Positions 1 through 64,000 of a stretch of 64,000 nucleotides of DNA are shown here, in pieces. The translations under genes were made by a program, and so were the position numbers. Within the stretch, counting starts at the first letter, position 1; every line of letters starts with the position of its first letter. The stretch spans positions 5,642,001-5,706,000 of the forward strand of contig NZ_CP094357.1 in NCBI RefSeq assembly GCF_014779555.2. The letters run 5' to 3'. Source of the stretch: Lysobacter capsici. GTDB lineage: Bacteria; Pseudomonadota; Gammaproteobacteria; Xanthomonadales; Xanthomonadaceae. A model generated the notes under the pieces. That model saw only the letters and a list, made by a program, of their open reading frames with translations, searched no databases and was not told the DNA's origin.

Positions 1-372
1 GACCGCGCCGACCTCGGGCCGCGCGCGCAGTTCCTCGGCCAGGGCGCGGGCGCGTTCGAGCTTGACCTCGGGTTTGAGGAACAGGCTGATCTGGCGCGAG
101 CGCTGCACGTCGCCGGCGAAACGTTCGACGTTGTTCAACGCCGCCCACAGCCCCAGCGGCAGCGCCAGCGCCACCGCCATCACGCCAATGGTCAGCAACG
201 CCGCCCATGGCTTGCGCAGCAGGCGGCCGAGGCTGGCGACCAAGCTGTAGAGGTGATGATCGAGCCACGCGCCGAAACGCGACTGCGGCGCCGAATCGAT
301 CGCGATGTCGATCTCGCGGTCGGCGCCGGGGATCGGTTCTGAAGTCGTCCCGGAAGAATTCACGCTGCTCAT
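1..372 (-). CDS. ftsX: Cell-division protein FtsX, N-terminal part (cut by window edge)
   Basis: FtsX is the membrane partner of the FtsE ATPase; together they control peptidoglycan hydrolases at the septum. Only the first 124 codons lie in the window. The ATG at 372-370 overlaps the ftsE stop in an ATGA junction, so the two genes are translationally coupled. The visible part has a polar cytoplasmic N-terminus of about 50 residues, a first transmembrane helix around residues 56-80 (LLTIGVMAVALALPLGLW), and the start of the large periplasmic loop (QISLFLKPEV). Identification rests on the ftsE neighbour plus this topology and loop motif, which are typical of FtsX. The C-terminal three helices are outside the window. 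Confidence 0.9.
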   Translation of the reverse strand, partial: MSSVNSSGTTSEPIPGADREIDIAIDSAPQSRFGAWLDHHLYSLVASLGRLLRKPWAALLTIGVMAVALALPLGLWAALNNVERFAGDVQRSRQISLFLKPEVKLERARALAEELRARPEVGAV

Positions 373-1055
373 TCGGCCAGGTCCTCGGGCGCGATATCGT
401 CCACCAGGCGGCCGTGGTTCAACACCAGCACGCGCTTGCGCATGCGCTTGACCAACGCGAGATCGTGGCTGGCGACCAGCACGCTGGTGCCGCGCTCGGG
501 CAAGGACTGGAACAAGGTCATGATTTCGGCCGACAGGGTCGGGTCGAGGTTGCCGGTGGGTTCGTCGGCGACCAACAGCCGCGGCTCGCCGATGATCGCG
601 CGCGCGATCCCCACCCGCTGTTGTTCGCCGGCCGACAATTCGCCCGGCAGCGCGGTCGCGCGCGCGCCCAGGCCGACTTTCTCCAGGGTCGTGCGCACGC
701 GCCGGCCGATGTCGGCGCGGCGCAGGCCGCGCAGCAACAGCGGCAGGGCCACGTTGTCGGCGACGCTGCGATCGGCGAGCAGGCGATGGTCTTGAAACAC
801 CACCCCGACCTCGCGCCGGTGCAGGGCGATGCGACGCCCGCCGACCTTGAGCAGATTTCGTTCGCCGAACAGCACCGCGCCGCGGCTGGGCCGCTCGCTG
901 AGGTGGATCAGCTTGAGCAAGGTGCTTTTGCCCGCGCCGGAGTGGCCGGTCACGAACAGCATCTCGCCCGGGGCCACCTCGAAGCTGACTTCGCTCAAGG
1001 CCTCGTGGGCGCTGCTGTAGCGTTTGCTGACGTTGTCGAAGCGCAATACGGTCAT
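369..1055 (-). CDS. ftsE: Cell-division ATP-binding protein FtsE
   Basis: ABC-type ATPase of the FtsEX complex, on the cytoplasmic face of the inner membrane, coupling ATP hydrolysis to activation of septal amidases. The 228-residue length is normal for FtsE. Visible motifs are Walker A GHSGAGKST (37-45), Q-loop Gln88, signature LSAGEQQ (140-146) and Walker B LVADEPTGNLD (161-171). The start ATG at 1055 gives MTVLRFDNVSKRY, the usual FtsE N-terminus. It is the first gene of an ftsE-ftsX operon reading left and overlaps ftsX by 4 bp. Confidence 0.97.
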   Translation of the reverse strand: MTVLRFDNVSKRYSSAHEALSEVSFEVAPGEMLFVTGHSGAGKSTLLKLIHLSERPSRGAVLFGERNLLKVGGRRIALHRREVGVVFQDHRLLADRSVADNVALPLLLRGLRRADIGRRVRTTLEKVGLGARATALPGELSAGEQQRVGIARAIIGEPRLLVADEPTGNLDPTLSAEIMTLFQSLPERGTSVLVASHDLALVKRMRKRVLVLNHGRLVDDIAPEDLAE

Positions 1056-1367
1056 GGCCGGGAGTATCGCAGAGCGAATCGCCGGAAATCATCACGTTTC
1101 GGCTTTTGCGTTTGGCCTATGTTCGCGCTGCGGTCGTCGCAGCCACGCGGACGCGCATCGACGACATCGACCGGCCGCCCTCGCGGGCGCCACAGGCCGG
1201 CACCCGCTTCACGACCGCTACCACCGCCGCGCCGGGCCGCGCCGCCGCGCGCGACGCCCTGTCCACGCGGGACTCGCAACACCGCGCACGTCCGACATTG
1301 CAACGCACGCCATCGACCCGCCGGGCCGATCGGAACCGCTTGCCATCCTTCAATGGAGTCAGACGCC
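1056..1367. other. Divergent intergenic region, no gene seen
   Basis: This 312-bp stretch separates ftsE (leftward) from the secreted-protein gene at 1368 (rightward). It must hold both promoters. I see no convincing -35/-10 pair, operator or small gene; the open frames crossing it are GC-rich shadows. Confidence 0.5.
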
Positions 1368-1808
1368 ATGCTCACGACCAAGACCTCGCTCGCCCTCGCC
1401 GCCCTGCTCGCCCTGGGCCTGCTGCCCAGCGGCGGCGCGCGCGCCGAACAGTACGACGCGCCGATCAACATCGGCACCCTCGCCTGCCCGGCCGGCTCGA
1501 CCGGTTACGGCAACGCCCGTTTCATCGTGTTTCCGTTCTTCACCAACACCGTGCCGAACTACCGCATGACGATCTGGTGCAACGCCGCGGGCAGCGGCCG
1601 TCGCGGCCACTACGAACCCGGCGTCGGCGGCGTGTTCGTGGCCTGGCCGTACGCGGGCGGTTCGTTCGGCGTGGGTTGGCCGGCCTCGCCCAATCACAGC
1701 AATCAGTATCAGTTGCTGGATGTCGACAGCGACGGCGACCTGGACGTGTTCCAGTTGCTGGAAACCTCGCCGAATACCTGGTCGGTGTTCTTGAGCCGCA
1801 CCCAATAG
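1368..1808 (+). CDS. Small secreted protein with Ca-binding-like Asp-rich motif
   Basis: Protein of unknown function, 146 residues. The start at 1368 is chosen because GGAG at 1355-1358 sits 9 nt upstream; an in-frame ATG at 1353 lacks such a site. Residues 1-26 form a signal peptide ending GGARA, so export is expected. Near the C-terminus is DVDSDGDLDVFQ, which resembles the calcium-binding loops of FG-GAP/VCBS and dockerin-like repeats. Two Cys in the mature part (IGTLACPAG, MTIWCNAAG) could form a disulfide. No family is recognised; a single repeat is too little to call a beta-propeller. It stands alone, with a strong hairpin just downstream. Confidence 0.75.
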   Translation: MLTTKTSLALAALLALGLLPSGGARAEQYDAPINIGTLACPAGSTGYGNARFIVFPFFTNTVPNYRMTIWCNAAGSGRRGHYEPGVGGVFVAWPYAGGSFGVGWPASPNHSNQYQLLDVDSDGDLDVFQLLETSPNTWSVFLSRTQ

Positions 1809-1876
1809 GCCCGGCCCGCCAATCCGAGCGCGATCGCTGCCTCGCGCATGCGCGGATTCGCGGTTCGGCTTTTGCT

Positions 1877-1904
1877 CAAGAACCCCGCGAATGCGGGGTT
1901 CTTG
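1877..1904. terminator. Perfect 12-bp hairpin after the secreted-protein gene
   Basis: Arms 1877-1888 and 1893-1904 pair perfectly (CAAGAACCCCGC with its complement) around a GAAT loop. It lies 69 nt after the stop at 1808. There is no long U tract after the stem, so efficiency is uncertain, but position and stability fit a terminator. Confidence 0.65.
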
Positions 1905-2072
1905 CCGTGATCGGCACGAACGCGGGGCTTGTCCGTCGTTGCGCCGATCGCGGAACCGCGACGACCGGACAGCGCTCGTCATCCCGCGAATGCGGAGATC
2001 AAGCGCTTTGCCGCGGCATGACCATCACCGCCATGCCGCGATCAATTCGCAGCCAGCATGCCGAACACGAAA

Positions 2073-2097
2073 GCGAAGCGGCGTTGCGCCGCTTCGC
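2073..2097 (-). terminator. Hairpin just after rhlB stop
   Basis: An 11-bp perfect stem (GCGAAGCGGCG at 2073-2083 with 2087-2097) and a 3-nt loop sit 16 nt beyond the rhlB stop. On the minus strand the stem is followed by TTTCGTGTT, a weak U-rich stretch. Likely rhlB terminator. Confidence 0.6.
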
Positions 2098-2112
2098 GAA
2101 TCGATCCGCCGA

Positions 2113-3912
2113 TCAGTGCTGCGTACGCGGCGGACGCGCGACCAGCGACTTGAGCTTGCGGCCGATCCGGCCCAGCAACGACGGCTTGCCGTCGCCCGAA
2201 GCGGCCGGTGCCGACGCCGCCGCGGGCTTGGCCGCGGCCGGCTTGTTGGCGGCAACCGGCTTGGCCGTCGGCGCCGCCGCATTCGCGGCCGCCTGCGCGC
2301 CTTCGGCGCCTTCGATCCGGCGACCACCGCGACGGCGACGACGCTTGCGCGGCGCGCGTTCGCCTTCGGCGGCGGCGGGGTTGGCGGCCGCGGCATCGGG
2401 ATTGACCGCCGCGCCTTCGACCCGCGGCTTGCGCGGCGGACGCGGCGCGGCCGGCGCGCCGTCCTGCGCGGGAGCGCCTTCGACCGGCTTGACCTCGGTG
2501 CTCTTGGCCGGACCGCCTTCGCTGCGCGGACGACGCGGCGGCGCGCCATCGCGGCGACCTTCGCTGCGCCCGCCACGGCCCGCGCCGGGACCGCCGGAAC
2601 CGCTGCGGCTGCGACCGCCGCCACGGCGTTCTTCATCGGCGGCGCGCTGTTCGCGCGCTTCCTTGAAGATCGCGCCGATGCTTTCGTTCTCCTCGCCTTC
2701 CTCGCCCGCCGGCACTTCGCGCGGCGTGCGCGGCAGCGACACCAGCAGCTCGGCGTCGACCGGCGCGGTCGGCAGCTTCTGCTCGATGTAGGCCTCGATG
2801 TCGGGCAGGCTCATCGCATAGCGTTCGCAGGCGAAGCTGATCGCGTCGCCCTCGGCGCCCAGGCGCGCGGTGCGGCCGATGCGGTGCACGTAGTCTTCCG
2901 CGTCGAACGGCAGATCGTAGTTGTAGACGTGGCTGACGCCGTCGATGTGCAGGCCGCGCGCGGCCACGTCGGTGGCGACCAGGATTTCCAGCTGGCCCTT
3001 CTGGAACTTGTTGAGCAGCGATTCGCGCTTCTTCTGCGGCACGTCGCCCGACAGCACGCCGACGCGATACCCGCCGCGCTCGAGCGAACGCGCCACGCGC
3101 TCCACCCAGACCTTGGTGTTGACGAACACCATGGTGCGCGCGCCTTCGCTGCGCGACAGCAGGCCCAGCAGCAGCGGGATCTTTTCTTCGTCGGACGGGA
3201 AGTACACCTTCTGCCGGACCTTGGCCGCGGTGATGAACTCGGTCTCGACCACGAGCTTCTCGGGCTCGTTCATGTGCTCGTAGGCCAGTTCCAGCACGCG
3301 ATGGCTCAGCGTGGCCGAGAACAGCAGGGTCTGGCGCTCGGTGCGGATCGGCATGCGCCGCAGCAGGAAGCGGATGTCCTTGATGAAGCCCAGGTCGAAC
3401 ATGCGGTCGGCTTCGTCGAGCACGCAGATCTCGCAGGCGTGCAGCGACACGACCTTGTGCTGCTTAACGTAGTCGATCAGGCGGCCCGGGGTCGCGATGA
3501 TGACGTCGGCGCCGCTCTGCAGGATTTCGCGCTGTTTGTCGTAGTCCACGCCGCCGTAGACCAGGGCGAATTTCAGGCCGAGGTCGGAACCGAACTTGAC
3601 CGCGTCCTTGTGGATCTGGATCGCCAGTTCGCGGGTCGGCGCCAGGATCAGCGCGCGCGGGTCCTCGGGCTTGCGCTCGGCCAGGGCCGGGCTGGTCAGC
3701 AGGCGGTTGATCACCGCGACCAGGAACGCCAGCGTCTTACCGGTGCCGGTCTGCGCCTGGCCGGCGACATCGCGCCCGGTCAGCGCCAGCGGCAGGGTCA
3801 GGGCCTGAATCGGCGTGCAGCGCGAGAACCCGGCGGCTTCGAGGCCGGCCAACAGGGTCGGGTGCAGGTCGAACGAGGAGAAAGTGATATCGGTTAAAGG
3901 CTTGTCGCTCAT
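2113..3912 (-). CDS. rhlB: ATP-dependent DEAD-box RNA helicase RhlB
   Basis: RNA helicase that unwinds structured mRNA, in many proteobacteria as part of the degradosome. The core (about 1-390) has the Q-motif (CTPIQ, 32-36), motif I AQTGTGKT (53-60), PTRELA (92-97), TPGRL (141-145), DEAD (166-169), SAT (199-201) and HRIGRTAR (343-350). The start at 3912 gives [18 protein letters not shown], the normal RhlB beginning; the frame stays open upstream but without homology. Length is 599, far above the ~420 of E. coli RhlB, because of a ~200-residue low-complexity tail (about 395-599) that is first acidic, then Arg/Gly-rich, then Ala/Pro/Lys-rich and probably disordered. It is divergent from trxA-rho, the classical rhlB-trxA-rho neighbourhood. 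Confidence 0.95.
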
Positions 3913-4169
3913 GCGTTTCAGAAGTCCGCGCCGATCAGGCGCCGTAGAGTGTCGCTTGCGTGGGTGGCGTCGGCGAAGCAGACTGCCGGGGCCGAGCCGG
4001 CGCCCGAGTTGAACTCTGAAGGCAGGCTCGATGAGGCCGTGGCGCAGCCCTTGAAGGTGCCGCGAAACGCCCCAGTTTAGCGTAAGCCCCCGCCCGGCAT
4101 GGGCCGCCCGGGGTTCCATTCTAGATTAGCCTGATCCGTATGGATCTGGCACCCCCGCAGGAGACCCCC

Positions 4170-4502
4170 GTGAGCGAAAAAGTTCTGCATGCTGGCGATT
4201 CCGACTTCGACGCCACCGTGCTGCAGTCGTCCGAACCCGTCCTGGTCGATTTCTGGGCCCCGTGGTGCGGCCCGTGCAAGGCGATCGGCCCGATCGTCGA
4301 GCAGCTCGCCGACCAGTACCAGGGCAAGGCCAAGGTGGTGAAGGTCGACGTGCAGGAATTCCCGTCGCTGGGCGTTCGCTATAACGTGCGCAGCATCCCC
4401 ATGCTGCTGATGTTCAAGGACGGCCAGGTCCATTCCAGCCAGTTGGGCGCGCCGCCGAACATCAAGTCGCTGCTCACCCAGATGATCGACAAGGCCATCT
4501 GA
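4170..4502 (+). CDS. trxA: Thioredoxin TrxA
   Basis: Cytoplasmic dithiol-disulfide oxidoreductase. The active site WCGPC is at residues 32-36 and the cis-proline of SIPMLL at 77, both canonical. I place the start at the GTG at 4170: CAGGAG at 4158-4163 lies 6 nt upstream and this gives the usual 110 residues (SEKVLHAGDSDF...). An upstream in-frame ATG at 4140 would add ten residues without family support. The gene precedes rho, separated by a 249-nt leader with a stable hairpin. Confidence 0.95.
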   Translation: MSEKVLHAGDSDFDATVLQSSEPVLVDFWAPWCGPCKAIGPIVEQLADQYQGKAKVVKVDVQEFPSLGVRYNVRSIPMLLMFKDGQVHSSQLGAPPNIKSLLTQMIDKAI

Positions 4503-4525
4503 AGCGCGTGATCTGAACCGCGTGA

Positions 4526-4552
4526 CGCATGCGCCCGCCCCGGGCGCGTGCG
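4526..4552 (+). terminator. GC-rich hairpin after trxA
   Basis: A 12-bp stem (4526-4537 with 4541-4552, one U-G pair) with loop CCC begins 24 nt after the trxA stop. No U tract follows, so it may be a weak terminator or an mRNA 3'-end stabiliser rather than a full stop before rho. Confidence 0.45.
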
Positions 4553-4751
4553 TTCCGGGCCCGACCCGGCAACGTGAACGGTATAGCCCGGGAAGCTTGC
4601 CGCCACGCGGCAGCAGTGCTAGTTTCGCAACACCCGGCGTCGGACTTCGCGTCCCCACGCCGCACCCCGTCTAGATACTCATCATCAACCCACGTCCCTG
4701 ACGTCCCGCTCGCCCGATGCGAGCGCTCGCCGCTTAGCGAGGAACCTCCGC

Positions 4752-6605
4752 TTGTCCGATAAGACCCCCGACGCTGGCGATACCGCCGAGAAGCGCGTGC
4801 GTAAACCGCGCGCCAGCAAAACCGCCGACGCCGCTCCGGCCGTCGTGAGCGATGCCAGCCCACTGATTCCGGCCAGACCGGCCCCCGCCGCGCCGGCACC
4901 TGTCGTGCCCGCGCCGGCCAAACCCGCACCCGCCGCCCCGGCTCCGGCCGCCGCATCCGAATCCTCCAGCGCGCCCGCCGCGCCGGTCGCTCCCAAAGCC
5001 CCCGCTCCGGCCGCGCATGCCGGCGGCGATTCCGCTCCGGCCGCCTCCGGCGCCAGCGATTCGTCCGCCTCGCACGGTCACGACGGCAATGGCGGTCAGC
5101 AGCAGCAAGGCCAGAACCAGCAGGGCCAGCAGCGCGACGGCGCCTACGACGCCAACCGTGGCGGCAACAATCGCCGCGACCGTTTCCGTAACCGTCGCGA
5201 CCGCGATCGCAGCGGTGGCGGTGGCGGTGGCGGCGGTGGTGGCGGCAACAACCGTCCGCAGCAGCGCGGCGGCGGCGACGATTTCGACAACGGCGAGAAC
5301 TTCGTCCCGCGTCCGCACCCGCAGGTGCCCGAGGGCTTCCCGCAGTACTCGCTGGGCGACCTCAAGCGCATGCCCGCGCCGAAGCTGATGGATCTGGCCG
5401 ACCAGCTGAGCATCCAGGAAGGCGTCGCCCGCGCGCGCAAGCAGGACGTGATCTTCGCCCTGCTGAAAGTGCTGACCCGCCACGGCGAAGGCGTCGCCGC
5501 CGACGGCGTGCTGGAAATCCTGCCCGACGGCTTCGGCTTCCTGCGCGCGGCCGAGGCGAGCTACCTCGCCGGCCCGGACGATACCTACATCTCGCCCAGC
5601 CAGATCCGCCGCTTCAACCTGCGCACCGGCGATCACCTGTCCGGCCGCATCCGCTTCCCGAAGGACGGCGAACGCTATTTCGCCCTGTCGGTCGTCGACA
5701 GCATCAACGGCGAGCCGCTGGAAGCGTCGAAGAACAAGGTCCTGTTCGAAAACCTGACCCCGCTGTTCCCGCGCCGCAAGTTCAAGCTCGAGCGCGCCGA
5801 CGGTTCGACCGAGGACATCACCGGCCGCATCCTCGACCTGATGGCGCCGCAGGGCAAAGGCCAGCGCGCGCTGATCGTCTCGCCGCCCAAGGCCGGTAAG
5901 ACGATGATGATGCAGCAGGTCGCCACCGCGATCACGCACAACCATCCCGACGTGCACCTGATCGTGCTGCTGGTCGACGAGCGTCCGGAAGAAGTGACCG
6001 AAATGCAGCGCACCGTGCGCGGCGAAGTGGTTTCCTCGACCTTCGACGAACCGGCCGCGCGCCACGTGCAGGTCGCCGAGATGGTGATCGAGCGCGCCAA
6101 GCGCCTGGTCGAACACAAGAAGGACGTGGTGATCCTGCTCGACTCGATCACCCGCCTGGCCCGCGCCTACAACAACGTCGTGCCGAGTTCGGGCAAGGTG
6201 CTGTCGGGCGGCGTCGACGCCAACGCCCTGCACCGTCCGAAGCGATTCTTCGGCGCCGCGCGTAACGTCGAGGAAGGCGGCTCGCTGACGATCATCGCCA
6301 CCGCCCTGATCGACACCGGCAGCAAGATGGACGAGGTGATCTACGAAGAGTTCAAGGGCACCGGCAACTCGGAAGTCCACTTGAACCGCCGTATCGCCGA
6401 AAAGCGCGTATACCCGGCGATCGACATCAACCGTTCCGGCACCCGTCGCGAAGACCTGCTGATCGAGCCCGAGCTGCTGCAGAAGATTTGGATCCTGCGC
6501 AAGCTGCTGCACGGCATGGACGAAATCGGCGCGATGGAATTCCTGCTCGACAAGATGAAGACCACCAAGTCGAACGACGAATTCTTCAGCTCGATGAAGC
6601 GCTGA
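4752..6605 (+). CDS. rho: Transcription termination factor Rho with long disordered N-terminal extension
   Basis: Hexameric RNA-dependent ATPase that ends transcription at C-rich unstructured sites. The start is TTG at 4752, supported by GAGG at 4739-4742 and the [16 protein letters not shown]-terminus. Conserved Rho begins near residue 193 ([14 protein letters not shown]): RNA-binding N-domain with GFGFLR, then ATPase core with PPKAGKT (378-384), VVILLDS (459-465) and the C-terminal [12 protein letters not shown] typical of Rho. Length is 617 against 419 in E. coli. The excess is residues 1-190, an Ala/Pro-rich part followed by a Gln/Asn/Arg/Gly-rich part with an 11-Gly run. An intrinsic terminator follows. 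Confidence 0.97.
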
Positions 6606-6634
6606 CCGCGCGAGATCGACGAAGAGCGCCAAAG

Positions 6635-6662
6635 AAAACGCCCCGCATCGCGGGGCGTTTTT
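6635..6662 (+). terminator. Intrinsic terminator of rho
   Basis: A 12-bp perfect stem (6635-6646 with 6650-6661), loop ATC, ending in a run of T. It lies 30 nt beyond the rho stop. A textbook Rho-independent terminator on the rho gene itself. Confidence 0.92.
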
Positions 6663-6688
6663 GTTTACGGCGATCGCTCGGGCCGCGA

Positions 6689-6714
6689 GCGTGTTTATCG
6701 ATCGATAAGCACGC
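6689..6714. repeat. 26-bp inverted repeat between convergent genes
   Basis: The 13-nt arms 6689-6701 and 6702-6714 are complementary with one mismatch (core TTATCGATCGATAA). It lies between the rho terminator and the 3' end of the minus-strand effector gene; it may terminate the latter or be a protein site. Confidence 0.4.
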
Positions 6715-6732
6715 CCGATCCGCAGAGCGAGA

Positions 6733-8535
6733 TCAGAACCCGCGGCCGCCCGGCGTGGCCTGCTGCTGGGTCGGCGACTCGGTCGCGGCGGTGTGGCGCG
6801 CGGCGAGCTGACTGCTCGTCTCCACGCTCTGATGCGAAGCGCTGGCGACATCGAGCGTGACCATGCGCCGCGCCGGCGATTGCAGATCGCCCTGCACCGC
6901 GAACAGCTTGCTGCCGTCCTTGCTCGCGAGCAGGTGATCGACCTGGGTCAGGCCGCCGTCGCGCGCGGCCGGGACCAAGGCCGCGGCGAGGTTCTTCTGC
7001 TGCTGCTCGCTGAGCCGGTTCTGCGGGATCTCGGTGCCTTTGACCTTGTCGAGCATGTCGCGGTACTGCCCGTTCAAGGCGTTCGCGCTGCTGCTGAGAA
7101 TACCGGCCACGCGCAGGCCTTCCTCGAGCGTGCCGCCGACCTTGTTGGTGTTGCGGTTGGCCGCGTCGCGCAGCTCCGGCGGCAGCAGGTAGGTGCCGCG
7201 CTCGCGCTCGCCGTCGCGATCGCGCACGTAGCGCTTGACGTCGTTGAGCTCCAGATCGAGGAACTCGCGCGCCGAGCCCTTGGCCGACTGCGCCAGCTGG
7301 ATCGCCTGCGGCGCGGTGAGCTTGTCCAGGCCCTGGCCCGAGGCCAGGGCGTCGACCAGCGATTCGGGATGCACTTTCTGCTTGAGGAAGGACAGAAAGC
7401 GCTCGCGCGTTTCCGGATTCTGGCCCAGGCCATCGAGCACGCGCGTGGCGGTGGACAGCGCATTGGCGCCGTCGGTCGGCATGCCGGCGATATTGCGCAT
7501 CACCCCGTTGATGGCCTGCTTGGGTTCCAGGCCCTCGCCGAACGGGAAACGCTCGCGGAATTCGTCCCAGCGCGGCTTGAGCAGCGCTTCGCGCGCGTGC
7601 TTGATCAGCTCGAAGGCGCCGGCGGCGAACGCCACCACCGCGATGCCGATCGGCGCGATGCCGATCAGGCCGCCGACCAGGCCCGCATTGCGCGCGCCGA
7701 ACATGGTCGCGATGTTGCCGATATTACCGACGGTCTTGAAGCCGCCGTTGAGCAGATCGAACGCGGAGTCGACGCGCTGGTTGGTGGTCAGCGGCATGCC
7801 GGTCAGCGGGTCGCGGCCGTTGAACACGCGGCCGGCGTTCTGGCCGATGTCCCTGACGTCATGCGCCACGTCCTTGATCGCGCTGTAGCGCTCGAGGATC
7901 TTCGCCGCTTCGCGTTCGCGGCCGGTGCGGTTGGCGAACTCCAGCACCGCGGCCATCGCCGCCGCATCGAGCGGCTGGCCGTTGAGATGGGCGGCGTTGC
8001 CGGACTTGATCGCCGCGTCCAGCGCTTCCAGGGTCTGGGTGATGTCGCCGTGGCCGCCGTTGACCGCGAGCTGCTTGAGTTCGCGCAGATGCTCGTCGAC
8101 CGGCGCCGGGCCGTTGGCGTCGCGCTGCGCCGACCAGGTCTTGGAGTATTCGACCAGCGCGTTCTGCGCGTTCGCCGGCAACTCCACTTCGTAACCGTGG
8201 AACGGCGGCGCAACGCGGCCGTCGGCGCGGGTTTCGCCCGGATGCAGTTTCCAGCTCAGCTCGACATCGGCCAGCGCGCCGCCGGGCGCGGAGGCCGAGG
8301 CGATGGTGGCTTCGAGCGTGTCCTCGTCGACCACCTGGCCGTTGCGTTGCAACGCATCGGCGACGAACGCGCGCAGCACGGTGTCGCGCGACCACTCGGC
8401 GTCGGCGGGCAGCAGCGCGGTATAGGTTTGCGCGTGTTCCTGCGCGGCGCCTTGCCCGGCGTAATGACGCGGGTTGGCGGCGGCATCGCTGCGCGGCAGG
8501 TGGGCGTCCAGGATCGAATCGACTGCTGCATTCAT
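6733..8535 (-). CDS. X-type T4SS effector (X-Tfe) with C-terminal XVIPCD domain
   Basis: Likely antibacterial effector delivered by an Xanthomonas-type killing type IV secretion system. The last ~100 of 600 residues (about 495-595) match the pattern of the XVIPCD signal recognised by VirD4: GLTQVDHLLASKDGSKLFAV, a following hydrophobic/charged stretch and a Ser/Gln-rich end (VETSSQ...PTQQQ). The N-terminal body has no enzymatic domain I recognise. A Gly/Ala-rich hydrophobic segment at about 285-309 could be a membrane helix, so a pore-forming or membrane-active toxin is possible. The start is ATG 8535 (GGAG 8 nt upstream); an in-frame GTG at 8541 is less well placed. No T4SS structural genes are in the window. 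A small lipoprotein gene lies directly upstream. Confidence 0.82.
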   Translation of the reverse strand: MNAAVDSILDAHLPRSDAAANPRHYAGQGAAQEHAQTYTALLPADAEWSRDTVLRAFVADALQRNGQVVDEDTLEATIASASAPGGALADVELSWKLHPGETRADGRVAPPFHGYEVELPANAQNALVEYSKTWSAQRDANGPAPVDEHLRELKQLAVNGGHGDITQTLEALDAAIKSGNAAHLNGQPLDAAAMAAVLEFANRTGREREAAKILERYSAIKDVAHDVRDIGQNAGRVFNGRDPLTGMPLTTNQRVDSAFDLLNGGFKTVGNIGNIATMFGARNAGLVGGLIGIAPIGIAVVAFAAGAFELIKHAREALLKPRWDEFRERFPFGEGLEPKQAINGVMRNIAGMPTDGANALSTATRVLDGLGQNPETRERFLSFLKQKVHPESLVDALASGQGLDKLTAPQAIQLAQSAKGSAREFLDLELNDVKRYVRDRDGERERGTYLLPPELRDAANRNTNKVGGTLEEGLRVAGILSSSANALNGQYRDMLDKVKGTEIPQNRLSEQQQKNLAAALVPAARDGGLTQVDHLLASKDGSKLFAVQGDLQSPARRMVTLDVASASHQSVETSSQLAARHTAATESPTQQQATPGGRGF

Positions 8536-8555
8536 ATGCACGGCTCCATGTCGGA

Positions 8556-8575
8556 GGGGTCATCCCCATGACCCC
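8556..8575. promoter_or_regulatory. Perfect 8-bp inverted repeat upstream of the effector gene
   Basis: GGGGTCAT (8556-8563) and ATGACCCC (8568-8575) flank CCCC. It lies 21-40 nt upstream of the effector start, where an operator or 5'-UTR hairpin could act. No regulator is known for it. Confidence 0.35.
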
Positions 8576-8728
8576 GAGCGCCGGCGGCAGGTCCGCGGGC
8601 GGACTCGCATGATGCCCCCGTCGCTGAACGAGAGCAATTCCGCGCTGATTTCCATGCAGTTTTTGGCTTTTCCGTACGGCGCCGAGGATTACGCGCCGCA
8701 CGGGGGCCGACTGTCGCGGCGCGCCGCC

Positions 8729-8917
8729 TCAATCGGTTCCATGGCCGCTCGACGGCCCGCAGACGCGGGGCGGGCGCGTGGACACGTCGTTCGAAACATC
8801 GGCATCCCAAAGCGCGAACTGATGCGGCGCCATTTCGTCCATGGCGGGGTTGCAACCGCTCAGCATCGCCATCGTCAGCATCAGATACAACGTCGGCATC
8901 CACTTGCATTGCTTCAC
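8729..8917 (-). CDS. Small predicted lipoprotein upstream of the T4SS effector
   Basis: A 62-residue protein. The start is GTG at 8917 with GGGAGG 6-7 nt upstream, a strong ribosome site that supports a real gene. The N-terminus is Lys-containing, then hydrophobic, then a lipobox MLSGC with Cys at 22, so it should be lipidated. The mature part is only ~40 residues (NPAMDEMAPHQFALWDAD...) with one more Cys. It is co-directional with the effector gene and ends 194 nt before it. X-Tfe genes usually have an immunity lipoprotein (X-Tfi) next to them, and this is the only candidate by position, but it is much shorter than typical immunity proteins. No family recognised. Confidence 0.6.
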   Translation of the reverse strand: MKQCKWMPTLYLMLTMAMLSGCNPAMDEMAPHQFALWDADVSNDVSTRPPRVCGPSSGHGTD

Positions 8918-9094
8918 GGTGAACCTCCCTGTAGGTCGAGATGATTGCGCTCCTGCGCTATCCCGCCGATCGCGTCGCGACCGGCGGTGCCCGTCATTGT
9001 GCGTGTCGGCCGTCGCTCAACCTGCGAATGAATTGGGCCGGTATTCGCCATTGCGACGGCGTCGAAGTTCGCCGTCATGTCGATCTTTTCGGGC

Positions 9095-9122
9095 AAAAAA
9101 AACGCCTCCCGAAGGAGGCGTT
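9095..9122 (-). terminator. Intrinsic terminator, leftward
   Basis: A 9-bp stem (AACGCCTCC at 9101-9109 with 9114-9122) and loop CGAA, followed on the minus strand by eight T (9102-9095). It ends leftward transcription from the secreted-protein genes at 9.2-10.6 kb. The rest of 8918-9315 holds only the doubtful small frame listed separately. Confidence 0.85.
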
Positions 9123-9159
9123 CGATGCGACTTTCGCGGCAGCGGCCGTGCCGTATTTT

Positions 9160-9291
9160 TCAGCCTACGATCGACTGAATGCCCTCGCCTTCGTACCAGC
9201 GCACGCAGGTATTTTCGGCGGCGACGATTTTGTTTCCTTCCACGACAACACGCCGGGCCGATCGCGATCGAATCGTTCGCGACCGCCGCAT
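9160..9291 (-). CDS. Possible 43-residue small ORF
   Basis: A minus-strand frame from ATG 9291 (or GTG 9243) to TGA 9160. Its C-terminal half (VEGNKIVAAENTCVRWYEG) reads like protein rather than shadow sequence, with mostly G/C third positions. The N-terminal half is Arg-rich and there is no clear ribosome site. It lies between the fibronectin-type gene and the terminator at 9095-9122, so it would be co-transcribed. It may be a gene remnant. Low confidence. Confidence 0.25.
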   Translation of the reverse strand: MRRSRTIRSRSARRVVVEGNKIVAAENTCVRWYEGEGIQSIVG

Positions 9292-9315
9292 CGCGGCCGC
9301 GAACGGCGGCGATGT

Positions 9316-10185
9316 TTACTGATTGATGATGAAACTCAGCACAGGCGTAATGTCGGCGACGACCTGGAACACGCTGTCGGCCGATGGCGCGCTGCAGGCG
9401 GCGTTGGTGCAGGCGGTGACCCGGTAGCGATAAGTACCGGCCTGGGTGCCGACCGCGGTCCACTGGGTGACCGGACCGAGATAAACCGTGCCCCACACGC
9501 CATCCTCGCCCACGCGATCGAGCTGATAGGTATCGGCGCCCGCCGAGGCGGTCCAGGTCACGGTGTGATTCGGCCCTACCTGGATCGACGCAGGCAGCGT
9601 CGGCGTGGGCGGCGGATCCGACACGATGATCACGACCACAGAAGAGTACGGACTTCCGCTACCGCCGATATCGCGCACCCGGTACTCGTAGTTGCCCACG
9701 GCCGCGGCAGTTTGGGTCCAACTGGTGGCTGAGCCTTTGTAGCGCTCTTTCCAGCCGCGTCCGGAGACCGCCTGTTCCAGCACATAACGCGACGGGCTCT
9801 TGCTCGACCAACTGACCGTGTGGTCGATGCCGTTACGCACCGGTGGATAAATCGTAGGCGGTGGCAAGGGCGGCGGTGGCGGTGGCGGCGTGGTGTCCTT
9901 GGTACAGGTCACCGTCGCCCATGCGCGATACAGGCTGTTGATCGCGTTCGGAGGCTGATAGGTATACCCCTTCAATACGCACGCCGAATAGCCGGCCTGC
10001 TGGGCGTTGAATTCTGCCCGGCGGGTAGCGCCTTCCACCGCGGACGGAGCGCTGAACCCGTCGGAATAGCCCTCGAAATCGAAGGTAATGATGGCCGTGG
10101 GCGACGGTTGCGCGTGAGCCTGCCCGATCGGCAGTACGGCCATGCATACGCTCAGTACGAGACTCGATAGCGTGGTCTTGTTCAT
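9316..10185 (-). CDS. Secreted protein with two fibronectin-III-like domains
   Basis: A 289-residue exported protein of unknown role. Signal peptide 1-25 (ending GQAHA). An N-terminal domain of ~80 residues with two Cys (SACVLKGYTY, TVTCTKD) is followed by a Pro-run linker (about 98-112). Two beta-sandwich repeats then follow, each with a fibronectin-III-like pattern: HTVSWSSKSPSRYVLEQ...NYEYRVRDIGG and HTVTWTASAGADTYQLDR...TYRYRVTACTN. Such modules usually mediate binding to surfaces or polysaccharide. It is co-directional with the small secreted protein at 10300 (114-nt gap). Confidence 0.8.
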   Translation of the reverse strand: MNKTTLSSLVLSVCMAVLPIGQAHAQPSPTAIITFDFEGYSDGFSAPSAVEGATRRAEFNAQQAGYSACVLKGYTYQPPNAINSLYRAWATVTCTKDTTPPPPPPPLPPPTIYPPVRNGIDHTVSWSSKSPSRYVLEQAVSGRGWKERYKGSATSWTQTAAAVGNYEYRVRDIGGSGSPYSSVVVIIVSDPPPTPTLPASIQVGPNHTVTWTASAGADTYQLDRVGEDGVWGTVYLGPVTQWTAVGTQAGTYRYRVTACTNAACSAPSADSVFQVVADITPVLSFIINQ

Positions 10186-10299
10186 TGCCCGAACTCCCTG
10201 TCGTGCGCTTGGGCGACGGCCGGCATTCGGGCATCGATCACCCCGGTTTGCACCCTGACGGACACGCCGGTGTATGCCTGCTGGTTCATGAGCCCGGCC

Positions 10300-10620
10300 T
10301 CAGTTGAAGACGGCGGTGACAATGACCACCGGGAAATTCTGCTCGCAACCGTTGACGTGCAGTTGCACCTGCTTGCCGGAGGCCTGGGCCGACAACAGCA
10401 TCGCGTACATTTCCTTGAAGAACGGATCGCTTGGGCGCAGCAGCAGATGATCGCTGCGGCCGCAGCCATCGGGATTGATCATGTTCTGATGCTGGATCAG
10501 CACGCCGTTGTGGGCGGGCCAGATCTGCACCGAGTTGATCTTGCCCAGGGTGGTGACGCCGCCGGCCTGGGCGACGAATGCGGACAGGCACAGCACGGTG
10601 GTGGCAATGAAACGACGCAT
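10300..10620 (-). CDS. Small secreted protein, conserved two-Cys family
   Basis: A 106-residue protein with a 19-20 residue signal peptide (ends FVAQAG). AAGGAG 6-7 nt before ATG 10620 fixes the start. The mature part (TTLGKINSVQIWPAHNGVLI ... INPDGCGRSDHLLL ... LHVNGCEQNFPVVI) has two Cys in Gly-Cys contexts that probably form a disulfide. The layout (GKI.SV, a Cys loop, 'DPFFKEMYAMLLSAQASGK', a second Cys loop) is that of a family of small periplasmic proteins of unknown function in gammaproteobacteria. No catalytic motif. Probably in an operon with the fibronectin-type gene. Confidence 0.75.
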   Translation of the reverse strand: MRRFIATTVLCLSAFVAQAGGVTTLGKINSVQIWPAHNGVLIQHQNMINPDGCGRSDHLLLRPSDPFFKEMYAMLLSAQASGKQVQLHVNGCEQNFPVVIVTAVFN

Positions 10621-10889
10621 GTGAAGCTCCTTGATGGTGGGTGCGACCGATGCCGGTCGCGTCCTTGTGTGCCCGCGGATGCGGAGCCATCCGTCGATCG
10701 GGCCTTGGCTGAACTCCGAAAACGTCAATGGGGTGCCGGCGCGATGCCTGCCCGACATCACGCGGCTAGCGGTCCATGCGGTGTCGCGACGATGCAACGC
10801 GAGTGATCGCAATCCTCGAACCAGTGTCGGCCCGCGGCGTCCCCCGCATTGAGATTGACGTTCGCAGCCGTCGTCGCGACGGCGCGGCT

Positions 10890-11789
10890 TCAGCTGTTGC
10901 GGTCGATCGGCGTAAGCAAACGCCGGCCCCGACCGACCGATTGGATGCGCTCGTCGCCGAAGGCATCGACGCCGGCGGTCGCATCGTGGTCGGCGTCGAT
11001 CCACGGCGCGCGCTGGCGCGGACCGGGGATGTAGAGGTCCCACTGCCCGTAAGCCGGGGTCTTGTCGCGCTTGAGTTTGTAGGCCACCGGCACCCGGACC
11101 AGCCAGTGCGCCTCATCGGCATACGGGCCTTGGGTCGGCGGCGCGAACTGCCACTGCCTGGCGGTGGTCAGCGTGGACTGGGCCAGCAGCTCGCGGAACC
11201 GCTTCATCTGCGCTTCGCTGCCGACCGCGTTGAGGTTGACCTGTTCGGCGAAGGCATCCTCGACCCGGCCGTCGCGGCCGATCCGCGCCACCACGTAGAC
11301 CAGGCCCGATACGTTGGAACGCGCGGCCAGTTCCGGATAGGTCGGCGGCTGCATCTGCGCCTGGCTGGGCAGATGCGAGGGCTCGTCGCGGCCGAAATGG
11401 GCGCTGCCCAGGCGCAGTTCGTAGGCTTCCTCGGCCTGCCCGTACAGCCGGCGCGCGACCACCCGCAGGTTCATCGGCGTGTCGGTCGCGGCCGCGGCGT
11501 CCGGCGTCGCCAGCGGCTCGAACCGCCATTGCGGGACGTTCTGCCGGATCAGGTCGGCGACGGCCTTGGGGATCTCGCTTTCGCGATCGATGCGCACGTC
11601 GTCGACCCGGCCGTCGGCCGCGATGCGGACCTGGCCGGTCACGACCATGCTCATTTCGGCCTGCTTGCGCACCGCGCCCGGGCCCTTGCCGGCCGCGAAC
11701 GCCGGCGATGCGAACGCCATCGCCATCGCCATCGCCATCGCCATCGCCAGCCACATCGCAACGTAATTCCACATCCTGTGATGGATCAT
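10890..11789 (-). CDS. Periplasmic protein with two TonB C-terminal-like domains
   Basis: A 299-residue exported protein. The start at 11789 (AGGA 7-8 nt upstream) precedes a signal peptide whose core is an Ala-Met repeat (AMAMAMAMAMAF). Two stretches have the TonB-C signature of a beta-strand, 'dGrV.d..i', and a basic/aromatic end: MVVTGQVRIAADGRVDDVRI...PQWRFEP and VSGLVYVVARIGRDGRVEDA...ARQWQFAPP. Unlike TonB it lacks an N-terminal membrane anchor plus Pro-rich stalk, so energy transduction is unlikely; it may be a TonB-like periplasmic protein. Both copies keep the Trp-Arg/Gln-Phe ending. Confidence 0.75.
   Translation of the reverse strand: MIHHRMWNYVAMWLAMAMAMAMAMAFASPAFAAGKGPGAVRKQAEMSMVVTGQVRIAADGRVDDVRIDRESEIPKAVADLIRQNVPQWRFEPLATPDAAAATDTPMNLRVVARRLYGQAEEAYELRLGSAHFGRDEPSHLPSQAQMQPPTYPELAARSNVSGLVYVVARIGRDGRVEDAFAEQVNLNAVGSEAQMKRFRELLAQSTLTTARQWQFAPPTQGPYADEAHWLVRVPVAYKLKRDKTPAYGQWDLYIPGPRQRAPWIDADHDATAGVDAFGDERIQSVGRGRRLLTPIDRNS
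11716..11751. repeat. GCCATC hexanucleotide microsatellite in a signal peptide
   Basis: Five perfect GCCATC units (11716-11745) plus one imperfect unit. They encode the Ala-Met repeats in the hydrophobic core of the TonB-like protein's signal peptide. Slippage would change the length of the hydrophobic core by two residues without a frameshift. Confidence 0.85.
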
Positions 11790-12009
11790 GTCTGCGTCCT
11801 TGATTGTGTGTCGTCGACTGTGTCGTCGCCCATTTACCACCAGCACCCGGGCGCCGCGATTACCTGGCCGGCGATTGAAATCCGCCGGCCCGGCAACCAT
11901 AGCAAACCATCGGCGTCATCCGCCCTCGTTACGATGCGTTGCATTCACAGCGTTCGTTCCGCCACCTCAGCCTCGGCGCAGCGCGCCATAATCCCCCCAG
12001 GAGGTGCCC

Positions 12010-13845
12010 ATGCACGGTGGCGGTCTAGAACTCGCGTTGTTGTTTCTGCTCGCCGCGGTCATCGCGGTGCCGGTGTTCCGCAAGTTCGGGCTGGGCGCGG
12101 TGCTGGGCTATCTGGCCGCGGGCGTGGTGCTGGGCCCATATGGCGTGAAAGTCATCAGCGACGCCGAACCGGTGCTCGCGGCCTCGGAAATCGGCGTGGT
12201 CATGATGCTGTTCGTGATCGGCCTGGAGCTGTCGCCGGCGCGCTTGCGGGTGATGCGCAAGCCGGTGTTCGGCGCCGGCGGCCTGCAGGTGCTGCTCAGC
12301 GGCCTGGCCCTGGGCGCGCTGGCGATGTTCGGCGGCCACCTGGGCTGGAAGGCGGCGACCGTGGTCGGCCTGGGCCTGGCGCTGTCCTCGACCGCGGTGT
12401 GCCTGCAGTTGTTGTCCGAACGCAAAGGGCTCGCCGCGGATTACGGCCGGCTCGCGTTCGCGATCCTGCTGTTCCAGGATCTCGCGGCGATCCCGCTGCT
12501 GGCGGCGATTCCGCTGCTCGGCAAGTCCGCGGCGGTGGAAGGCCTGAACTGGATCGCGGTGGCCAAGGCGGTCGGCGCGATCGCGGCGGTGGTGTTCGGC
12601 GGCCGGGTGCTGCTGCGCCAGGTGTTCCGGATCGTCGCGCGCACCCAGATGCCCGAGGTGTTCACCGGCGCGGCCCTGCTGACCGTGCTGGGGTCGGCGT
12701 GGATCCTGCAGACCGCCGGGCTGTCGGCCGGCCTGGGCGCGTTCCTGGCCGGCGTGCTGCTGGCCGATTCGGAATTCCGCCACGAGCTGGAATCGCAGAT
12801 CGAGCCGTTCAAGGGCCTGCTGCTGGGCCTGTTCTTCATGGCCGTGGGCATGAGCATCGACCTGCAGCGCGTGCTCAACGAGCCGCTGCTGATCGGTTCG
12901 ATCGTGGCCGCGTTGCTGACGGTGAAATTCCTGCTGCTGTTCGGCGTGGGCATCAGCGCCGGCGGCCTGGACAAGCGCGGCGCGTTCCAGTTGGCCACGG
13001 TGATGTCGCTGGGCGGCGAGTTCGCCTTCATCGTGTTCAACGAAGCGGTCAAGGCCAATCTGCTGGACGATCCGACCCGCGACCGTCTGATCGCCGCGGT
13101 CGGCGTGTCGATGGCGCTGACCCCGCTGCTGGTGATCGGCGCGCAGCGCATGCTCGACGCCGCGCCCGCGGCCAAGCCCAAGCGGCCGTTCGACGAGATT
13201 CCCGATCATCACCCGCAGGTGCTGATCGCCGGCATGGGCCGGTTCGGCCAGATCATCGCGCGCCTGCTGGTCGCGCACCGCACGCCGTTCATCGCGATCG
13301 AGAACAGCGCCGAGCAGGTCGATTTCATGCGCCGCTTCGGCAATGCGATCTACTACGGCGACCCGGCCCGGCCCGAACTGCTGCGTTCGGCCGGCGCGGC
13401 CCAGGTCAAGATCTTCGTGATCGCGATCGACGACCGCGACAGCGGCATCCGCACGGTGCGCACGATCCGGCGCCTGTATCCGAAGGCCAAGGTGTTCGCC
13501 CGCGCGCGCGATCGCCGGCACGCCTGGGACCTGATGGACCTGGGCGCCGAGCCGATGCGCGAAACCTTCCATTCCAGCCTGAAACTGGGCGAGGACGTGC
13601 TGATCGAACTGGGCGTGGAAGCCGAGACCGCGCGCGACCATGTCGAGCGGTTCCGCGAACTCGACGAACGCATGCTCGAGGCGCAGTACCTGGTCCACGA
13701 CGACGAAGACGCGCTGATCCAGACCGCGCGCGATGCGCGCAAGGAACTGGAGGAGTTGTTCAACGCCGATCGCGGCGAGGGCATGTTGGCCGACATGGTC
13801 GACAAGCGGGCGACGCCGGCGCCGGAGAATGCGACGCGGCATTGA
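12010..13845 (+). CDS. CPA2-family K+/H+ antiporter, KefB/KefC type with RCK domain
   Basis: An integral membrane antiporter of 611 residues. Residues 1 to ~385 carry about 12 hydrophobic helices with CPA2 features (LGYLAAGVVLGPYG, FVIGLELSP, FQDLAAIPLL, LGAFLAGVLLADS, SLGGEFAFIVF). A cytosolic RCK/TrkA-N domain follows from about 400, with the Rossmann loop GMGRFGQ at 408-414. In this family the RCK domain gates K+ efflux in response to glutathione adducts or nucleotides. The start is ATG 12010 after an AGGAGGT site at 11999-12005; an in-frame GTG at 12004 lies inside that site. No KefF/KefG flavoprotein gene is adjacent, so regulation cannot be read from context. KefB versus KefC is not decidable here. 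Confidence 0.9.
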   Translation: MHGGGLELALLFLLAAVIAVPVFRKFGLGAVLGYLAAGVVLGPYGVKVISDAEPVLAASEIGVVMMLFVIGLELSPARLRVMRKPVFGAGGLQVLLSGLALGALAMFGGHLGWKAATVVGLGLALSSTAVCLQLLSERKGLAADYGRLAFAILLFQDLAAIPLLAAIPLLGKSAAVEGLNWIAVAKAVGAIAAVVFGGRVLLRQVFRIVARTQMPEVFTGAALLTVLGSAWILQTAGLSAGLGAFLAGVLLADSEFRHELESQIEPFKGLLLGLFFMAVGMSIDLQRVLNEPLLIGSIVAALLTVKFLLLFGVGISAGGLDKRGAFQLATVMSLGGEFAFIVFNEAVKANLLDDPTRDRLIAAVGVSMALTPLLVIGAQRMLDAAPAAKPKRPFDEIPDHHPQVLIAGMGRFGQIIARLLVAHRTPFIAIENSAEQVDFMRRFGNAIYYGDPARPELLRSAGAAQVKIFVIAIDDRDSGIRTVRTIRRLYPKAKVFARARDRRHAWDLMDLGAEPMRETFHSSLKLGEDVLIELGVEAETARDHVERFRELDERMLEAQYLVHDDEDALIQTARDARKELEELFNADRGEGMLADMVDKRATPAPENATRH

Positions 13846-13934
13846 GGGACGGGTGGCGTCGTGGGTTTGGTTGCGGCGGCTGTGATCGGCGGTTGCGATT
13901 GACCGCCTGATCGTGGCGCCGGGACTTTAGTTGG

Positions 13935-14015
13935 CGCGGTCGCGGCTCGCGCCGCTCCTACAGTCGCTTCGTCCCATCACGCGGCCCTGTAGGAGCGGCG
14001 CGAGCCGCGACCGCG
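13935..14015. repeat. REP-like inverted pair (29-bp arms)
   Basis: Arms 13935-13963 and 13987-14015 are perfect reverse complements (CGCGGTCGCGGCTCGCGCCG...CTACAG) with a 23-nt spacer. The same 29-mer recurs in the array at 23.8-24.5 kb and, in variant form, at 26.15 kb. It lies between the convergent antiporter and ankyrin genes. Confidence 0.9.
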
Positions 14016-14104
14016 AAACTTCAAACGCCCGCGCAGGCCCCGACAGCGGCCGCGAACTCAGCCGCGGCCCGCCGGCTCATGCCCGATCGCTTCGAACCGA
14101 AGCT

Positions 14105-17100
14105 TCAGTTCCCCGGCCCGCGCAAAAACCGCGCCATCGATACCCCGTTGCCGGCATTGCCCGACGGCGTGCTCGGCGCGAATTCGGCCGCGATATCGAC
14201 GAAACCGCGCATCACCGCGATCTCGCGCGGGGTGCGGTTGAGCGCGTCGCGCAGGTCCGGGTTGGCGCCGTTGCGCAGCAGGCGCTGCACCACGCGCAAC
14301 AGGCCGTGCAGCGCGGCCAGGTGCAGCGGGCCGAAGCCGCGCGGGTCCTGCACGTCGAGCGAGGCTTCGTGATCGAGCAGCAGTTCCAGGCCGGCGATCA
14401 GCACGTCCTCGTCGGCCGCGGTGCCCGGTTCGGCGCGCGCGCCGAGCAGCAGCAGCAGCGGCGTCGCGCCCGCGGCGGACTGGTCGGCGTCGACGCCGGC
14501 CAGCAGCAAGGTGTCGAACAAGGCGACCAGACGGCTGCGTTCGCGCGCGGTGAAGCCGAACATCGCCGCGCAATGCAGGGCCATGCGGCCTTGCGCGTCG
14601 CGCGCCTGGACGTCTGCGCCGGCGGCGAGCAGGCGCGCGGCCAGGTCGGTCAGGCCGAGCGCGCAGGCGACCATCAGCACGGTCAGATCGCCGGGCAGGC
14701 GCTGTTCCAGCGAGGCGCCGGCCGACACCAGCCGGTCGACGATTTCGCCATGGCGCATGCTGACCGCCGCCGACAGCGGGGTCGCGCCGGAATTGGCCGC
14801 GCGCTGCGGGTCGGCGCCACGCGCGAGCAGCAGGTCCACGACCGCGCGATGACCGCCACCGGCGGCGCGCAGCAGCGCGGTGCAGCCCTGACTGTCGGGC
14901 GAATCGACCGACAGGCCCAGATCGAGCAAGCGTCGCACCGCGTCGGCGTCGCCGACGATCGCCGCGGCCGGCACGTCGGCGGCCTGCAGCGGACGCCGCG
15001 GCAGCGCCCAGCCGCGCCAGTCCAGCCAGTCGGCCAGATCGCGCCGGCCCGAGGCCAGGGCCACGCCGAGCGGGGTCTGGCCGTCGGCGGCGAGCAGATT
15101 CGGATCGGCGCCGTGCGCGACCAGCCGCTTGAGCATGCCGTCGCGGCCGAGCGCGGCGGCCAGATGCAGCGCGCTCATGCCGTGGCTGTCGCGGGTATTG
15201 AGGTCGACGCCGGCGGCGAGCAGGCGCTCGAGCAGGCGCGACCAGCCCAGCCGCACCGCGATCGCCAGCGGCGGATCGCCGGCCGGGGTGCGCGAAAACG
15301 CATCGGCGCCGCGTTCGAGCAGATCGAGCGCGAACTGTTCCAGCCCGCGCGCGGCCTGATCGCCGGCCGAGCAGGTCGCCAGGAACCGGCCCAGGCCGCC
15401 GCGGCCGGCCGGCGACACGCCGTGGCGCAGCAGCGCCTGCAGCGCCGGCAGCGAGGCCGGGGCCTGACCGAGCAGCGCGAACAGCACGGTATCGCCGTGG
15501 GCGTCGTAGACATTGGCGTCGGCGCCCTGGCCGAGCAGCCAGTCGATGCGTTCGGCGGTCGGTACGTGGCCGTCTTCTTCGAACAGTTGCGCGCCCAGTT
15601 CGGCCGGGCTCAGCAGCTTGGCCAGCCCGGTCAGTTCCGAGGCGCGGCCGTCGCGCAGGCCGTCGCGCAGCAGCGCGGCCGGCATGCGGTCGACGATCAC
15701 CCGCTCGCCGTCGGGTGCGTCGCTGTCGCCCTCGCCGCTGACCGCGGTCGGCAGCGGATAGGCGCGATCGAGCGCGGCGACCAGCGACCAGCGTCCGGCC
15801 TCGGCGGCGCGATCGACCGCGCGCTTGCCTTGGCGGTCGCGCAGTTCCGGATCGATGCCCAGGTCGAGCAGACGCACCACCAGCGGCGGCGAAGCGGTTT
15901 CGGCCTGGCAGGCCAGGATCAGCGCGCTGGCGCCGTCGGCGTCGAGCGCCTTGGCCTCGGCCGCGCCGCCTTGCGGCAGGTGTTCGAGCAAGCGTTCCAG
16001 CACCGCCGCGCGACCGCCGCGCGCGGCCTCGAGCAGCGGCGTGCGCTGCAACCGGTCGATCGCGTTGGCGTCGGCGCCGGCCGCCAGCAGGGCGGTGACG
16101 ATATCGAGATGTCCGGCGAACGACGCGGCATGCAGCGCGCTGCGGCGCTGACCGTCGCGCGCGTCGATCCGCGCCTTGTGCTTGAGCAGCAGCAGCGCGC
16201 CGGCCGGATCGTCCTCTTCGCCGCCGGCCGCGGCCAGCAGCGCCGGCACGCCGTCGGCCTGTTCGGTCTTGGCGCCGCGCTCGAGCAGGAACTTGGCCAG
16301 GCGCCAATTGCCGCTGGCGCAGGCCACGCCGAGCGGCGACAGGCCGTCGTGGTTGAGCGGGTCCAGATCGGCCTGGGCGTCGCGCAGCAGCGCGGCCACG
16401 CCCGGGTCGGAGCTGCGCGCGGCGTGGTGCAGCGGGGTGTTGCCGTCCAGGTCGGCCAGGCGCGGGTCGGCGCCGTTGGCCAGCAGGGTCATGACCGCGT
16501 CGGGGCGGCCGTGCCAGCTGTCGCGGGTCGCGGCCAGCAGCGGGGTCATGCCGGCGGTGGCGGCGTTGAGATCGACGCCGCGGGCGATCAGCTCGCGCAG
16601 CAGGCGCAGGTCCGGCAGCACCGCGGCCAGCACCGGCAGGCTGCGGCGGTCGCGCTCGTCGCCGATCGGCGCGGCGTCGATGTCGGCGCCCAGCTCGATC
16701 AGTTCCAGCGCGCGCTCGACCTTGCCGGTGCGCGCGGCGGCGTACAGCGCCGGCTCCAGCGGGTCGTCCTCGCCGAGCAATTCGTCGGCGTTGTGGACGG
16801 TGTCGAGTTCGGGATCGAACTCCACGCCCGGCAGCGCCTGCGCCGGGGCGATCGTCTGCAGCAGCACGTGCAAGGCCGGCGAGGCCAGCGCGAACACGAC
16901 CGCGAGCGACCAGCGCACCGCCTCGCTCAACAACCCCGGCCAGGCCAGCACCAGCGCCAGCCCGGACAGGCCGGCGACGATCGCCGCCACGCCCAGCCCG
17001 CGCCAGGCGCCGACATCGAGATCGGCCAGGCGCGCCCACTGCGGCGCCAGCGCCGCGCCGTCGCGCTCGGCCGCCTGCCACAGTGGCCACAGCCGCCACA

Positions 17101-17455
17101 GGCCGAGCAGGATCAGCCCGGCGACCACGCTCAGGCCGAGCACCGCGAGCAGCGAGCCGCTCTGCAGCAACGCGCTCAGCGGCCAGGCGACCAACGCCGC
17201 GGTGGCCGCAGTCGTGCCGCCCCACAGCGCGGCCAGCGCGCCCAGTTCGGGTTTCCAGTCGATCGCCGCGTCGCGCCGCCGCCACAGCCGCGCGGCCAGG
17301 GCGAACGCGGGTTGGGCCAGGGCGCCGCCGATCAGCGCGATCGCCGCGCCGCCGATGCTGCCGCCGAAACCGGTCGCCAGCGCCAGCACCAGGCCGGCGG
17401 CCAGGGCCAGGCCGAGAGTGCGGGCACCGCCGCGCGCAATGGGAGCGTCAGGCAT
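14105..17455 (-). CDS. Large membrane-anchored ankyrin-repeat protein
   Basis: An 1116-residue protein. The first ~200 residues contain about five hydrophobic helices; the remaining ~900 are tandem ankyrin repeats of about 33 residues with the usual 'G.TPLH.AA..G...V...LL..GAD.N..' pattern (DGNTPLHHAARSSDPGVAAL, HGMSALHLAAALGRDGMLKR, QGCTALLRAAGGGHRAVVDL). The repeats presumably form a long solenoid for protein binding, facing one side of the inner membrane. Binding partner unknown. The start ATG 17455 overlaps the 3' end of ycgL by 8 bp, so the two are co-translated. Long open frames on the opposite strand are composition shadows. Confidence 0.9.
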   Translation of the reverse strand: MPDAPIARGGARTLGLALAAGLVLALATGFGGSIGGAAIALIGGALAQPAFALAARLWRRRDAAIDWKPELGALAALWGGTTAATAALVAWPLSALLQSGSLLAVLGLSVVAGLILLGLWRLWPLWQAAERDGAALAPQWARLADLDVGAWRGLGVAAIVAGLSGLALVLAWPGLLSEAVRWSLAVVFALASPALHVLLQTIAPAQALPGVEFDPELDTVHNADELLGEDDPLEPALYAAARTGKVERALELIELGADIDAAPIGDERDRRSLPVLAAVLPDLRLLRELIARGVDLNAATAGMTPLLAATRDSWHGRPDAVMTLLANGADPRLADLDGNTPLHHAARSSDPGVAALLRDAQADLDPLNHDGLSPLGVACASGNWRLAKFLLERGAKTEQADGVPALLAAAGGEEDDPAGALLLLKHKARIDARDGQRRSALHAASFAGHLDIVTALLAAGADANAIDRLQRTPLLEAARGGRAAVLERLLEHLPQGGAAEAKALDADGASALILACQAETASPPLVVRLLDLGIDPELRDRQGKRAVDRAAEAGRWSLVAALDRAYPLPTAVSGEGDSDAPDGERVIVDRMPAALLRDGLRDGRASELTGLAKLLSPAELGAQLFEEDGHVPTAERIDWLLGQGADANVYDAHGDTVLFALLGQAPASLPALQALLRHGVSPAGRGGLGRFLATCSAGDQAARGLEQFALDLLERGADAFSRTPAGDPPLAIAVRLGWSRLLERLLAAGVDLNTRDSHGMSALHLAAALGRDGMLKRLVAHGADPNLLAADGQTPLGVALASGRRDLADWLDWRGWALPRRPLQAADVPAAAIVGDADAVRRLLDLGLSVDSPDSQGCTALLRAAGGGHRAVVDLLLARGADPQRAANSGATPLSAAVSMRHGEIVDRLVSAGASLEQRLPGDLTVLMVACALGLTDLAARLLAAGADVQARDAQGRMALHCAAMFGFTARERSRLVALFDTLLLAGVDADQSAAGATPLLLLLGARAEPGTAADEDVLIAGLELLLDHEASLDVQDPRGFGPLHLAALHGLLRVVQRLLRNGANPDLRDALNRTPREIAVMRGFVDIAAEFAPSTPSGNAGNGVSMARFLRGPGN

Positions 17456-17720
17456 CGGGCGTCGGCGCCTCGGCGAAGTACGGCGCGTCCACCGACGGCG
17501 GCAACTGGAGATGGAAGCCGTTGGCGAGCAGGTTCTGCCGCACCTGGGCGGCGTCGGCGCGGGCCAGTTTGCGCTGCTCGGTCAACTCCAGATCCAGCAC
17601 GAACTGCAGCGAACCCAACTGCGCGCGCAGCGAGTCGGGCAGGCGCGCGAAATCGTCGCGCGCGCTCAGAAAAACGTAGGTGTCTGCCTTGCGGAGACTT
17701 TTGTATACGTAGGCTTGCAT
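17448..17720 (-). CDS. ycgL: YcgL-domain protein (UPF0745)
   Basis: A 90-residue cytoplasmic protein of the YcgL family, function unknown. It has the family features MQAYVYKSLRKADTYVFL at the N-terminus, the FARLPDSLRAQLG region and the C-terminal NGFHLQLPP. Length is normal. It overlaps the downstream ankyrin gene by 8 bp. Confidence 0.9.
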   Translation of the reverse strand: MQAYVYKSLRKADTYVFLSARDDFARLPDSLRAQLGSLQFVLDLELTEQRKLARADAAQVRQNLLANGFHLQLPPSVDAPYFAEAPTPDA

Positions 17721-17958
17721 GGGGCGGGCGATACAGCCGGGGGAGACTGTTTTTCTGCGTCGCAGATGTGATGCACAGCATACCTGCCCACTCGCGCTAC
17801 GCGAACTTTCATGTTCAGCGCAAGGCCCGGACGGGGGTGGTAAGGCCCGCCGGCCTGTGGGGCGATCGGCGGACGCCGGTCCGCCGAAGGATTCGCCGGC
17901 ACGCTCGCCGGACCGGACCGAGGACGTCCCGCCCGCGCGCTCACCCGCCCCGCGCCGG

Positions 17959-18963
17959 TCAGTGATAGCCCACGTCGGCCGCGATCTTTCCGCTGAACAC
18001 CCGGTACGACCAGTAGGTGTAGCCCAGGATCGCCGGCAACAGCACCACCAGCCCGACCAGTACGAAACCCTGCGACGACGGCGGCGAGGCCGCGTCCCAG
18101 ATCGTCAGCCCCGGCACGATGTTGGGCCAGATGCCCAGCACCAGCCCGGCGAAGCCGAGCACGAAGAACAGCAGCGCGTACACGAACGGATGCCCGTCGC
18201 GGCCCTCGCGCATTACCGAGCGCCACAGCGCCCAGGCGTTGGCGACCACCAGCAGCGGCACCGGGAACAGCCAGTAGAAATTCCCGTCTTCGAACCAGCG
18301 CGCCATGATCCGCGAGTCCAGGAACGGCAGCCACGCGCTGACCAGGCCGATGAACACCGCCACCACCAACACCAGCGGCCGCGCCAGAGTCCGCGCGATC
18401 AACTGCATGCGCCCCTCGGTCTTGAGGATCAGCCAGGTCGAACCGAGCAAGGCGTAACCGAACACCACCGCCGCGCCGGTCAGCATCGAGAACGGACTGA
18501 ACCAGTCGAAGATGCCGCCGACGTACTTGCCGCCCTGCAGCGGCATGCCTTCCACGATCGCGCCGAGGATCACCCCCTGGGCGAACGCGCACAGCAGCGA
18601 ACCCAGCGAAAACGCCGCGCCCCAGGCCGATTTGGCGCGCTTGGCCTTGAACCGGAACTCGAACGCCACGCCGCGGAACACCAGCGCGATCAGCATCAAC
18701 AGCACCGGCAGGTACAGCGCCGACAGCACCAGCGCATAGGCCTTGGGAAACGCCGCGAGCAGGCCCGCGCCGCCGAGCACCAGCCAGGTTTCGTTGCCGT
18801 CCCAGATCGGCGCGGCGGTGTTCATCATGTGATCGAGCTGATGTTCGTCCTCGGCGAACGGCGCCAGGATGCCCAGGCCGAGCACGAAGCCGTCGAGCAG
18901 CACGTACATCAACACGCCGAAACCGATCACGCCGAACCAGATCACCGGCAGCCAGTAGTCCAT
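17959..18963 (-). CDS. cydB: Cytochrome bd-type quinol oxidase subunit II (CydB/CioB)
   Basis: Subunit II of the bd oxidase in the inner membrane; with CydA it reduces O2 to water using quinol. 334 residues, about eight to nine transmembrane helices. Family motifs are MDYWLPVIWFGVIGFGVLMY at the start, DGFVLGLGIL and DGNETWLVLGGAGLLAAFP. It lies 117 nt downstream of cydA on the same strand, the normal cydAB order. I looked for a small CydX or DUF2474-type gene in the 238 nt downstream and did not find one. Confidence 0.95.
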   Translation of the reverse strand: MDYWLPVIWFGVIGFGVLMYVLLDGFVLGLGILAPFAEDEHQLDHMMNTAAPIWDGNETWLVLGGAGLLAAFPKAYALVLSALYLPVLLMLIALVFRGVAFEFRFKAKRAKSAWGAAFSLGSLLCAFAQGVILGAIVEGMPLQGGKYVGGIFDWFSPFSMLTGAAVVFGYALLGSTWLILKTEGRMQLIARTLARPLVLVVAVFIGLVSAWLPFLDSRIMARWFEDGNFYWLFPVPLLVVANAWALWRSVMREGRDGHPFVYALLFFVLGFAGLVLGIWPNIVPGLTIWDAASPPSSQGFVLVGLVVLLPAILGYTYWSYRVFSGKIAADVGYH

Positions 18964-19080
18964 CGTCCTACTCCGTCTTGCTGGGCGAGGTCGCGATCAA
19001 GCGACCGTTGCGTGCGTTTGCGCGGGTGCGAACGCGCGCGCCGAGTGCGATCGTCGCGAATGCGCCTGGGATGGAAAGGT

Positions 19081-20496
19081 TCATGCGCCGGTCTCGCTGG
19101 ATTCGTCGGGCACCGACAGCGGCCGCGCCGGGGTCTTGTCGCCCAAGCCGGCGCGCGGTGGCGGCTCGTGCGGATGCGGGCCCTTGCGGATCAGTTTGAC
19201 GATGTAGCGAAACCCCGCGCCGAACACGGTGAAGTAGACCAGCGCGAACACGATCAGCGAGGTCATCACGCTGGCCGCCGCGATCGGACTGACCGCGTCG
19301 GCGGTGCGCAACAAGCCGTAGATCACGTACGGCTGGCGGCCGATCTCGACCACGTACCAACCGGCCAGGATCGCGACGAACCCGCTCATGGTCAGCACCC
19401 GCCAGCCCCACAGCACCGCGCGCGATTGATACAGCCGCTTGCGCCACAGCAGCAACAGCGACACCAACACCAACGCCAGCATCGCCATGCCCAGACCGAC
19501 CATCACCCGGAAGGCGTAGAACACCGGCTTGACCGGCGGCCGCTCGCTGGCCGGCACCGACTTGAGCGGCTGGATATCGCCGTCGAGGGTATGGGTGAGG
19601 ATCACGCTGCCGAGTTTTGGAATCGCGACCTCGTAGTCGTTGCGCTCGGCCTTTTCGTTGGGCACCGCGAACAGAATCAGCGGCACGCCCTCGCCCGGCT
19701 CGCCCGACTCCCAATGCGCTTCCATCGCCGCGACCTTGATCGGCTGATGCTCGCGCACGTTCAGGCCATGCAGATCGCCGACGAACACCTGCATCGGCAC
19801 GGTGATCGCGGCGAAGATCACCGCGGCGCGCAGCATCCGCTTGCCTGCCTCGACATGCACCCCGCGCAGCAGGTACGACGCACCGACGCCGCCGATCACG
19901 AAACAGGTGGTGATGAACGCGGCCAGCACCATGTGCGCGAGGCGGTACGGGAACGAGGGATTGAAGACGATCGCCCACCAATCGGCGGGTTCGAACACGC
20001 CGTTGACGATCGTGTAGCCGGTCGGCGTCTGCATCCAGCTGTTGGCCGAGATGATCCAGAACGTCGAGATCAGCGTGCCCAGCGCGACCATGCAGGTCGC
20101 CAGAAAATGCATCTTTTCGTCGACCCGACTCCAGCCGAACAGCATCACCCCGAGGAAAGTCGCTTCCAGAAAGAACGCGGTCAGCACCTCGTACGACAGC
20201 AGCGGGCCGAGGATGTTGCCGGCCTGTTCGCTGAGCACCGCCCAGTTGGTGCCGAACTGGAAACTCATCACGATGCCCGAGACCACGCCCATGCCGAACG
20301 ACACGGCGAACACCTTGGTCCAGAAGAAATACAGATCGCGCCAGAGCGTGTCGCGTGTGCGCAGCCAGCGCCATTCGACGAAGGCCAGCCAGCTGGCTAG
20401 GCCGATGGTGAAGGCCGGGAACAGGATATGAAACGAGATCACGAAGCCGAACTGGATACGCGACAGCAACAGGGCGTCCACGTGCATTGCCTCCAT
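19081..20496 (-). CDS. cydA: Cytochrome bd-type quinol oxidase subunit I, cyanide-insensitive (CioA) type
   Basis: Haem-bearing subunit I (haems b558, b595, d). About 471 residues. Motifs are SRIQFGFVISFHILFPAFTI near the N-terminus (haem-ligand His), GRQPYVIYGLLRTADAVSP (the GRQPW-like box) and multiple helices. The quinol-binding Q-loop between HGLNVREHQPIKVAAMEAHW and the following helix lacks the long C-terminal insertion of E. coli CydA, which puts it in the short-Q-loop, cyanide-insensitive class. The start is uncertain: ATGs at 20508, 20496 and 20487 are in frame; homology favours 20496 or 20487. First gene of cydAB. Confidence 0.93.
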   Translation of the reverse strand: MEAMHVDALLLSRIQFGFVISFHILFPAFTIGLASWLAFVEWRWLRTRDTLWRDLYFFWTKVFAVSFGMGVVSGIVMSFQFGTNWAVLSEQAGNILGPLLSYEVLTAFFLEATFLGVMLFGWSRVDEKMHFLATCMVALGTLISTFWIISANSWMQTPTGYTIVNGVFEPADWWAIVFNPSFPYRLAHMVLAAFITTCFVIGGVGASYLLRGVHVEAGKRMLRAAVIFAAITVPMQVFVGDLHGLNVREHQPIKVAAMEAHWESGEPGEGVPLILFAVPNEKAERNDYEVAIPKLGSVILTHTLDGDIQPLKSVPASERPPVKPVFYAFRVMVGLGMAMLALVLVSLLLLWRKRLYQSRAVLWGWRVLTMSGFVAILAGWYVVEIGRQPYVIYGLLRTADAVSPIAAASVMTSLIVFALVYFTVFGAGFRYIVKLIRKGPHPHEPPPRAGLGDKTPARPLSVPDESSETGA

Positions 20497-20843
20497 GGCA
20501 CGGAACATCGCGCCAGCGGGTTCATTTTGCGCCGCAACATGCACGCGGAGCGGCGGCTCGGTGGAATCACATAAACCGCAAAGGCGGTGAGCGTGATGTG
20601 GTGGAGGTCTGCAGCGGCCTCGTTCGCGACGCCGCATCGTCGCGCGGGCATGCTGGAACAAGCACTTGGACCGCGACCGCGGGCGTCACTGTCTCATGAT
20701 CGCCGCGTGTTCGGTAGCTCGACGCGGCATGCGCAGTGCGACAAAACGCGGCAAGGCGACGAAGCGTTTTTCGCTCGCCACCACCGCCCGTATCGCTCAC
20801 GTCCGCTCACCTTGAGACGTTTTGTCCAATGGCGCCGTTGCTG

Positions 20844-20975
20844 CCTTCTCCCGCCAAGCGGGAGAAGGTGCCCGAAGGGCGGATGAGAGCCGCCTTTCAT
20901 CGCGCGCCCCACCTCACCCCAGCCCCTCTCAGCCCTGCACTCCCTTCGGTCGCCGCAAGCGGGAGAGGGGCTTCC
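20844..20975. repeat. Dispersed hairpin repeat, family B
   Basis: Contains a perfect hairpin (CCTTCTCCCGC, CAA, GCGGGAGAAGG at 20844-20868) and a second part (20911-20971) that is the reverse complement of 48611-48667. The remainder of the 20497-21148 gap shows no gene. Confidence 0.8.
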
Positions 20976-21148
20976 TGCGATTGGCAAGAATCGTCCAGCC
21001 AGAACCCACCAAATCACCGATCCTGCAAAGCCCGCGCTTCTGCGCCATCCACCGCACCGCCAATCCTCGCCCCCCATGACCAACGGCCGGCCCGACGCCC
21101 GCCCCCGGACTGTTAACCTGCGCCCACTTTTGTCCTAGAGCCCGCTCG

Positions 21149-23542
21149 ATGCGCATCTCCTTTGCCACGCTCGCCGCGCTGCCCCTGGCGCTGTTGTCCA
21201 CCGCTGCGTTCGCGCAGGCCGCCGCGCCCCTGACCCTCGCCGACACCATGGCCAATCCCGACTGGATCGGACCGCCGGTCGAGCGCGCCTGGTGGGCCTG
21301 GGACGGCCAGCGCGTGCAGTACCAGATCAAACGCGACGACGGGATCATCCGCGATACCTGGCAGACCGGCGTCGCCGGCGGCACGCCGCAGCGCCTGGAC
21401 GGCGCCGCGCGCAACGAACTCGACGCGGCCAACCCGGCCTACGACGCGCAGCGCACGCGCATGGCCTTCGTGCGCAACGGCGACGTGTTCGTGCGCGATC
21501 TGCGCAGCGGCGCGTTGACCCAGGTCACCCGCAGCAATGACACCGAGTCGCGCCCGCAATTCAGCCGCGACGGCAACCTGGTGTTCCGGATCGACAACCA
21601 GTGGTACCAGTGGCGCGCCGGTCAGGGCATCAGCCAGGCCGCGCAGGTCCGCGCCGAGAAGGATCCCGCGCAGCCGCCCAAGGCCGACGCGCTGCGCGAT
21701 TATCAGCTCGCCACCATCGACACCCTGCGCAACGACCGCGCCCAGCGCGACGCCGCGCGCGAACAGGACGAGGCCTGGCGCCGCGGCGACGGCAGCCGCG
21801 CGCCCAAGCCGGTGTACCTCGGCGACGAAGTCGAGATCATCGACAGCGCCCTGTCGCCCGACGCGCGCTGGCTGCTGGTGGTGACCCAGGAAAAGAAGGG
21901 CGATGCCGGCACCGGCGGCAAGATGCCCAAGTACGTGACCGAATCGGGTTACGAAGAATTCGAGGAAGTCCGCACCCGCGTCGGCCGCAACGATCCCTTG
22001 CCGCAGAAGCTGTGGCTGGTCGACGTGGCCAACGCCAAGGTCAGCGAACTCGGCTTCGACGGCCTGCCCGGCATCAAGGACGATCCGCTCGCCGCCTTGC
22101 GCAAGGCCGCCAAGCAGGATCCGCTCAAGGGCGAGCGCCCGGTGCGGATCGAATCCGACGGCGACGGCAGCGGCGTATCGATCCGCTGGAGCGACGACGG
22201 CCGCCACGCCGCGGTGCTGGTGCGCGCGATCGACAACAAGGACCGCTGGCTGACCTCGGTCGACCTGGCCCGGACCCGTCTGGAAACCCGCCACCGCCTG
22301 ACCGACAAGGCCTGGATCAACTGGAATTTCAACGATTTCGGCTGGCTGCCCGACAGCGGCAAGAGCGGCGCCAGCGATCTGTGGCTGCTGTCGGAACAAA
22401 GCGGCTACTCGCACCTGTACCTCAGCCAGGACGGCGCCGCGCCGCGCGCGCTGACCTCGGGCAAGTGGGAAGTGTCCGAGCCCGAACTGGCCGCCGACGG
22501 CAAGACCTTCTTCTTCCTGTGCAATCGCAAGTGGCCGGGCGATTACGAAGTCTGCGCGGTCGACCGCAACGGCGGCGCGGTGCGCGAAGTCACCGCGCTC
22601 GACGGCGTGGAGAACTTCACCCTCTCGCCCGACGGCCGCAAGGTGCTCGCGCGTTATTCGGAAAGCTACCTGCCGCCGCAACTGGCGGTGGTCGATGCCG
22701 GCGGCGGCGACGCGGTCAAGCTCACCGACACGCGCAAGCCCGAGTTCAAGAACCGCCAGTGGATCCAGCCCGAGTACGTGCAGGTCCCGTCCAAGCACGG
22801 CGCCGGCACGGTCTGGGGCAAGTTCTACGGCCCGAAGAATTACGACCCGGACAAGAAGTACCCGATCGTGATGTTCGTGCACGGCGCCGGTTACCTGCAG
22901 AACGTCAGCGCGCGCTACCCGAACTATTTCCGCGAGCAGATGTTCCACAACCTGCTGGTCGACAAGGGCTACGTGGTGCTCGACCTCGACTATCGCGCCT
23001 CCGAGGGCTACGGCCGCGACTGGCGCACCGCGATCTACCGGCAGATGGGCCATCCCGAACTCGAGGATTACCAGGACGGCCTGGACTGGCTGGTCGCCAA
23101 CAAGCACGGCGACCGCGACCGCGCCGGCATCTACGGCGGTTCCTACGGCGGCTTCATGACCTTCATGGCGCTGTACCGCGCCCCGGGCCTGTTCAAGGCC
23201 GGCGCCGCGTTGCGTCCGGTCTCGGACTGGTCGCAGTACAACCACGAATACACCGCCAACATCCTCAACACGCCCGAGCTCGATCCGGAGGCCTACAAGA
23301 AGTCTTCGCCGATCGAGTACGCCGCCGGCCTCAAGGACAACCTGCTGATCGCCCACGGCATGATTGACGATAACGTGTTCTTCAAGGACTCGGTGATGAT
23401 GACCCAGAAGCTGATCGAGCTGCGCAAGGACAAGTGGGAAATCGCGCCGTACCCGCTGGAGCGCCACAGCTTCGTGCATGCCGATGCTTGGTACGACGAG
23501 TATCGGCGTATTTATGAGTTGTTTGAGCGGACGTTGAAGTAA
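21149..23542 (+). CDS. Secreted S9-family prolyl oligopeptidase-like serine peptidase
   Basis: A 797-residue exported peptidase. Signal peptide 1-22 (ends AAFAQ). An N-terminal beta-propeller-like region to ~520 is followed by an alpha/beta-hydrolase domain. The catalytic triad is visible: Ser665 in GGSYGG, Asp740 in HGMIDDN, His773 in ERHSF. The family cleaves peptides, often after Pro, or acts as dipeptidyl/acylaminoacyl peptidase; the exact substrate cannot be read. It stands alone between a family-B repeat and the large repeat island. Confidence 0.92.
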   Translation: MRISFATLAALPLALLSTAAFAQAAAPLTLADTMANPDWIGPPVERAWWAWDGQRVQYQIKRDDGIIRDTWQTGVAGGTPQRLDGAARNELDAANPAYDAQRTRMAFVRNGDVFVRDLRSGALTQVTRSNDTESRPQFSRDGNLVFRIDNQWYQWRAGQGISQAAQVRAEKDPAQPPKADALRDYQLATIDTLRNDRAQRDAAREQDEAWRRGDGSRAPKPVYLGDEVEIIDSALSPDARWLLVVTQEKKGDAGTGGKMPKYVTESGYEEFEEVRTRVGRNDPLPQKLWLVDVANAKVSELGFDGLPGIKDDPLAALRKAAKQDPLKGERPVRIESDGDGSGVSIRWSDDGRHAAVLVRAIDNKDRWLTSVDLARTRLETRHRLTDKAWINWNFNDFGWLPDSGKSGASDLWLLSEQSGYSHLYLSQDGAAPRALTSGKWEVSEPELAADGKTFFFLCNRKWPGDYEVCAVDRNGGAVREVTALDGVENFTLSPDGRKVLARYSESYLPPQLAVVDAGGGDAVKLTDTRKPEFKNRQWIQPEYVQVPSKHGAGTVWGKFYGPKNYDPDKKYPIVMFVHGAGYLQNVSARYPNYFREQMFHNLLVDKGYVVLDLDYRASEGYGRDWRTAIYRQMGHPELEDYQDGLDWLVANKHGDRDRAGIYGGSYGGFMTFMALYRAPGLFKAGAALRPVSDWSQYNHEYTANILNTPELDPEAYKKSSPIEYAAGLKDNLLIAHGMIDDNVFFKDSVMMTQKLIELRKDKWEIAPYPLERHSFVHADAWYDEYRRIYELFERTLK

Positions 23543-23624
23543 GCGAAGTCGAAGGACGTTTCGCGATATCCGACAAGAACACCATTCGCCGCCTTACGCG
23601 ACCTGCCAGCACGGTGAAGCGAGC

Positions 23625-23765
23625 AGGTCGCGTTAGCAACGGCACACGAGGATGGCGACGCGCACGGATGCGCGTCGCGCGTCATCGGGACATGAGTGTC
23701 TCGTCCGCTTCGAGCTTGCGACTTTCTGATTCACAACAAAGCATTTTCTTTGGTTACCTTGCCTG
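23625..23765. repeat. Truncated half of the large palindromic element
   Basis: Shares, with many substitutions, the left arm of the element at 24465-25040: CGCGTTAGCAAC, a paired GC-rich hairpin, CGGGACATGAGTGTCTCG, GATTCACAA and TTTCTTTGGTTACCTT. The right arm is missing and the REP array follows directly. Confidence 0.65.
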
Positions 23766-23783
23766 CGCCGCAGTTGCGTTTTC

Positions 23784-24511
23784 GCGGTCGCGGCTCGCGC
23801 CGCTCCTACAGGGTGGCCATGCAGCTTTGCTCGGGCTTGAAGCCGCGCAGTTCATCCAACGCTGCGAAGCCACTGACTCGCGTCAGCAACAGCACACCCG
23901 TATGCGCCTGGTTCGCCGTAGCCCTGTAGGAGCGGCGCGAGCCGCGACCGCGGGAATGCAGTTGCGATGAAGGGTTCGAGTTAGTCGCAATGACGCGGTC
24001 GCGGCGCGCGCCGCTCCTACAGGTAGGCCATGCCGCTTTTGCTCGGGCTTGAAGCCGCGCAGTTCACTCAACGCTGCGAAGCCATTGACTCGCGTCAGCA
24101 ACAGCACAGCCGTATGCGCCTGGTTCGCCGTAACCCTGTAGGAGCGGCGCGAGCCGCGACTGCGGGAATGCAGTTGCGATGAAGGGTTCGAGTTAGTCGC
24201 AATGACGCGGTCGCGGCTTGCGCCGCTCCTACAGGGTGGCCATGCCGCTTTTGCTTGGGTTTGAAGTCGCGCAGTTCACCCAGCGCTGCGAAGCCACTGA
24301 CTCGCGTCAGCAACAGCACACCCGTATGCGCCTGGTTCGCCGTAATCCTGTAGGAGCGGCGCGAGCCGCGACTGCGGGAATGCAGTTGCGATGAAGGGTT
24401 CGAGTTAGTCGCAATGACGCGGTCGCGGCTCGCGCTGCTCCTACAGGTAGGCCATGCCGCTTTCGCTTGAAGCCGCGCAGTTCATCCAGCGCTGCGAGGC
24501 CACTTACTCGC
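23784..24511. repeat. Tandem array with 212-bp period containing REP pairs
   Basis: A half unit (23784-23879) is followed by three near-identical 212-bp units starting at about 23880, 24092 and 24304. Each unit holds an inverted pair of the 29-bp REP-like sequence (CTGTAGGAGCGGCGCGAGCC...) with a ~41-nt spacer, then GGCCATGCCGC and a GCGCAGTTCA...CAGC stretch that also occurs at the ends of the large palindromic element. The short open frames inside are consequences of the repeat, not genes. Confidence 0.9.
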
Positions 24512-25040
24512 GTTAGCAAAAGCACACCCGAAGGGCGGCGTGCAGGATGCACGCCGTGCGCTACCGGGACATGGATGTCCCGTGTGGCGCATGCCTGCGC
24601 AAGCTCCGCACTTGCGGGCCCTTGATTCACAAAAAGCGTTTTTCTTTGGTTACCTTTCTTTTGTCGCTTTTGACAAAAGAAAGTAACTCGGCCGCTTGCG
24701 GACGAAAGCTGTTGATCTTGCCTCTGGCTTCATAAGCTCTAGAGCTTCGAAGCTGTGCAGCCTTTAGAGCTGCAAGCGGGATCAAAAGCGTTCCGCCGCT
24801 GAAGCGGCGGGTCACTTTCTTTTGTCTAAAGCAACAAAAGAAAAGTAACCAAAGAAAAATGCTTTTCTTTGAATCAAGGGCCCGCGCGATCGATGCAGAC
24901 GCGGGCATGCGCCACACGGGACATCCTGTCCCGGTGGCGCACGGCGCACATCCATGTGCGCCGCCCTTCGGGTGTGCTGTTGTTCTCGCGAGCTCCAAGC
25001 TTCGCAGCGCTGGATGGACTGCGCGGCTTCAGGCTCAAGC
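24465..25040. repeat. Large (~0.57 kb) imperfect palindromic element, copy 1
   Basis: The outer arms are inverted: GCTTGAAGCCGCGCAG... and CCAGCGCTGCG near 24465-24500 against CGCAGCGCTGG...CGGCTTCAGGCTCAAGC near 25006-25040. Inside are CACCCGAAGGGCGGCG and its complement, GGGACATNNATGTCCC-type hairpins, CTTTCTTTTGTC...GACAAAAGAAAG hairpins and a central AGCTCTAGAGCT. No transposase frame. Copy 2 at 50704-51252 is in reverse orientation. Confidence 0.85.
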
Positions 25041-25200
25041 AAAATCGCTGGATGTTCGGCTTCGCCGAGTCAAAGCGGAGCCCGCGTTCGCGGGAATGAG
25101 GGAATGAGGGTCTACGGCCGACTTCGAGTTTCTGCGGCCGCGCAATCACAAGCACCCAAAAGCCCTGCCAAGCAATACGCACCCCCGCTAGAATGCGCCC

Positions 25201-26115
25201 ATGAGCGACTTCGACCGCGTACGCGAATATTTATCCGGCCTGCAGGACCGCCTGTGCGCCGCCATCGAGCAAGCCGACGGCGAAGCCCGCTTCGCCGAGG
25301 ACCTGTGGCAACGCCCCGAGGGCGGCGGCGGGCGCACCCGCATCCTGCGCGGCGGCAAGGTGTTCGAACAGGCCGGCATCGGCTTCTCCGACGTCTCGGG
25401 CACGAAACTGCCGCCGTCGGCGACCGCCGCCCGGCCGGAACTGGCCGGCGCCTCGTGGCGCGCGGTCGGCGTGTCGCTGGTGTTCCATCCGAACAATCCC
25501 TACCTGCCCACCACCCACGCCAACGTGCGCCATTTCCGCGCGATGCGCGACGGCGAGACCGTGGCCTGGTGGTTCGGCGGCGGGTTCGACCTGACCCCGT
25601 TCTACCCGTTCGACGAAGACGTGCGCCACTGGCATCGCACCGCGCGCACCTTGTGCGAACCGTTCGGCGGCGAGGAACGCTACCAGGCGCACAAGCGCTG
25701 GTGCGACGAATACTTCTTCCTCAAGCATCGCAACGAAACCCGCGGCGTCGGCGGTCTGTTCTTCGACGACCTGCATGGCGATTTCGAACGCGACTTCGCC
25801 TATCAGCGCGCGGTCGGCGACGGTTTTCTCGATGCCTACCTGCCGCTGGTCGAACGCCGCCGCGACACGCCGTACGGCGAACGCGAGCGCCAGTTCCAGC
25901 TGTACCGCCGCGGCCGTTACGTCGAATTCAATCTGGTGTTCGACCGCGGCACCTTGTTCGGCCTGCAATCGGGCGGCCGCACCGAATCGATCCTGATGAG
26001 CCTGCCGCCGCTGGTGCGCTGGGAATACGGCTTCAGCCCCGAAGCCGACAGCGACGAGGCGAAGCTGGCGCAGTATCTGGTCCCGCGCGATTGGCTGGGC
26101 GAAGCCGAAGCCTGA
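25201..26115 (+). CDS. hemF: Oxygen-dependent coproporphyrinogen-III oxidase
   Basis: Catalyses the aerobic oxidative decarboxylation of coproporphyrinogen III to protoporphyrinogen IX in haem synthesis, in the cytoplasm. 304 residues, normal length. HemF signatures are [47 protein letters not shown] and [20 protein letters not shown] near the C-terminus. It stands between repeat islands, with no other haem gene nearby. The ribosome site is weak. Confidence 0.97.
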
Positions 26116-26153
26116 GTTCGCAGTCACCCAACGCTGCGCCGTTTCGTATCCCC

Positions 26154-26240
26154 CTGTAGGAGCTGCGCGAGCTGCGACCGCGACATCGCAGTGGCGTCGT
26201 AAGCCGGATGTCGCGGTCGCAGCTTGCGCAGCTCCTACAG
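26154..26240. repeat. REP-like inverted pair, variant
   Basis: CTGTAGGAGCTGCGCGAGCT...CCGCG at 26154-26182 faces an almost perfect reverse complement ending at 26240, with a ~29-nt spacer. Both arms carry matching changes (CTG for CGG), so base pairing is kept: compensatory variation relative to the copies at 14.0 and 23.8-24.5 kb. Confidence 0.88.
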
Positions 26241-26285
26241 GGCGCTATCGTGGCAGCGTTGGCGGCAATTGAGCTTTCCGCGCGG

Positions 26286-26762
26286 CTACTTGGCCTTGGT
26301 CAAGATCGTGATATGCCCATTGGTCTCCAGCATCGCCAGACCGATGTGGTCGATCTCGTCGCAATCGTTCTCGCGCATCGCCTTCTCGAAATCGGCGCGG
26401 CTGACCAACTCGCGGCGCAGCACGTCGCGGAACACATGGCCGTCGCGCGCCAGCACCACCGGCTCGCCTTCCAGCACGCGCTCGGCGCGCGCGCTGCGCG
26501 CGGCGACATAGCCGACCGTCCAGTTCAGCACGATCAAGGTCGCCGCCAGGATCAAGCCGCCGCTGACCGAATTGTCGGAACCGAGCAAGGCGTTCTGCAC
26601 CGCATTGCCGAGCAGCACCACCAGCAGCATGTCGAACGAAGTGAACTGGCCCATCGAGCGCTTGCCCGATACCCGGATCATGCCCAGCAGCACGAAGTAG
26701 ACGATGCAGGCGCGCACCAAGTACTCCCACCACGGCATCGACAGATGAAAGGCGTCGGACAT
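26286..26762 (-). CDS. DUF421 (YetF-type) membrane protein
   Basis: A 158-residue inner-membrane protein of the DUF421/YetF family, function unknown. Two to three N-terminal helices (VRACIVYFVLLGMIRVSG..., FDMLLVVLLGNAVQN, LILAATLIVLNWTVGYV) are followed by a soluble C-terminal domain with the family pattern EGEPVVLARDG...RREL and the ending LETNGHITIL. The start is ATG 26762, with GGAG 9 nt upstream; the frame stays open further upstream without homology. Confidence 0.88.
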   Translation of the reverse strand: MSDAFHLSMPWWEYLVRACIVYFVLLGMIRVSGKRSMGQFTSFDMLLVVLLGNAVQNALLGSDNSVSGGLILAATLIVLNWTVGYVAARSARAERVLEGEPVVLARDGHVFRDVLRRELVSRADFEKAMRENDCDEIDHIGLAMLETNGHITILTKAK

Positions 26763-27105
26763 CGGGCGGGCTCCAAAGGCGGGTAGTGAAGGCGATTGTG
26801 GCGCGTGCGCGCGTGCAACGCGCGTTACGGCCCAGGCGTGCGTGGCGCCGCGCGCCCGCATCGCGCAGGCAACGAAGACCGGACCCCGCAGCGGACACCG
26901 TCACGCGTGCGCGCAGCCATCGAATCGATAGCCGCTCGCATTTGCATCATCCGGTCCGCGCCCGCAGAATGCGCACGCTTCGCCCGCCCCAGCGCCCCGC
27001 GCACCAGCAGCCAGCGGAAGCCTTCCCCTTATCGCACCCGCCCCCGACCGGCCTGTCACGGCCCGGCCGCGCGGCGCTGCGCCTGACCCGAAGGATCGCC
27101 CGCTC
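26763..27105. other. Divergent intergenic region, no gene or clear site seen
   Basis: 343 bp between the DUF421 gene (leftward) and the TonB receptor gene (rightward). Very GC-rich. I looked for a Fur-box-like palindrome upstream of the receptor and found none. Confidence 0.5.
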
Positions 27106-29118
27106 ATGACCGTTGCCGTCTCCCGTCCGCTTCGCCCGGCCGCCCTCGCCTGCGCCTTGCTCGCCTGCGCGCCGTTCGCCGGCGCCGTCCATGCCGCCGA
27201 TGCGTCCGACAGCGGCGACGCCGCGCGCACCCTGGATTCGATCACCGTCGTCGCCGAGCGCGAACCGGGCAACTTCGACCTCGACCGCGGCGAGATCGAA
27301 CTGACCCAGGCCTCCGACCTGAGCGATCTGCTGTCGAACGAATCGGGCGTGGCCGTCGGCGGCGGTTCGCCGGTGGCGCAGAAGGTCTACGTGCGCGGCT
27401 TCGAAGACACCCTGCTCAACGTGACCATCGACGGCGCGCAGGAGCCGGCCGAGCTGTATCACCACCAGACCCGGGTGCAGATCGAACCCGAATTCATCAA
27501 GTCGATCGAACTCGACGCCGGCGCGGGCGCGGCCACCCAGGGCGCCGGCGCGCTGACCGGCGCGATGCGCGTGCGCACCCGCGACGCCTTCGACCTGCTG
27601 CGACCGGGCCAGGACGCCGGCTTCCTGATCAAGGGCGCGGCCGGCCTCAACGGCGGCAACAGCAGCAAGGGCGTGCTCGCCGGTTACGGCCGCCTGTCCG
27701 ATCATCTGGGCGTGCTGGCGACCTATGTCTACCAGGACGGCGGCGACTACGAAGACGGCCACGGCGACCGGGTCAAGCCGACCGCGTTCGAACACGAGCG
27801 CGCCCAGTTCAAGCTCAGCGGCGTGTTCGACGCGCACAGCTTCGACCTGTCGGCCGAACACCTCGACGACACCGGCACGTACTACGAACGGCCGCACATG
27901 ACCAACTTCACCGGCCGTTACATCCTGTCCGATCATCAGATGCGTCGCGACACGGTGTCTTACGAACACCGCTTCGATCCCGACGGCGACGCGGTCGATG
28001 CGCGCTTCACCGCCTACCGCACCCGCAGCAGCTACGAGAACCGTCGCAACACCACCGGCATTCTCTACAGCTGGGGCGAGCAGACCAGCACCGGCATGGA
28101 CCTGCGCAACACCTCGACCTGGGACGCGCTGTCGCTGACCTACGGCCTGGATTACCGCGGCGACCGTCTGCACGCGCGCCAGCAGGCCACGCCGCCGCCG
28201 TTCTGGGGCCGCACCGAGCAGACCGCGCGGGTGTTCGGCGCGTACGCGCAAGGCCACTGGACGCTGTCGCCGCAATGGAAGTTGTCGGCCGGCCTGCGTT
28301 ACGACGACTACCGCCACGAGGGCAAGGCCGGCGTCAGCGCCGGTGCGAAGAACAGCCAAGCCAAGGCCAGCCCCAACGCCTCGATCGAATGGACCCCGAT
28401 CGAGCCGCTGACCTTCCGCCTGGCCTATTCGCAAGCCTTCCGCGGCGTCACCATCCGCGAAGCCTTCTTCAGCGCGCTGTACACCCATCGCGGCGATCTG
28501 GACGGCGAGCAGGCCGACAACCTCGAGTTCGGCGTGTCCTGGGAAAAGGACGGCTACTTCGCCCGCGCCACCGCGTATCGCCAGCGCATCAAGAACTACA
28601 TTTCCGCGGTCTACGACGGCGGCGCGGCCTGGGGCTATTGGGAAAACATCGGCACCGCCAAGGTCGAGGGCTACGAGGCCGAGATCGGCAAGCGCTGGCA
28701 GCGCATGGGCGTCAGCGTCGGCGTGTGGAATTCGGATAACACCTTCAACGACCGGCCGCTCAACGACGCCGACCTGGGTCTGGGCACCAGCATCGGCCGC
28801 ACCTGGACCGCGCGCTTCGACTGGCAGCCGGCGTCGCAGCAGGCCAACTACGCGGTGCGCGCGCGCCTGGTCGAGGACGAGCGCAACTCGATCGCGCCGA
28901 GCGCGCCGGACAAGCCCGGCTACGCGGTGGTGGACGTGATGGCCAACTGGAACCTGCTCGGCGACGACCGGCTCAAGCTGGGCGCGGTGGTCAACAACCT
29001 GTTCGACCGGTTCTATTACGACCATGGCACCTACGGTTATCAGGCCGGCTCGGGCAGGTATATCGGCTTTCCGTCGCCGGGGCGCGAGTTGTCGCTGTCG
29101 GTGACGTATCGGTTCTAA
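27106..29118 (+). CDS. TonB-dependent outer-membrane receptor
   Basis: A 670-residue ligand-gated porin driven by TonB-ExbBD. Signal peptide 1-30 (ends AVHAA). A TonB-box-like DSITVVAERE at about 44-53, a plug domain (LLSNESGVAVGGGSP..KVYVRGF) and a 22-strand barrel end at the terminal Tyr-Arg-Phe. The late KLGAVVNNLFDRFYYDHGTY and RELSLSVTYRF are typical of haem/siderophore-type receptors. Ligand not determinable; no regulator or biosynthetic genes adjoin. AGGAT lies 9-10 nt before the start. Confidence 0.93.
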   Translation: MTVAVSRPLRPAALACALLACAPFAGAVHAADASDSGDAARTLDSITVVAEREPGNFDLDRGEIELTQASDLSDLLSNESGVAVGGGSPVAQKVYVRGFEDTLLNVTIDGAQEPAELYHHQTRVQIEPEFIKSIELDAGAGAATQGAGALTGAMRVRTRDAFDLLRPGQDAGFLIKGAAGLNGGNSSKGVLAGYGRLSDHLGVLATYVYQDGGDYEDGHGDRVKPTAFEHERAQFKLSGVFDAHSFDLSAEHLDDTGTYYERPHMTNFTGRYILSDHQMRRDTVSYEHRFDPDGDAVDARFTAYRTRSSYENRRNTTGILYSWGEQTSTGMDLRNTSTWDALSLTYGLDYRGDRLHARQQATPPPFWGRTEQTARVFGAYAQGHWTLSPQWKLSAGLRYDDYRHEGKAGVSAGAKNSQAKASPNASIEWTPIEPLTFRLAYSQAFRGVTIREAFFSALYTHRGDLDGEQADNLEFGVSWEKDGYFARATAYRQRIKNYISAVYDGGAAWGYWENIGTAKVEGYEAEIGKRWQRMGVSVGVWNSDNTFNDRPLNDADLGLGTSIGRTWTARFDWQPASQQANYAVRARLVEDERNSIAPSAPDKPGYAVVDVMANWNLLGDDRLKLGAVVNNLFDRFYYDHGTYGYQAGSGRYIGFPSPGRELSLSVTYRF

Positions 29119-29255
29119 GTAATTCTAAATTTTGCGTAGTCGCCGATGTCCGGAGATCTTCCGGGCATCCGGTTTGTTTATGTCGTTACTCGCCTGATGT
29201 GATTACTCGCTTGCCAACCGAAGCGACGGATTAGCCGCAGCGCCGCCCTAACCTA

Positions 29256-29373
29256 CCGTCATTCCCGCGAACGCGGGAATCCAGCGACTTTCGCGAAAGC
29301 GCACGAAGTCTCGCGGAAGTCTTCGCACTCATAGAGCAAAGTCACTGGATTCCCGCGTTCGCGGGAATGACGG
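29256..29373. repeat. Dispersed hairpin repeat, family C, copy 1
   Basis: Two perfect hairpins, ATTCCCGCGAACGCGGGAAT (29261-29280) and ATTCCCGCGTTCGCGGGAAT (29349-29368), framed by CCGTC and GACGG, in inverted arrangement. Copies occur at 40.75 and 41.0 kb. Confidence 0.9.
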
Positions 29374-29496
29374 ATTGAGAGTTCGCGGGCGTACCCGTCA
29401 TTACGACGCTCAAGCATTCAGCGCTATCCGCAATCCTCTGCGGCGCTTATGCACGCATGCCCAGAACCAAGGCGGCGCTCAGCTGAGCACCCAAAC

Positions 29497-29528
29497 AAAA
29501 AGCCGCCCTGCACAAGCAAGGCGGCTTT
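29497..29528 (-). terminator. Second terminator after the sX13-like RNA
   Basis: A 9-bp stem (29499-29507 with 29520-29528, AAAGCCGCC) with a 12-nt loop, followed on the minus strand by a T-rich run. It is a back-up stop behind the sRNA terminator. Confidence 0.75.
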
Positions 29529-29540
29529 CGGCGACACAAA

Positions 29541-29660
29541 TAAAAAGCCCCGCAGGCAGGGGGGGCCGGCGGGGCTGGTGGAGCGTGCCCTGGGGAGGGG
29601 GCGTTCGCTCCGGGGGATCACTCCAGGGGAGGGAGAGATCGGCGACAGACGTTGCATCTG
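29541..29660 (-). ncRNA. sX13: sX13-like small RNA with C-rich loops
   Basis: On the minus strand, 120-240 nt after the polA stop, three consecutive hairpins can be drawn, each with a C-rich loop. 29640-29616 has a 9-nt stem with one mismatch and loop CUCCCCU. 29611-29580 has stem GGAGCG and inner loop CCUCCCCA. 29575-29547 is a 7-bp terminator stem whose 15-nt loop contains seven C, followed by UUUUUA. As I recall, sX13 of Xanthomonas is a ~115-nt Hfq-independent sRNA downstream of polA whose C-rich loops pair with GGAG-type ribosome sites. Position, size and loops all match. The 5' end is inferred from a TATAGG hexamer near 29667-29672. Confidence 0.75.
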
Positions 29661-29779
29661 TCGCGACCTATATGACCACCTGGCACATGGATAGTTCGTG
29701 AAGATCAGAGTTAATAAATTGTTGGATTCAGGACCGATTCATTCTACCAAACCCAGCAAAATCAAGGCTTTCACGATAT

Positions 29780-32551
29780 TTAATGCGCTTCGTCCCAGTT
29801 AATACCGATACCGGTGTCAACAACCAGAGGAACGCGAAGTGTGGCTGCGGTCGCCATCCGCTGTGAGGCCTGGGCGATCAAGGTATCGGCGAATGCGCTC
29901 TCGACCTCGAACACCAGTTCGTCGTGCACCTGCAGGATCATCTTGGCACGGTCGGCGTGCTGTGACAGCCAGCCGTCGATGTCGATCATCGCGCGCTTGA
30001 TGATGTCGGCCGCGGTGCCCTGCATCGGCGCGTTGATCGCGGCGCGTTCGGCGCCCGCGCGCAGGCCCTGGTTCGACGCCTTGATGTTCTCCAGATACAG
30101 GCGACGGCCGAACACGGTTTCGACATAGCCCTTGTCGCGCGCGTCCTGACGGGTGCGCTCCATGAAATCGCGCACGCCCGGATAACGGCTGAAATACAGC
30201 GCGATGTAGTCCTGCGCCTCGCCGCGGCCGATGCCGAGCTGACGCGCCAGGCCGAACGCGCTCATGCCGTACATCAGACCGAAGTTGATCGCCTTGGCCG
30301 CGCGCCGTTCGTTCGCGCTGACCTCTTCGAGCGACTTCTTGCCGAACACTTCGGCCGCGGTCGCGCGATGCACGTCGGCGCCGGATTCGAACGCGCGCAC
30401 CAGGCCCGGATCTTCCGACAGGTGGGCCATGATCCGCAGTTCGATCTGCGAGTAATCGCAGGCGACCAGACGCCGCCCTTCCGGCGCGACGAAGGCGCGG
30501 CGGATGCGGCGGCCGTCGTCGGTGCGGATCGGAATGTTCTGCAGGTTCGGATCGCTCGACGCCAGGCGCCCGGTCGCCGCGCCCGCCTGGTGATAACTGG
30601 TGTGGACGCGGCCGGTGTGCGGATTGACCATCTCCGACAGTTTGTCGGTGTAGGTGCTGCGCAGTTTCGCCAAGCCGCGGTATTCCAAAATCACCCGCGG
30701 CAGTTCGTGCTGATCGGCGATCGCTTCGAGCGCTTCCTCGTTGGTGCTCGGCTGGCCGGTCGGCGTCTTCACCAGCACCGGCAATTTGAGTTCGTCGAAC
30801 AACAAGGCCTGCAACTGCTTGGGCGAATCCAGGTTGAAGGTCCGACCGGCCAGTTCGGTGGCCTTGATCTGCGCGGCGAGCATGCGCTTGCCCAGGTCCT
30901 GCGATTGCCGGCGCAGTTCGTCGCCGTCGATCATCACGCCGTTGGCCTCGATGCGTTCGAGCACCGGCACCAGCGGCATTTCGATCTCGCGGTAGACCTT
31001 TTCCAGCTCCGGCTCGGCGGCCAGACGCGCGCCGAGCACGCGGTGCAGGCGCAAGGTCACGTCGGCGTCTTCAGCGGCGTATCGGGTCGCGTCGTCGAGA
31101 GCGACCTGCGAGAACAGGATCTGCTTGGCGCCCTTGCCGGCGACATCGGCGTACTTGATCGTGTCGTAACCCAGGTAACGCTTGGCCAGCGAGTCCATGT
31201 CGTGACGGCTGCCGGTGGCGTTGTAGACGAAGCTCTCCAGCATGGTGTCGTCGGCGTAACCGAGCACGTCCAGGCCATGCCGGCGCAGGACGTGCAGGTC
31301 GTACTTGCCGTGCTGGCCGAGCTTGCGCCGCGCCGGATCGGCGAACACCGGCCGCAATGCATCGAGCACGGCCTGGCGATCGAGCTGCGCCGGCACGCCG
31401 GGATAATCGTGGGCCAGCGGGATATACACCGCGCGGCCGGGCTCGGTCGCGAAACTCAATCCGACCAGATTGGCCATCATCGGGTCGAGCGAATCGGTTT
31501 CGCTGTCGAAGGCGAATTCCTCGCTCGACTGCAGCGCCGCGACCAGCGCGTCGAGCTGCGGCTGGGTCACGATCGCCTCGTACTCGCCCTTCGCCGAGAG
31601 CGCGGCGTCGGGCGTTTCGCCGGCCGCGTTGGAACGCGCGTGGCCGGCCGCGGTCGCGCGCAGGCCGGCGCGGTCGGCGGCGATCTCGTTGGCGGTGGTG
31701 GCCGCCGCGCCTTCGATCTCGCGCAGCGCCTGCTTGAAGCCGTAGCGCGCGTACAGCGCGCGCAGCGCCTCGGTGTCGCGCTCGCGCAGGGCGAGCTGCT
31801 GCGGGACGCGGTCGAGTTCGACGTCGGTCTTGATCGTGGTCAGCTCGCGATTGAGCGGCAACCGGCCCAGCACCGCGCGCAGGTTCTCGCCGATCTTGCC
31901 CTTGATCTGGTCGGCGTGTGCGATCACCCCTTCCAGGGTGTCGTACTCGGCCAGCCACTTGGCCGCGGTCTTCGGCCCGCATTTCTCCACGCCGGGCACG
32001 TTGTCGACGCTGTCGCCCATCAGCGAGAGCAGGTCGACGATCTGATTCGGACGCACGCCGAACTTGGCGATCACCGCCTCGTCGGAATCCATGCGGCTGC
32101 CGCTCATGGTGTTGACCAGCACCACGCCGGGCCGCACCAACTGGGCGAAATCCTTGTCGCCGGTGGAAATGGTGACGTCGATCGCATCGCCGGCCGCGCG
32201 CAGCGCGAGGGTGCCGATCACGTCGTCCGCCTCGACCCCGTCGATGCGCAGGATCGGGATGCCCAGGGCCTCGACGATCTCGCACATCGGCAGCACCTGG
32301 GCGCGCAGGTCGTCGGGCATCGGCGGACGATTGGCCTTGTACTGCGGGTCCAGGTCGTCGCGGAAGGTCTTGCCGGGCGCGTCGACCACGAAGGCCACGT
32401 AGTCGGGGCGTTCGGCCAGGGTCGAGCGCAGCATGTTGACCACGCCGAACAGCGCGCCGGTCGGCTCGCCGGCGTCGTTGGTCAACGGCGGCAGCGCATG
32501 GAAGGCGCGGTAGAGGTAGCTGGAACCATCGATCAGGACGAGTCTTTTCAT
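29780..32551 (-). CDS. polA: DNA polymerase I
   Basis: Repair and Okazaki-fragment polymerase. 923 residues, full length. It has an N-terminal 5'-nuclease (LIDGSSYLYRAFHALPPL, GVEADDVIGTLA), a 3'-5' exonuclease domain with its acidic residues (FAFDSETDSLDPM) and a family-A polymerase domain (RLVACDYSQIELRIMAHLS, motif B RRAAKAINFGLMYGMSAFGL, motif C LQVHDELVFEV). The start ATG 32551 gives MKRLVLIDGSSYL, the normal N-terminus. It is followed by the sX13-like RNA and is divergent from the DUF2782 gene. Confidence 0.98.
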   Translation of the reverse strand: MKRLVLIDGSSYLYRAFHALPPLTNDAGEPTGALFGVVNMLRSTLAERPDYVAFVVDAPGKTFRDDLDPQYKANRPPMPDDLRAQVLPMCEIVEALGIPILRIDGVEADDVIGTLALRAAGDAIDVTISTGDKDFAQLVRPGVVLVNTMSGSRMDSDEAVIAKFGVRPNQIVDLLSLMGDSVDNVPGVEKCGPKTAAKWLAEYDTLEGVIAHADQIKGKIGENLRAVLGRLPLNRELTTIKTDVELDRVPQQLALRERDTEALRALYARYGFKQALREIEGAAATTANEIAADRAGLRATAAGHARSNAAGETPDAALSAKGEYEAIVTQPQLDALVAALQSSEEFAFDSETDSLDPMMANLVGLSFATEPGRAVYIPLAHDYPGVPAQLDRQAVLDALRPVFADPARRKLGQHGKYDLHVLRRHGLDVLGYADDTMLESFVYNATGSRHDMDSLAKRYLGYDTIKYADVAGKGAKQILFSQVALDDATRYAAEDADVTLRLHRVLGARLAAEPELEKVYREIEMPLVPVLERIEANGVMIDGDELRRQSQDLGKRMLAAQIKATELAGRTFNLDSPKQLQALLFDELKLPVLVKTPTGQPSTNEEALEAIADQHELPRVILEYRGLAKLRSTYTDKLSEMVNPHTGRVHTSYHQAGAATGRLASSDPNLQNIPIRTDDGRRIRRAFVAPEGRRLVACDYSQIELRIMAHLSEDPGLVRAFESGADVHRATAAEVFGKKSLEEVSANERRAAKAINFGLMYGMSAFGLARQLGIGRGEAQDYIALYFSRYPGVRDFMERTRQDARDKGYVETVFGRRLYLENIKASNQGLRAGAERAAINAPMQGTAADIIKRAMIDIDGWLSQHADRAKMILQVHDELVFEVESAFADTLIAQASQRMATAATLRVPLVVDTGIGINWDEAH

Positions 32552-32699
32552 GCCCGCGATTCTACGCTGCCCGGTCGCCGGGTCTGCGAACGCGGCCCGC
32601 CCGCGGCCGATGAATGCGGCGCGGCCGGACCGCCAAACCGATGCACACGCTTAACGCAGCCGCGGCGTATGCTGACGGCCTGATACACGGAGATTCGCC

Positions 32700-33050
32700 A
32701 TGCGCGCCCCACTCGCATCGCCGCACGCCCCGACCGGCCGCCTGCGCGCCCTCGTCCCCGCCCTGACCGCCCTCGCCGCCGCGGCCCTGATGGCCGGCTG
32801 CGCCAGCATGGGCGGCGCGAGCGACGACCCCACCGCCGCGCTCAAGGGCGCCGAGGTCTACACCCGCAGCGTCGAGAACGGCGATACCGTCGAGGAGTAC
32901 CGGGTCGGCGGCCAGCTGCGCGCGGTCAAGGTCACCCCGTCGCGCGGCCCGGTCTATTACCTGGTCGACAACGACGGCGACGGCCGCCTCGACAGCAGCA
33001 AGGGCGAAGGCACGGTCTCGCCGGTGTATTACAAACTCTTCAGTTGGTGA
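32700..33050 (+). CDS. DUF2782 lipoprotein
   Basis: A 116-residue protein of the DUF2782 family, which is often found beside polA in gammaproteobacteria. The N-terminal hydrophobic segment ends in a lipobox LMAGC (Cys at 34), so it is probably lipid-anchored. The family core is AEVYTRSVENGDTVEEYRVG, LRAVKVTPSRGPVYYLVD and a closing SPVYYKLF. DNDGDGRLDSSKG looks like an EF-hand-type loop. GGAG lies 7 nt before ATG 32700. Function unknown. Confidence 0.85.
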   Translation: MRAPLASPHAPTGRLRALVPALTALAAAALMAGCASMGGASDDPTAALKGAEVYTRSVENGDTVEEYRVGGQLRAVKVTPSRGPVYYLVDNDGDGRLDSSKGEGTVSPVYYKLFSW

Positions 33051-33172
33051 TGCGCGGCAGGCCGCGGCCGACGCGCCGACCGGTTGGTGCCGCGTCGGCG
33101 CTGCGCCGGTGCGCGTCCTATTTCTAGTCCGACCGCTCCGATTCGATCCCTCCGATCCCACTGCCTTCTGCA

Positions 33173-33607
33173 ATGACAACCGCCGAAATCCGCACCATCG
33201 TCGGCGACACCGAACTGCGCGCGGTATGGCCGGTGGTGTCGCAACTGCGCCCCGAATTCGACGAAGCGCGCTTCCTCGCCCAGATGCACCGCCAGATCGC
33301 CGAGGGCTGCCGCGCGACGGTGGCCTACGACGCCCAGGGCGTGCCGCGCGCGTTCGCGTGCTGGCGGGTCATGGAGATGCTCGCGGTCGGTCTGCACGTC
33401 TACGTCGACGACCTGATCACCGACGAGGCCGTGCGCGGCCAGGGCTACGGCAAGGCGATGCTGGATTGGCTCAAGGCCGAGGCCAAGCGACTGGGCTGCG
33501 TGCGGCTGCAGCTCGACTCCGGCACGCATCGGCAGGACGCGCATGCGTTTTATCTGCGCGAGCGGCTGCGGATCGAGGCGTTTCATTTTGGGGTGAAGCT
33601 GGATTAG
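33173..33607 (+). CDS. GNAT-family N-acetyltransferase
   Basis: 144 residues. The acetyl-CoA motif is seen as VYVDDLITDEAVRGQGYGKA (motif A, RGQGYGKAML at about 91-100), followed by AEAKRLGCVRLQLDSG and HAFYLRERL (motif B). The substrate cannot be deduced. It follows the DUF2782 gene by 122 nt. Confidence 0.9.
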   Translation: MTTAEIRTIVGDTELRAVWPVVSQLRPEFDEARFLAQMHRQIAEGCRATVAYDAQGVPRAFACWRVMEMLAVGLHVYVDDLITDEAVRGQGYGKAMLDWLKAEAKRLGCVRLQLDSGTHRQDAHAFYLRERLRIEAFHFGVKLD

Positions 33608-33758
33608 TGGCGCGGACGCAGGCGATCGGCTGGGCTGCTGATTGATGGCGATGAATTGCCGGCGTTCGCGAGTGCGCTGGACTTCGCATCCCTGCTTGCG
33701 GTTACGCGGGCTGTTCAACCCCCGACGATGCCTGAAGCAACGAAGCCACGATCTGTTG

Positions 33759-33912
33759 CCCACTTTGAAAAAGGGGGCGAGCGCCCGGCGTACTTTCCGC
33801 GCCGAAAGAAATCGTAGCGCGGGGGATTTGCTTTCGCGCCGCCAACGGTTGAAGCGGTCGGTCTTGCGGGGAAGAGCAAATCCCCCCTAACCCCCCTTTT
33901 TCAAAGGGGGGG
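33759..33912. repeat. Element with inverted CCCACTTTGAAAAAGGGGG ends, family D
   Basis: 33759-33777 (CCCACTTTGAAAAAGGGGG) is nearly the reverse complement of 33891-33912. Between them is a ~110-bp GC-rich segment with no frame. The remainder of the 33608-33947 gap shows no gene. Confidence 0.7.
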
Positions 33913-33947
33913 AACTGTGACGCAGCGAGACGGGGAGACCGACGCGC

Positions 33948-36077
33948 TTACTCGGTTCGCGCTGTTGCGCCGCCATCGCCTGGCTGCAAAGCCGTTCCGG
34001 CAGCGGGTTTCTCCGCCCTGGGCTTATTGCGATACCGCTCGAACCACCCCAGCGTATTGAGCACCTGCGCCAGCGTTTCGCTAGGCCGCGCGCCGATCCC
34101 ATGCGAGGCGCCGGGGATGCGGATCATCGCGCTGTCGACGCGATGCAGCTTGAGCGCGGTGTAGTACTGCTCGGTCTCCGAGATCGGCGTGCGGTAGTCG
34201 CTTTCGCCGGTGATCAGCATGGTCGGGGTGGTGACGTTGCCGACGTAGGCCAGCGGCGAACGCTTCCAGTAGTTTTCCTGCGCCTGCCACGGCGGGCCGG
34301 GGAACCAGTGTTGGGTGATGTAGGACGGGCCGTCGGAGGTCAGCGCGAAACTGGTCCAGTTGATCACCGGCTTGGCCACCACCGCGGCGCGGAAACGATC
34401 GGTGTGGCCGACGATCCACGCGGTCAGCACGCCGCCGCCGGAACCGCCGGTGACGTACAGCTGCTGCGGATCGACATAGCCCTTGGCGATGGTCGCGTCG
34501 ACCGCGCTCATCAGATCGTCGTAATCGTGGCTGGGATAGTTCTGATGGATGTGGTCGGCGAAGGCCTGCCCATAACTGGTGCTGCCGCGCGGGTTGACGT
34601 ACAGCACCACATAGCCGGCGGCGGCGTACAACTGGGTTTCCACGGCGAAGCGCGGGCCGTAGTTCGCATACGGGCCGCCATGGATTTCCAGCAGCAGCGG
34701 ATAACGCTTGCCGGCCTCGTACTGCGGCGGTTTCACGATCCAGGCCTGCACCGACAGGCCGTCGGCCGACGACTTGGTCCACAGCGTTTCGACTTCGCCC
34801 AGCCGCTTGCGCGCCAGCGAGTCGGCATTGAGGTCGGTCAACACCCGCGACTTGCCGCCGCGCGCCACCACCGCCACGTCGGCCATGCGCGACGCGCTGC
34901 CGTGGGTGTAGGCGACACGGCCGCCGCCGACCGAAAAACTGCCGCCCGGGTAGGGCCGGCCGACCGCGGTACCGCCGACCGCGTCGCTGACCGATTCGAC
35001 CGCGCCGCCGCTCGCCGCGACCCAGCCCAGATGGCTCACGCCTTCGCGGTCGTAGCCGAAATACAGCCCGCGCCCGCCGCTGTCCCAGCGTGGGTTCTCG
35101 ATCTCGTAATCGAAACGCTCGGTCAATGCGCGCGACGCGCCGCTGTCGAGATCGAGCACGTACAGATGCGCGACCTGATAACCGAGCTTGCGATCGTCGT
35201 AACCCAGGTAGGCGAGCTGGCGCCCGTCCGGCGACAAGGTCGGCGACACATCGGGGCCGCGCCGGTCGGTCAGCGCCACGGTCGCGCCGCTGGCCACGTC
35301 GACGCGGTAGATGTCCTGGTCGATCGGGTGGTATTCGGCCTCGGGGCCGCGATTGGACACCACGTACAGCGAGCGGCCGTCGCGGCTCCACACCGGGGTG
35401 CCCTCGTAATCGAAATCGCCCTGGGTGATCTGGCGTGGCGTGCCGCCGTCGGCCGGCATCACGAACACGTGCTCGTAGCCGGGCTTGAGATAGCCGGCGC
35501 CGTCGGCGCGGTAGTTCATCCGGTCGATCAGCTTGACCGCGTCGGCCCACTGCGCGCCCTCGGGCTTGTCCGGCAGCTTGGCCAGCGGCGTGGTGTCGGC
35601 GGCGACGTGCTGGGTGAAGGCGATCCAGCGCCCGTCCGGCGACCAGGCCAGATTCGACGGGCCTTCGCTCAGGCGGCTGATCGGCGACTGCTGGCCGCTG
35701 TCCATCCAGCGCACCCAGATCTGCGCAGAACCGTCGCGGTCGGACACCCAGGCGATGCGGTCGCCACTGGGCGACCACACCGCGGCGCCGTCGCCGTAGG
35801 CGCCGCTGGTCAGCGGCCGCTGCTTGCCGCTGTCGGCCTCGACCAGCCACAGATTGCTGCGCCGCCGGTCCTTCATGATGTCGAAGAACTTGCGCTGATA
35901 GACGATGCGGCGGCCGTCGGGCGAGATCGACGGCGCGTCGGCCCATTCCAGGTCGAACAGGTCCTTGGGTTGCAGATTGCGCGGATCGGCGTGCAGGTCG
36001 GCGGCGCGCGCCGGCGATACGGATGACGGCAGCACGCACAGGGCGAGCGCGGCGGCGAAGACGAAACGTGCGGACAT
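33948..36077 (-). CDS. Secreted S9-family serine peptidase
   Basis: A 709-residue exported peptidase. Signal peptide 1-26 (ends SPARAA). An N-terminal propeller of TolB/WD-like blades (SISPDGRRIVYQRKF, LAWSPDGRWIAFTQH, PTLSPDGRQLAYLG) is followed by the hydrolase domain with nucleophile Ser546 in GGSGGG, Asp in TGESDYRTP and His in GASHGI. The nucleophile elbow GGSGGG differs from the usual GGSYGG but is found in acylaminoacyl-peptidase-like S9 members. The start ATG 36077 is chosen by the signal peptide. Divergent from the lipoprotein gene at 36251. Confidence 0.92.
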   Translation of the reverse strand: MSARFVFAAALALCVLPSSVSPARAADLHADPRNLQPKDLFDLEWADAPSISPDGRRIVYQRKFFDIMKDRRRSNLWLVEADSGKQRPLTSGAYGDGAAVWSPSGDRIAWVSDRDGSAQIWVRWMDSGQQSPISRLSEGPSNLAWSPDGRWIAFTQHVAADTTPLAKLPDKPEGAQWADAVKLIDRMNYRADGAGYLKPGYEHVFVMPADGGTPRQITQGDFDYEGTPVWSRDGRSLYVVSNRGPEAEYHPIDQDIYRVDVASGATVALTDRRGPDVSPTLSPDGRQLAYLGYDDRKLGYQVAHLYVLDLDSGASRALTERFDYEIENPRWDSGGRGLYFGYDREGVSHLGWVAASGGAVESVSDAVGGTAVGRPYPGGSFSVGGGRVAYTHGSASRMADVAVVARGGKSRVLTDLNADSLARKRLGEVETLWTKSSADGLSVQAWIVKPPQYEAGKRYPLLLEIHGGPYANYGPRFAVETQLYAAAGYVVLYVNPRGSTSYGQAFADHIHQNYPSHDYDDLMSAVDATIAKGYVDPQQLYVTGGSGGGVLTAWIVGHTDRFRAAVVAKPVINWTSFALTSDGPSYITQHWFPGPPWQAQENYWKRSPLAYVGNVTTPTMLITGESDYRTPISETEQYYTALKLHRVDSAMIRIPGASHGIGARPSETLAQVLNTLGWFERYRNKPRAEKPAAGTALQPGDGGATARTE

Positions 36078-36250
36078 CGGTGGGTCCCGTTCGGCAGGCA
36101 TGAAGCCGCAGCCTAGGCCGGCGGCGGTCGCCGTTCCCAGTGTCGTTGGTCGTGCCCGGGCGCCCGCGCGGCGCGGCGGCACACGCGCGCGACGCAATGG
36201 GCTGCTAGGGTGGGCCGAGTCCACAGGGGGACGACATAAGGAGGATGTCG

Positions 36251-36799
36251 ATGGCTCATGCTCGCGCAGTACATCGTGTCGCCAGCGGCTGGCTGGCCGC
36301 CGGCCTGGCCCTGCTGCTCGCCGGCTGCGGCGAACCGGCCGCGAACGTGTCGGCGCCCAAGCCCTACGACCGGCTCGGCGTCCACGTGCAGCTTCCGGGC
36401 AACTGGAAAGTCAGCGACGACCAGCGCGTCGCCGGCTCGCATTACCTGACCGTGGAAAGCCCCGGCTCGGCGATCTTCATCGCGATCGTGCAGGCCGACC
36501 GCGGGCTGGAACTGGAAACCTTCGCTCGCGATTTTTCCGCCGAGGCCGACAAGCAGACGCCGTCGGTGCTGCGCCGCGAGACCCGTTTCGACCTGTCGCG
36601 CTTCGCCGAAGGCACGATCCGCGAGCACTACACCGTCAGCCTGGCCGGGGTGAAGGTTCCGCACCTGCGCGAGTACCGCAAGATCACCGGCGCGCATCGC
36701 AGCGCGTTCCTGATCACCCAGAGCGCGGACGAGGACCTGGCCCGGACTCAGCCGGGCTTCGATTTGCTGGTGAAGTCGTTCAAGCTCACCGATCGGTAA
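36251..36799 (+). CDS. Lipoprotein with PsbP/DcrB-like domain
   Basis: 182 residues. An AAGGAGG site at 36238-36244 sits 6 nt before ATG 36251 and overlaps an in-frame ATG at 36245, so 36251 is the start. The signal segment ends in lipobox LLAGC. The mature part begins with YDRLGVHVQLPGNWKVSDDQ, the 'v.lPgnWkvs' pattern of PsbP/DcrB-fold lipoproteins. Function unknown. A strong hairpin follows. Confidence 0.72.
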   Translation: MAHARAVHRVASGWLAAGLALLLAGCGEPAANVSAPKPYDRLGVHVQLPGNWKVSDDQRVAGSHYLTVESPGSAIFIAIVQADRGLELETFARDFSAEADKQTPSVLRRETRFDLSRFAEGTIREHYTVSLAGVKVPHLREYRKITGAHRSAFLITQSADEDLARTQPGFDLLVKSFKLTDR

Positions 36800-36808
36800 G
36801 GCAGGAAC

Positions 36809-36876
36809 GAGTGCAGAGGGGTGAGAAACGAGTAACAGCGGCTCTTACTCGTTCCTCACTGCTCTGCACTCTTTTT
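36809..36876. terminator. Bidirectional terminator between convergent genes
   Basis: A long imperfect inverted repeat: GAGTGCAGAGGGGTGAG...CGAGTAA against TTACTCG...CTCTGCACTC (36809-36871), then CTTTTTCT. It lies exactly between two convergent 3' ends. Confidence 0.85.
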
Positions 36877-36891
36877 CTCTGCTCCCGGGCC

Positions 36892-38121
36892 TCAGCCCGA
36901 GCAGCGGCTGCGCAAGCCCAAGGCCCGAGCCACATCGCGCCAGTCGAACGCGCCGACCGCCTGATCGTCGTGGACCGCGTAGAACACGCCGTCAGGGAAA
37001 CGCACTGAGCCGTTCTGCTGCAGCCACACGCCGTCGGTGTTGCCGACGGTCTTGCCGGCGAAGGCGCCCAGGTGGCGCAGGCTGGCGCGGTCGAACACAT
37101 GGAACACGCTGCGGTCCTTGAACTGGTCGGTGGCGATCCAGTAACCGCTGCCGTCGTCGCACTGCCACAACGCGATGCCTTCGGCCTGGGCTTTGAACAG
37201 GTCCTGGCCGATGGTCTGGCCGCGATAACGGCCGTCGAGGCGGTAGTCGCGCACCGCGGTGCCGGTGGCGAGATCTTCCTCGGCGATCAGCAGGCGGTCG
37301 TGCGCGGGATCGCCCCAGATCGACTCGGGCACGCGGATCGCGCCGGCCGCGCTGGTGTCGCCGAACGCCGCGACATGCTGCGCGACCGGCGCGCCGGCGC
37401 CGAGTTGCAGGCGATAGCGCTGCATGCGCCGGCCGAGTTGCGCCAGCGGCGGCGGAATTTCATTGCCGTCGGCGTCCTCGCCGGCCATGTAGGCGTCGGT
37501 GACGATCACTTCGAGTTGCTGCGGGCCGAGCGCGCGCACCCACAAGCCATACGGCTGTTGCAGTTGCTGCTGACCGAAACTCATCAGCGCGCGCAGTCGC
37601 GGCGCGCGCGTGTCGGCGACCCCGACCGCGCGACTGGTCGCGACCGGCATCGACAGCGACAGCACCTGCACGCGGCGGTTGTCGCGTTCGACCACGAACG
37701 CCAGATCGCCGAGCACGGCGATGCCGTTGGGCCGGCGGAATTCGCCGAGCGCATCGCCTTCGCGGCCGAAGCGGCCGACCGCGCGGCCGTCGTCGCCGTC
37801 GTAGATCGTCAGCGCGCCGCCCTGCTTGGCCGTCGCCAGCAGCCACAAGCGGCCGTTGGGCGCGCGCCACACCGCGGGCGAATCGATATTGTCTTGCGGC
37901 GTGGCCGGGGTCACGAAGGCTTCTTCGACGACCTGATGGGCGATGCCGGCACGCGACAGCAGCGGATCGGCGCCGGCCTGCTCGTCGGGTTCGCGCTGGT
38001 CGGGCGCGCGCTCGACCAGCGGCGTGGCCGGTTCGGAGACGCGCGGTGTCTCGGGCGTCGCGCAAGCGGACAACGCCAGCAACACCGGCAACAGGACGGA
38101 CACACATACAGTTGGACGCAT
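36892..38121 (-). CDS. Beta-propeller phytase-like lipoprotein
   Basis: A 409-residue exported protein similar to the beta-propeller 3-phytases, which release phosphate from phytate in a Ca-dependent way. The lipobox LALSAC follows a hydrophobic signal (start ATG 38121; the upstream frame is spurious). Phytase-like blades are NIDSPAVWRAPNGRLWLL, GGALTIYDGDDGRAVGRF, RRPNGIAVLGDLAFVVERDN, AEGIALWQCDDGSGYWIATD and the final GNTDGVWL. It is divergent from a TonB receptor with a Pho-box match between them, which fits phosphate-starvation control. Confidence 0.85.
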   Translation of the reverse strand: MRPTVCVSVLLPVLLALSACATPETPRVSEPATPLVERAPDQREPDEQAGADPLLSRAGIAHQVVEEAFVTPATPQDNIDSPAVWRAPNGRLWLLATAKQGGALTIYDGDDGRAVGRFGREGDALGEFRRPNGIAVLGDLAFVVERDNRRVQVLSLSMPVATSRAVGVADTRAPRLRALMSFGQQQLQQPYGLWVRALGPQQLEVIVTDAYMAGEDADGNEIPPPLAQLGRRMQRYRLQLGAGAPVAQHVAAFGDTSAAGAIRVPESIWGDPAHDRLLIAEEDLATGTAVRDYRLDGRYRGQTIGQDLFKAQAEGIALWQCDDGSGYWIATDQFKDRSVFHVFDRASLRHLGAFAGKTVGNTDGVWLQQNGSVRFPDGVFYAVHDDQAVGAFDWRDVARALGLRSRCSG

Positions 38122-38153
38122 CGGCGTGCTCGAATTCACAGGTTCCCCAGCGG

Positions 38154-38171
38154 CTGTTATAGAACCGTCAC
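38154..38171. promoter_or_regulatory. Candidate Pho box (PhoB site)
   Basis: CTGTTATAGAACCGTCAC matches the two-repeat PhoB consensus (CTGTCATA..A.CTGTCAC type) at 15 of 18 positions by my count. It lies 33 nt upstream of the phytase start and 124 nt upstream of the receptor start, so it could serve both. Confidence 0.65.
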
Positions 38172-38294
38172 ATGCATAATTGATGACACAGCGCGCGACG
38201 GCGGCCAACGCAAAAGCGACAAAGTGCGCCGGCCGTCATCGTCCTGCCATTGCCCGGACTTACAACGTTCGCCAACTCTTCACCGGCGAACACC

Positions 38295-40658
38295 ATGCGC
38301 AGTCCGCGACGTCCCTCGCTTCACCATCGCGCACTCAGCGCCGCGCTGTTGGCCGCGCTCGCCGGCCCGGCGCTCGCGATCGATACGCTCGCGCCGGCCG
38401 GCCCCGGCGGCGCGAGCGACGCGGCGACCGAGCTCGATCGCGTCACCGTCACCGGCGATATCGCCTACCGCGACCGCAGCGAGGCGACCGCGCCGACCCT
38501 GAGCTACGGCCTGGACTACTTCCAGCGTTTCGAACCGCTGACCGTGGGCGACATGCTCAAGCGCGTGCCGAGCGTGGGGTTCGTGTCCGACGTGCTCGAA
38601 TTCGACGGCGCGCGTCTGCGTGGCCTGGACCCGGGCTACACCCAGATCCTGATCAACGGCAAGAAAGTGCCCGGCGCCGGCGGCGATCGTTCGTTCTATG
38701 TCGACCGCATCCCGGCCGAACTGGTCGAACGCATCGAAATCATCCGCAGCCCCAGCGCGAACCGCTCCGGCGACGCGGTGGCCGGCGCGCTCAACATCGT
38801 GCTGCGCGACGCCTACCAGTTCGACGGCGGCTATCTGCGCACCGGCGCGGCCTACTTCGACGACGGCGAGGTCAAGCCGGTGTTCGGCGCGGTCGGCAGT
38901 GGCGATGTCGCCGGCGGCCGCCTGCTCGGCGGCGTCAACGTGCAGGGCCGCCATAATCCCAAGCGCAAGCGCAGCGATCGCTTCGACGCGCCCGACGGCG
39001 ATTTCGTCGACCGCGAAGACCAGAGCGACGTACGCGACGGCACCGACTACTCCGGCAACCTGTCCTACAGCCGCGAGATCGGCACCGGCAAGCTGAGCCT
39101 GGACGGCTTCTATGTGCGCACCGACCGCACCGAGACCGAGCACTCGCTGGAGTACAACGACCCGGCCACCCGCGCGCGCGATCATCTGCTGTCGGTCAAC
39201 GACCAGAAAGTCGACATCAAGCAGCGCAACGCCACGCTCAATGCGAGCTACGCCTTCGACATGGCCGGCGGCCGCAGTGAGATCGACCTGGGTTATGCGC
39301 GCTTCGACGACAAGCGCTTCGACACCGAGCAGGAGATCGGCTACGACGACGAAGACACGCCGCCCTCGTTCGATGGCTTCGAAGGCACCCGCATCCTCGG
39401 CGACACCCGCGATAGCGAGCTGAGCTTCAAGCTCGCGCATACGCGCGCGCTCGGCGCGGCGAAGATGGAATTCGGCGTCGACGGGCTGGACAAGCGCCGC
39501 AAGACTTCATTGCGCACCAGCGAGGTCGAAGCCGAGGACGAAGGCGAGCCGTTGCCGCCCTACGAGGATTTCAGTGTCCAGCGCAGCCGCATCGAGGAGC
39601 GCCGGATCGACCCGTACCTGATGTTTTCCGGCAAGCACGAACGGATCGACTGGGAAACCGGCCTGCGCTACGAGACCACGCGTTCGAAGATCGTCAGCAG
39701 CGCCGAAGAAGGCGACGACAGACGTCGCGACCAGAAGGATTACGGCCTGCTGCTGCCGTCCGCGCATCTGCGCTACAACCTGACCGAGCACGACCGGCTC
39801 AGCGCATCGCTCGCGCGCACGGTGCGCCGCCCGAATTTCGATCAACTGCTTCCGCTGACTTTGGAAGAGGAATACGGCGACAACGATTTCCTCGGCAATC
39901 CCGCGCTGCGACCGGAAACCGCATGGGGCCTGGACCTGGGCTACGAGCGCCGGCTCGGCAAGCGAGGCGTGGTCGGGATCAACCTGTTCTACCGCAAGGT
40001 GCGCGACCTGATCGAAATCGTCGGCACCGGCCGGCCTAGCGCGACCGCGCTGGACGATCATGAGGATGCGATCGAAGAGTTCCTCGACGAGAACCCGGGC
40101 GCCGGCCCGGGCACGCCGGGCTACCCGGTACTGGATCCGGACAGCTTCGTGTTCACCGCCGCCAACGTCGGCGACGCGCGCGTCTACGGCGCCGAATTCG
40201 ACCTGTCGACGCCGTTGACCGCCCTGGGCCTGCCCGACACCGGCGTGTTCCTCAATTACTCGTGGCTCGACAGCGAAGTCGACGACGATTTCGGCCGGCG
40301 CCGTTTCAACAACCAGCCCAGCTCGGTGCTCAACGTCGGTTTCATCCAGGACCTGCCGTCGCTGGGGATGTCGTTCGGCGCGAGTTACCGGCGCCAGGGC
40401 GATGCCTATTCGCGCCTGCTCGGCGAGGAAGTGTCGACCCATTACGGCGCCGATCTGGAAGCTTTCGTCGAGAAGCGCTTCGGCTCGCGGGTCGCGGTGC
40501 GGCTGACCGGTTCGAATCTTTTGAACGCGTCGAAGGATGAGGCGTTCAACAAGTTCAATACGCTCGCGGAGCAGGTCGATCGCGAGTACGACGAGTATGA
40601 GCGGGAGAGCGAGAAGGCTGGGCGGGTGTATCAGGTGGTTGTGCGGTATGCGTTTTGA
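38295..40658 (+). CDS. TonB-dependent outer-membrane receptor, phytase-linked
   Basis: 787 residues from ATG 38295 (an upstream ATG at 38250 is unlikely). Signal peptide 1-28 (ends GPALA). TonB-box-like DRVTVTGDI, then a plug domain with MLKRVPSVGFVSD, DPGYTQILINGKKVPG and VERIEIIRSPSANRSGDAVA. The barrel ends in Tyr-Ala-Phe. The plug pattern is that of the FecA/CirA-like receptors expanded in Xanthomonadaceae. The divergent phytase gene suggests uptake of inositol phosphates or their products; that is inference. Confidence 0.93.
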   Translation: MRSPRRPSLHHRALSAALLAALAGPALAIDTLAPAGPGGASDAATELDRVTVTGDIAYRDRSEATAPTLSYGLDYFQRFEPLTVGDMLKRVPSVGFVSDVLEFDGARLRGLDPGYTQILINGKKVPGAGGDRSFYVDRIPAELVERIEIIRSPSANRSGDAVAGALNIVLRDAYQFDGGYLRTGAAYFDDGEVKPVFGAVGSGDVAGGRLLGGVNVQGRHNPKRKRSDRFDAPDGDFVDREDQSDVRDGTDYSGNLSYSREIGTGKLSLDGFYVRTDRTETEHSLEYNDPATRARDHLLSVNDQKVDIKQRNATLNASYAFDMAGGRSEIDLGYARFDDKRFDTEQEIGYDDEDTPPSFDGFEGTRILGDTRDSELSFKLAHTRALGAAKMEFGVDGLDKRRKTSLRTSEVEAEDEGEPLPPYEDFSVQRSRIEERRIDPYLMFSGKHERIDWETGLRYETTRSKIVSSAEEGDDRRRDQKDYGLLLPSAHLRYNLTEHDRLSASLARTVRRPNFDQLLPLTLEEEYGDNDFLGNPALRPETAWGLDLGYERRLGKRGVVGINLFYRKVRDLIEIVGTGRPSATALDDHEDAIEEFLDENPGAGPGTPGYPVLDPDSFVFTAANVGDARVYGAEFDLSTPLTALGLPDTGVFLNYSWLDSEVDDDFGRRRFNNQPSSVLNVGFIQDLPSLGMSFGASYRRQGDAYSRLLGEEVSTHYGADLEAFVEKRFGSRVAVRLTGSNLLNASKDEAFNKFNTLAEQVDREYDEYERESEKAGRVYQVVVRYAF

Positions 40659-40753
40659 GGGATGAGGTTGGAGGTTGAGGGGGCGACGAAACATCACTCT
40701 CGCCTCCACTTCCGCATCCACTTTTATCTCCACCAATCCCGAATTCTTCGGAT

Positions 40754-40865
40754 CGTCATTCCCGCGAACGCGGGCTCTGCTTTACTTCGGCGAAGCCGAA
40801 CATCCAGCGTCTTTCGTGCAGGTTGCGTCAAAGTCACTGGATTCCCGCGTTCGCGGGAATGACGG
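40754..40865. repeat. Dispersed hairpin repeat, family C, copy 2
   Basis: CGTCATTCCCGCGAACGCGG at 40754 faces ATTCCCGCGTTCGCGGGAAT (40841-40860) and GACGG. The same layout as at 29256-29373, with GTCACTGGATTCCCG shared. Confidence 0.88.
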
Positions 40866-41000
40866 TCTTGAGGGGCCGCGGGTGAATGAAGCTGATCTAA
40901 CGACACGAATCACGCGATATGGATCAGGCCGTACGGAACAGACCGCACGAATCAATTCATCGCCATCCCATCCACCCGATTTTCGACACGACTCACCTAC

Positions 41001-41088
41001 CCGTCATCCCCGCGAAGGCGGGGATCCAGAGACTTCAGAGTCCTGTCGCGGTGAAGCCCTGGATCCCCGCCTTCGCGGGGATGACGGG
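41001..41088. repeat. Dispersed hairpin repeat, family C variant, copy 3
   Basis: CCGTCATCCCCGCGAAGGCG... at 41001 is inverted at 41060-41088 (CTGGATCCCCGCCTTCGCGG...GACGGG). Compared with copies 1 and 2 both arms carry matched changes, keeping the fold. The rest of 40659-41238 holds no gene. Confidence 0.88.
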
Positions 41089-41210
41089 CTCAAGCCGGCG
41101 TTATGAACTGAGCGCACACCTCGGAGCCGGCAATAAGCTGGGCGGTCAAACTCACGCGCTTACGCCCTTCTCGCCCTCACTCCGTACGTCCTGACGCCCG
41201 CAGCCCCAAG

Positions 41211-41245
41211 GCCCTCACGCCCTCACGCCCTCACGCCCTCACGCC
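41211..41245. repeat. GCCCTCAC tandem repeat overlapping uvrD stop
   Basis: Four perfect GCCCTCAC units (41211-41242) and a partial fifth. The uvrD stop codon (41239-41241) lies inside the fourth unit. Confidence 0.9.
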
Positions 41246-43431
41246 GGAACCAGATTCGCATACGCCAACACCAGCCACTTGCTGCCGACGTCATCGAAAT
41301 TCACCTGCACCCGCGCATGCGCGCCGCTGCCTTCGTAATCGGTGACCGTGCCGGTGCCGAAACTCGCATGACGCACCTGCGCGCCCAGCTTGACCGGCGG
41401 CGCTTCGATCGCCGCGTGGCCGCGGTTAAGGCCGCCGCCGTCGCGACGCCCTGAGTTGTTGTACATCGGCCGCGACACCTGCACCTTCGGCCGCACCTCG
41501 TGCAGCAACTGGCTCGGAATCTCGCGCAGGAAGCGCGACGGCGAGCCGTAGGTCTCCATGCCGTGGATGCGCCGGGTTTCGGCGTAGCTCAGCACCAATT
41601 TTTCGCGCGCACGGGTGATGCCGACGTACGCCAGGCGCCGCTCCTCTTCCAGCCGACCGGACTCCTCGGTCGAACGGCTGCTCGGAAACAGCCCCTCTTC
41701 CAGGCCGCCGAGGAACACCAGCGGAAACTCCAGGCCCTTGGCGCTGTGCAAGGTCATCAGCTGCACGCCGTCCTCGCCGGCCTGGGCCTGGCCTTCGCCG
41801 GCCTCGAGCGCGGCGTAGCTGAGGAAGGCGATCAGTTCCGGCATCGCCGCGGCTTCGTCTTCGTCGCTGCGGCTGAAGCGCGAGGCGACCGAGACCAGTT
41901 CGTCGAGGTTGTCGGTGCGCGAATCGAGCTGGCCGCGCGACTCGTTGGCGTAGTGATCGCGCAAGCCCGAGCGTTGCAGCACGTGGTCGATCTTCTCCGG
42001 CAGCGGCATGTCGACGACATCGCTCTCGAGCGCTTCGATCAGCGCCATGAACCCGGCCAGCGCATTGCGCGCGCGCGCGGCGAGCACGTTCTCGGCCGCC
42101 ACCAGCCGCACCGCGTCCCACAGCGACACCGCCTCGGCGCGCGCGCGTTTGCGCACTTCGTCCAGGGTACGGTCGCCGATGCCGCGGGTCGGGGTGTTGA
42201 CCGCGCGTTCGAACGCGGCGTCGTCGGCGCGGTTGGTCAGCAGGCGCAGATAGGCCAGCGTGTCCTTGATTTCGGCGCGCTCGAAGAAGCGCTGGCCGCC
42301 GTACACGCGGTACGGCACCTGTTCGGACAACAAGGCTTCTTCGTAGGCGCGCGATTGCGCGTTGCTGCGGTAGAGGATCGCCACGTCGCCGTAGCTGCCG
42401 CCGTCGCGCACCCACTGGCGCAGGCGCTCGATCACGAACCGCGCCTCGTCCATCTCGTTGTAAGCCGCGTACAGATCGATCGGCTCGCCGTGGCCGGTGT
42501 CGGTCCACAGTTTCTTGCCCAGGCGGTCGGGGTTGTGAGCGATGACCGCGTTGGCGGCGTCGAGGATGTTGGCGCTGGAGCGGTAGTTCTGCTCCAGGCG
42601 GATGGTCTGCGCGCCGGGGAAATCGCGCAGGAATTTCTGCACGTTCTCGACCTTGGCGCCGCGCCAGCCGTAGATCGCCTGATCGTCGTCGCCGACCACG
42701 AACACATGGCCGCTGTCGCCGGCCAGCACGCGCACGAAGGCATACTGGATCGCGTTGGTGTCCTGGAATTCGTCGACCAAGATCTCGCGGAAACGGGTCC
42801 GGTAGTGAGTGAGCAAGGCCGGGTTGTCGCGCAGCAGTTCATGCGCGCGCAGCAGCAGCTCGGCGAAATCGACCAGACCGGCGCGCTCGCAGCGCTCCTG
42901 ATAGGCCTCGTAACAGCGCAGCATCACGTCGGCCCAATCGTCGTTGGCCGGCTGGATGTTGCGCGGGCGCCGGCCCTCGTCCTTCTGCGCGTTGATCCAC
43001 CAGGCGATCTGGCGCGGCGGGAAGCGGGTTTCGTCCAGCTCCAACGCCTGCACCACGCGCTTGACCAGGCGCAGCTGATCGTCGCTGTCGAGCACCTGGA
43101 AGCCTTCGGGCAGCTTGGCCTCCTGCCAGTGCAGGCGCAGCAGGCGATGGGCCAGGCCATGGAAGGTGCCGATCCACATGCCGCGCGCGCCGCGCGGCAG
43201 CTGCGCGTCGACGCGCGCTCGCATCTCGCCGGCCGCCTTGTTGGTAAACGTCACCGCGAGGATGCCGTGGTTGGGCACGCCGAAGACTTCGTTGAGCCAG
43301 GCGATGCGGTGGGTCAGCACGCGGGTCTTGCCGCTGCCGGCGCCCGCGAGGACCAGATAATGGCCGGCGGGCGCCGAAACGGCTTCGCGCTGGGCCGGAT
43401 TGAGTGCGTCGAGCAGGTGCGATACGTCCAT
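41239..43431 (-). CDS. uvrD: DNA helicase II UvrD
   Basis: SF1 3'-5' helicase of nucleotide-excision and mismatch repair. 730 residues from ATG 43431 (MDVSHLLDALNPAQREAV). Motifs are GAGSGKTRVLTHRI (Walker A), TFTNKAAGEMRAR, VDEFQDTN (motif II), GDDDQAIYGWRGA (III), EQNYRSSANIL (IV), LMTLHSAKGLEFP (V) and YVGITRAREKL (VI). The C-terminal part (KLGAQVRHASFGTGTVTDYE) is the small domain of UvrD/PcrA, favouring UvrD over Rep. It is divergent from the metallopeptidase gene with only 53 nt between. Confidence 0.95.
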   Translation of the reverse strand: MDVSHLLDALNPAQREAVSAPAGHYLVLAGAGSGKTRVLTHRIAWLNEVFGVPNHGILAVTFTNKAAGEMRARVDAQLPRGARGMWIGTFHGLAHRLLRLHWQEAKLPEGFQVLDSDDQLRLVKRVVQALELDETRFPPRQIAWWINAQKDEGRRPRNIQPANDDWADVMLRCYEAYQERCERAGLVDFAELLLRAHELLRDNPALLTHYRTRFREILVDEFQDTNAIQYAFVRVLAGDSGHVFVVGDDDQAIYGWRGAKVENVQKFLRDFPGAQTIRLEQNYRSSANILDAANAVIAHNPDRLGKKLWTDTGHGEPIDLYAAYNEMDEARFVIERLRQWVRDGGSYGDVAILYRSNAQSRAYEEALLSEQVPYRVYGGQRFFERAEIKDTLAYLRLLTNRADDAAFERAVNTPTRGIGDRTLDEVRKRARAEAVSLWDAVRLVAAENVLAARARNALAGFMALIEALESDVVDMPLPEKIDHVLQRSGLRDHYANESRGQLDSRTDNLDELVSVASRFSRSDEDEAAAMPELIAFLSYAALEAGEGQAQAGEDGVQLMTLHSAKGLEFPLVFLGGLEEGLFPSSRSTEESGRLEEERRLAYVGITRAREKLVLSYAETRRIHGMETYGSPSRFLREIPSQLLHEVRPKVQVSRPMYNNSGRRDGGGLNRGHAAIEAPPVKLGAQVRHASFGTGTVTDYEGSGAHARVQVNFDDVGSKWLVLAYANLVPA

Positions 43432-43484
43432 CGCCCCATTGTACCGGCGATGCCGCGGGAACCTTCCCGTCCGATGGAGTTCCA

Positions 43485-44504
43485 ATGCCGATCATGTCCG
43501 TCCGCGCCGCAGCCTTGCTGAGTTTGCTCGTTTGCGCCGGCGCGGCACGGCCGGTGCACGCGGCCGAGTCCGCCGCCGCGACAAATGCCGCGAACCTCGC
43601 CGCCGATCCGGCCGATCCGACCGCCGAATGGACGATCCGCGCCGGCGACACCCGTCTGCGGGTGCGCATCGAGAACCCGCCCGACGTCGCGCGCGTCGCG
43701 CAGCTGCGCCGCTGGATCGGCGAATGCGCGAACGCCGCATTGACCTCCTCGGGCCGGTTCCCGCTGCGCGACGCGCTGGTGCGCATCCGCCTGGTGCCGC
43801 GGCGCGGCCGCGATTCCAGCCCGGTGCCGTGGGGCCAGACCCGCCGCGACGACGGCGTCTCGGTGCTGCTGTACGTGCGCGACGACGCGACTTATCAGGA
43901 ATTGCGCGACGACTGGACCGCCGTGCACGAGCTCTCGCACCTGATGCATCCCTACCTCGGCGACGACGGCCGCTGGCTGGCCGAGGGCCTGGCCAGCTAC
44001 TACCAGAACGTGTCGCGCGCGCGCGCCGGCCTGCTCGACGGCGACGAGGCCTGGCGCCGGATCGAAGCCGGGTTCCAGCGTGGCCGCAAGGTCGGCGCGG
44101 GCGCGCGCATGGACCAGATCGGCCGCAACCGCGGCAGCACCATGCGCGTTTATTGGGCCGGCGCGGCGTTCTGGCTCGACGCCGACTTGGCCCTGCGCCG
44201 CGAACAGCGCACCGACCTGGACCGCGTGCTCGCCGCGTATACGCGCTGCTGCCTTGACGGCAATACGCAGCTGGAACCGCAGGAGTTCGTCGCCGCGCTC
44301 GATCGCGCCGGCGGCAACGGCGTGCTCGCCCGTCTGTACCGCCGCTACGCCGCGATGCAGGACTTCCCCTCGCAGGACGAGGCCTATCGCGCGCTGGGCC
44401 TGCAGCGCGCGGACAACGGCGAACTGCGCTTCTCGGACCGGCCCGATGCGCTGCGGCTGCGACGCGCGATCATGGCGCCGCGCTCGCCTCAACCCGGCGA
44501 GTGA
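43485..44504 (+). CDS. Secreted gluzincin-type metallopeptidase (M61-like)
   Basis: A 339-residue exported protein. The start at ATG 43485 has GGAG 5 nt upstream; a signal peptide follows (ends ARPVHAAE). A zinc site is visible: HELSH at 148-152 and a downstream Glu167 in WLAEGLASYYQN, the arrangement of gluzincins. The H-to-E spacing is shorter than in classical M1/M61 enzymes, so subfamily is uncertain. The C-terminal part has an EF-hand-like DGNTQLEPQEFVAAL. Substrate unknown. Confidence 0.75.
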   Translation: MPIMSVRAAALLSLLVCAGAARPVHAAESAAATNAANLAADPADPTAEWTIRAGDTRLRVRIENPPDVARVAQLRRWIGECANAALTSSGRFPLRDALVRIRLVPRRGRDSSPVPWGQTRRDDGVSVLLYVRDDATYQELRDDWTAVHELSHLMHPYLGDDGRWLAEGLASYYQNVSRARAGLLDGDEAWRRIEAGFQRGRKVGAGARMDQIGRNRGSTMRVYWAGAAFWLDADLALRREQRTDLDRVLAAYTRCCLDGNTQLEPQEFVAALDRAGGNGVLARLYRRYAAMQDFPSQDEAYRALGLQRADNGELRFSDRPDALRLRRAIMAPRSPQPGE

Positions 44505-44546
44505 TCGCGTTCACACGCTCCGATCGCATTCCGACCGCGCAAACGA

Positions 44547-44576
44547 AAGAGCCCGAGGCGCAGGCCCCGGGCTCTT
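44547..44576. terminator. Hairpin between convergent genes
   Basis: A 9-bp stem (AAGAGCCCG at 44547-44555 with 44568-44576) and a 12-nt loop between the metallopeptidase and the UPF0114 gene. Probably terminates one or both. Confidence 0.65.
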
Positions 44577-44641
44577 CGATATCACCAACCTCGTTCCGGC
44601 CGCGCGCGCGGGTCGCAGCCCGCGTCGCGCTCGTCGCCGCG

Positions 44642-45286
44642 TCAGTGCGCGTTCTTGCCGGGCTTGGCCACCGTGGTGCTCATCAGCTTGTCGGTCCAGG
44701 CGATGCCGATCGCCGAGATGATGAACAGGAAGTGGATCAGCGACTGCCACATCACGCCTTCGGAGGTCAGCTCCGAGCAGCGCGCGGTCGCGTTGGCGAC
44801 GCCGTTCGCGGTGGCCTGGGCCGCCGCCTGCGCCGCGGTGAACGCTTCGGGTGAGCCGCACAACGGCAGGCCGAGGTTGCCGGCGCCGATGAAGGTCTTG
44901 AGCAGGTGGATCGAGGAGATGCCGATGATCGCCATCGCCAGCTTGACCTTGAGCACGCTCGCGTTGACGTGGCTCAGCCATTCGGGCTGATCGGGATGGC
45001 CTTCCAGATGCAGGCGCGACACGAAGGTCTCGTAGCCGCCGACGATCACCATCACCAGCAGGTTGGAGATCATCACCACGTCGATCAGACCCAGCACGAT
45101 CAGCATGATGCCCTGCTCGGTCAGGGTCGTCGCATCCTGCACGAGGTGGACCAGTTCCTTGACGAACTGGAACACGTAGACGCCCTGGGCGACGATCAGG
45201 CCCAGGTACAGCGGCAGCTGCAGCCAGCGCGAACTGAAGATCAGGGCCGGCAGGGGGTTGAGTCGGTTGATCTTGGGATCGGTCAT
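44642..45286 (-). CDS. UPF0114 / YqhA-like membrane protein (TIGR00645 family)
   Basis: A 214-residue inner-membrane protein of unknown function. Four hydrophobic segments and family motifs: SSRWLQLPLYLGLIVAQ, LIDVVMISNLLVMVIVGGYE, LAMAIIGISSIHLLKTFI and FLFIISAIGIAWTDKL. It is longer than the usual ~170-190 residues owing to an Ala/Thr-rich insert (AFTAAQAAAQATANGVANA) with Cys residues between helices 3 and 4. The start is ATG 45286. Confidence 0.88.
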   Translation of the reverse strand: MTDPKINRLNPLPALIFSSRWLQLPLYLGLIVAQGVYVFQFVKELVHLVQDATTLTEQGIMLIVLGLIDVVMISNLLVMVIVGGYETFVSRLHLEGHPDQPEWLSHVNASVLKVKLAMAIIGISSIHLLKTFIGAGNLGLPLCGSPEAFTAAQAAAQATANGVANATARCSELTSEGVMWQSLIHFLFIISAIGIAWTDKLMSTTVAKPGKNAH

Positions 45287-45516
45287 GCGGAACTCGTGAA
45301 TGTGAAGACGGTACAGGCGGCCAAGAGTAGCCGCCCGGGGGTGACATCGCCACGTCGGGGCCACCCGAGGGTTCATCTGCGCGGCGTTTTCACTGGCGCG
45401 AAACCCTTGCAAGGCCCGCCTCGGCGCGGTTTGCGGCACACGCCATTCCATCGGCGCGGCGGCGGCGCGCGAGCGGGCGCACTTACACTCCAGGCTTTCT
45501 CCGCGGAGCGCATCCC

Positions 45517-48508
<2,992 letters not shown>

Positions 48509-48520
48509 GGTCACGCGCGA

Positions 48521-48667
48521 CCCTCACCCCAACCCTCTCCCGCAAGCGGGAGAGGGAGAGGGAGAGGGAGGCAAGCAGGACGCCGTTGTTGCTTGAAATT
48601 GCTTTAGCCCCCCTCCCGCTTGCGGCGACCGAAGGGAGTGCAGAGCTGAGAGGGGTTGGGGTGAGGG
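48521..48667. repeat. Dispersed hairpin repeat, family B, copy 2
   Basis: CCCTCTCCCGCAAGCGGGAG begins the element and a GGGAGA tandem stretch follows. The segment 48611-48667 is the reverse complement of 20911-20971. It lies between the DPP-IV and DUF885 genes. Confidence 0.85.
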
Positions 48668-48762
48668 CCGCTCTCCCTTGATCCACCCACATGACCTTCG
48701 GCGCTTGGCCCAGACCGCCGCGAAGCCGATGCTGGAGCCCTTCACTCCACCCGGGTCACCTC

Positions 48763-50601
48763 ATGAAGCCGCTCGTTCTCGCCGTCGCCCTGGCGCTGTC
48801 CGCGCCCGTCCTGGTCCTGTCCGCCGCGCCCGCGCACGCCGCCGATGCGGCCAAATCCGACACCCAAGCCAAGGCGCCCGCCGCCAAACCCTCGCCGGCC
48901 TGGGTCGAAACGAGCAACCGCTACACCCAGATCCTGATCAAGGCCCAGGCCGATTTCGCCCCGGAAGGCTTCTCCTTCTTCGGCATTCCCGGCTACGACG
49001 ACAAGGTCACCGACCTCAAGCCGCAGGTGAACCAGCGCTTCCGCGCCGCCATGGCCAAGGCCAAGAGCGAGCTGCGCGAGAAGCTGCAGGTCGAACGCGA
49101 TCCCAACGTGCGCCAGGATCTGGAAATCCTGATCGGCGCGATCGACGACAACGTCGAGGGCAACGAACTCAACGAACGCCTGATGCTGCCGTGGTTCGAC
49201 GCGCCGCAGACGGTGTTCTCCGGCATCAACGGCCTGCTCTCCGACCAGACCCCGCCCGAACGCCGCGCCCAGGCGCTCGCGCGCCTGCAAGCCTATGTCG
49301 GCCTGGCGCCGGGCAGCGAACCGCTGACCGCCCTCGCCCGCCAGCGCTACGAAGAACGCCTGGCCGCCGATTCCAGCCTGCTGCAGCCGACCAAGCTCGA
49401 AGTCGATCAGGCCCTGGGCAACGTCGACACCTACGTCGCCGGCATCCGCAAGCTGTTCGACAAATACAAGATCCAGGGCGCCGAGCCCGCGCTCAAGGCG
49501 ATGGAAACCCAGTTGCGCGAATACGGCCAGTGGACCCGCGGCGCGGTGCTGCCCAAGGCGCGCAGCGACGCGCGCCTGCCGCCGGAGTTGTACGCATATC
49601 AGCTCAAGCAGTACGGCATCGACATCGATCCGCAGCTGCTGATGCGCCGCGCCCAGGTCGAATTCATGGAAACCCGCGCGGCGATGCGCCAGCTCGCGCC
49701 GCTGGTGGCGCAGGCCAAGGGCCTGAAGGTCGCCGATCCGCACGATTACGTCGCGGTGATCCGCGCGCTCAAGCAGGACACCATTCCCAACGATCAGCTC
49801 GAACCGCGCTACCGCAAGGTCATCGACGCGATCGATCCGATCATCCGCAAGGAACAGATCGTCGACGTGCCGCAGCGGCCGATGGTGATGCGCCTGGGCA
49901 GCGACGCCGAGTCGGCCTCGCAGCCGGCGCCGCACTTCCTGCCCGCGCCGCTGGTCGGCAACACCGGTCAGCAGGGCCAGTTCGTGCTGCCGGTGGCGGT
50001 GCCCAATCCGTCCGGCAAGACCCTGCACTACGACGACTTCAACTACGAATCGGCGGCGTGGACCTTGTCGGCGCACGAAGGCCGCCCGGGCCATGAGCTG
50101 CAGTTCACCGCGATGATCGAGCGCGGCATTTCGCTGGCGCGTTCGATGTTCGCGTTCAACTCGGTCAACGTCGAAGGCTGGGCGCTGTACGCCGAAGCCG
50201 AGATGGTGCCGTACGAGCCGCTCGACGGGCAGTTGATCGCGTTGCAGTTCCGCCTGCTGCGCGCCTCGCGCGCGATGCTCGACCCGATGCTCAACCTCGG
50301 CCTGATCGATCGCGCCAGCGCCGGCAAGCTGCTGCAGGAGCAGGTCGGTTTCTCCGAGGCGATGACCAAGCAGGAACTCGATCGCTACATGTTCAACGCT
50401 CCGGGTCAGGCCGGCAGTTATTTTTACGGTTACAGCCGCATCCTGGAGCTGCGCATGCAGACCGAGCTGGCCACCGGCGATCGCTTCGACCGTTTGAAGT
50501 TCAACAATTTCCTGCTCGATCAGGGGCTGTTGCCGCCGGCGCTGTTGGCCAAGGCGGTGCAGGAGAACTTCGTGCCGGCGCAGAACAAGACCAAGCGCTG
50601 A
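48763..50601 (+). CDS. DUF885-family secreted protein, putative metallo-carboxypeptidase
   Basis: A 612-residue exported protein. Signal peptide 1-27 (ends PAHAA). The DUF885 zinc-like motif is SAHEGRPGHELQF (His438-Glu439...His444-Glu445), followed by VEGWALYAEAEM with the third ligand-type Glu. These proteins are largely alpha-helical and thought to be metallopeptidases. The start ATG 48763 follows the family-B repeat; the frame upstream lies in repeat DNA. Confidence 0.88.
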   Translation: MKPLVLAVALALSAPVLVLSAAPAHAADAAKSDTQAKAPAAKPSPAWVETSNRYTQILIKAQADFAPEGFSFFGIPGYDDKVTDLKPQVNQRFRAAMAKAKSELREKLQVERDPNVRQDLEILIGAIDDNVEGNELNERLMLPWFDAPQTVFSGINGLLSDQTPPERRAQALARLQAYVGLAPGSEPLTALARQRYEERLAADSSLLQPTKLEVDQALGNVDTYVAGIRKLFDKYKIQGAEPALKAMETQLREYGQWTRGAVLPKARSDARLPPELYAYQLKQYGIDIDPQLLMRRAQVEFMETRAAMRQLAPLVAQAKGLKVADPHDYVAVIRALKQDTIPNDQLEPRYRKVIDAIDPIIRKEQIVDVPQRPMVMRLGSDAESASQPAPHFLPAPLVGNTGQQGQFVLPVAVPNPSGKTLHYDDFNYESAAWTLSAHEGRPGHELQFTAMIERGISLARSMFAFNSVNVEGWALYAEAEMVPYEPLDGQLIALQFRLLRASRAMLDPMLNLGLIDRASAGKLLQEQVGFSEAMTKQELDRYMFNAPGQAGSYFYGYSRILELRMQTELATGDRFDRLKFNNFLLDQGLLPPALLAKAVQENFVPAQNKTKR

Positions 50602-50703
50602 TGTTCAATCGCAAATCGGCGTTTCGATTTGCACCTGCAATCTAATTCGCCGTTGCCGTTGCCGTTGCCCTGGCTTGGCTCGCGCTCGACGTCGAGTTCC
50701 ACC

Positions 50704-51252
50704 ACCAGCGCTGCGAGGCTCGTAACTCGCGTTAGCAACAGGACACCCGAAGGGCGGCGCACATGGATGTGCGCCGTGCGCCACCGAGACAGGATGTCTC
50801 GTGTGGCGCATGCCCGCGTAAGCACCGCACTTGCGGGCCTTTGATTCAAAGAAAAGCATTTTTCTTTGGTTACCTTTCTTTTGTTGCTTTAGACAAAAGA
50901 AAGTGACCCGCCGCTTCAGCGGCGGAACGCTTTTGATCCTGCTTGCAGCTTTAAAGGCTTCAAAGCTCTAGAGCTTTGAAGCCAAAGGCAAGATCAACAG
51001 CTTTCGTCCGCAAGCGGCCGAGTTACTTTCTTTTGTCAAAAGCGACAAAAGAAAGGTAACCAAAGAAAAACGCTTTTCTTTGAATCAAGTACCCGCAAGT
51101 GCGGAGCATTCGCGGGCATGCGCCACACGGGACATCCTGTCCCGGTGGCGCACGGCGCACATCCATGTGCGCCGCCCTTCGGGTGTACTTTTGCTAACGC
51201 GAGTTACAGGCTTCGCAGCGCTGGATGCGTGGACTGAAATGAGGCTTGAAGC
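50704..51252. repeat. Large palindromic element, copy 2 (inverted relative to copy 1)
   Basis: Outer arms CCAGCGCTGCG (50704) and CGCAGCGCTGG (51214). CACCCGAAGGGCGGCG faces CGCCGCCCTTCGGGTG. The centre is a perfect 28-bp palindrome at 50956-50983. The arm with CCGCCGCTTCAGCGGCGG is on the left here and on the right in copy 1, showing opposite orientation. No coding frame. The rest of 50602-51440 shows only the terminator below. Confidence 0.87.
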
Positions 51253-51382
51253 AAAGCAACGACAGCGGCAGTGATGCGGGGCTGTCGCGTTGATGCGCGT
51301 CGATAAATCATTGAAGTTAGATCGCGACTCACGTCGCGCGACGATGAGCGCCCGGTTCAAGACCGACGGCAACATCGCACCG

Positions 51383-51412
51383 AAAAAAAGCCGAGAAACC
51401 CTCGGCCTTTTC
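51383..51412 (-). terminator. Terminator of the beta-lactamase locus
   Basis: GCCGAG/CTCGGC stem with loop AAACC, followed on the minus strand by seven T. It lies ~30 nt past the stop at 51441. Confidence 0.8.
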
Positions 51413-51440
51413 GTTGCCTGCAGAAGAAGCCGCGCTCGCC

Positions 51441-54161
51441 TCAATACACCAGCGACCAACTCATCGTCTTCAACGCGAACACGAACCAGACCGTCGCCAC
51501 GCAAGCCGCCGCGATCGCCACCGCGCACACCCGCCGCAGGCGCTGCAACGGCCCCCGCCACGCGGCGCGCGCGTTGAGGCAGGCGACGATCGCGATCGGC
51601 ACGCTCAGCAATCCCAGCAACTGGGCCAGACGCATCCAGCCATCCAGGCCGCCGTCGAGCGCGCGAACCGAAGCCTCGGCGCGGGCGAGCAGCCACCACC
51701 ACAACCCGGCCAGCGATAGGTTGGCGATCAGGCCGAACATCGTCAGCAATCGCAGATCGCGCTCGCGGCCGTCCAGACGCAGACGACGCTGGGTCTGGTA
51801 GCGCACGATCGCGGCGATCGGCCACAGGCACAGCGCGAGCGCCTGCACGCCCAGGGTCGCGAACAGCAACGGCAGCATCCAGCCGGGCGAACGCCAGCCC
51901 GGGACCGGCTGCAGCCACATCGCCGCGGGCACGTCGTCGCTGCTGATCGCGACCACCTCGGCGCCGCTCATCTTCGCCGCGAGCCGGCTGTCGCCGCCGA
52001 CTTCGCGCCACACATACGGCTCGATCTCGCGCCAGCGCTTGATCCGGCCGTCGCGGCCGCGCAACGACGACACCGCGATCGTGTCGTCATCGTTCAAGAC
52101 CACCGTCGCGCCGCCGAACAAGCGCGCCATCGCCAGGAAATTGCTGGCCGAGCCGCGGCTGTTTTCGTAACGCCCGCGCAACTGCTCGCCGTGCAGATGC
52201 GCGGTCGGCAGGGTCGGCAGGTCGGCGAGCGGACTGGGGTAATAACGCTGGATCACGCCTTCGACCAGATCGCGATGCAGCGCGCGCCCGGCGCGGGCCG
52301 GGCCGTCGGCGGATACGAACACGCCGAGCCGGTGCGCCGGCAACAGCATCAGGCTGCTCTGGAACGCTTCGGTGGCGCCGCCATGACCGATCACCACCGG
52401 ACCGCGGCCGTCGCGACGGAAAAAGCCCAGCGCCATCGCATCCAGCCCCGGGATCGGCCGCAGCGCGGTCGCCTGCATCGATTGCAGGGTGTGCGGCTGC
52501 AGGATCACGTCGCTGCCGTAACGGCCCTGATCGAGCTGGGCGAGCATGAAATGCGCCATGTCCTCGCCGGTGCTCGACAGGCTGCCGGCCGGCGCGGGAT
52601 TGACCAGTTCGAACGGCACCGGCGCGGCGCCGGCGGCGACGTAGCTTTGCGCCATGTCGCCGGCCAGGCCCTTCGGCAAGGGCTGACGGAAACTCGAACG
52701 GTGCATGCGCAACGGTTCGAACAGATGCTCTTCGACGTAGTCGTCGAACGGCTGGTCGGCGACGCGTTCGACGATGTAACCGGCCAGGGCCGCGCCGTAG
52801 TTCGAATACGCCGGCACCGTGCCGGGCGCGTAGATGCGGCGCGGCTACACCGCCTTGAGGTAGTCGCCGAGCTTGCGCAGGCGCGAGGGATCGGCGGCGA
52901 ACAGATGTTTGCTCGATTCCTCGAAGCCGGCGCTGTGGGTCATCAGATGACGCAGGGTGATCGACTGGCCGTAGTAGTCGCGGATCTTGAAGTCCAGGTA
53001 GGTGTTGACGTCCGCGTCCAGGTCGAGCTTGCCGCGTTCGACCAGTTGCATCACCGCGGTCCAGGTGAACAGCTTGGAGATCGAACCCGGCCGCAGCAGG
53101 GTGCGCGCCGGGTCCATCGGCTTGCGCCGCTCCACGTCGGCGTAGCCGTAGCCCTTGGACAGCAGCAGCTGGCCGTCCTTGACCACCACCACGACCGCGC
53201 CGGCCAGGCCGCCGCGCGCGATCGCCTGCGGCACCAGGCCGTCGACATAGGCTTCCAGATCGGCCGCGCCGAGTTGCGGGATCGGCGCGGCGCCGACGGC
53301 CTCGACCAGGATCGCGCCGGGCGCGCTGGCGGCGCTCGGGTCGAGCGCGAGGTCGGGGGTGGCGGCCGACGGCAGCGGCGGCAGCGCTTCGATCCTGGCC
53401 GGGTCGGACGCGTGCAAGGGGTTGGCCGAGCTCTGGGACGCGGTGGGGTCGGTGTCGGACAGGACCACCGTGGGCGCGGGTTGCGATGCCGGCGCAGGCG
53501 ACGACGGCGGTGGCGCGGGCGAGGGACGCGCAGTCGGCAGATTCGCTGGCGCGGGTGGCATCGGTGCGGGTTTGGCCGCGACCGCCCCGGCAGGCGCGGT
53601 GCTCGGCGCGGCGGGTTTCGGCGATGGCGGGCTGGGTTCCGGCTTGCGCGTGGCTGCGGCCGGGGTCGATGGGGTCGGCGCGTTCGAGGGCTTGGCCGGC
53701 GACGGCGACGGCCTGGTCGCGGCCGCCGGCGCTTTCGCGGGCATGCGCGGCGCGGGCGCGGCGCGCGACGGGGCGCCGGCCCGGGCCGGCGTGGTTTCGA
53801 TGCGGCTGGGCGCGGCGGAAGCGGGCGGCGCGGGGATCTGCACGCCCGCGGGCGGCGCGACCCTCGGGGTGGCGGCGGCGCGCGCGATCGCCGCGGCCGG
53901 CGATTCGCGCTCCTGCGGCGGCGGCGGCCGCAGTGGCTCGCTCGGTGTCGGGCTGGGCGGCGGCGCGGGCGCCGGGCGCAACGGCAAGGCCGTGGTGGTG
54001 GCGGGAAACGCCGACGCCGGGGGGCGGGTGTCGGTGGCGCGGGTCGATGAGGCGTTCGTGGCCGGCGGCGTCTGCTGCGCTCCGGCCGAGCCGGCCGCGA
54101 GCAACAGCCCGCCCACGACACCCGCCGCACCGATGGCGCGCATCCAACGTTTGGACTTCAT
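51441..54161 (-). pseudogene. Serine beta-lactamase/PBP-like (family S12) gene interrupted by an in-frame TAG
   Basis: Two frames, 54161-52845 (438 residues) and 52817-51441, are one gene: the reading frame continues unbroken across a single TAG at 52847-52845. The first part has a signal peptide (ends AGSAGAQ), an unusual ~250-residue Pro/Ala/Ser linker, and the start of the S12 domain with SISK (Ser-x-x-Lys nucleophile) and RHLMTHSAGF. The second part has YSN (Tyr-x-Asn), HGG, then four C-terminal membrane helices (LLFATLGVQALALCLWPIAA...). The TAG falls between LKAV and PRRIYAPG, where relatives have a sense codon. The truncated product would lack YSN and HGG and be inactive. A sequencing error or stop read-through is possible. 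Confidence 0.85.
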
Positions 54162-54588
54162 GGTTCCCCCGACCTTGCGCCCCGAGCCGCGCGCGAGCGC
54201 GTTCAGGACGCGGTCGCGGACGATGCCGACCGAGCGTCGGCGCGCAGAGTGTAAGCGCGGAAACCGCTGAATTCAGGCCTGATTCGCGTCATCCGGGGCG
54301 GTGGCGGCGATGTTGTGGCGAAGCATGTCGACGCGAATCACAACGAAGTGCAGCAGGTATGTTTACCGGCACGCAAAATGTCGCCAGCTCTCCCGTGGAC
54401 GCGCGCGAACCAGCGCCGAGCGTCGACCTCGTCGCAAAACCGCACTTCAACCGTGCGCTTCCGATCCAGCCGCGTCCGCTTTCCAAACCGCCAAACGTAT
54501 TTCTCAACATGAACATCCCGCCAGGCATCGCGCTTGGCAAGGCAGGGGCGGCCGCCTAGAGTCGCCGTGACCCCTCTCGGCCGCCTCC
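54162..54588. other. Divergent intergenic region, no gene seen
   Basis: 427 bp between the beta-lactamase locus (leftward) and the XRE-cupin regulator (rightward). Its right half is less GC-rich than its surroundings (ACGTATTTCTCAACATGAAC near 54497), where a promoter or autoregulatory site for the regulator could lie. Nothing definite. Confidence 0.4.
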
Positions 54589-55299
54589 ATGCCCGCCAAG
54601 CGCAGCAAGCACCTCACCTCCGCCGCGCCGACCACCACCCACAACCCGGGCGTGGCCCTGCGCGCGCTGCGCCGTCAGCGCGGCTGGACCCTGGCCGAGA
54701 TCGGCGCGCGCACCGGTCTGCCGATTTCGACCCTGTCCAAGATCGAGAACGGCAAGATGTCGCTGAGCTTCGACAAGCTCACCCGCATCGCCCAGGGGCT
54801 GGAAGTCGATATCGGCGAATTGTTCTCGTCGCAGTCGCCGGTCGGCAACGACACCTTCAGCGGACGCCGCAGCATCACCCGCGCCGGCGAGGGCTATGCG
54901 ATCCGCACCGAACACTACGATCACCTGTACCCGGCTTCGGAACTGCTCAACAAGCGGCTGGTGCCGATCATCGCCGAGGTCCACGCGCGCTCGCTGGAAG
55001 AGTTCGGCGAACTGATCCGCCACACCGGCGAGGAATTCGCGCTGGTGCTGGAGGGCGTGATCGAACTGCACAGCGAGCTGTACGCGCCGGCGCGGCTGGA
55101 GGCCGGCGACTCGATCTATTTCGACAGCGCGATGGGCCACGCCTACATCGCCGCCGCGCCCGGCCCCTGCCGCGTGCTCGCGGTGTGCTCGGGCGGCGAG
55201 TCGCATCTGCGCGACGCGATGCTGCGCCAGAACGGCGCCGAGGCCGCGCGCCCGGCCGCCGGCCGCGGCGCCAGGAAACCGCGCGCCGACGACGCCTGA
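54589..55299 (+). CDS. XRE-family transcriptional regulator with C-terminal cupin domain
   Basis: A 236-residue cytoplasmic DNA-binding protein. HTH at about 22-76 (LRALRRQRGWTLAEIGARTG, STLSKIENGKMSLSFDKL), linker, then a cupin ligand-binding domain at about 125-210 (HTGEEFALVLEGVIELHSE, LEAGDSIYFDSAMGH). Such PuuR/HipB-cupin-like proteins sense small metabolites and usually control nearby or amino-acid/amine genes. It converges on the end of the putative RiPP operon but shares no promoter with it, so a link is only positional. Confidence 0.9.
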   Translation: MPAKRSKHLTSAAPTTTHNPGVALRALRRQRGWTLAEIGARTGLPISTLSKIENGKMSLSFDKLTRIAQGLEVDIGELFSSQSPVGNDTFSGRRSITRAGEGYAIRTEHYDHLYPASELLNKRLVPIIAEVHARSLEEFGELIRHTGEEFALVLEGVIELHSELYAPARLEAGDSIYFDSAMGHAYIAAAPGPCRVLAVCSGGESHLRDAMLRQNGAEAARPAAGRGARKPRADDA

Positions 55300-55467
55300 G
55301 CCGCCGCGCCTGCCACAAATCCCGGCGCAACGCAGCGCGGTACGCAAGCGTCGTTGGCCCGTCATTGCCGATAGCGGTCACAAGACCCGCAGACAGCGAT
55401 CACGGCGCGCGGTTTTCGATTCCGGAAAATGACATTCACATGACGGTGCGATCGCGGCGTAGTGCGT

Positions 55468-56790
55468 TCAATCGCGCAGCCGCCGCAAGCCGTGGCATTG
55501 GTCCAGCCATTCCAGCAAGGCGTTCGCCGCGCGGCGATGCGCCGCCGTGCCGCGCAGCAACTCGCTCACCCGCGCGGTTTCGCCGCCGTGCATCCGCGCC
55601 AGCAGCGCGCGCTCGACCGCCGCATCGCCCTGCACGCGCAGGCCGTGGCCGTTGATCGCGAACTGCCACGCATCGCGATCGCGTCGCTGCAATACCCGCT
55701 CGCCGGTGGACAAGGCGATGCGTTGCGCCGGCGTCAAAGCGCGCGCGCGTCGGCGCGGCGGCACCGGTTCGAAACCACCGGCCGACAAGCGCTGCAACGA
55801 CAGCGCGCCGATTCGCGCGGCCAGGGCGCGCGGATCGGTGAGTTGCGCGCTCAGGCGCCAGGCTTGCGCCAGCGCCAGCGGCAATTGGTCGGCGAGCACG
55901 CCGTCGGCATCGATCGCATCGCGCGCGCTCACCGGCACGTCGTCGCGCATGAGCGCGCGCAGCAGTTGCGCGGACGGATCGATCAAGGCGTCGGCCTGGC
56001 CGATATCGACCAGCAAATCCTCCAGTTCGTAGACCGGCCGATGCTCGGTGCGCGGCACGCCAAGATTGACGCTGGTGGCGACGCCGCCGCCGATGCTTTC
56101 GCCGACGTGGTAGTAATCGGCCGGCCAATACAGCACGTCGCCGGGCTCGGCCTCGACCACGAACGAACCGGCCAGATGGCCGCGGTAATCGGGCAAGGTC
56201 GACACCGCGTCGGCCCACGGCTTGGCGGTCCAGAAGCGCATGCGCTTGCGGCCTTCTACCGGGATCATGAAGGTCGCGAAGCGATCGCGATGCACGCCGA
56301 CCGGGGTGGATTCGTAATTGCCGTGGAACAGCGTGGTGATCGCGCCGGTGATCGGCAGGCCGGCGTGACGCCACAGCGGCGCGAAGAATTCGCGCTCGCT
56401 GCGCCACAGCGCGAATCGATAACTGTGGAAGGCGCTGATCACCAACGCATAGCGCCGCTCGCCGAGCGCGCCCAGCATGCGCTGGCGATACCCGGCCATC
56501 GAGCCGTCTTCGCGTCGCGGCATCCACGGCGTGGGATCGAGTTGTTGCAGACGATCGAGGGTGACCAGGCTGTTGTCGGGTTCGCCGGGCAGGCGGCGAC
56601 GGCTGCGCGCGGTCGCGGCCAGCGCGCTGCGGAACACTTCGTCCAGCGCGAACGGACGGCCGTGGGCGACGCCCTTGAACAGCACCGGTCGGCGGTCCCA
56701 GTCGTCGCGCACGAACGCGGCCCAGTCGAGCGATTCACGGACGTGCAGATCGGGAGCCGGCGGATCGGTCATGCGCAAGTCCGCGCTCAT
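55468..56790 (-). CDS. JmjC/cupin-like 2-oxoglutarate Fe(II) oxygenase, intact iron site
   Basis: 440 residues. The JmjC-type double-stranded beta-helix spans about 25-245. The iron triad is complete: His167-x-Asp169 in PVGVHRDRF and His228 in WPADYYHVGES. The C-terminal ~100 residues (330-440, with WQFAINGH) form a winged-helix-like part as in YcfD/RoxA-type ribosomal oxygenases, which hydroxylate protein side chains. The start ATG 56790 overlaps the upstream stop in an ATGA junction. It is the last gene of a five-gene operon with two precursor-like peptides and a LanM-type dehydratase, so peptide hydroxylation is the likely role; that is inference. Confidence 0.82.
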   Translation of the reverse strand: MSADLRMTDPPAPDLHVRESLDWAAFVRDDWDRRPVLFKGVAHGRPFALDEVFRSALAATARSRRRLPGEPDNSLVTLDRLQQLDPTPWMPRREDGSMAGYRQRMLGALGERRYALVISAFHSYRFALWRSEREFFAPLWRHAGLPITGAITTLFHGNYESTPVGVHRDRFATFMIPVEGRKRMRFWTAKPWADAVSTLPDYRGHLAGSFVVEAEPGDVLYWPADYYHVGESIGGGVATSVNLGVPRTEHRPVYELEDLLVDIGQADALIDPSAQLLRALMRDDVPVSARDAIDADGVLADQLPLALAQAWRLSAQLTDPRALAARIGALSLQRLSAGGFEPVPPRRRARALTPAQRIALSTGERVLQRRDRDAWQFAINGHGLRVQGDAAVERALLARMHGGETARVSELLRGTAAHRRAANALLEWLDQCHGLRRLRD

Positions 56791-57983
56791 TCGGCCTCCT
56801 CGCCGCTGCGCAGCACCGCGCGCAACGCGTACAGGCGCTGCAGCAGATCGAGCACGCCGCGGTCGATACGGCCACGGCGTTGCGAGCGGCACAGGTCGGC
56901 GACGCGTTGCCGTTGGCCGTCGCGCAGCTCATCGAGCAGTTGCTGCGCGCGCGGATGCTCGGGCATGGCGAATACATGGCCGTTGATTGCCCACACCCAG
57001 CCCTCGCCATCGCGCAGACGCAGCAGCGGGCTGCGCGGGTCGAGTTGCACGCAATCGTCTTCGTGCAGGGTCGATTCCTCGCGCGGCGCCGGCACCGGTT
57101 CCAGCGCCCATGCGCTGGCGCGCGCGGCCCAGGTCAGGCGCAACGCGTGCTCCAGACCGCCGCCGGCCACCGCCGCCGTCGCCGCCGCGCCCACTCGGGT
57201 CAACGGCGCGAGCGCGGCGATGCCGTGGCGACCCGCGCGCGGCGGAAACGCCAGCATCGCGACGCGTTCGTCCTCGCCGAGCGCATCGTCGACCTGTTCG
57301 GCCAGCAGGTTCTTGGTCGCGATCATCGCGTCGGCGGCGTGGGTGGGAATCGCCAGGGCCAGACCGAGAGTGGCGCCGTCGTCGGCTTCCTCGTACCAGC
57401 GGCGCCCGGGCCAGCACAGCAGTTCGCCGGGTCGCGCGCGCAGGACTTGCTCGGGCGCGCGCTCGCGTCGCGGACGCCTGCGCCACAGCCGCACCTCGCT
57501 CGCGCCCAGCAGCGGCAGGCGCAAACACGCGTGGCGCGGGTCCAGGCGCGCGCCGAGCGTTTGCGGCTGCGCGTCGCCGATCCACAACGCCGCGTCGACC
57601 GGCAACGCGGGACAGCCGATCGCCGCGAACAAACCCGCGAGCAGGTCGCGTGTCGCCGACCACAAACGCTCGTCCAGAAACAGCGGCTGGCTGACCCGCA
57701 ACTGGAACCGCGCGCCGTGCAGGCGTTCGCGCACCCGCCGCACATAGGCCGGCGCATCGCGATCCTCTTCGCCCGGCAGCAGATCGCCGGGCGCGCGCAT
57801 CAATCCGCCGTCGAGATAAAACCGCACGTCCGGCAACGCCATGAAGCGGGTGCCGGCGCGGAACGGCGCGGCCGCTTGCACGATCAGGGCGAACGCGCGC
57901 TCGGGCGTGAGCCGGTGGGCGACACCCGGCAGGCAGTACGGGCGCCGATCCCAATGCGGCAGCAACGGCGACCAATCGATCAT
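56787..57983 (-). CDS. Degenerate JmjC/cupin-like paralogue, iron ligands lost
   Basis: 398 residues. Same architecture as the downstream oxygenase: N-terminal HWDRRPYCLPGVAHRLTPE resembles DWDRRPVLFKGVAHGRPFAL, and the C-terminal WVWAINGHVF matches WQFAINGHGL. Aligning the core, the first iron His is Arg146 (LGARLDP) and the distal His is Tyr197 (CWPGRRWYEE); only Asp148 remains. It should not bind iron, suggesting a non-catalytic subunit, leader-binding partner or scaffold. ATGA overlaps at both ends (57980-57983 and 56787-56790) couple it to the dehydratase and the active oxygenase. Confidence 0.78.
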   Translation of the reverse strand: MIDWSPLLPHWDRRPYCLPGVAHRLTPERAFALIVQAAAPFRAGTRFMALPDVRFYLDGGLMRAPGDLLPGEEDRDAPAYVRRVRERLHGARFQLRVSQPLFLDERLWSATRDLLAGLFAAIGCPALPVDAALWIGDAQPQTLGARLDPRHACLRLPLLGASEVRLWRRRPRRERAPEQVLRARPGELLCWPGRRWYEEADDGATLGLALAIPTHAADAMIATKNLLAEQVDDALGEDERVAMLAFPPRAGRHGIAALAPLTRVGAAATAAVAGGGLEHALRLTWAARASAWALEPVPAPREESTLHEDDCVQLDPRSPLLRLRDGEGWVWAINGHVFAMPEHPRAQQLLDELRDGQRQRVADLCRSQRRGRIDRGVLDLLQRLYALRAVLRSGEEAE

Positions 57984-60409
57984 GACGCGGCCCCGTTCGA
58001 TGCGAACGTCGCGCGAATGCGTTGCGCGTACTCGGCCAGAGGTTCCAGACCCATCTCGCGACGGCGCGCATCGACCTGCGTCGGCCGTTCGATCGGGCAC
58101 GGCACCAGCGCCGAACCGCGACGCCGGAACTTGGTGCCGAAGCATTGCCTGCGCCCGCGCTGCACGCGCAAGGCATCGGTGAGATAAGCCAGATCGCGCA
58201 GGCTCATCTCGCCGTCGCGCGCGGCCTGTGCGATCAACGTCAGGCATCGATCCTGAAACTCGCGCGGCCCGTCGGCGTGCTGCAGCAATCGGCACGCGGC
58301 CGCCGCCGCATCTTCGCCGACCAGGCTGCGGCCGGGCCAGCCATGACGATCGACGACCTCGCGCAGCCACGCCATCGCCGCCTGCACCTGCGCCTGCAAC
58401 TGCGCTTCCAATGCGGTATCGCTGAAACCGCCGTCGCTCCACGGCGTGCGCAAGGCCGTATCGATGCGATCGATGCGCAGCAGGCGTTCGCGGATCGCAT
58501 CGGCATCGTCGAGCGCGTCGTCGTCGGCCGGCGTGGTCGCATCGGAGATCGCCTCGATCCGCAGCCCGATCGTTTCGCCGGCCCATCGGTACACCAGCCG
58601 CCGGTCTTCGCCCGGCCACTCGAACGCGACCTCGCCGTCCTGCGCGCCCTGCCATTGCAGACGCACGCCCAGGCGCGGGTCGTCGAGTTCGCCCAGCAGC
58701 CCGCCGCGCGCGCTCAGCTCGGGCAGCACATAGGCGACCGCGTCGCGCAGCGCGACGCCGAGTTGCAGCAGATCCCAGCTGTCGCCGGCCAAGAACTCCG
58801 GCGACGGATTGATCTCGTCGCCCGCGCGCGGCTGCGCCCCGACCCCCTGCGGCGTCCAGGCCTGCGGCGGCGGCGCGAGCGCCAGCAGCGGCGCGTCGGC
58901 CTGGATGCGGCGGAAGAAATACGGCACGTCGCCGCGCCGCAGTTGCGCGCGCTCGCTGGCGCTGAAGGCCGGCGCGGGTTCGTCCGATTCCGTGGTCGCG
59001 GCCGCGACGCCGAACGGATCGCGCGCCACGGCGTAATCGGCGGTCGCGCGCACCAGCACGCGGGTGTAACGGCCGCGCACGGCGCGGCGCAGATCGCGCT
59101 GCACGTCGTCGCGATGCAGATGCACCAGCATCCACAGATCGAACATGCCGCGCAGGAACTCCAGCGGATACGCGCCATACCCCGCCTTGCCTTCGCGATC
59201 CACGACCAGGCTGCGCGCCTGCTCGCGCCGCCACGGACGCACCGTCGCGCGCAGCCGCCGCACGCCGTCGCCATCGGCGAAGAACGCCACGGCCGGGCCG
59301 TCGATCTCGCCCGTCAGCTTGCGTTCCAGACCGGCCGGATAGCGGCCGTGATCGCGCTCGCCGGTCACAAGGCCGGTGTCTTCCAGGCGCCGCGCCGGAA
59401 ACAGGCACACTTCCAGATCGACCGGGATCAGCATCGTCTCGCCGTCGCGTTCGCCGCACAGCACATTGCCCGGACCGAGATCGACCAGACCGAAGCCGAA
59501 GCAGGCCGCGGCGAGGGAACCGGCGCGATGCCAGAACCGCCGTGCCTGCCGCGCCGGCAACACCGTCGCATGCACGCGCCCGTGCGCGGCCGGCAAACAC
59601 CGATAACGGCCGGGCGGTTCGATCCATTCCTGCCACAGATAGGCCGCGCGATCGCCGCCGCGGCCATGGAACACGCGCAGCGTCGGCAGACGGATCGCGC
59701 CCGAGGCCGGCGCCAACCGGTTGAGCCGCGCGAACACGCCGCCGCCATCGTGTTCGGCGAGAAAAGCGATTTCGCTGTCGGCCGGGCGCGGCTTGTAGGC
59801 CAGCGCGCCGCCGCGTTCGAACTGCAATCGCAGCACGCTCTGGCGGCCGTTGTGGGTTTCCTCGGGATTGGCCCACAGCGCCTGGACGCGGCCGTGATAC
59901 CCATGATCGGCCAACACGCCGCCGCGGCGGTCGCGCGCGAGCCGGCGCAGGAACAGGCGCAGGAAGTCGCGATGACGTTCGCCCAGCTCGCGCAGCCGCG
60001 ACGGCACCCGGCGCCCGCTCAGGCAGATCAGCAAGGCCTCGCGCACCACCGGCGCATGCAGCGCGCCGTTGTCGAGCGACAACGCGGCGGCGGCGACCGT
60101 CACGGCATGGCGCCGCGCGAAGGCCTTGCAGTCGCGATCGAGAATGTCGAGAAATTCGCCCCAGCGCCGCAGCCGTGGATCGCGCAAGGCCACACCGATG
60201 CGCGCCGCATCGCGCGGCCCTGTCCACGCGCCGGCCGGTTGCAGCAGTCCGTCGTCGTCGATGCGCACCCGCGGCGGCCACCACCACGCCTCGCCGTCGC
60301 GCGTGCTCAACGCGGCCAGCCAGCGGCGCAATACCGACGATGATTCGGGCTCGACCGGGGCTGCAGCGCGAGCGGCCCGGGCCGGCAGTTCGATCGACAA
60401 ATCGCTCAT
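57980..60409 (-). CDS. LanM-type dehydratase domain (DUF4135) fused to a DUF6624-like domain, no LanC cyclase
   Basis: 809 residues. Residues ~120-600 match the dehydratase half of class II lanthipeptide synthetases: ETHNGRQSV (184-192), AYKPRP (204-209), DLGPGN (310-315, in place of DxHxEN), VDLEV (330-334), RVLVRAT (450-456) and DVPYFF (494-499). From CylM work as I recall, Lys, Asp, Asn and Glu of these motifs serve phosphorylation, and Arg/Thr of RxxxRxT serve phosphate elimination; all are present except the DxH His, here Gly312. Residues ~683-800 (GWPGRSLVGEDAAAAA, LLQHAD, LAYLTDALRV, CFGTKF) fit DUF6624. The usual C-terminal LanC domain is absent. GGAG lies 4 nt before ATG 60409. Confidence 0.8.
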   Translation of the reverse strand: MSDLSIELPARAARAAAPVEPESSSVLRRWLAALSTRDGEAWWWPPRVRIDDDGLLQPAGAWTGPRDAARIGVALRDPRLRRWGEFLDILDRDCKAFARRHAVTVAAAALSLDNGALHAPVVREALLICLSGRRVPSRLRELGERHRDFLRLFLRRLARDRRGGVLADHGYHGRVQALWANPEETHNGRQSVLRLQFERGGALAYKPRPADSEIAFLAEHDGGGVFARLNRLAPASGAIRLPTLRVFHGRGGDRAAYLWQEWIEPPGRYRCLPAAHGRVHATVLPARQARRFWHRAGSLAAACFGFGLVDLGPGNVLCGERDGETMLIPVDLEVCLFPARRLEDTGLVTGERDHGRYPAGLERKLTGEIDGPAVAFFADGDGVRRLRATVRPWRREQARSLVVDREGKAGYGAYPLEFLRGMFDLWMLVHLHRDDVQRDLRRAVRGRYTRVLVRATADYAVARDPFGVAAATTESDEPAPAFSASERAQLRRGDVPYFFRRIQADAPLLALAPPPQAWTPQGVGAQPRAGDEINPSPEFLAGDSWDLLQLGVALRDAVAYVLPELSARGGLLGELDDPRLGVRLQWQGAQDGEVAFEWPGEDRRLVYRWAGETIGLRIEAISDATTPADDDALDDADAIRERLLRIDRIDTALRTPWSDGGFSDTALEAQLQAQVQAAMAWLREVVDRHGWPGRSLVGEDAAAAACRLLQHADGPREFQDRCLTLIAQAARDGEMSLRDLAYLTDALRVQRGRRQCFGTKFRRRGSALVPCPIERPTQVDARRREMGLEPLAEYAQRIRATFASNGAAS

Positions 60410-60472
60410 CGCACTCCGCGGCGACGTCCGTGTGCGGGGCGTCGACGCGCGCGGCGCGCGAAGACGGCGAAC

Positions 60473-60505
60473 GCATCGCGGCCGGCGTCGGGCCGGCCGC
60501 GATGC
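60473..60505 (-). promoter_or_regulatory. Perfect 14-bp hairpin between precursor and enzyme genes
   Basis: Arms 60473-60486 and 60492-60505 (GCATCGCGGCCGGC and complement) with a 5-nt loop. It lies 25 nt after the stop of the second precursor gene and 63 nt before the dehydratase start. No U tract follows, so it may be a partial terminator or 3' stabiliser that keeps precursor mRNA more abundant than enzyme mRNA. Confidence 0.7.
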
Positions 60506-60529
60506 GAGTGATTCAAAGCCGTCGCCGGC

Positions 60530-60679
60530 TCAGAGCAGGCAATACACGCGGATGCAGGTGCGCGCGCGATAGTTCGCCGCGCTCGGCGACTTGGTCTGCA
60601 TTTCGCCGATCTGCAAGGCGCTGGCCTTGCGCTTGGCCGGCAGCGGCTTGTGCGCGGTCGAGGCTTTCTTCATTTTCAT
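60530..60679 (-). CDS. Putative RiPP precursor peptide B
   Basis: A 49-residue peptide. GGAG with 8-nt spacing precedes ATG 60679. The basic N-terminal part has STAHK (7-11), shared with the neighbouring peptide as ATAHK. LQI at 22-24 and K..P at 30-32 are also shared. The C-terminus is Tyr37-x-x-Arg-Thr41-Cys42-Ile-Arg44-Val-Tyr46-Cys47-Leu-Leu. Dehydratable Thr/Ser next to Cys suits a LanM-type enzyme. No GG or GA protease site. It lies between peptide A and the dehydratase gene on the same strand. Confidence 0.75.
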   Translation of the reverse strand: MKMKKASTAHKPLPAKRKASALQIGEMQTKSPSAANYRARTCIRVYCLL

Positions 60680-60731
60680 GTGGCGTTCTCCAGTGCGGTG
60701 TTCGAAGGCGTAAGCGGTGGCGACCCGCGGA

Positions 60732-60884
60732 TCAGACGCAGTAGATGAAACGGCTGCAGCTGCGCGGCGCGTACTGGCCCTGTTGCGGGGCCTTCTTCTC
60801 GAACTGCGCGGGGGTGAGCTGCAACTTGGCGGCCGACGGCTTGGACGCGGAAACGGCCTTGTGGGCGGTGGCGATCTGCTTCAT
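60732..60884 (-). CDS. Putative RiPP precursor peptide A
   Basis: A 50-residue peptide, first gene of the operon. AAGGAG sits 7 nt before ATG 60884, the best ribosome site in the cluster. N-terminal ATAHK (5-9), LQL at 21-23, K..P at 30-33. The C-terminus is Tyr38-x-x-Arg-Ser42-Cys43-Ser-Arg45-Phe-Ile-Tyr48-Cys49-Val. The pattern Y-x-x-R-[ST]-C-x-R-x(1,2)-Y-C is shared with peptide B despite otherwise diverged sequence, which marks the C-terminus as the probable core. Cys spacing differs by one residue between the two. Confidence 0.77.
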   Translation of the reverse strand: MKQIATAHKAVSASKPSAAKLQLTPAQFEKKAPQQGQYAPRSCSRFIYCV

Positions 60885-61283
60885 GTGAACTCTCCTTGAG
60901 ACGACTCGTTGTCTGCGCGGAGCGCCGGCGGCGCGGCCGCGAACGATGTGCCCGACGGTGATGAATCACGCAGCAGCGCGATCGCCGCAAGGCGTTCCGA
61001 CTCTAGCCGAAGCCTCCGCGCCGACTGTTTTTATCTGTCCAATCCGTGAGCCGGTTCTCACGACGCGGCCTGCGTCTGAACGCACGCAAACGAACGGACC
61101 GGACCGCGACAGCGAAAAAATCCCTTGAAAACAGCGCGATCGAGCCGATCGTACGATCGGCGATGGCTGCCGGCGATTGTGCGTTTGCAACAAGAACCGG
61201 CGACGGGCGGCGAATACGCCTTGCGACCGGCTTAACCGTTCATCCCGTCGGCGCCGATGACGCGGACAGCGCCGGCGCCGCGC
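60885..61283. other. Upstream region of the RiPP operon, with an 18-bp palindrome
   Basis: 399 bp between peptide A and the DUF218 gene, both leftward. 61021-61140 is relatively AT-rich (for example GATAAAAACAG on the minus strand) and probably holds the operon promoter, but no consensus -35/-10 pair with good spacing is evident. A perfect palindrome GCCGATCGTACGATCGGC at 61144-61161 is a possible operator or the terminator of the DUF218 gene. No frame is convincing. Confidence 0.5.
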
Positions 61284-62147
61284 TCACTTCAGGCGCGAGA
61301 GCATGCGCCGGTTGCCGGTCAGTTTCGCCCAGCGCGCGCCGACGTCGCTCATGCACACGTAGGCCGCTTCGCCGGCCAGCCGCAGCAGCATGCGCGGCCC
61401 CAGTTCCAGCCGCGGCTCGGCCGCGCACAGTTCCCAGTCGTAGCCCAGATGACGCGCGAACCAGGCGCAGCGCGCGAGGTGATAGCGGCTGCTGAGCAAG
61501 GTCACCCGCGAGCGCATGCCGTCGCCGAGCACGATCCGCGCGTTGCGCAGGTTCTGCAGGGTGTCGCGCGAATCCTGTTCCAGCCGCAGCGGCGCGTCGT
61601 CGCTCAGGCCGCGCGCGACCAGACCGCGGCGCGCGAGTTCGGCTTCGCTGGGTTCGCCGATCGGGCCGCCGCCGAGCAGCAACATGCTATGCGGCGGACG
61701 CTCGCGCCACAGCGAAACGGTGCGGTCCAGGCGGGCTTCGAAATCGCGATCGATGCGCCCGCCCGGTGCGTGCTTGCCGAACAGCAGCACGCACTCGCCG
61801 CGCTCGGGCCGGCACGGCGCGGTGCGCGCGACCCGCAGCACGTGCAGGAAATAGCCGACATAGACCAAGCCGGCGCTGAGCACGCACACCGCGCCGGTCA
61901 CCACCGCGACATGCAGGATGTCGCGATCGCCGAACAGTGCGATGCGGTGGGCGGTGCGGGTGGTCACGGCGGTGGGATCGATGCGGAAGACGGGTCGGGA
62001 TGGATCGATCCGGCGAACGCGCCGGGCCGCTGCGAAGCTGGGGTCGGTCGGCCACGATGGCACTGAGGCGATCGGCCCGAACCCGCGCGAGCCGAAACCG
62101 CGTCGCCGCGAACCGGCGCCGACGATGAACCAGCCCGCCCCCTTCAT
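61284..62147 (-). CDS. DUF218 / YdcF-like membrane protein
   Basis: A protein with one or two N-terminal hydrophobic segments (VAVVTGAVCVLSAGLVYVGY) and a DUF218 domain: ECVLLFGKHAP, SMLLLGGGPIGEPSEAELAR, EQDSRDTLQNLRNARI and VTLLSSRYHLARC. Family members are inner-membrane proteins linked to envelope polysaccharide processing or SAM binding (YdcF); the role here is unknown. The start is uncertain: ATG 62147 is given, but the Arg-rich first ~60 residues look non-family and a GTG at 61967 is plausible. Divergent from the ketosynthase genes. Confidence 0.75.
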   Translation of the reverse strand: MKGAGWFIVGAGSRRRGFGSRGFGPIASVPSWPTDPSFAAARRVRRIDPSRPVFRIDPTAVTTRTAHRIALFGDRDILHVAVVTGAVCVLSAGLVYVGYFLHVLRVARTAPCRPERGECVLLFGKHAPGGRIDRDFEARLDRTVSLWRERPPHSMLLLGGGPIGEPSEAELARRGLVARGLSDDAPLRLEQDSRDTLQNLRNARIVLGDGMRSRVTLLSSRYHLARCAWFARHLGYDWELCAAEPRLELGPRMLLRLAGEAAYVCMSDVGARWAKLTGNRRMLSRLK

Positions 62148-62251
62148 GATACGCGCCGCCGTCGCGGCCGGCCGCTGCCGCCGCTTGGCTATACTTCCGC
62201 CCTCACCGCCAGCAACGACACACACAGATAGTGCCATCCAACGTCTCAGCG

Positions 62252-63457
62252 ATGCCGCCTCTGGCGATCCGCGCCTACACCGCGACCACCGCCCTCGGCC
62301 GCGGCCTCGATGCCCAGGCCCGCGCCCTGCGCGAGCGTCGCAGCGGCCTGCGCCGCAACGATTTCGCCCCGCTGGCGCCGGGCGAGGCGCCGCTGGATTG
62401 CTGGATCGGCCGGGTCGAAGGGGTCGAGCAGGCGCCGCTGCCGGCGCATCTGGCGTCGTGGGAATGCCGCAACAACCGCCTGGCCTGGCTGAGCCTGCAA
62501 CCCGACGGCCTGCTCGAGGCGATCGCCGCCGCGGTCGCGCGCCACGGCGCCGAGCGGGTCGCGGTGATCGTCGGCACCTCGACCTCCAGCATCGGCGCGA
62601 CCGAGGAAGCCTATGCGCGGCTGGAGGGCGAGGATCGGCATTTTCCCGCCGATCTGAGCCGTCCGCTGCTGCATACCCCGCACTCGCTGGGCGCCTTCGT
62701 CGCCGCCGCCACCGGTTTGAGCGGCCCGTGCGTGACCGTCGCCACCGCCTGCTCGTCCAGCGCCAAGGTGTTCGCCCAGGCCGCGCGGCTGATCCAGGCC
62801 GGCCTGGCCGACGCGGCCCTGGTCGGCGGCGTCGACACCTTGTGCGGCAGCGTGCTGTTCGGTTTCAACTCGCTGCAACTGGTGTCGAGCGAGCCGTGCC
62901 TGCCGTTCGATGCGCACCGCGTCGGCCTGTCGCTCGGCGAGGCCGGCGGGTTCGCCGTGCTCGAACGCTGCGACGGCGACGAAGCGCCGGGCTCGCTGCA
63001 ATTGCGCGGCTACGGCGAATCCAGCGACGCCCACCACATGTCCTCGCCGCACCCCGAAGGCCTCGGCGCGCGGCTGGCGATGATCGATGCCCTGGCGCGC
63101 GCCGGCATCGGCGCCGAACGCGTCGGCTATCTGAATCTGCACGGCACCGCGACCCCGGCCAACGACCAGATCGAAGCGTTCGCGGTGGCCTCGCTGTTTC
63201 CGCCCACGCTGCATGCCAGTTCGACCAAGGGCTGGACCGGCCACACCCTCGGCGCGGCCGGCATCGTCGAATCGGCGATCGCGCTGCTCGCGCTGCAACA
63301 CGGCCATCTGCCCGGCATCCTCAACAGCCGCGTGCCCGATCCGGCCAACGGCCCGCAGATCCGCTTCGACAACGCCGAGGCGACGATCGACTACGCCATG
63401 AACAATTCCTTCGGCTTCGGCGGCAACAACTGCTCGCTGGTGTTCGCGCGCGCATGA
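62252..63457 (+). CDS. Beta-ketoacyl-ACP synthase, aryl-polyene/xanthomonadin type
   Basis: About 401 residues (ATG 62252; an in-frame GTG at 62231 is an alternative start). The complete condensing triad is present: Cys in VTVATACSSS, His in LHGTATPAND and His in KGWTGHTLGAAG. The C-terminal NNSFGFGGNN is normal for the KAS fold. It is coupled by an ATGA overlap to a second, chain-length-factor-like KAS gene, the pairing found at aryl-polyene and xanthomonadin pigment loci, which probably continue beyond the right edge. Confidence 0.88.
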   Translation: MPPLAIRAYTATTALGRGLDAQARALRERRSGLRRNDFAPLAPGEAPLDCWIGRVEGVEQAPLPAHLASWECRNNRLAWLSLQPDGLLEAIAAAVARHGAERVAVIVGTSTSSIGATEEAYARLEGEDRHFPADLSRPLLHTPHSLGAFVAAATGLSGPCVTVATACSSSAKVFAQAARLIQAGLADAALVGGVDTLCGSVLFGFNSLQLVSSEPCLPFDAHRVGLSLGEAGGFAVLERCDGDEAPGSLQLRGYGESSDAHHMSSPHPEGLGARLAMIDALARAGIGAERVGYLNLHGTATPANDQIEAFAVASLFPPTLHASSTKGWTGHTLGAAGIVESAIALLALQHGHLPGILNSRVPDPANGPQIRFDNAEATIDYAMNNSFGFGGNNCSLVFARA

Positions 63458-64000
63458 GCGATTCCCGTCAACCTGCGGCCGTGTTGAGCGCGGTGATCGA
63501 AGGCATCGGCTACTGGAGCCGCGGCCTGCCCTCGTGGGAGGCCGCGCGCGCCTTTGCGCTGGGCGGCGCGGAGGTCGCCGATGCGCCGTCGCGGCCGTCG
63601 CCGCTGCTGCTCGCCGCCAACGAACGCCGGCGCGCGCCGGAAACGGTCGCGGTCGCGCTCGACGTCGCCCTCGCCGCCTGCCAAGCGGCCGGCCGCGATC
63701 CGGCCGCGTTGCCGTCGGTGTTCGCCTCCAGCCACGGCGACATGGCGATCACCGATTACATGTGCAGCACGCTGGCCTGCGAGCCGCGCACGATCTCGCC
63801 GACGCGTTTCCACAATTCGGTGCATAACGCCGCGGCCGGTTACTGGACCATCGGCGCCGGCGCGATGCGCCCGGCGACCGCGCTCAGCGCGCTGGAAGCC
63901 AGCTTCGCCCAGGGCTTGATCGAGGCGCTGGTGCAACTCGCCGCCGGCGACGACGCGGTGTTGCTGGTCGGCTACGACGGCGCCGCGACCGGGCCGTTGG
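63454..64000 (+). CDS. Ketoacyl-synthase-like (chain-length-factor type) protein, N-terminal part
   Basis: The first 182 codons of a gene cut by the window edge. The pattern SVFASSHGDMAITDYMC and SPTRFHNSVHNAAAGYWTIG is that of the ketoacyl-synt_2 domain (FASS..D...; FHNSVHNAAAGYW) found in aryl-polyene clusters beside a canonical KAS. It probably pairs with the upstream KAS as a heterodimer. The ATG at 63454 overlaps the upstream stop in ATGA. Confidence 0.85.
   Translation, partial: MSDSRQPAAVLSAVIEGIGYWSRGLPSWEAARAFALGGAEVADAPSRPSPLLLAANERRRAPETVAVALDVALAACQAAGRDPAALPSVFASSHGDMAITDYMCSTLACEPRTISPTRFHNSVHNAAAGYWTIGAGAMRPATALSALEASFAQGLIEALVQLAAGDDAVLLVGYDGAATGPL

Follow-up and report, generated by a model that had tools for sequence, protein, structure and literature searches.

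Five adjacent minus-strand genes in the window (the whole stretch of 64,000 nucleotides that was analyzed), which comes from a soil bacterium, very probably constitute a set that chemically modifies the tails of two tiny peptides. The original prediction had placed at positions 55468-60884 two peptides (here A and B), a DUF4135-DUF6624 protein (LanK), a degenerate JmjC protein (Jm1, which lacks HxD) and a JmjC oxygenase that is intact (Jm2), and all five minus-strand genes were confirmed. It had also stated that the last three genes are joined by ATGA, and both junctions were verified, with overlaps at 57980-57983 (LanK/Jm1) and 56787-56790 (Jm1/Jm2) linking these three genes. From the sequence data, we consider it moderately probable that the set specifies a RiPP pathway in which the Ser/Thr preceding the first Cys would be dehydrated, the core would be oxidized by the JmjC pair and a thioether would be formed with or without LanC.

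Features of the five-gene operon in the window
Feature	Positions	Strand	Product	Annotation
Peptide A	60732-60884	-	50 aa, MKQIATAHKAVSASKPSAAKLQLTPAQFEKKAPQQGQYAPRSCSRFIYCV	ORF with SD-like site
Core of A	60735-60761	-	SCSRFIYCV, residues 42-50	Conserved C-terminal end
Peptide B	60530-60679	-	49 aa, MKMKKASTAHKPLPAKRKASALQIGEMQTKSPSAANYRARTCIRVYCLL	ORF with SD-like site
Core of B	60533-60559	-	TCIRVYCLL, residues 41-49	Conserved C-terminal end
LanK	57980-60409	-	809 aa	DUF4135 + DUF6624, cyclase domain absent
Jm1	56787-57983	-	398 aa	JmjC-related, without HxD, presumed pseudo-oxygenase
Jm2	55468-56790	-	440 aa	Fe(II)/2OG JmjC oxygenase; H167, D169, H228

Precursor peptides and their cores

An upstream peptide with a [ST]C-x(3-6)-YC ending was detected at 32 of 32 distinct LanK loci. 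The total of 40 peptides compares with an expectation of 0.6, which was derived from the rate of the regular expression outside the upstream zone of these loci, and an upstream peptide was also present at a 33rd LanK locus. The expression, [ST]C.{1,9}[YFW]C.{0,5}$, matched 40 of the 642 frames whose ends fall within the zone upstream of LanK at the 32 loci and gave 8 matches outside this zone, there being 8253 frames in all at those loci with the zone included; the SD-like pattern used in the upstream-zone peptide scan was lax. Tyr-Cys was present in all of the peptides compared (n = 41), and every core had two Cys residues and one Tyr. The leader motif LQIGEM in peptide B resembled, by eye, the actinobacterial LVIGDL.

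A homologue of the A type was found upstream of LanK in the other six loci of the same genus. Comparison of these seven loci detected 44 synonymous and 0 nonsynonymous codon-pair differences in the last 11 codons of A versus 27 synonymous and 274 nonsynonymous differences in the 20 codons that come before these 11, counts that are pairwise and not independent and that are inflated for the leader because it was compared without gaps. The excess of peptides over expectation, together with this constraint on core A, ruled out chance or miscalled small ORFs. Overall, the loci exhibited the arrangement by which a RiPP is recognized, namely, a short precursor beside tailoring enzymes, with a conserved core and a variable leader.

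These data also bear on whether the small ORFs could be regulatory upstream peptides, with LanK, Jm1 and Jm2 targeting a cellular protein. Such a target would be in keeping with the nearest solved relatives of Jm2, which are NO66 and the L16 arginine hydroxylase YcfD, an enzyme acting on a ribosomal protein. However, the peptide C termini are kept between phyla, changes in core A are synonymous only, each of the 32 loci has one or two peptides and the actinobacterial operon includes a LanC gene, and we regard a role outside RiPP biosynthesis as highly improbable.

LanK and the JmjC pair

LanK matched DUF4135 at 61.5 bits (cutoff, 29) and, in its C-terminal domain, DUF6624 at 67.6 bits (cutoff, 27). 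No Pfam match to LANC_like was found in LanK, and the score against the LanM profile TIGR03897 was 35.2 bits, far under the curated cutoff of 304. Residues K206, D310, N315, D331, R450 and H186 were invariant in 29 of 29 homologues and sit on K274, D347, N352, D364, R506 and H254 of CylM, in the same order, with the match to D364 having been placed by eye. Position T456, which falls on CylM T512, was Thr in 28 homologues and Ser in 1. The match to CylM D252 was Glu, and the DxH histidine was missing, in all 29 homologues; the CylM-H349A protein was the one mutant of its set that retained dehydration, according to the portion of PMC4550811 from which the roles of the CylM residues in kinase and elimination activity were also taken. 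The profile match between LanK and CylM, the sole match in the PDB, was weak (E 0.16), and the segment with the K274 and H254 matches scored -2.0 bits in this alignment. Judged by its residues, LanK is a putative LanM-type dehydratase, keeping the counterparts of most of the CylM catalytic residues. As described in the available text of PMC10676384, the dehydration domains of CylM, HalM2 and NukM suffice for dehydration when excised.

Jm2 matched JmjC_2 (PF08007) at 30.3 bits (cutoff, 22), and the HxD...H triad was kept at 30 of 30 loci, a count from which the second frame piece of L036 was left out. The Jm2 protein of L041 has FH in place of YH, with the triad present. No Pfam family matched Jm1 above its cutoff, and Jm1 and Jm2 were homologous over their length (hhalign probability, 100; E 3e-40). 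At the aligned columns, the His and Asp of HxD were present in Jm1 at 0 of 30 loci, while the third metal-ligand His was found at 21 of 30 but was absent from the Jm1 protein of the window; in L041, an HRD lies near, but off, the aligned HxD place. A complete functional loss of Jm1 is thus not proven, given the third His at 21 loci and the HRD of L041. In the joint tree, Jm1 and Jm2 were separated by one deep split; this tree and the Jm1 tree are quick versions with long branches for L037-L039, and the trees and motif counts omit L052 and L063, whose contigs end inside the operon.

Jm1 had been described as degenerate in the original prediction. Jm1 is instead a conserved sister protein that lacks HxD at 30 of 30 loci, and recent decay was ruled out because the loss is common to all 30 loci and traces to one deep branch. 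Jm1 is called a presumed pseudo-oxygenase, one that may be inactive and may form a complex with Jm2. The comparison of PqqD, representing the RRE type of leader-binding domain, with the Jm C termini, to which L088 contributes no row and L087 a short one, gave hhalign probabilities of 15% (Jm1) and 0.3% (Jm2).

Distribution of the gene set and of LanC

Besides the window's family, full-length LanK relatives were found in Streptomyces, Nonomuraea and Sphaerisporangium, and the gene set is conserved across two phyla. Homologues lacking Cys-ending ORFs and JmjC neighbors would have refuted the original prediction, but the outcome was the opposite, since the peptide was present at every one of the 32 loci and both Jm1 and Jm2 occurred wherever the contig reaches far enough. 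This recurrence of set and peptide ruled out a chance gene cluster. Jm1 was detected in the same 10 of 297 family genomes as full-length LanK, and a single LanK match, the window's own, was obtained at E 1e-30 in 398 genomes across the phylum; both LanK searches scored, for each genome, the top 2 or 3 candidates from a first look. A wider contig scan yielded 72 stretches, 25 relatives and 24 loci, and more distant LanK relatives may be missed because it was a single pass with six patterns from one protein. L040 and L057 were dropped, being on the same contigs as L031 and L036 as judged by length and match. An ATGA-type overlap was present at 24 of 31 LanK/Jm1 junctions and 22 of 30 Jm1/Jm2 junctions, with starts chosen by script. 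No further gene family recurring with the set in most loci was found, which leaves an exporter or protease unaccounted for.

The system had originally been described as one without LanC, and this held for the window's kin and Sphaerisporangium, in which LanC was found beside the set at 0 of 10 loci, but not for the Streptomyces/Nonomuraea clade, in which a stand-alone LanC with WCYG and CHG motifs was encoded downstream at 20 of 20 testable loci (the LanC count omits L034, whose contig ends inside Jm2). The system is therefore lanthipeptide related. An Arg residue was present in the cores of 19 of 19 peptides from LanC-less loci compared to 2 of 22 from LanC-bearing loci; hence, an Arg-directed Jm2 would not fit both clades.

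The LanC gene of the Streptomyces/Nonomuraea operons raised the question of whether the product is an ordinary class II-like lanthipeptide with an oxidized residue, cyclized in trans by another LanC or a full-length LanM. No LANC_like match adjoined the window operon, and the window genome had five such matches, all in LanM-sized frames of 928-997 aa and the nearest ∼300 kb away. At least one LANC_like match was detected in 8 of the 10 LanK-bearing family genomes, and nine were detected in the Sphaerisporangium genome, where frames of 456 and 473 aa account for two matches and the contig with LanK (C37) has none. These potential sources of a cyclase must be set against two LanK-bearing genomes with no LANC_like match (G089, 97% complete, and G240, 75% complete) and against the placement of the matches in the other eight, which were on separate contigs or at least ∼300 kb distant. 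We consider cyclization in trans of such a product unlikely.

A linear product, with Dha/Dhb (or phospho-Ser/Thr) beside Cys and possibly a disulfide or an intracellular metal or redox use, was given a similarly low likelihood. The window's kin have no cyclase beside the set, a recurrent exporter or protease family was absent, every core has its two Cys residues and a Tyr, and the dehydrazoles provide a precedent for dehydration without lanthionine in the part of PMC10676384 available. The LanC-bearing sister clade, however, suggests thioethers in part of the family, and phosphorylation alone is disfavored because the matches to the elimination residues H254, R506 and T512 are kept in LanK.

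Proposed pathway and known systems

The RiPP pathway that we favor builds on features observed directly, namely, gene content, conservation, motif residues kept or lost, the constraint on core A and co-occurrence. There would be two precursors whose leaders vary but whose core, [Ser/Thr]-Cys-x(3-4)-Tyr-Cys, is fixed. LanK, a LanM-type kinase/lyase with DUF6624 replacing the cyclase, would phosphorylate the Ser/Thr preceding the first Cys and then eliminate the phosphate to give Dha/Dhb. Jm1, with its HxD ligands lost, would hold its sister Jm2, a predicted Fe(II)/2-oxoglutarate oxygenase, to the substrate, and Jm2 would hydroxylate one residue of the core, the universal Tyr being the likeliest site and the conserved Arg an alternative in the window's clade. 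The thiol of Tyr-Cys, six or seven residues past Dha/Dhb, could add to form a (methyl)lanthionine ring. In the Streptomyces/Nonomuraea clade, LanC would close the ring; for the window's clade, the ring may form uncatalyzed, may depend on a cyclase in trans or may not form. Leader removal and export would also be expected. Tentatively, the set may represent a new RiPP class, in which a cyclase-free LanM-type dehydratase-DUF6624 protein and a JmjC pair act on [S/T]C-x(3-4)-YC, with a spontaneous ring or a novel oxidized Tyr-Cys/dehydroamino acid linkage where LanC is lacking and a cyclase gene in one clade only.

The set shares with class II lanthipeptides (LanM; CylM, PDB 5DZT) a DUF4135 domain with most kinase and elimination residues, cores containing Ser/Thr and Cys and, in the Streptomyces/Nonomuraea clade, a stand-alone LanC. 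It differs in that LanK has DUF6624 where LanM has the LanC domain, in the two JmjC proteins and the short YC core and in that a LanT-like gene was not noted alongside. Dehydrazoles (carnazolamide, CcaM) are similar in that, in the text available from PMC10676384, a DUF4135 enzyme yields dehydroamino acids and no lanthionine rings. CcaM, however, has a fused zinc-independent class III-like cyclase domain, which its activity requires, unlike what is assumed for LanK, and azoles are formed with a YcaO protein; a Pfam scan of the operon's five genes plus one further pair flanking them found neither a YcaO protein nor a cyclase. In the part of PMC13097080 available, DUF6624 is a frequent co-occurring protein, its role unknown, in graspetide groups 18, 20, 23 and 42, and group 18 likewise has an oxygenase pair (SmaO/SmaX). 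Here, DUF6624 is instead fused to a LanM-type dehydratase, and no Pfam match to ATP-grasp was found among the five window genes. BipG, a JmjC enzyme that hydroxylates a RiPP core residue (PMC12707348), resembles Jm2, as do YcfD and NO66, in being a JmjC oxygenase of the Fe(II)/2OG type whose target is a residue in a peptide or protein, but BipG modifies ornithine in an MNIO/radical-SAM pathway, and an HxD-less sister partner is not described in the available portion of that source. No description of an operon with LanK and a JmjC pair was found in searches of an open-access library, and JmjC and DUF6624 are unmentioned in the accessible parts of PMC11251773 and PMC10352776.

DUF6624, flagged as a possible undiscovered biosynthetic enzyme class in the available text of PMC13097080, gains a defined context that includes a precursor, and a conserved pair of an oxygenase and its HxD-less sister becomes available for study. 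Furthermore, a single family has both LanC-bearing and LanC-less loci, which provides a matched comparison of when a lanthionine cyclase is needed. With short precursors and a five-gene operon, each step is testable in Escherichia coli.

Other identities for this region were also considered. A defense system was ruled out, as the five operon proteins had no PADLOC match at E 0.01, and positions 54000-62500 had no Rfam match above the gathering score. Plasmid cargo was rejected because the window stretch had no near match, at the nucleotide level, in the plasmid collection. In protein mode, 32 plasmid records matched LanK, and the one record covering at least 80% of LanK was an 11.85-Mb record of Nonomuraea gerenzanensis.

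Conservation of the gene set

The original prediction placed five minus-strand genes of the window in one operon, and all were found as described: peptides A and B, the 809-residue DUF4135-DUF6624 protein LanK, the JmjC-related protein Jm1 and the intact JmjC oxygenase Jm2, with the last three joined by ATGA overlaps. Pfam detected DUF4135 and DUF6624 in LanK and JmjC_2 in Jm2; no match over the cut-off was obtained for Jm1 and none for either peptide. The window genome (6.24 Mb, single contig) contained one LanK match. The nearest named relative found was Lysobacter sp. Root690 (91% identity), and NCBI taxonomy places Lysobacter within Lysobacteraceae.

Using LanK as the query, matches were detected in 63 of 297 family genomes; in 10 of these the match spanned nearly the entire protein, and in the others it covered only the C-terminal part holding DUF6624. 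An independent search with Jm1 returned exactly the 10 genomes with a whole-length LanK. A LanK scan of genome contigs yielded 24 loci (19 Streptomyces, 2 Nonomuraea, 1 Sphaerisporangium and 2 repeats of genomes already sampled), and the analyzed set comprised 32 distinct loci, namely 9 from the window's family, 22 from Actinomycetota and the window itself. Homologues consistently lacking Cys-ending frames and JmjC neighbors, which had been named as evidence against such a system, were not encountered: a peptide was present at 32/32 loci, Jm1 at 31 and Jm2 at 30, the gaps being contig ends (locus L063 lacks both genes, and L052 lacks Jm2 and has a partial Jm1; both contigs stop inside the operon). 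The LanK-Jm1-Jm2 order was retained in all loci except L037, where Jm1 precedes LanK. With script-chosen starts, an ATGA-type overlap was observed at 24 of 31 LanK/Jm1 junctions and 22 of 30 Jm1/Jm2 junctions. A 33rd locus (L069), from Nonomuraea gerenzanensis, was found separately and had a peptide, LanK, Jm1, Jm2 and LanC; the 11.85-Mb record holding this complete set (NZ_LT559118.1) is filed as a plasmid but is probably a chromosome.

No further family besides LanC recurred in most loci among ORFs of at least 110 aa from approximately -6.5 to +9.5 kb, most of these neighbors being unannotated; hence, any processing or export step may rely on genes located elsewhere. The product could also be intracellular. 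Six of the seven same-genus loci had a frame related to the window's XRE-cupin regulator at the same place; in the remaining one, L034, the contig stops short of it. Where the window has the serine-hydrolase/beta-lactamase-like gene in two ORFs, a single long ORF was present in related loci, L031 and L032 among them. The L037 cassette sits between nuo genes and a rimP-nusA-infB operon (gene identities by eye).

Coordinates of features in the window and in one related locus
Feature	Locus	Positions	Strand	Remark
Operon	window	55468-60884	-	
LanK/Jm1 overlap	window	57980-57983	-	ATGA
Jm1/Jm2 overlap	window	56787-56790	-	ATGA
XRE-cupin regulator	window	54589-55299	+	HTH_3 + Cupin_2, PuuR-like; convergent with operon
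Serine-hydrolase/beta-lactamase-like gene	window	51441-54161	-	identified by eye; two ORFs
Jm2	L036	~12886-14247		split over two reading frames; pieces compared separately

Putative precursor peptides and proposed modification

Upstream ORFs ending in a [ST]C-x-YC-like pattern were detected at each of the 32 loci, one or two per locus and 40 in total, against 0.6 expected from a background of 8 out-of-zone matches for 8253 frames. Each of the 40 had a start codon plus an SD-like site under a lax definition, and the aromatic residue of the motif was Tyr in 41/41 peptides. In the 19 peptides of the 11 LanC-less loci (e.g., SCSRFIYCV, TCIRVYCLL and TCVRVYCLPW), 3 or 4 residues separated the first Cys from the Tyr, and these included an Arg in every case. 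In the LanC-bearing clade, the 22 peptides from 22 loci (e.g., GTACGTCAGVYCC) all ended in YCC and only 2 contained Arg; L052 and L063, whose contigs end early, were assigned to this clade by peptide type. Each of the seven same-genus loci had one A-type (4-residue gap) and one B-type (3-residue gap) peptide. A leader motif near LxIG[DE][LM] was common, by eye, to B-type and actinobacterial peptides (LQIGEM, LKLGEV, LAIGEL; LVIGDL).

Pairwise, ungapped comparison of peptide A across the seven loci detected 44 synonymous and 0 non-synonymous differences in the last 11 codons and 27 synonymous and 274 non-synonymous differences in the preceding 20. This pattern strongly suggests that peptide A is translated and that its tail is kept unchanged, in contrast to a bacteriocin core that diverges rapidly.

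In the simplest reading, the Ser/Thr preceding the first Cys would be dehydrated to Dha/Dhb, the core would be oxidized by Jm2 together with Jm1, and the thiol of Tyr-Cys would add to the Dha/Dhb, which lies six or seven residues before it. Jm2 is more likely to target Tyr than Arg, since every peptide has the Tyr and Arg is, but for two peptides, confined to the LanC-less loci. In function, the operon would most closely resemble a class II lanthipeptide dehydration system combined with an oxygenase. Unlike a class II LanM, LanK has no cyclase domain and its LanM score is 35.2 bits against a cut-off of 304. Pfam found in the operon neither the cyclase domain and YcaO partner that define dehydrazoles nor the ATP-grasp ligase that defines graspetides. 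The claim that the combination matches no known RiPP class agreed with searches of open-access literature: no account of the gene set was found among the results examined, and none of six peptide strings was present in that literature, subscription papers lying mostly outside that search. A separate RiPP class is possible and depends on the product.

Cyclase genes and the predicted LanK dehydratase

The operon had been described as lacking LanC. This description was correct for the window's relatives and Sphaerisporangium, with no adjoining LanC found at these 11 loci (10 testable, 5 to 9 kb after Jm2), but did not extend to Streptomyces and Nonomuraea, in which a stand-alone LanC (PF05147; 156 bits in L061) followed Jm2 in 19/19 testable loci and in L069. 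The WCYG and CHG motifs, which we take to be the LanC zinc ligands, were present in 18 of 19 (L059 is fragmented). LanC presence formed one split in the LanK and Jm2 trees, with LanC-less Sphaerisporangium as sister to the LanC-bearing clade; as these trees are unrooted, gain and loss of LanC are indistinguishable. LANC_like matches were detected elsewhere in 8 of the 10 LanK-bearing family genomes, with zero in the other two (G089, 97% complete; G240, 75% complete), and the Sphaerisporangium genome had nine, none on the LanK contig. A cyclase acting in trans is therefore possible in most of these genomes but does not seem to be obligatory. In the window genome itself, LANC_like was matched five times, each time within a frame of 928-997 aa; these frames probably encode five full-length LanM synthetases.

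The sole PDB match in a LanK profile search was the lanthipeptide synthetase CylM (5DZT; E 0.16). K206, D310, N315, R450, T456, H186 and E184 of LanK aligned to CylM K274, D347, N352, R506, T512, H254 and D252, the segment holding K274, H254 and D252 scoring only -2.0 bits, and D331 was placed on CylM D364 by eye; roles of the CylM residues are from PMC4550811. K206, D310, N315, D331, R450 and H186 were invariant in 29/29 LanK sequences, position 184 was Glu in all 29, and position 456 was Thr in 28 and Ser in 1. The DxH histidine was replaced in all 29, but CylM-H349A was the sole mutant of its set still showing some dehydration (PMC4550811). LanK therefore looks, on sequence grounds, like a working but divergent kinase/lyase.

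DUF6624 takes the place of the cyclase domain in LanK; visual comparison with 11 stand-alone copies showed that the QHA and [YF]G[TS][KQ] stretches are retained. This domain occurs in several graspetide groups and may represent an undiscovered biosynthetic enzyme class, according to PMC13097080. DUF6624-like matches without the dehydratase part were frequent, occurring in 53/297 family genomes and in 14 of 15 plasmid records among the matches listed (32 match).

The JmjC pair

Jm1 and Jm2 were homologous over their full length (hhalign probability 100, E 3e-40). In alignment columns, Jm2 kept the HxD motif and the distal His in 30/30 loci, and Jm1 lacked both the His and the Asp of HxD in 30/30; the prediction of a degenerate JmjC protein was accordingly right as to the missing motif, but the loss is not specific to the window. 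Jm1 had the distal (third metal-ligand) His in 21 of 30 cases, namely at the Streptomyces/Nonomuraea loci plus L032 and L036; the window Jm1 lacked it, and Jm1 of L041 had an HRD near the lost motif but not aligned to it. On these two observations, the metal site may have been lost in a stepwise manner. In a quickly built tree (34 sequences, 17 loci), Jm1 and Jm2 separated at a single split, so the copy without HxD dates back as far as the sampled set. RRE-like domains are fused to PF08007 JmjC proteins, with bacterial relatives in RiPP-like contexts, according to PMC12710340. An hhalign comparison of the Jm C-termini with PqqD gave probabilities of 15% for Jm1 and 0.3% for Jm2. We infer that Jm1 is inactive, with a leader-binding or structural role. 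The nearest solved relatives of Jm2 were the L16 arginine hydroxylase YcfD (E 8e-6) and NO66 (E 0.002).
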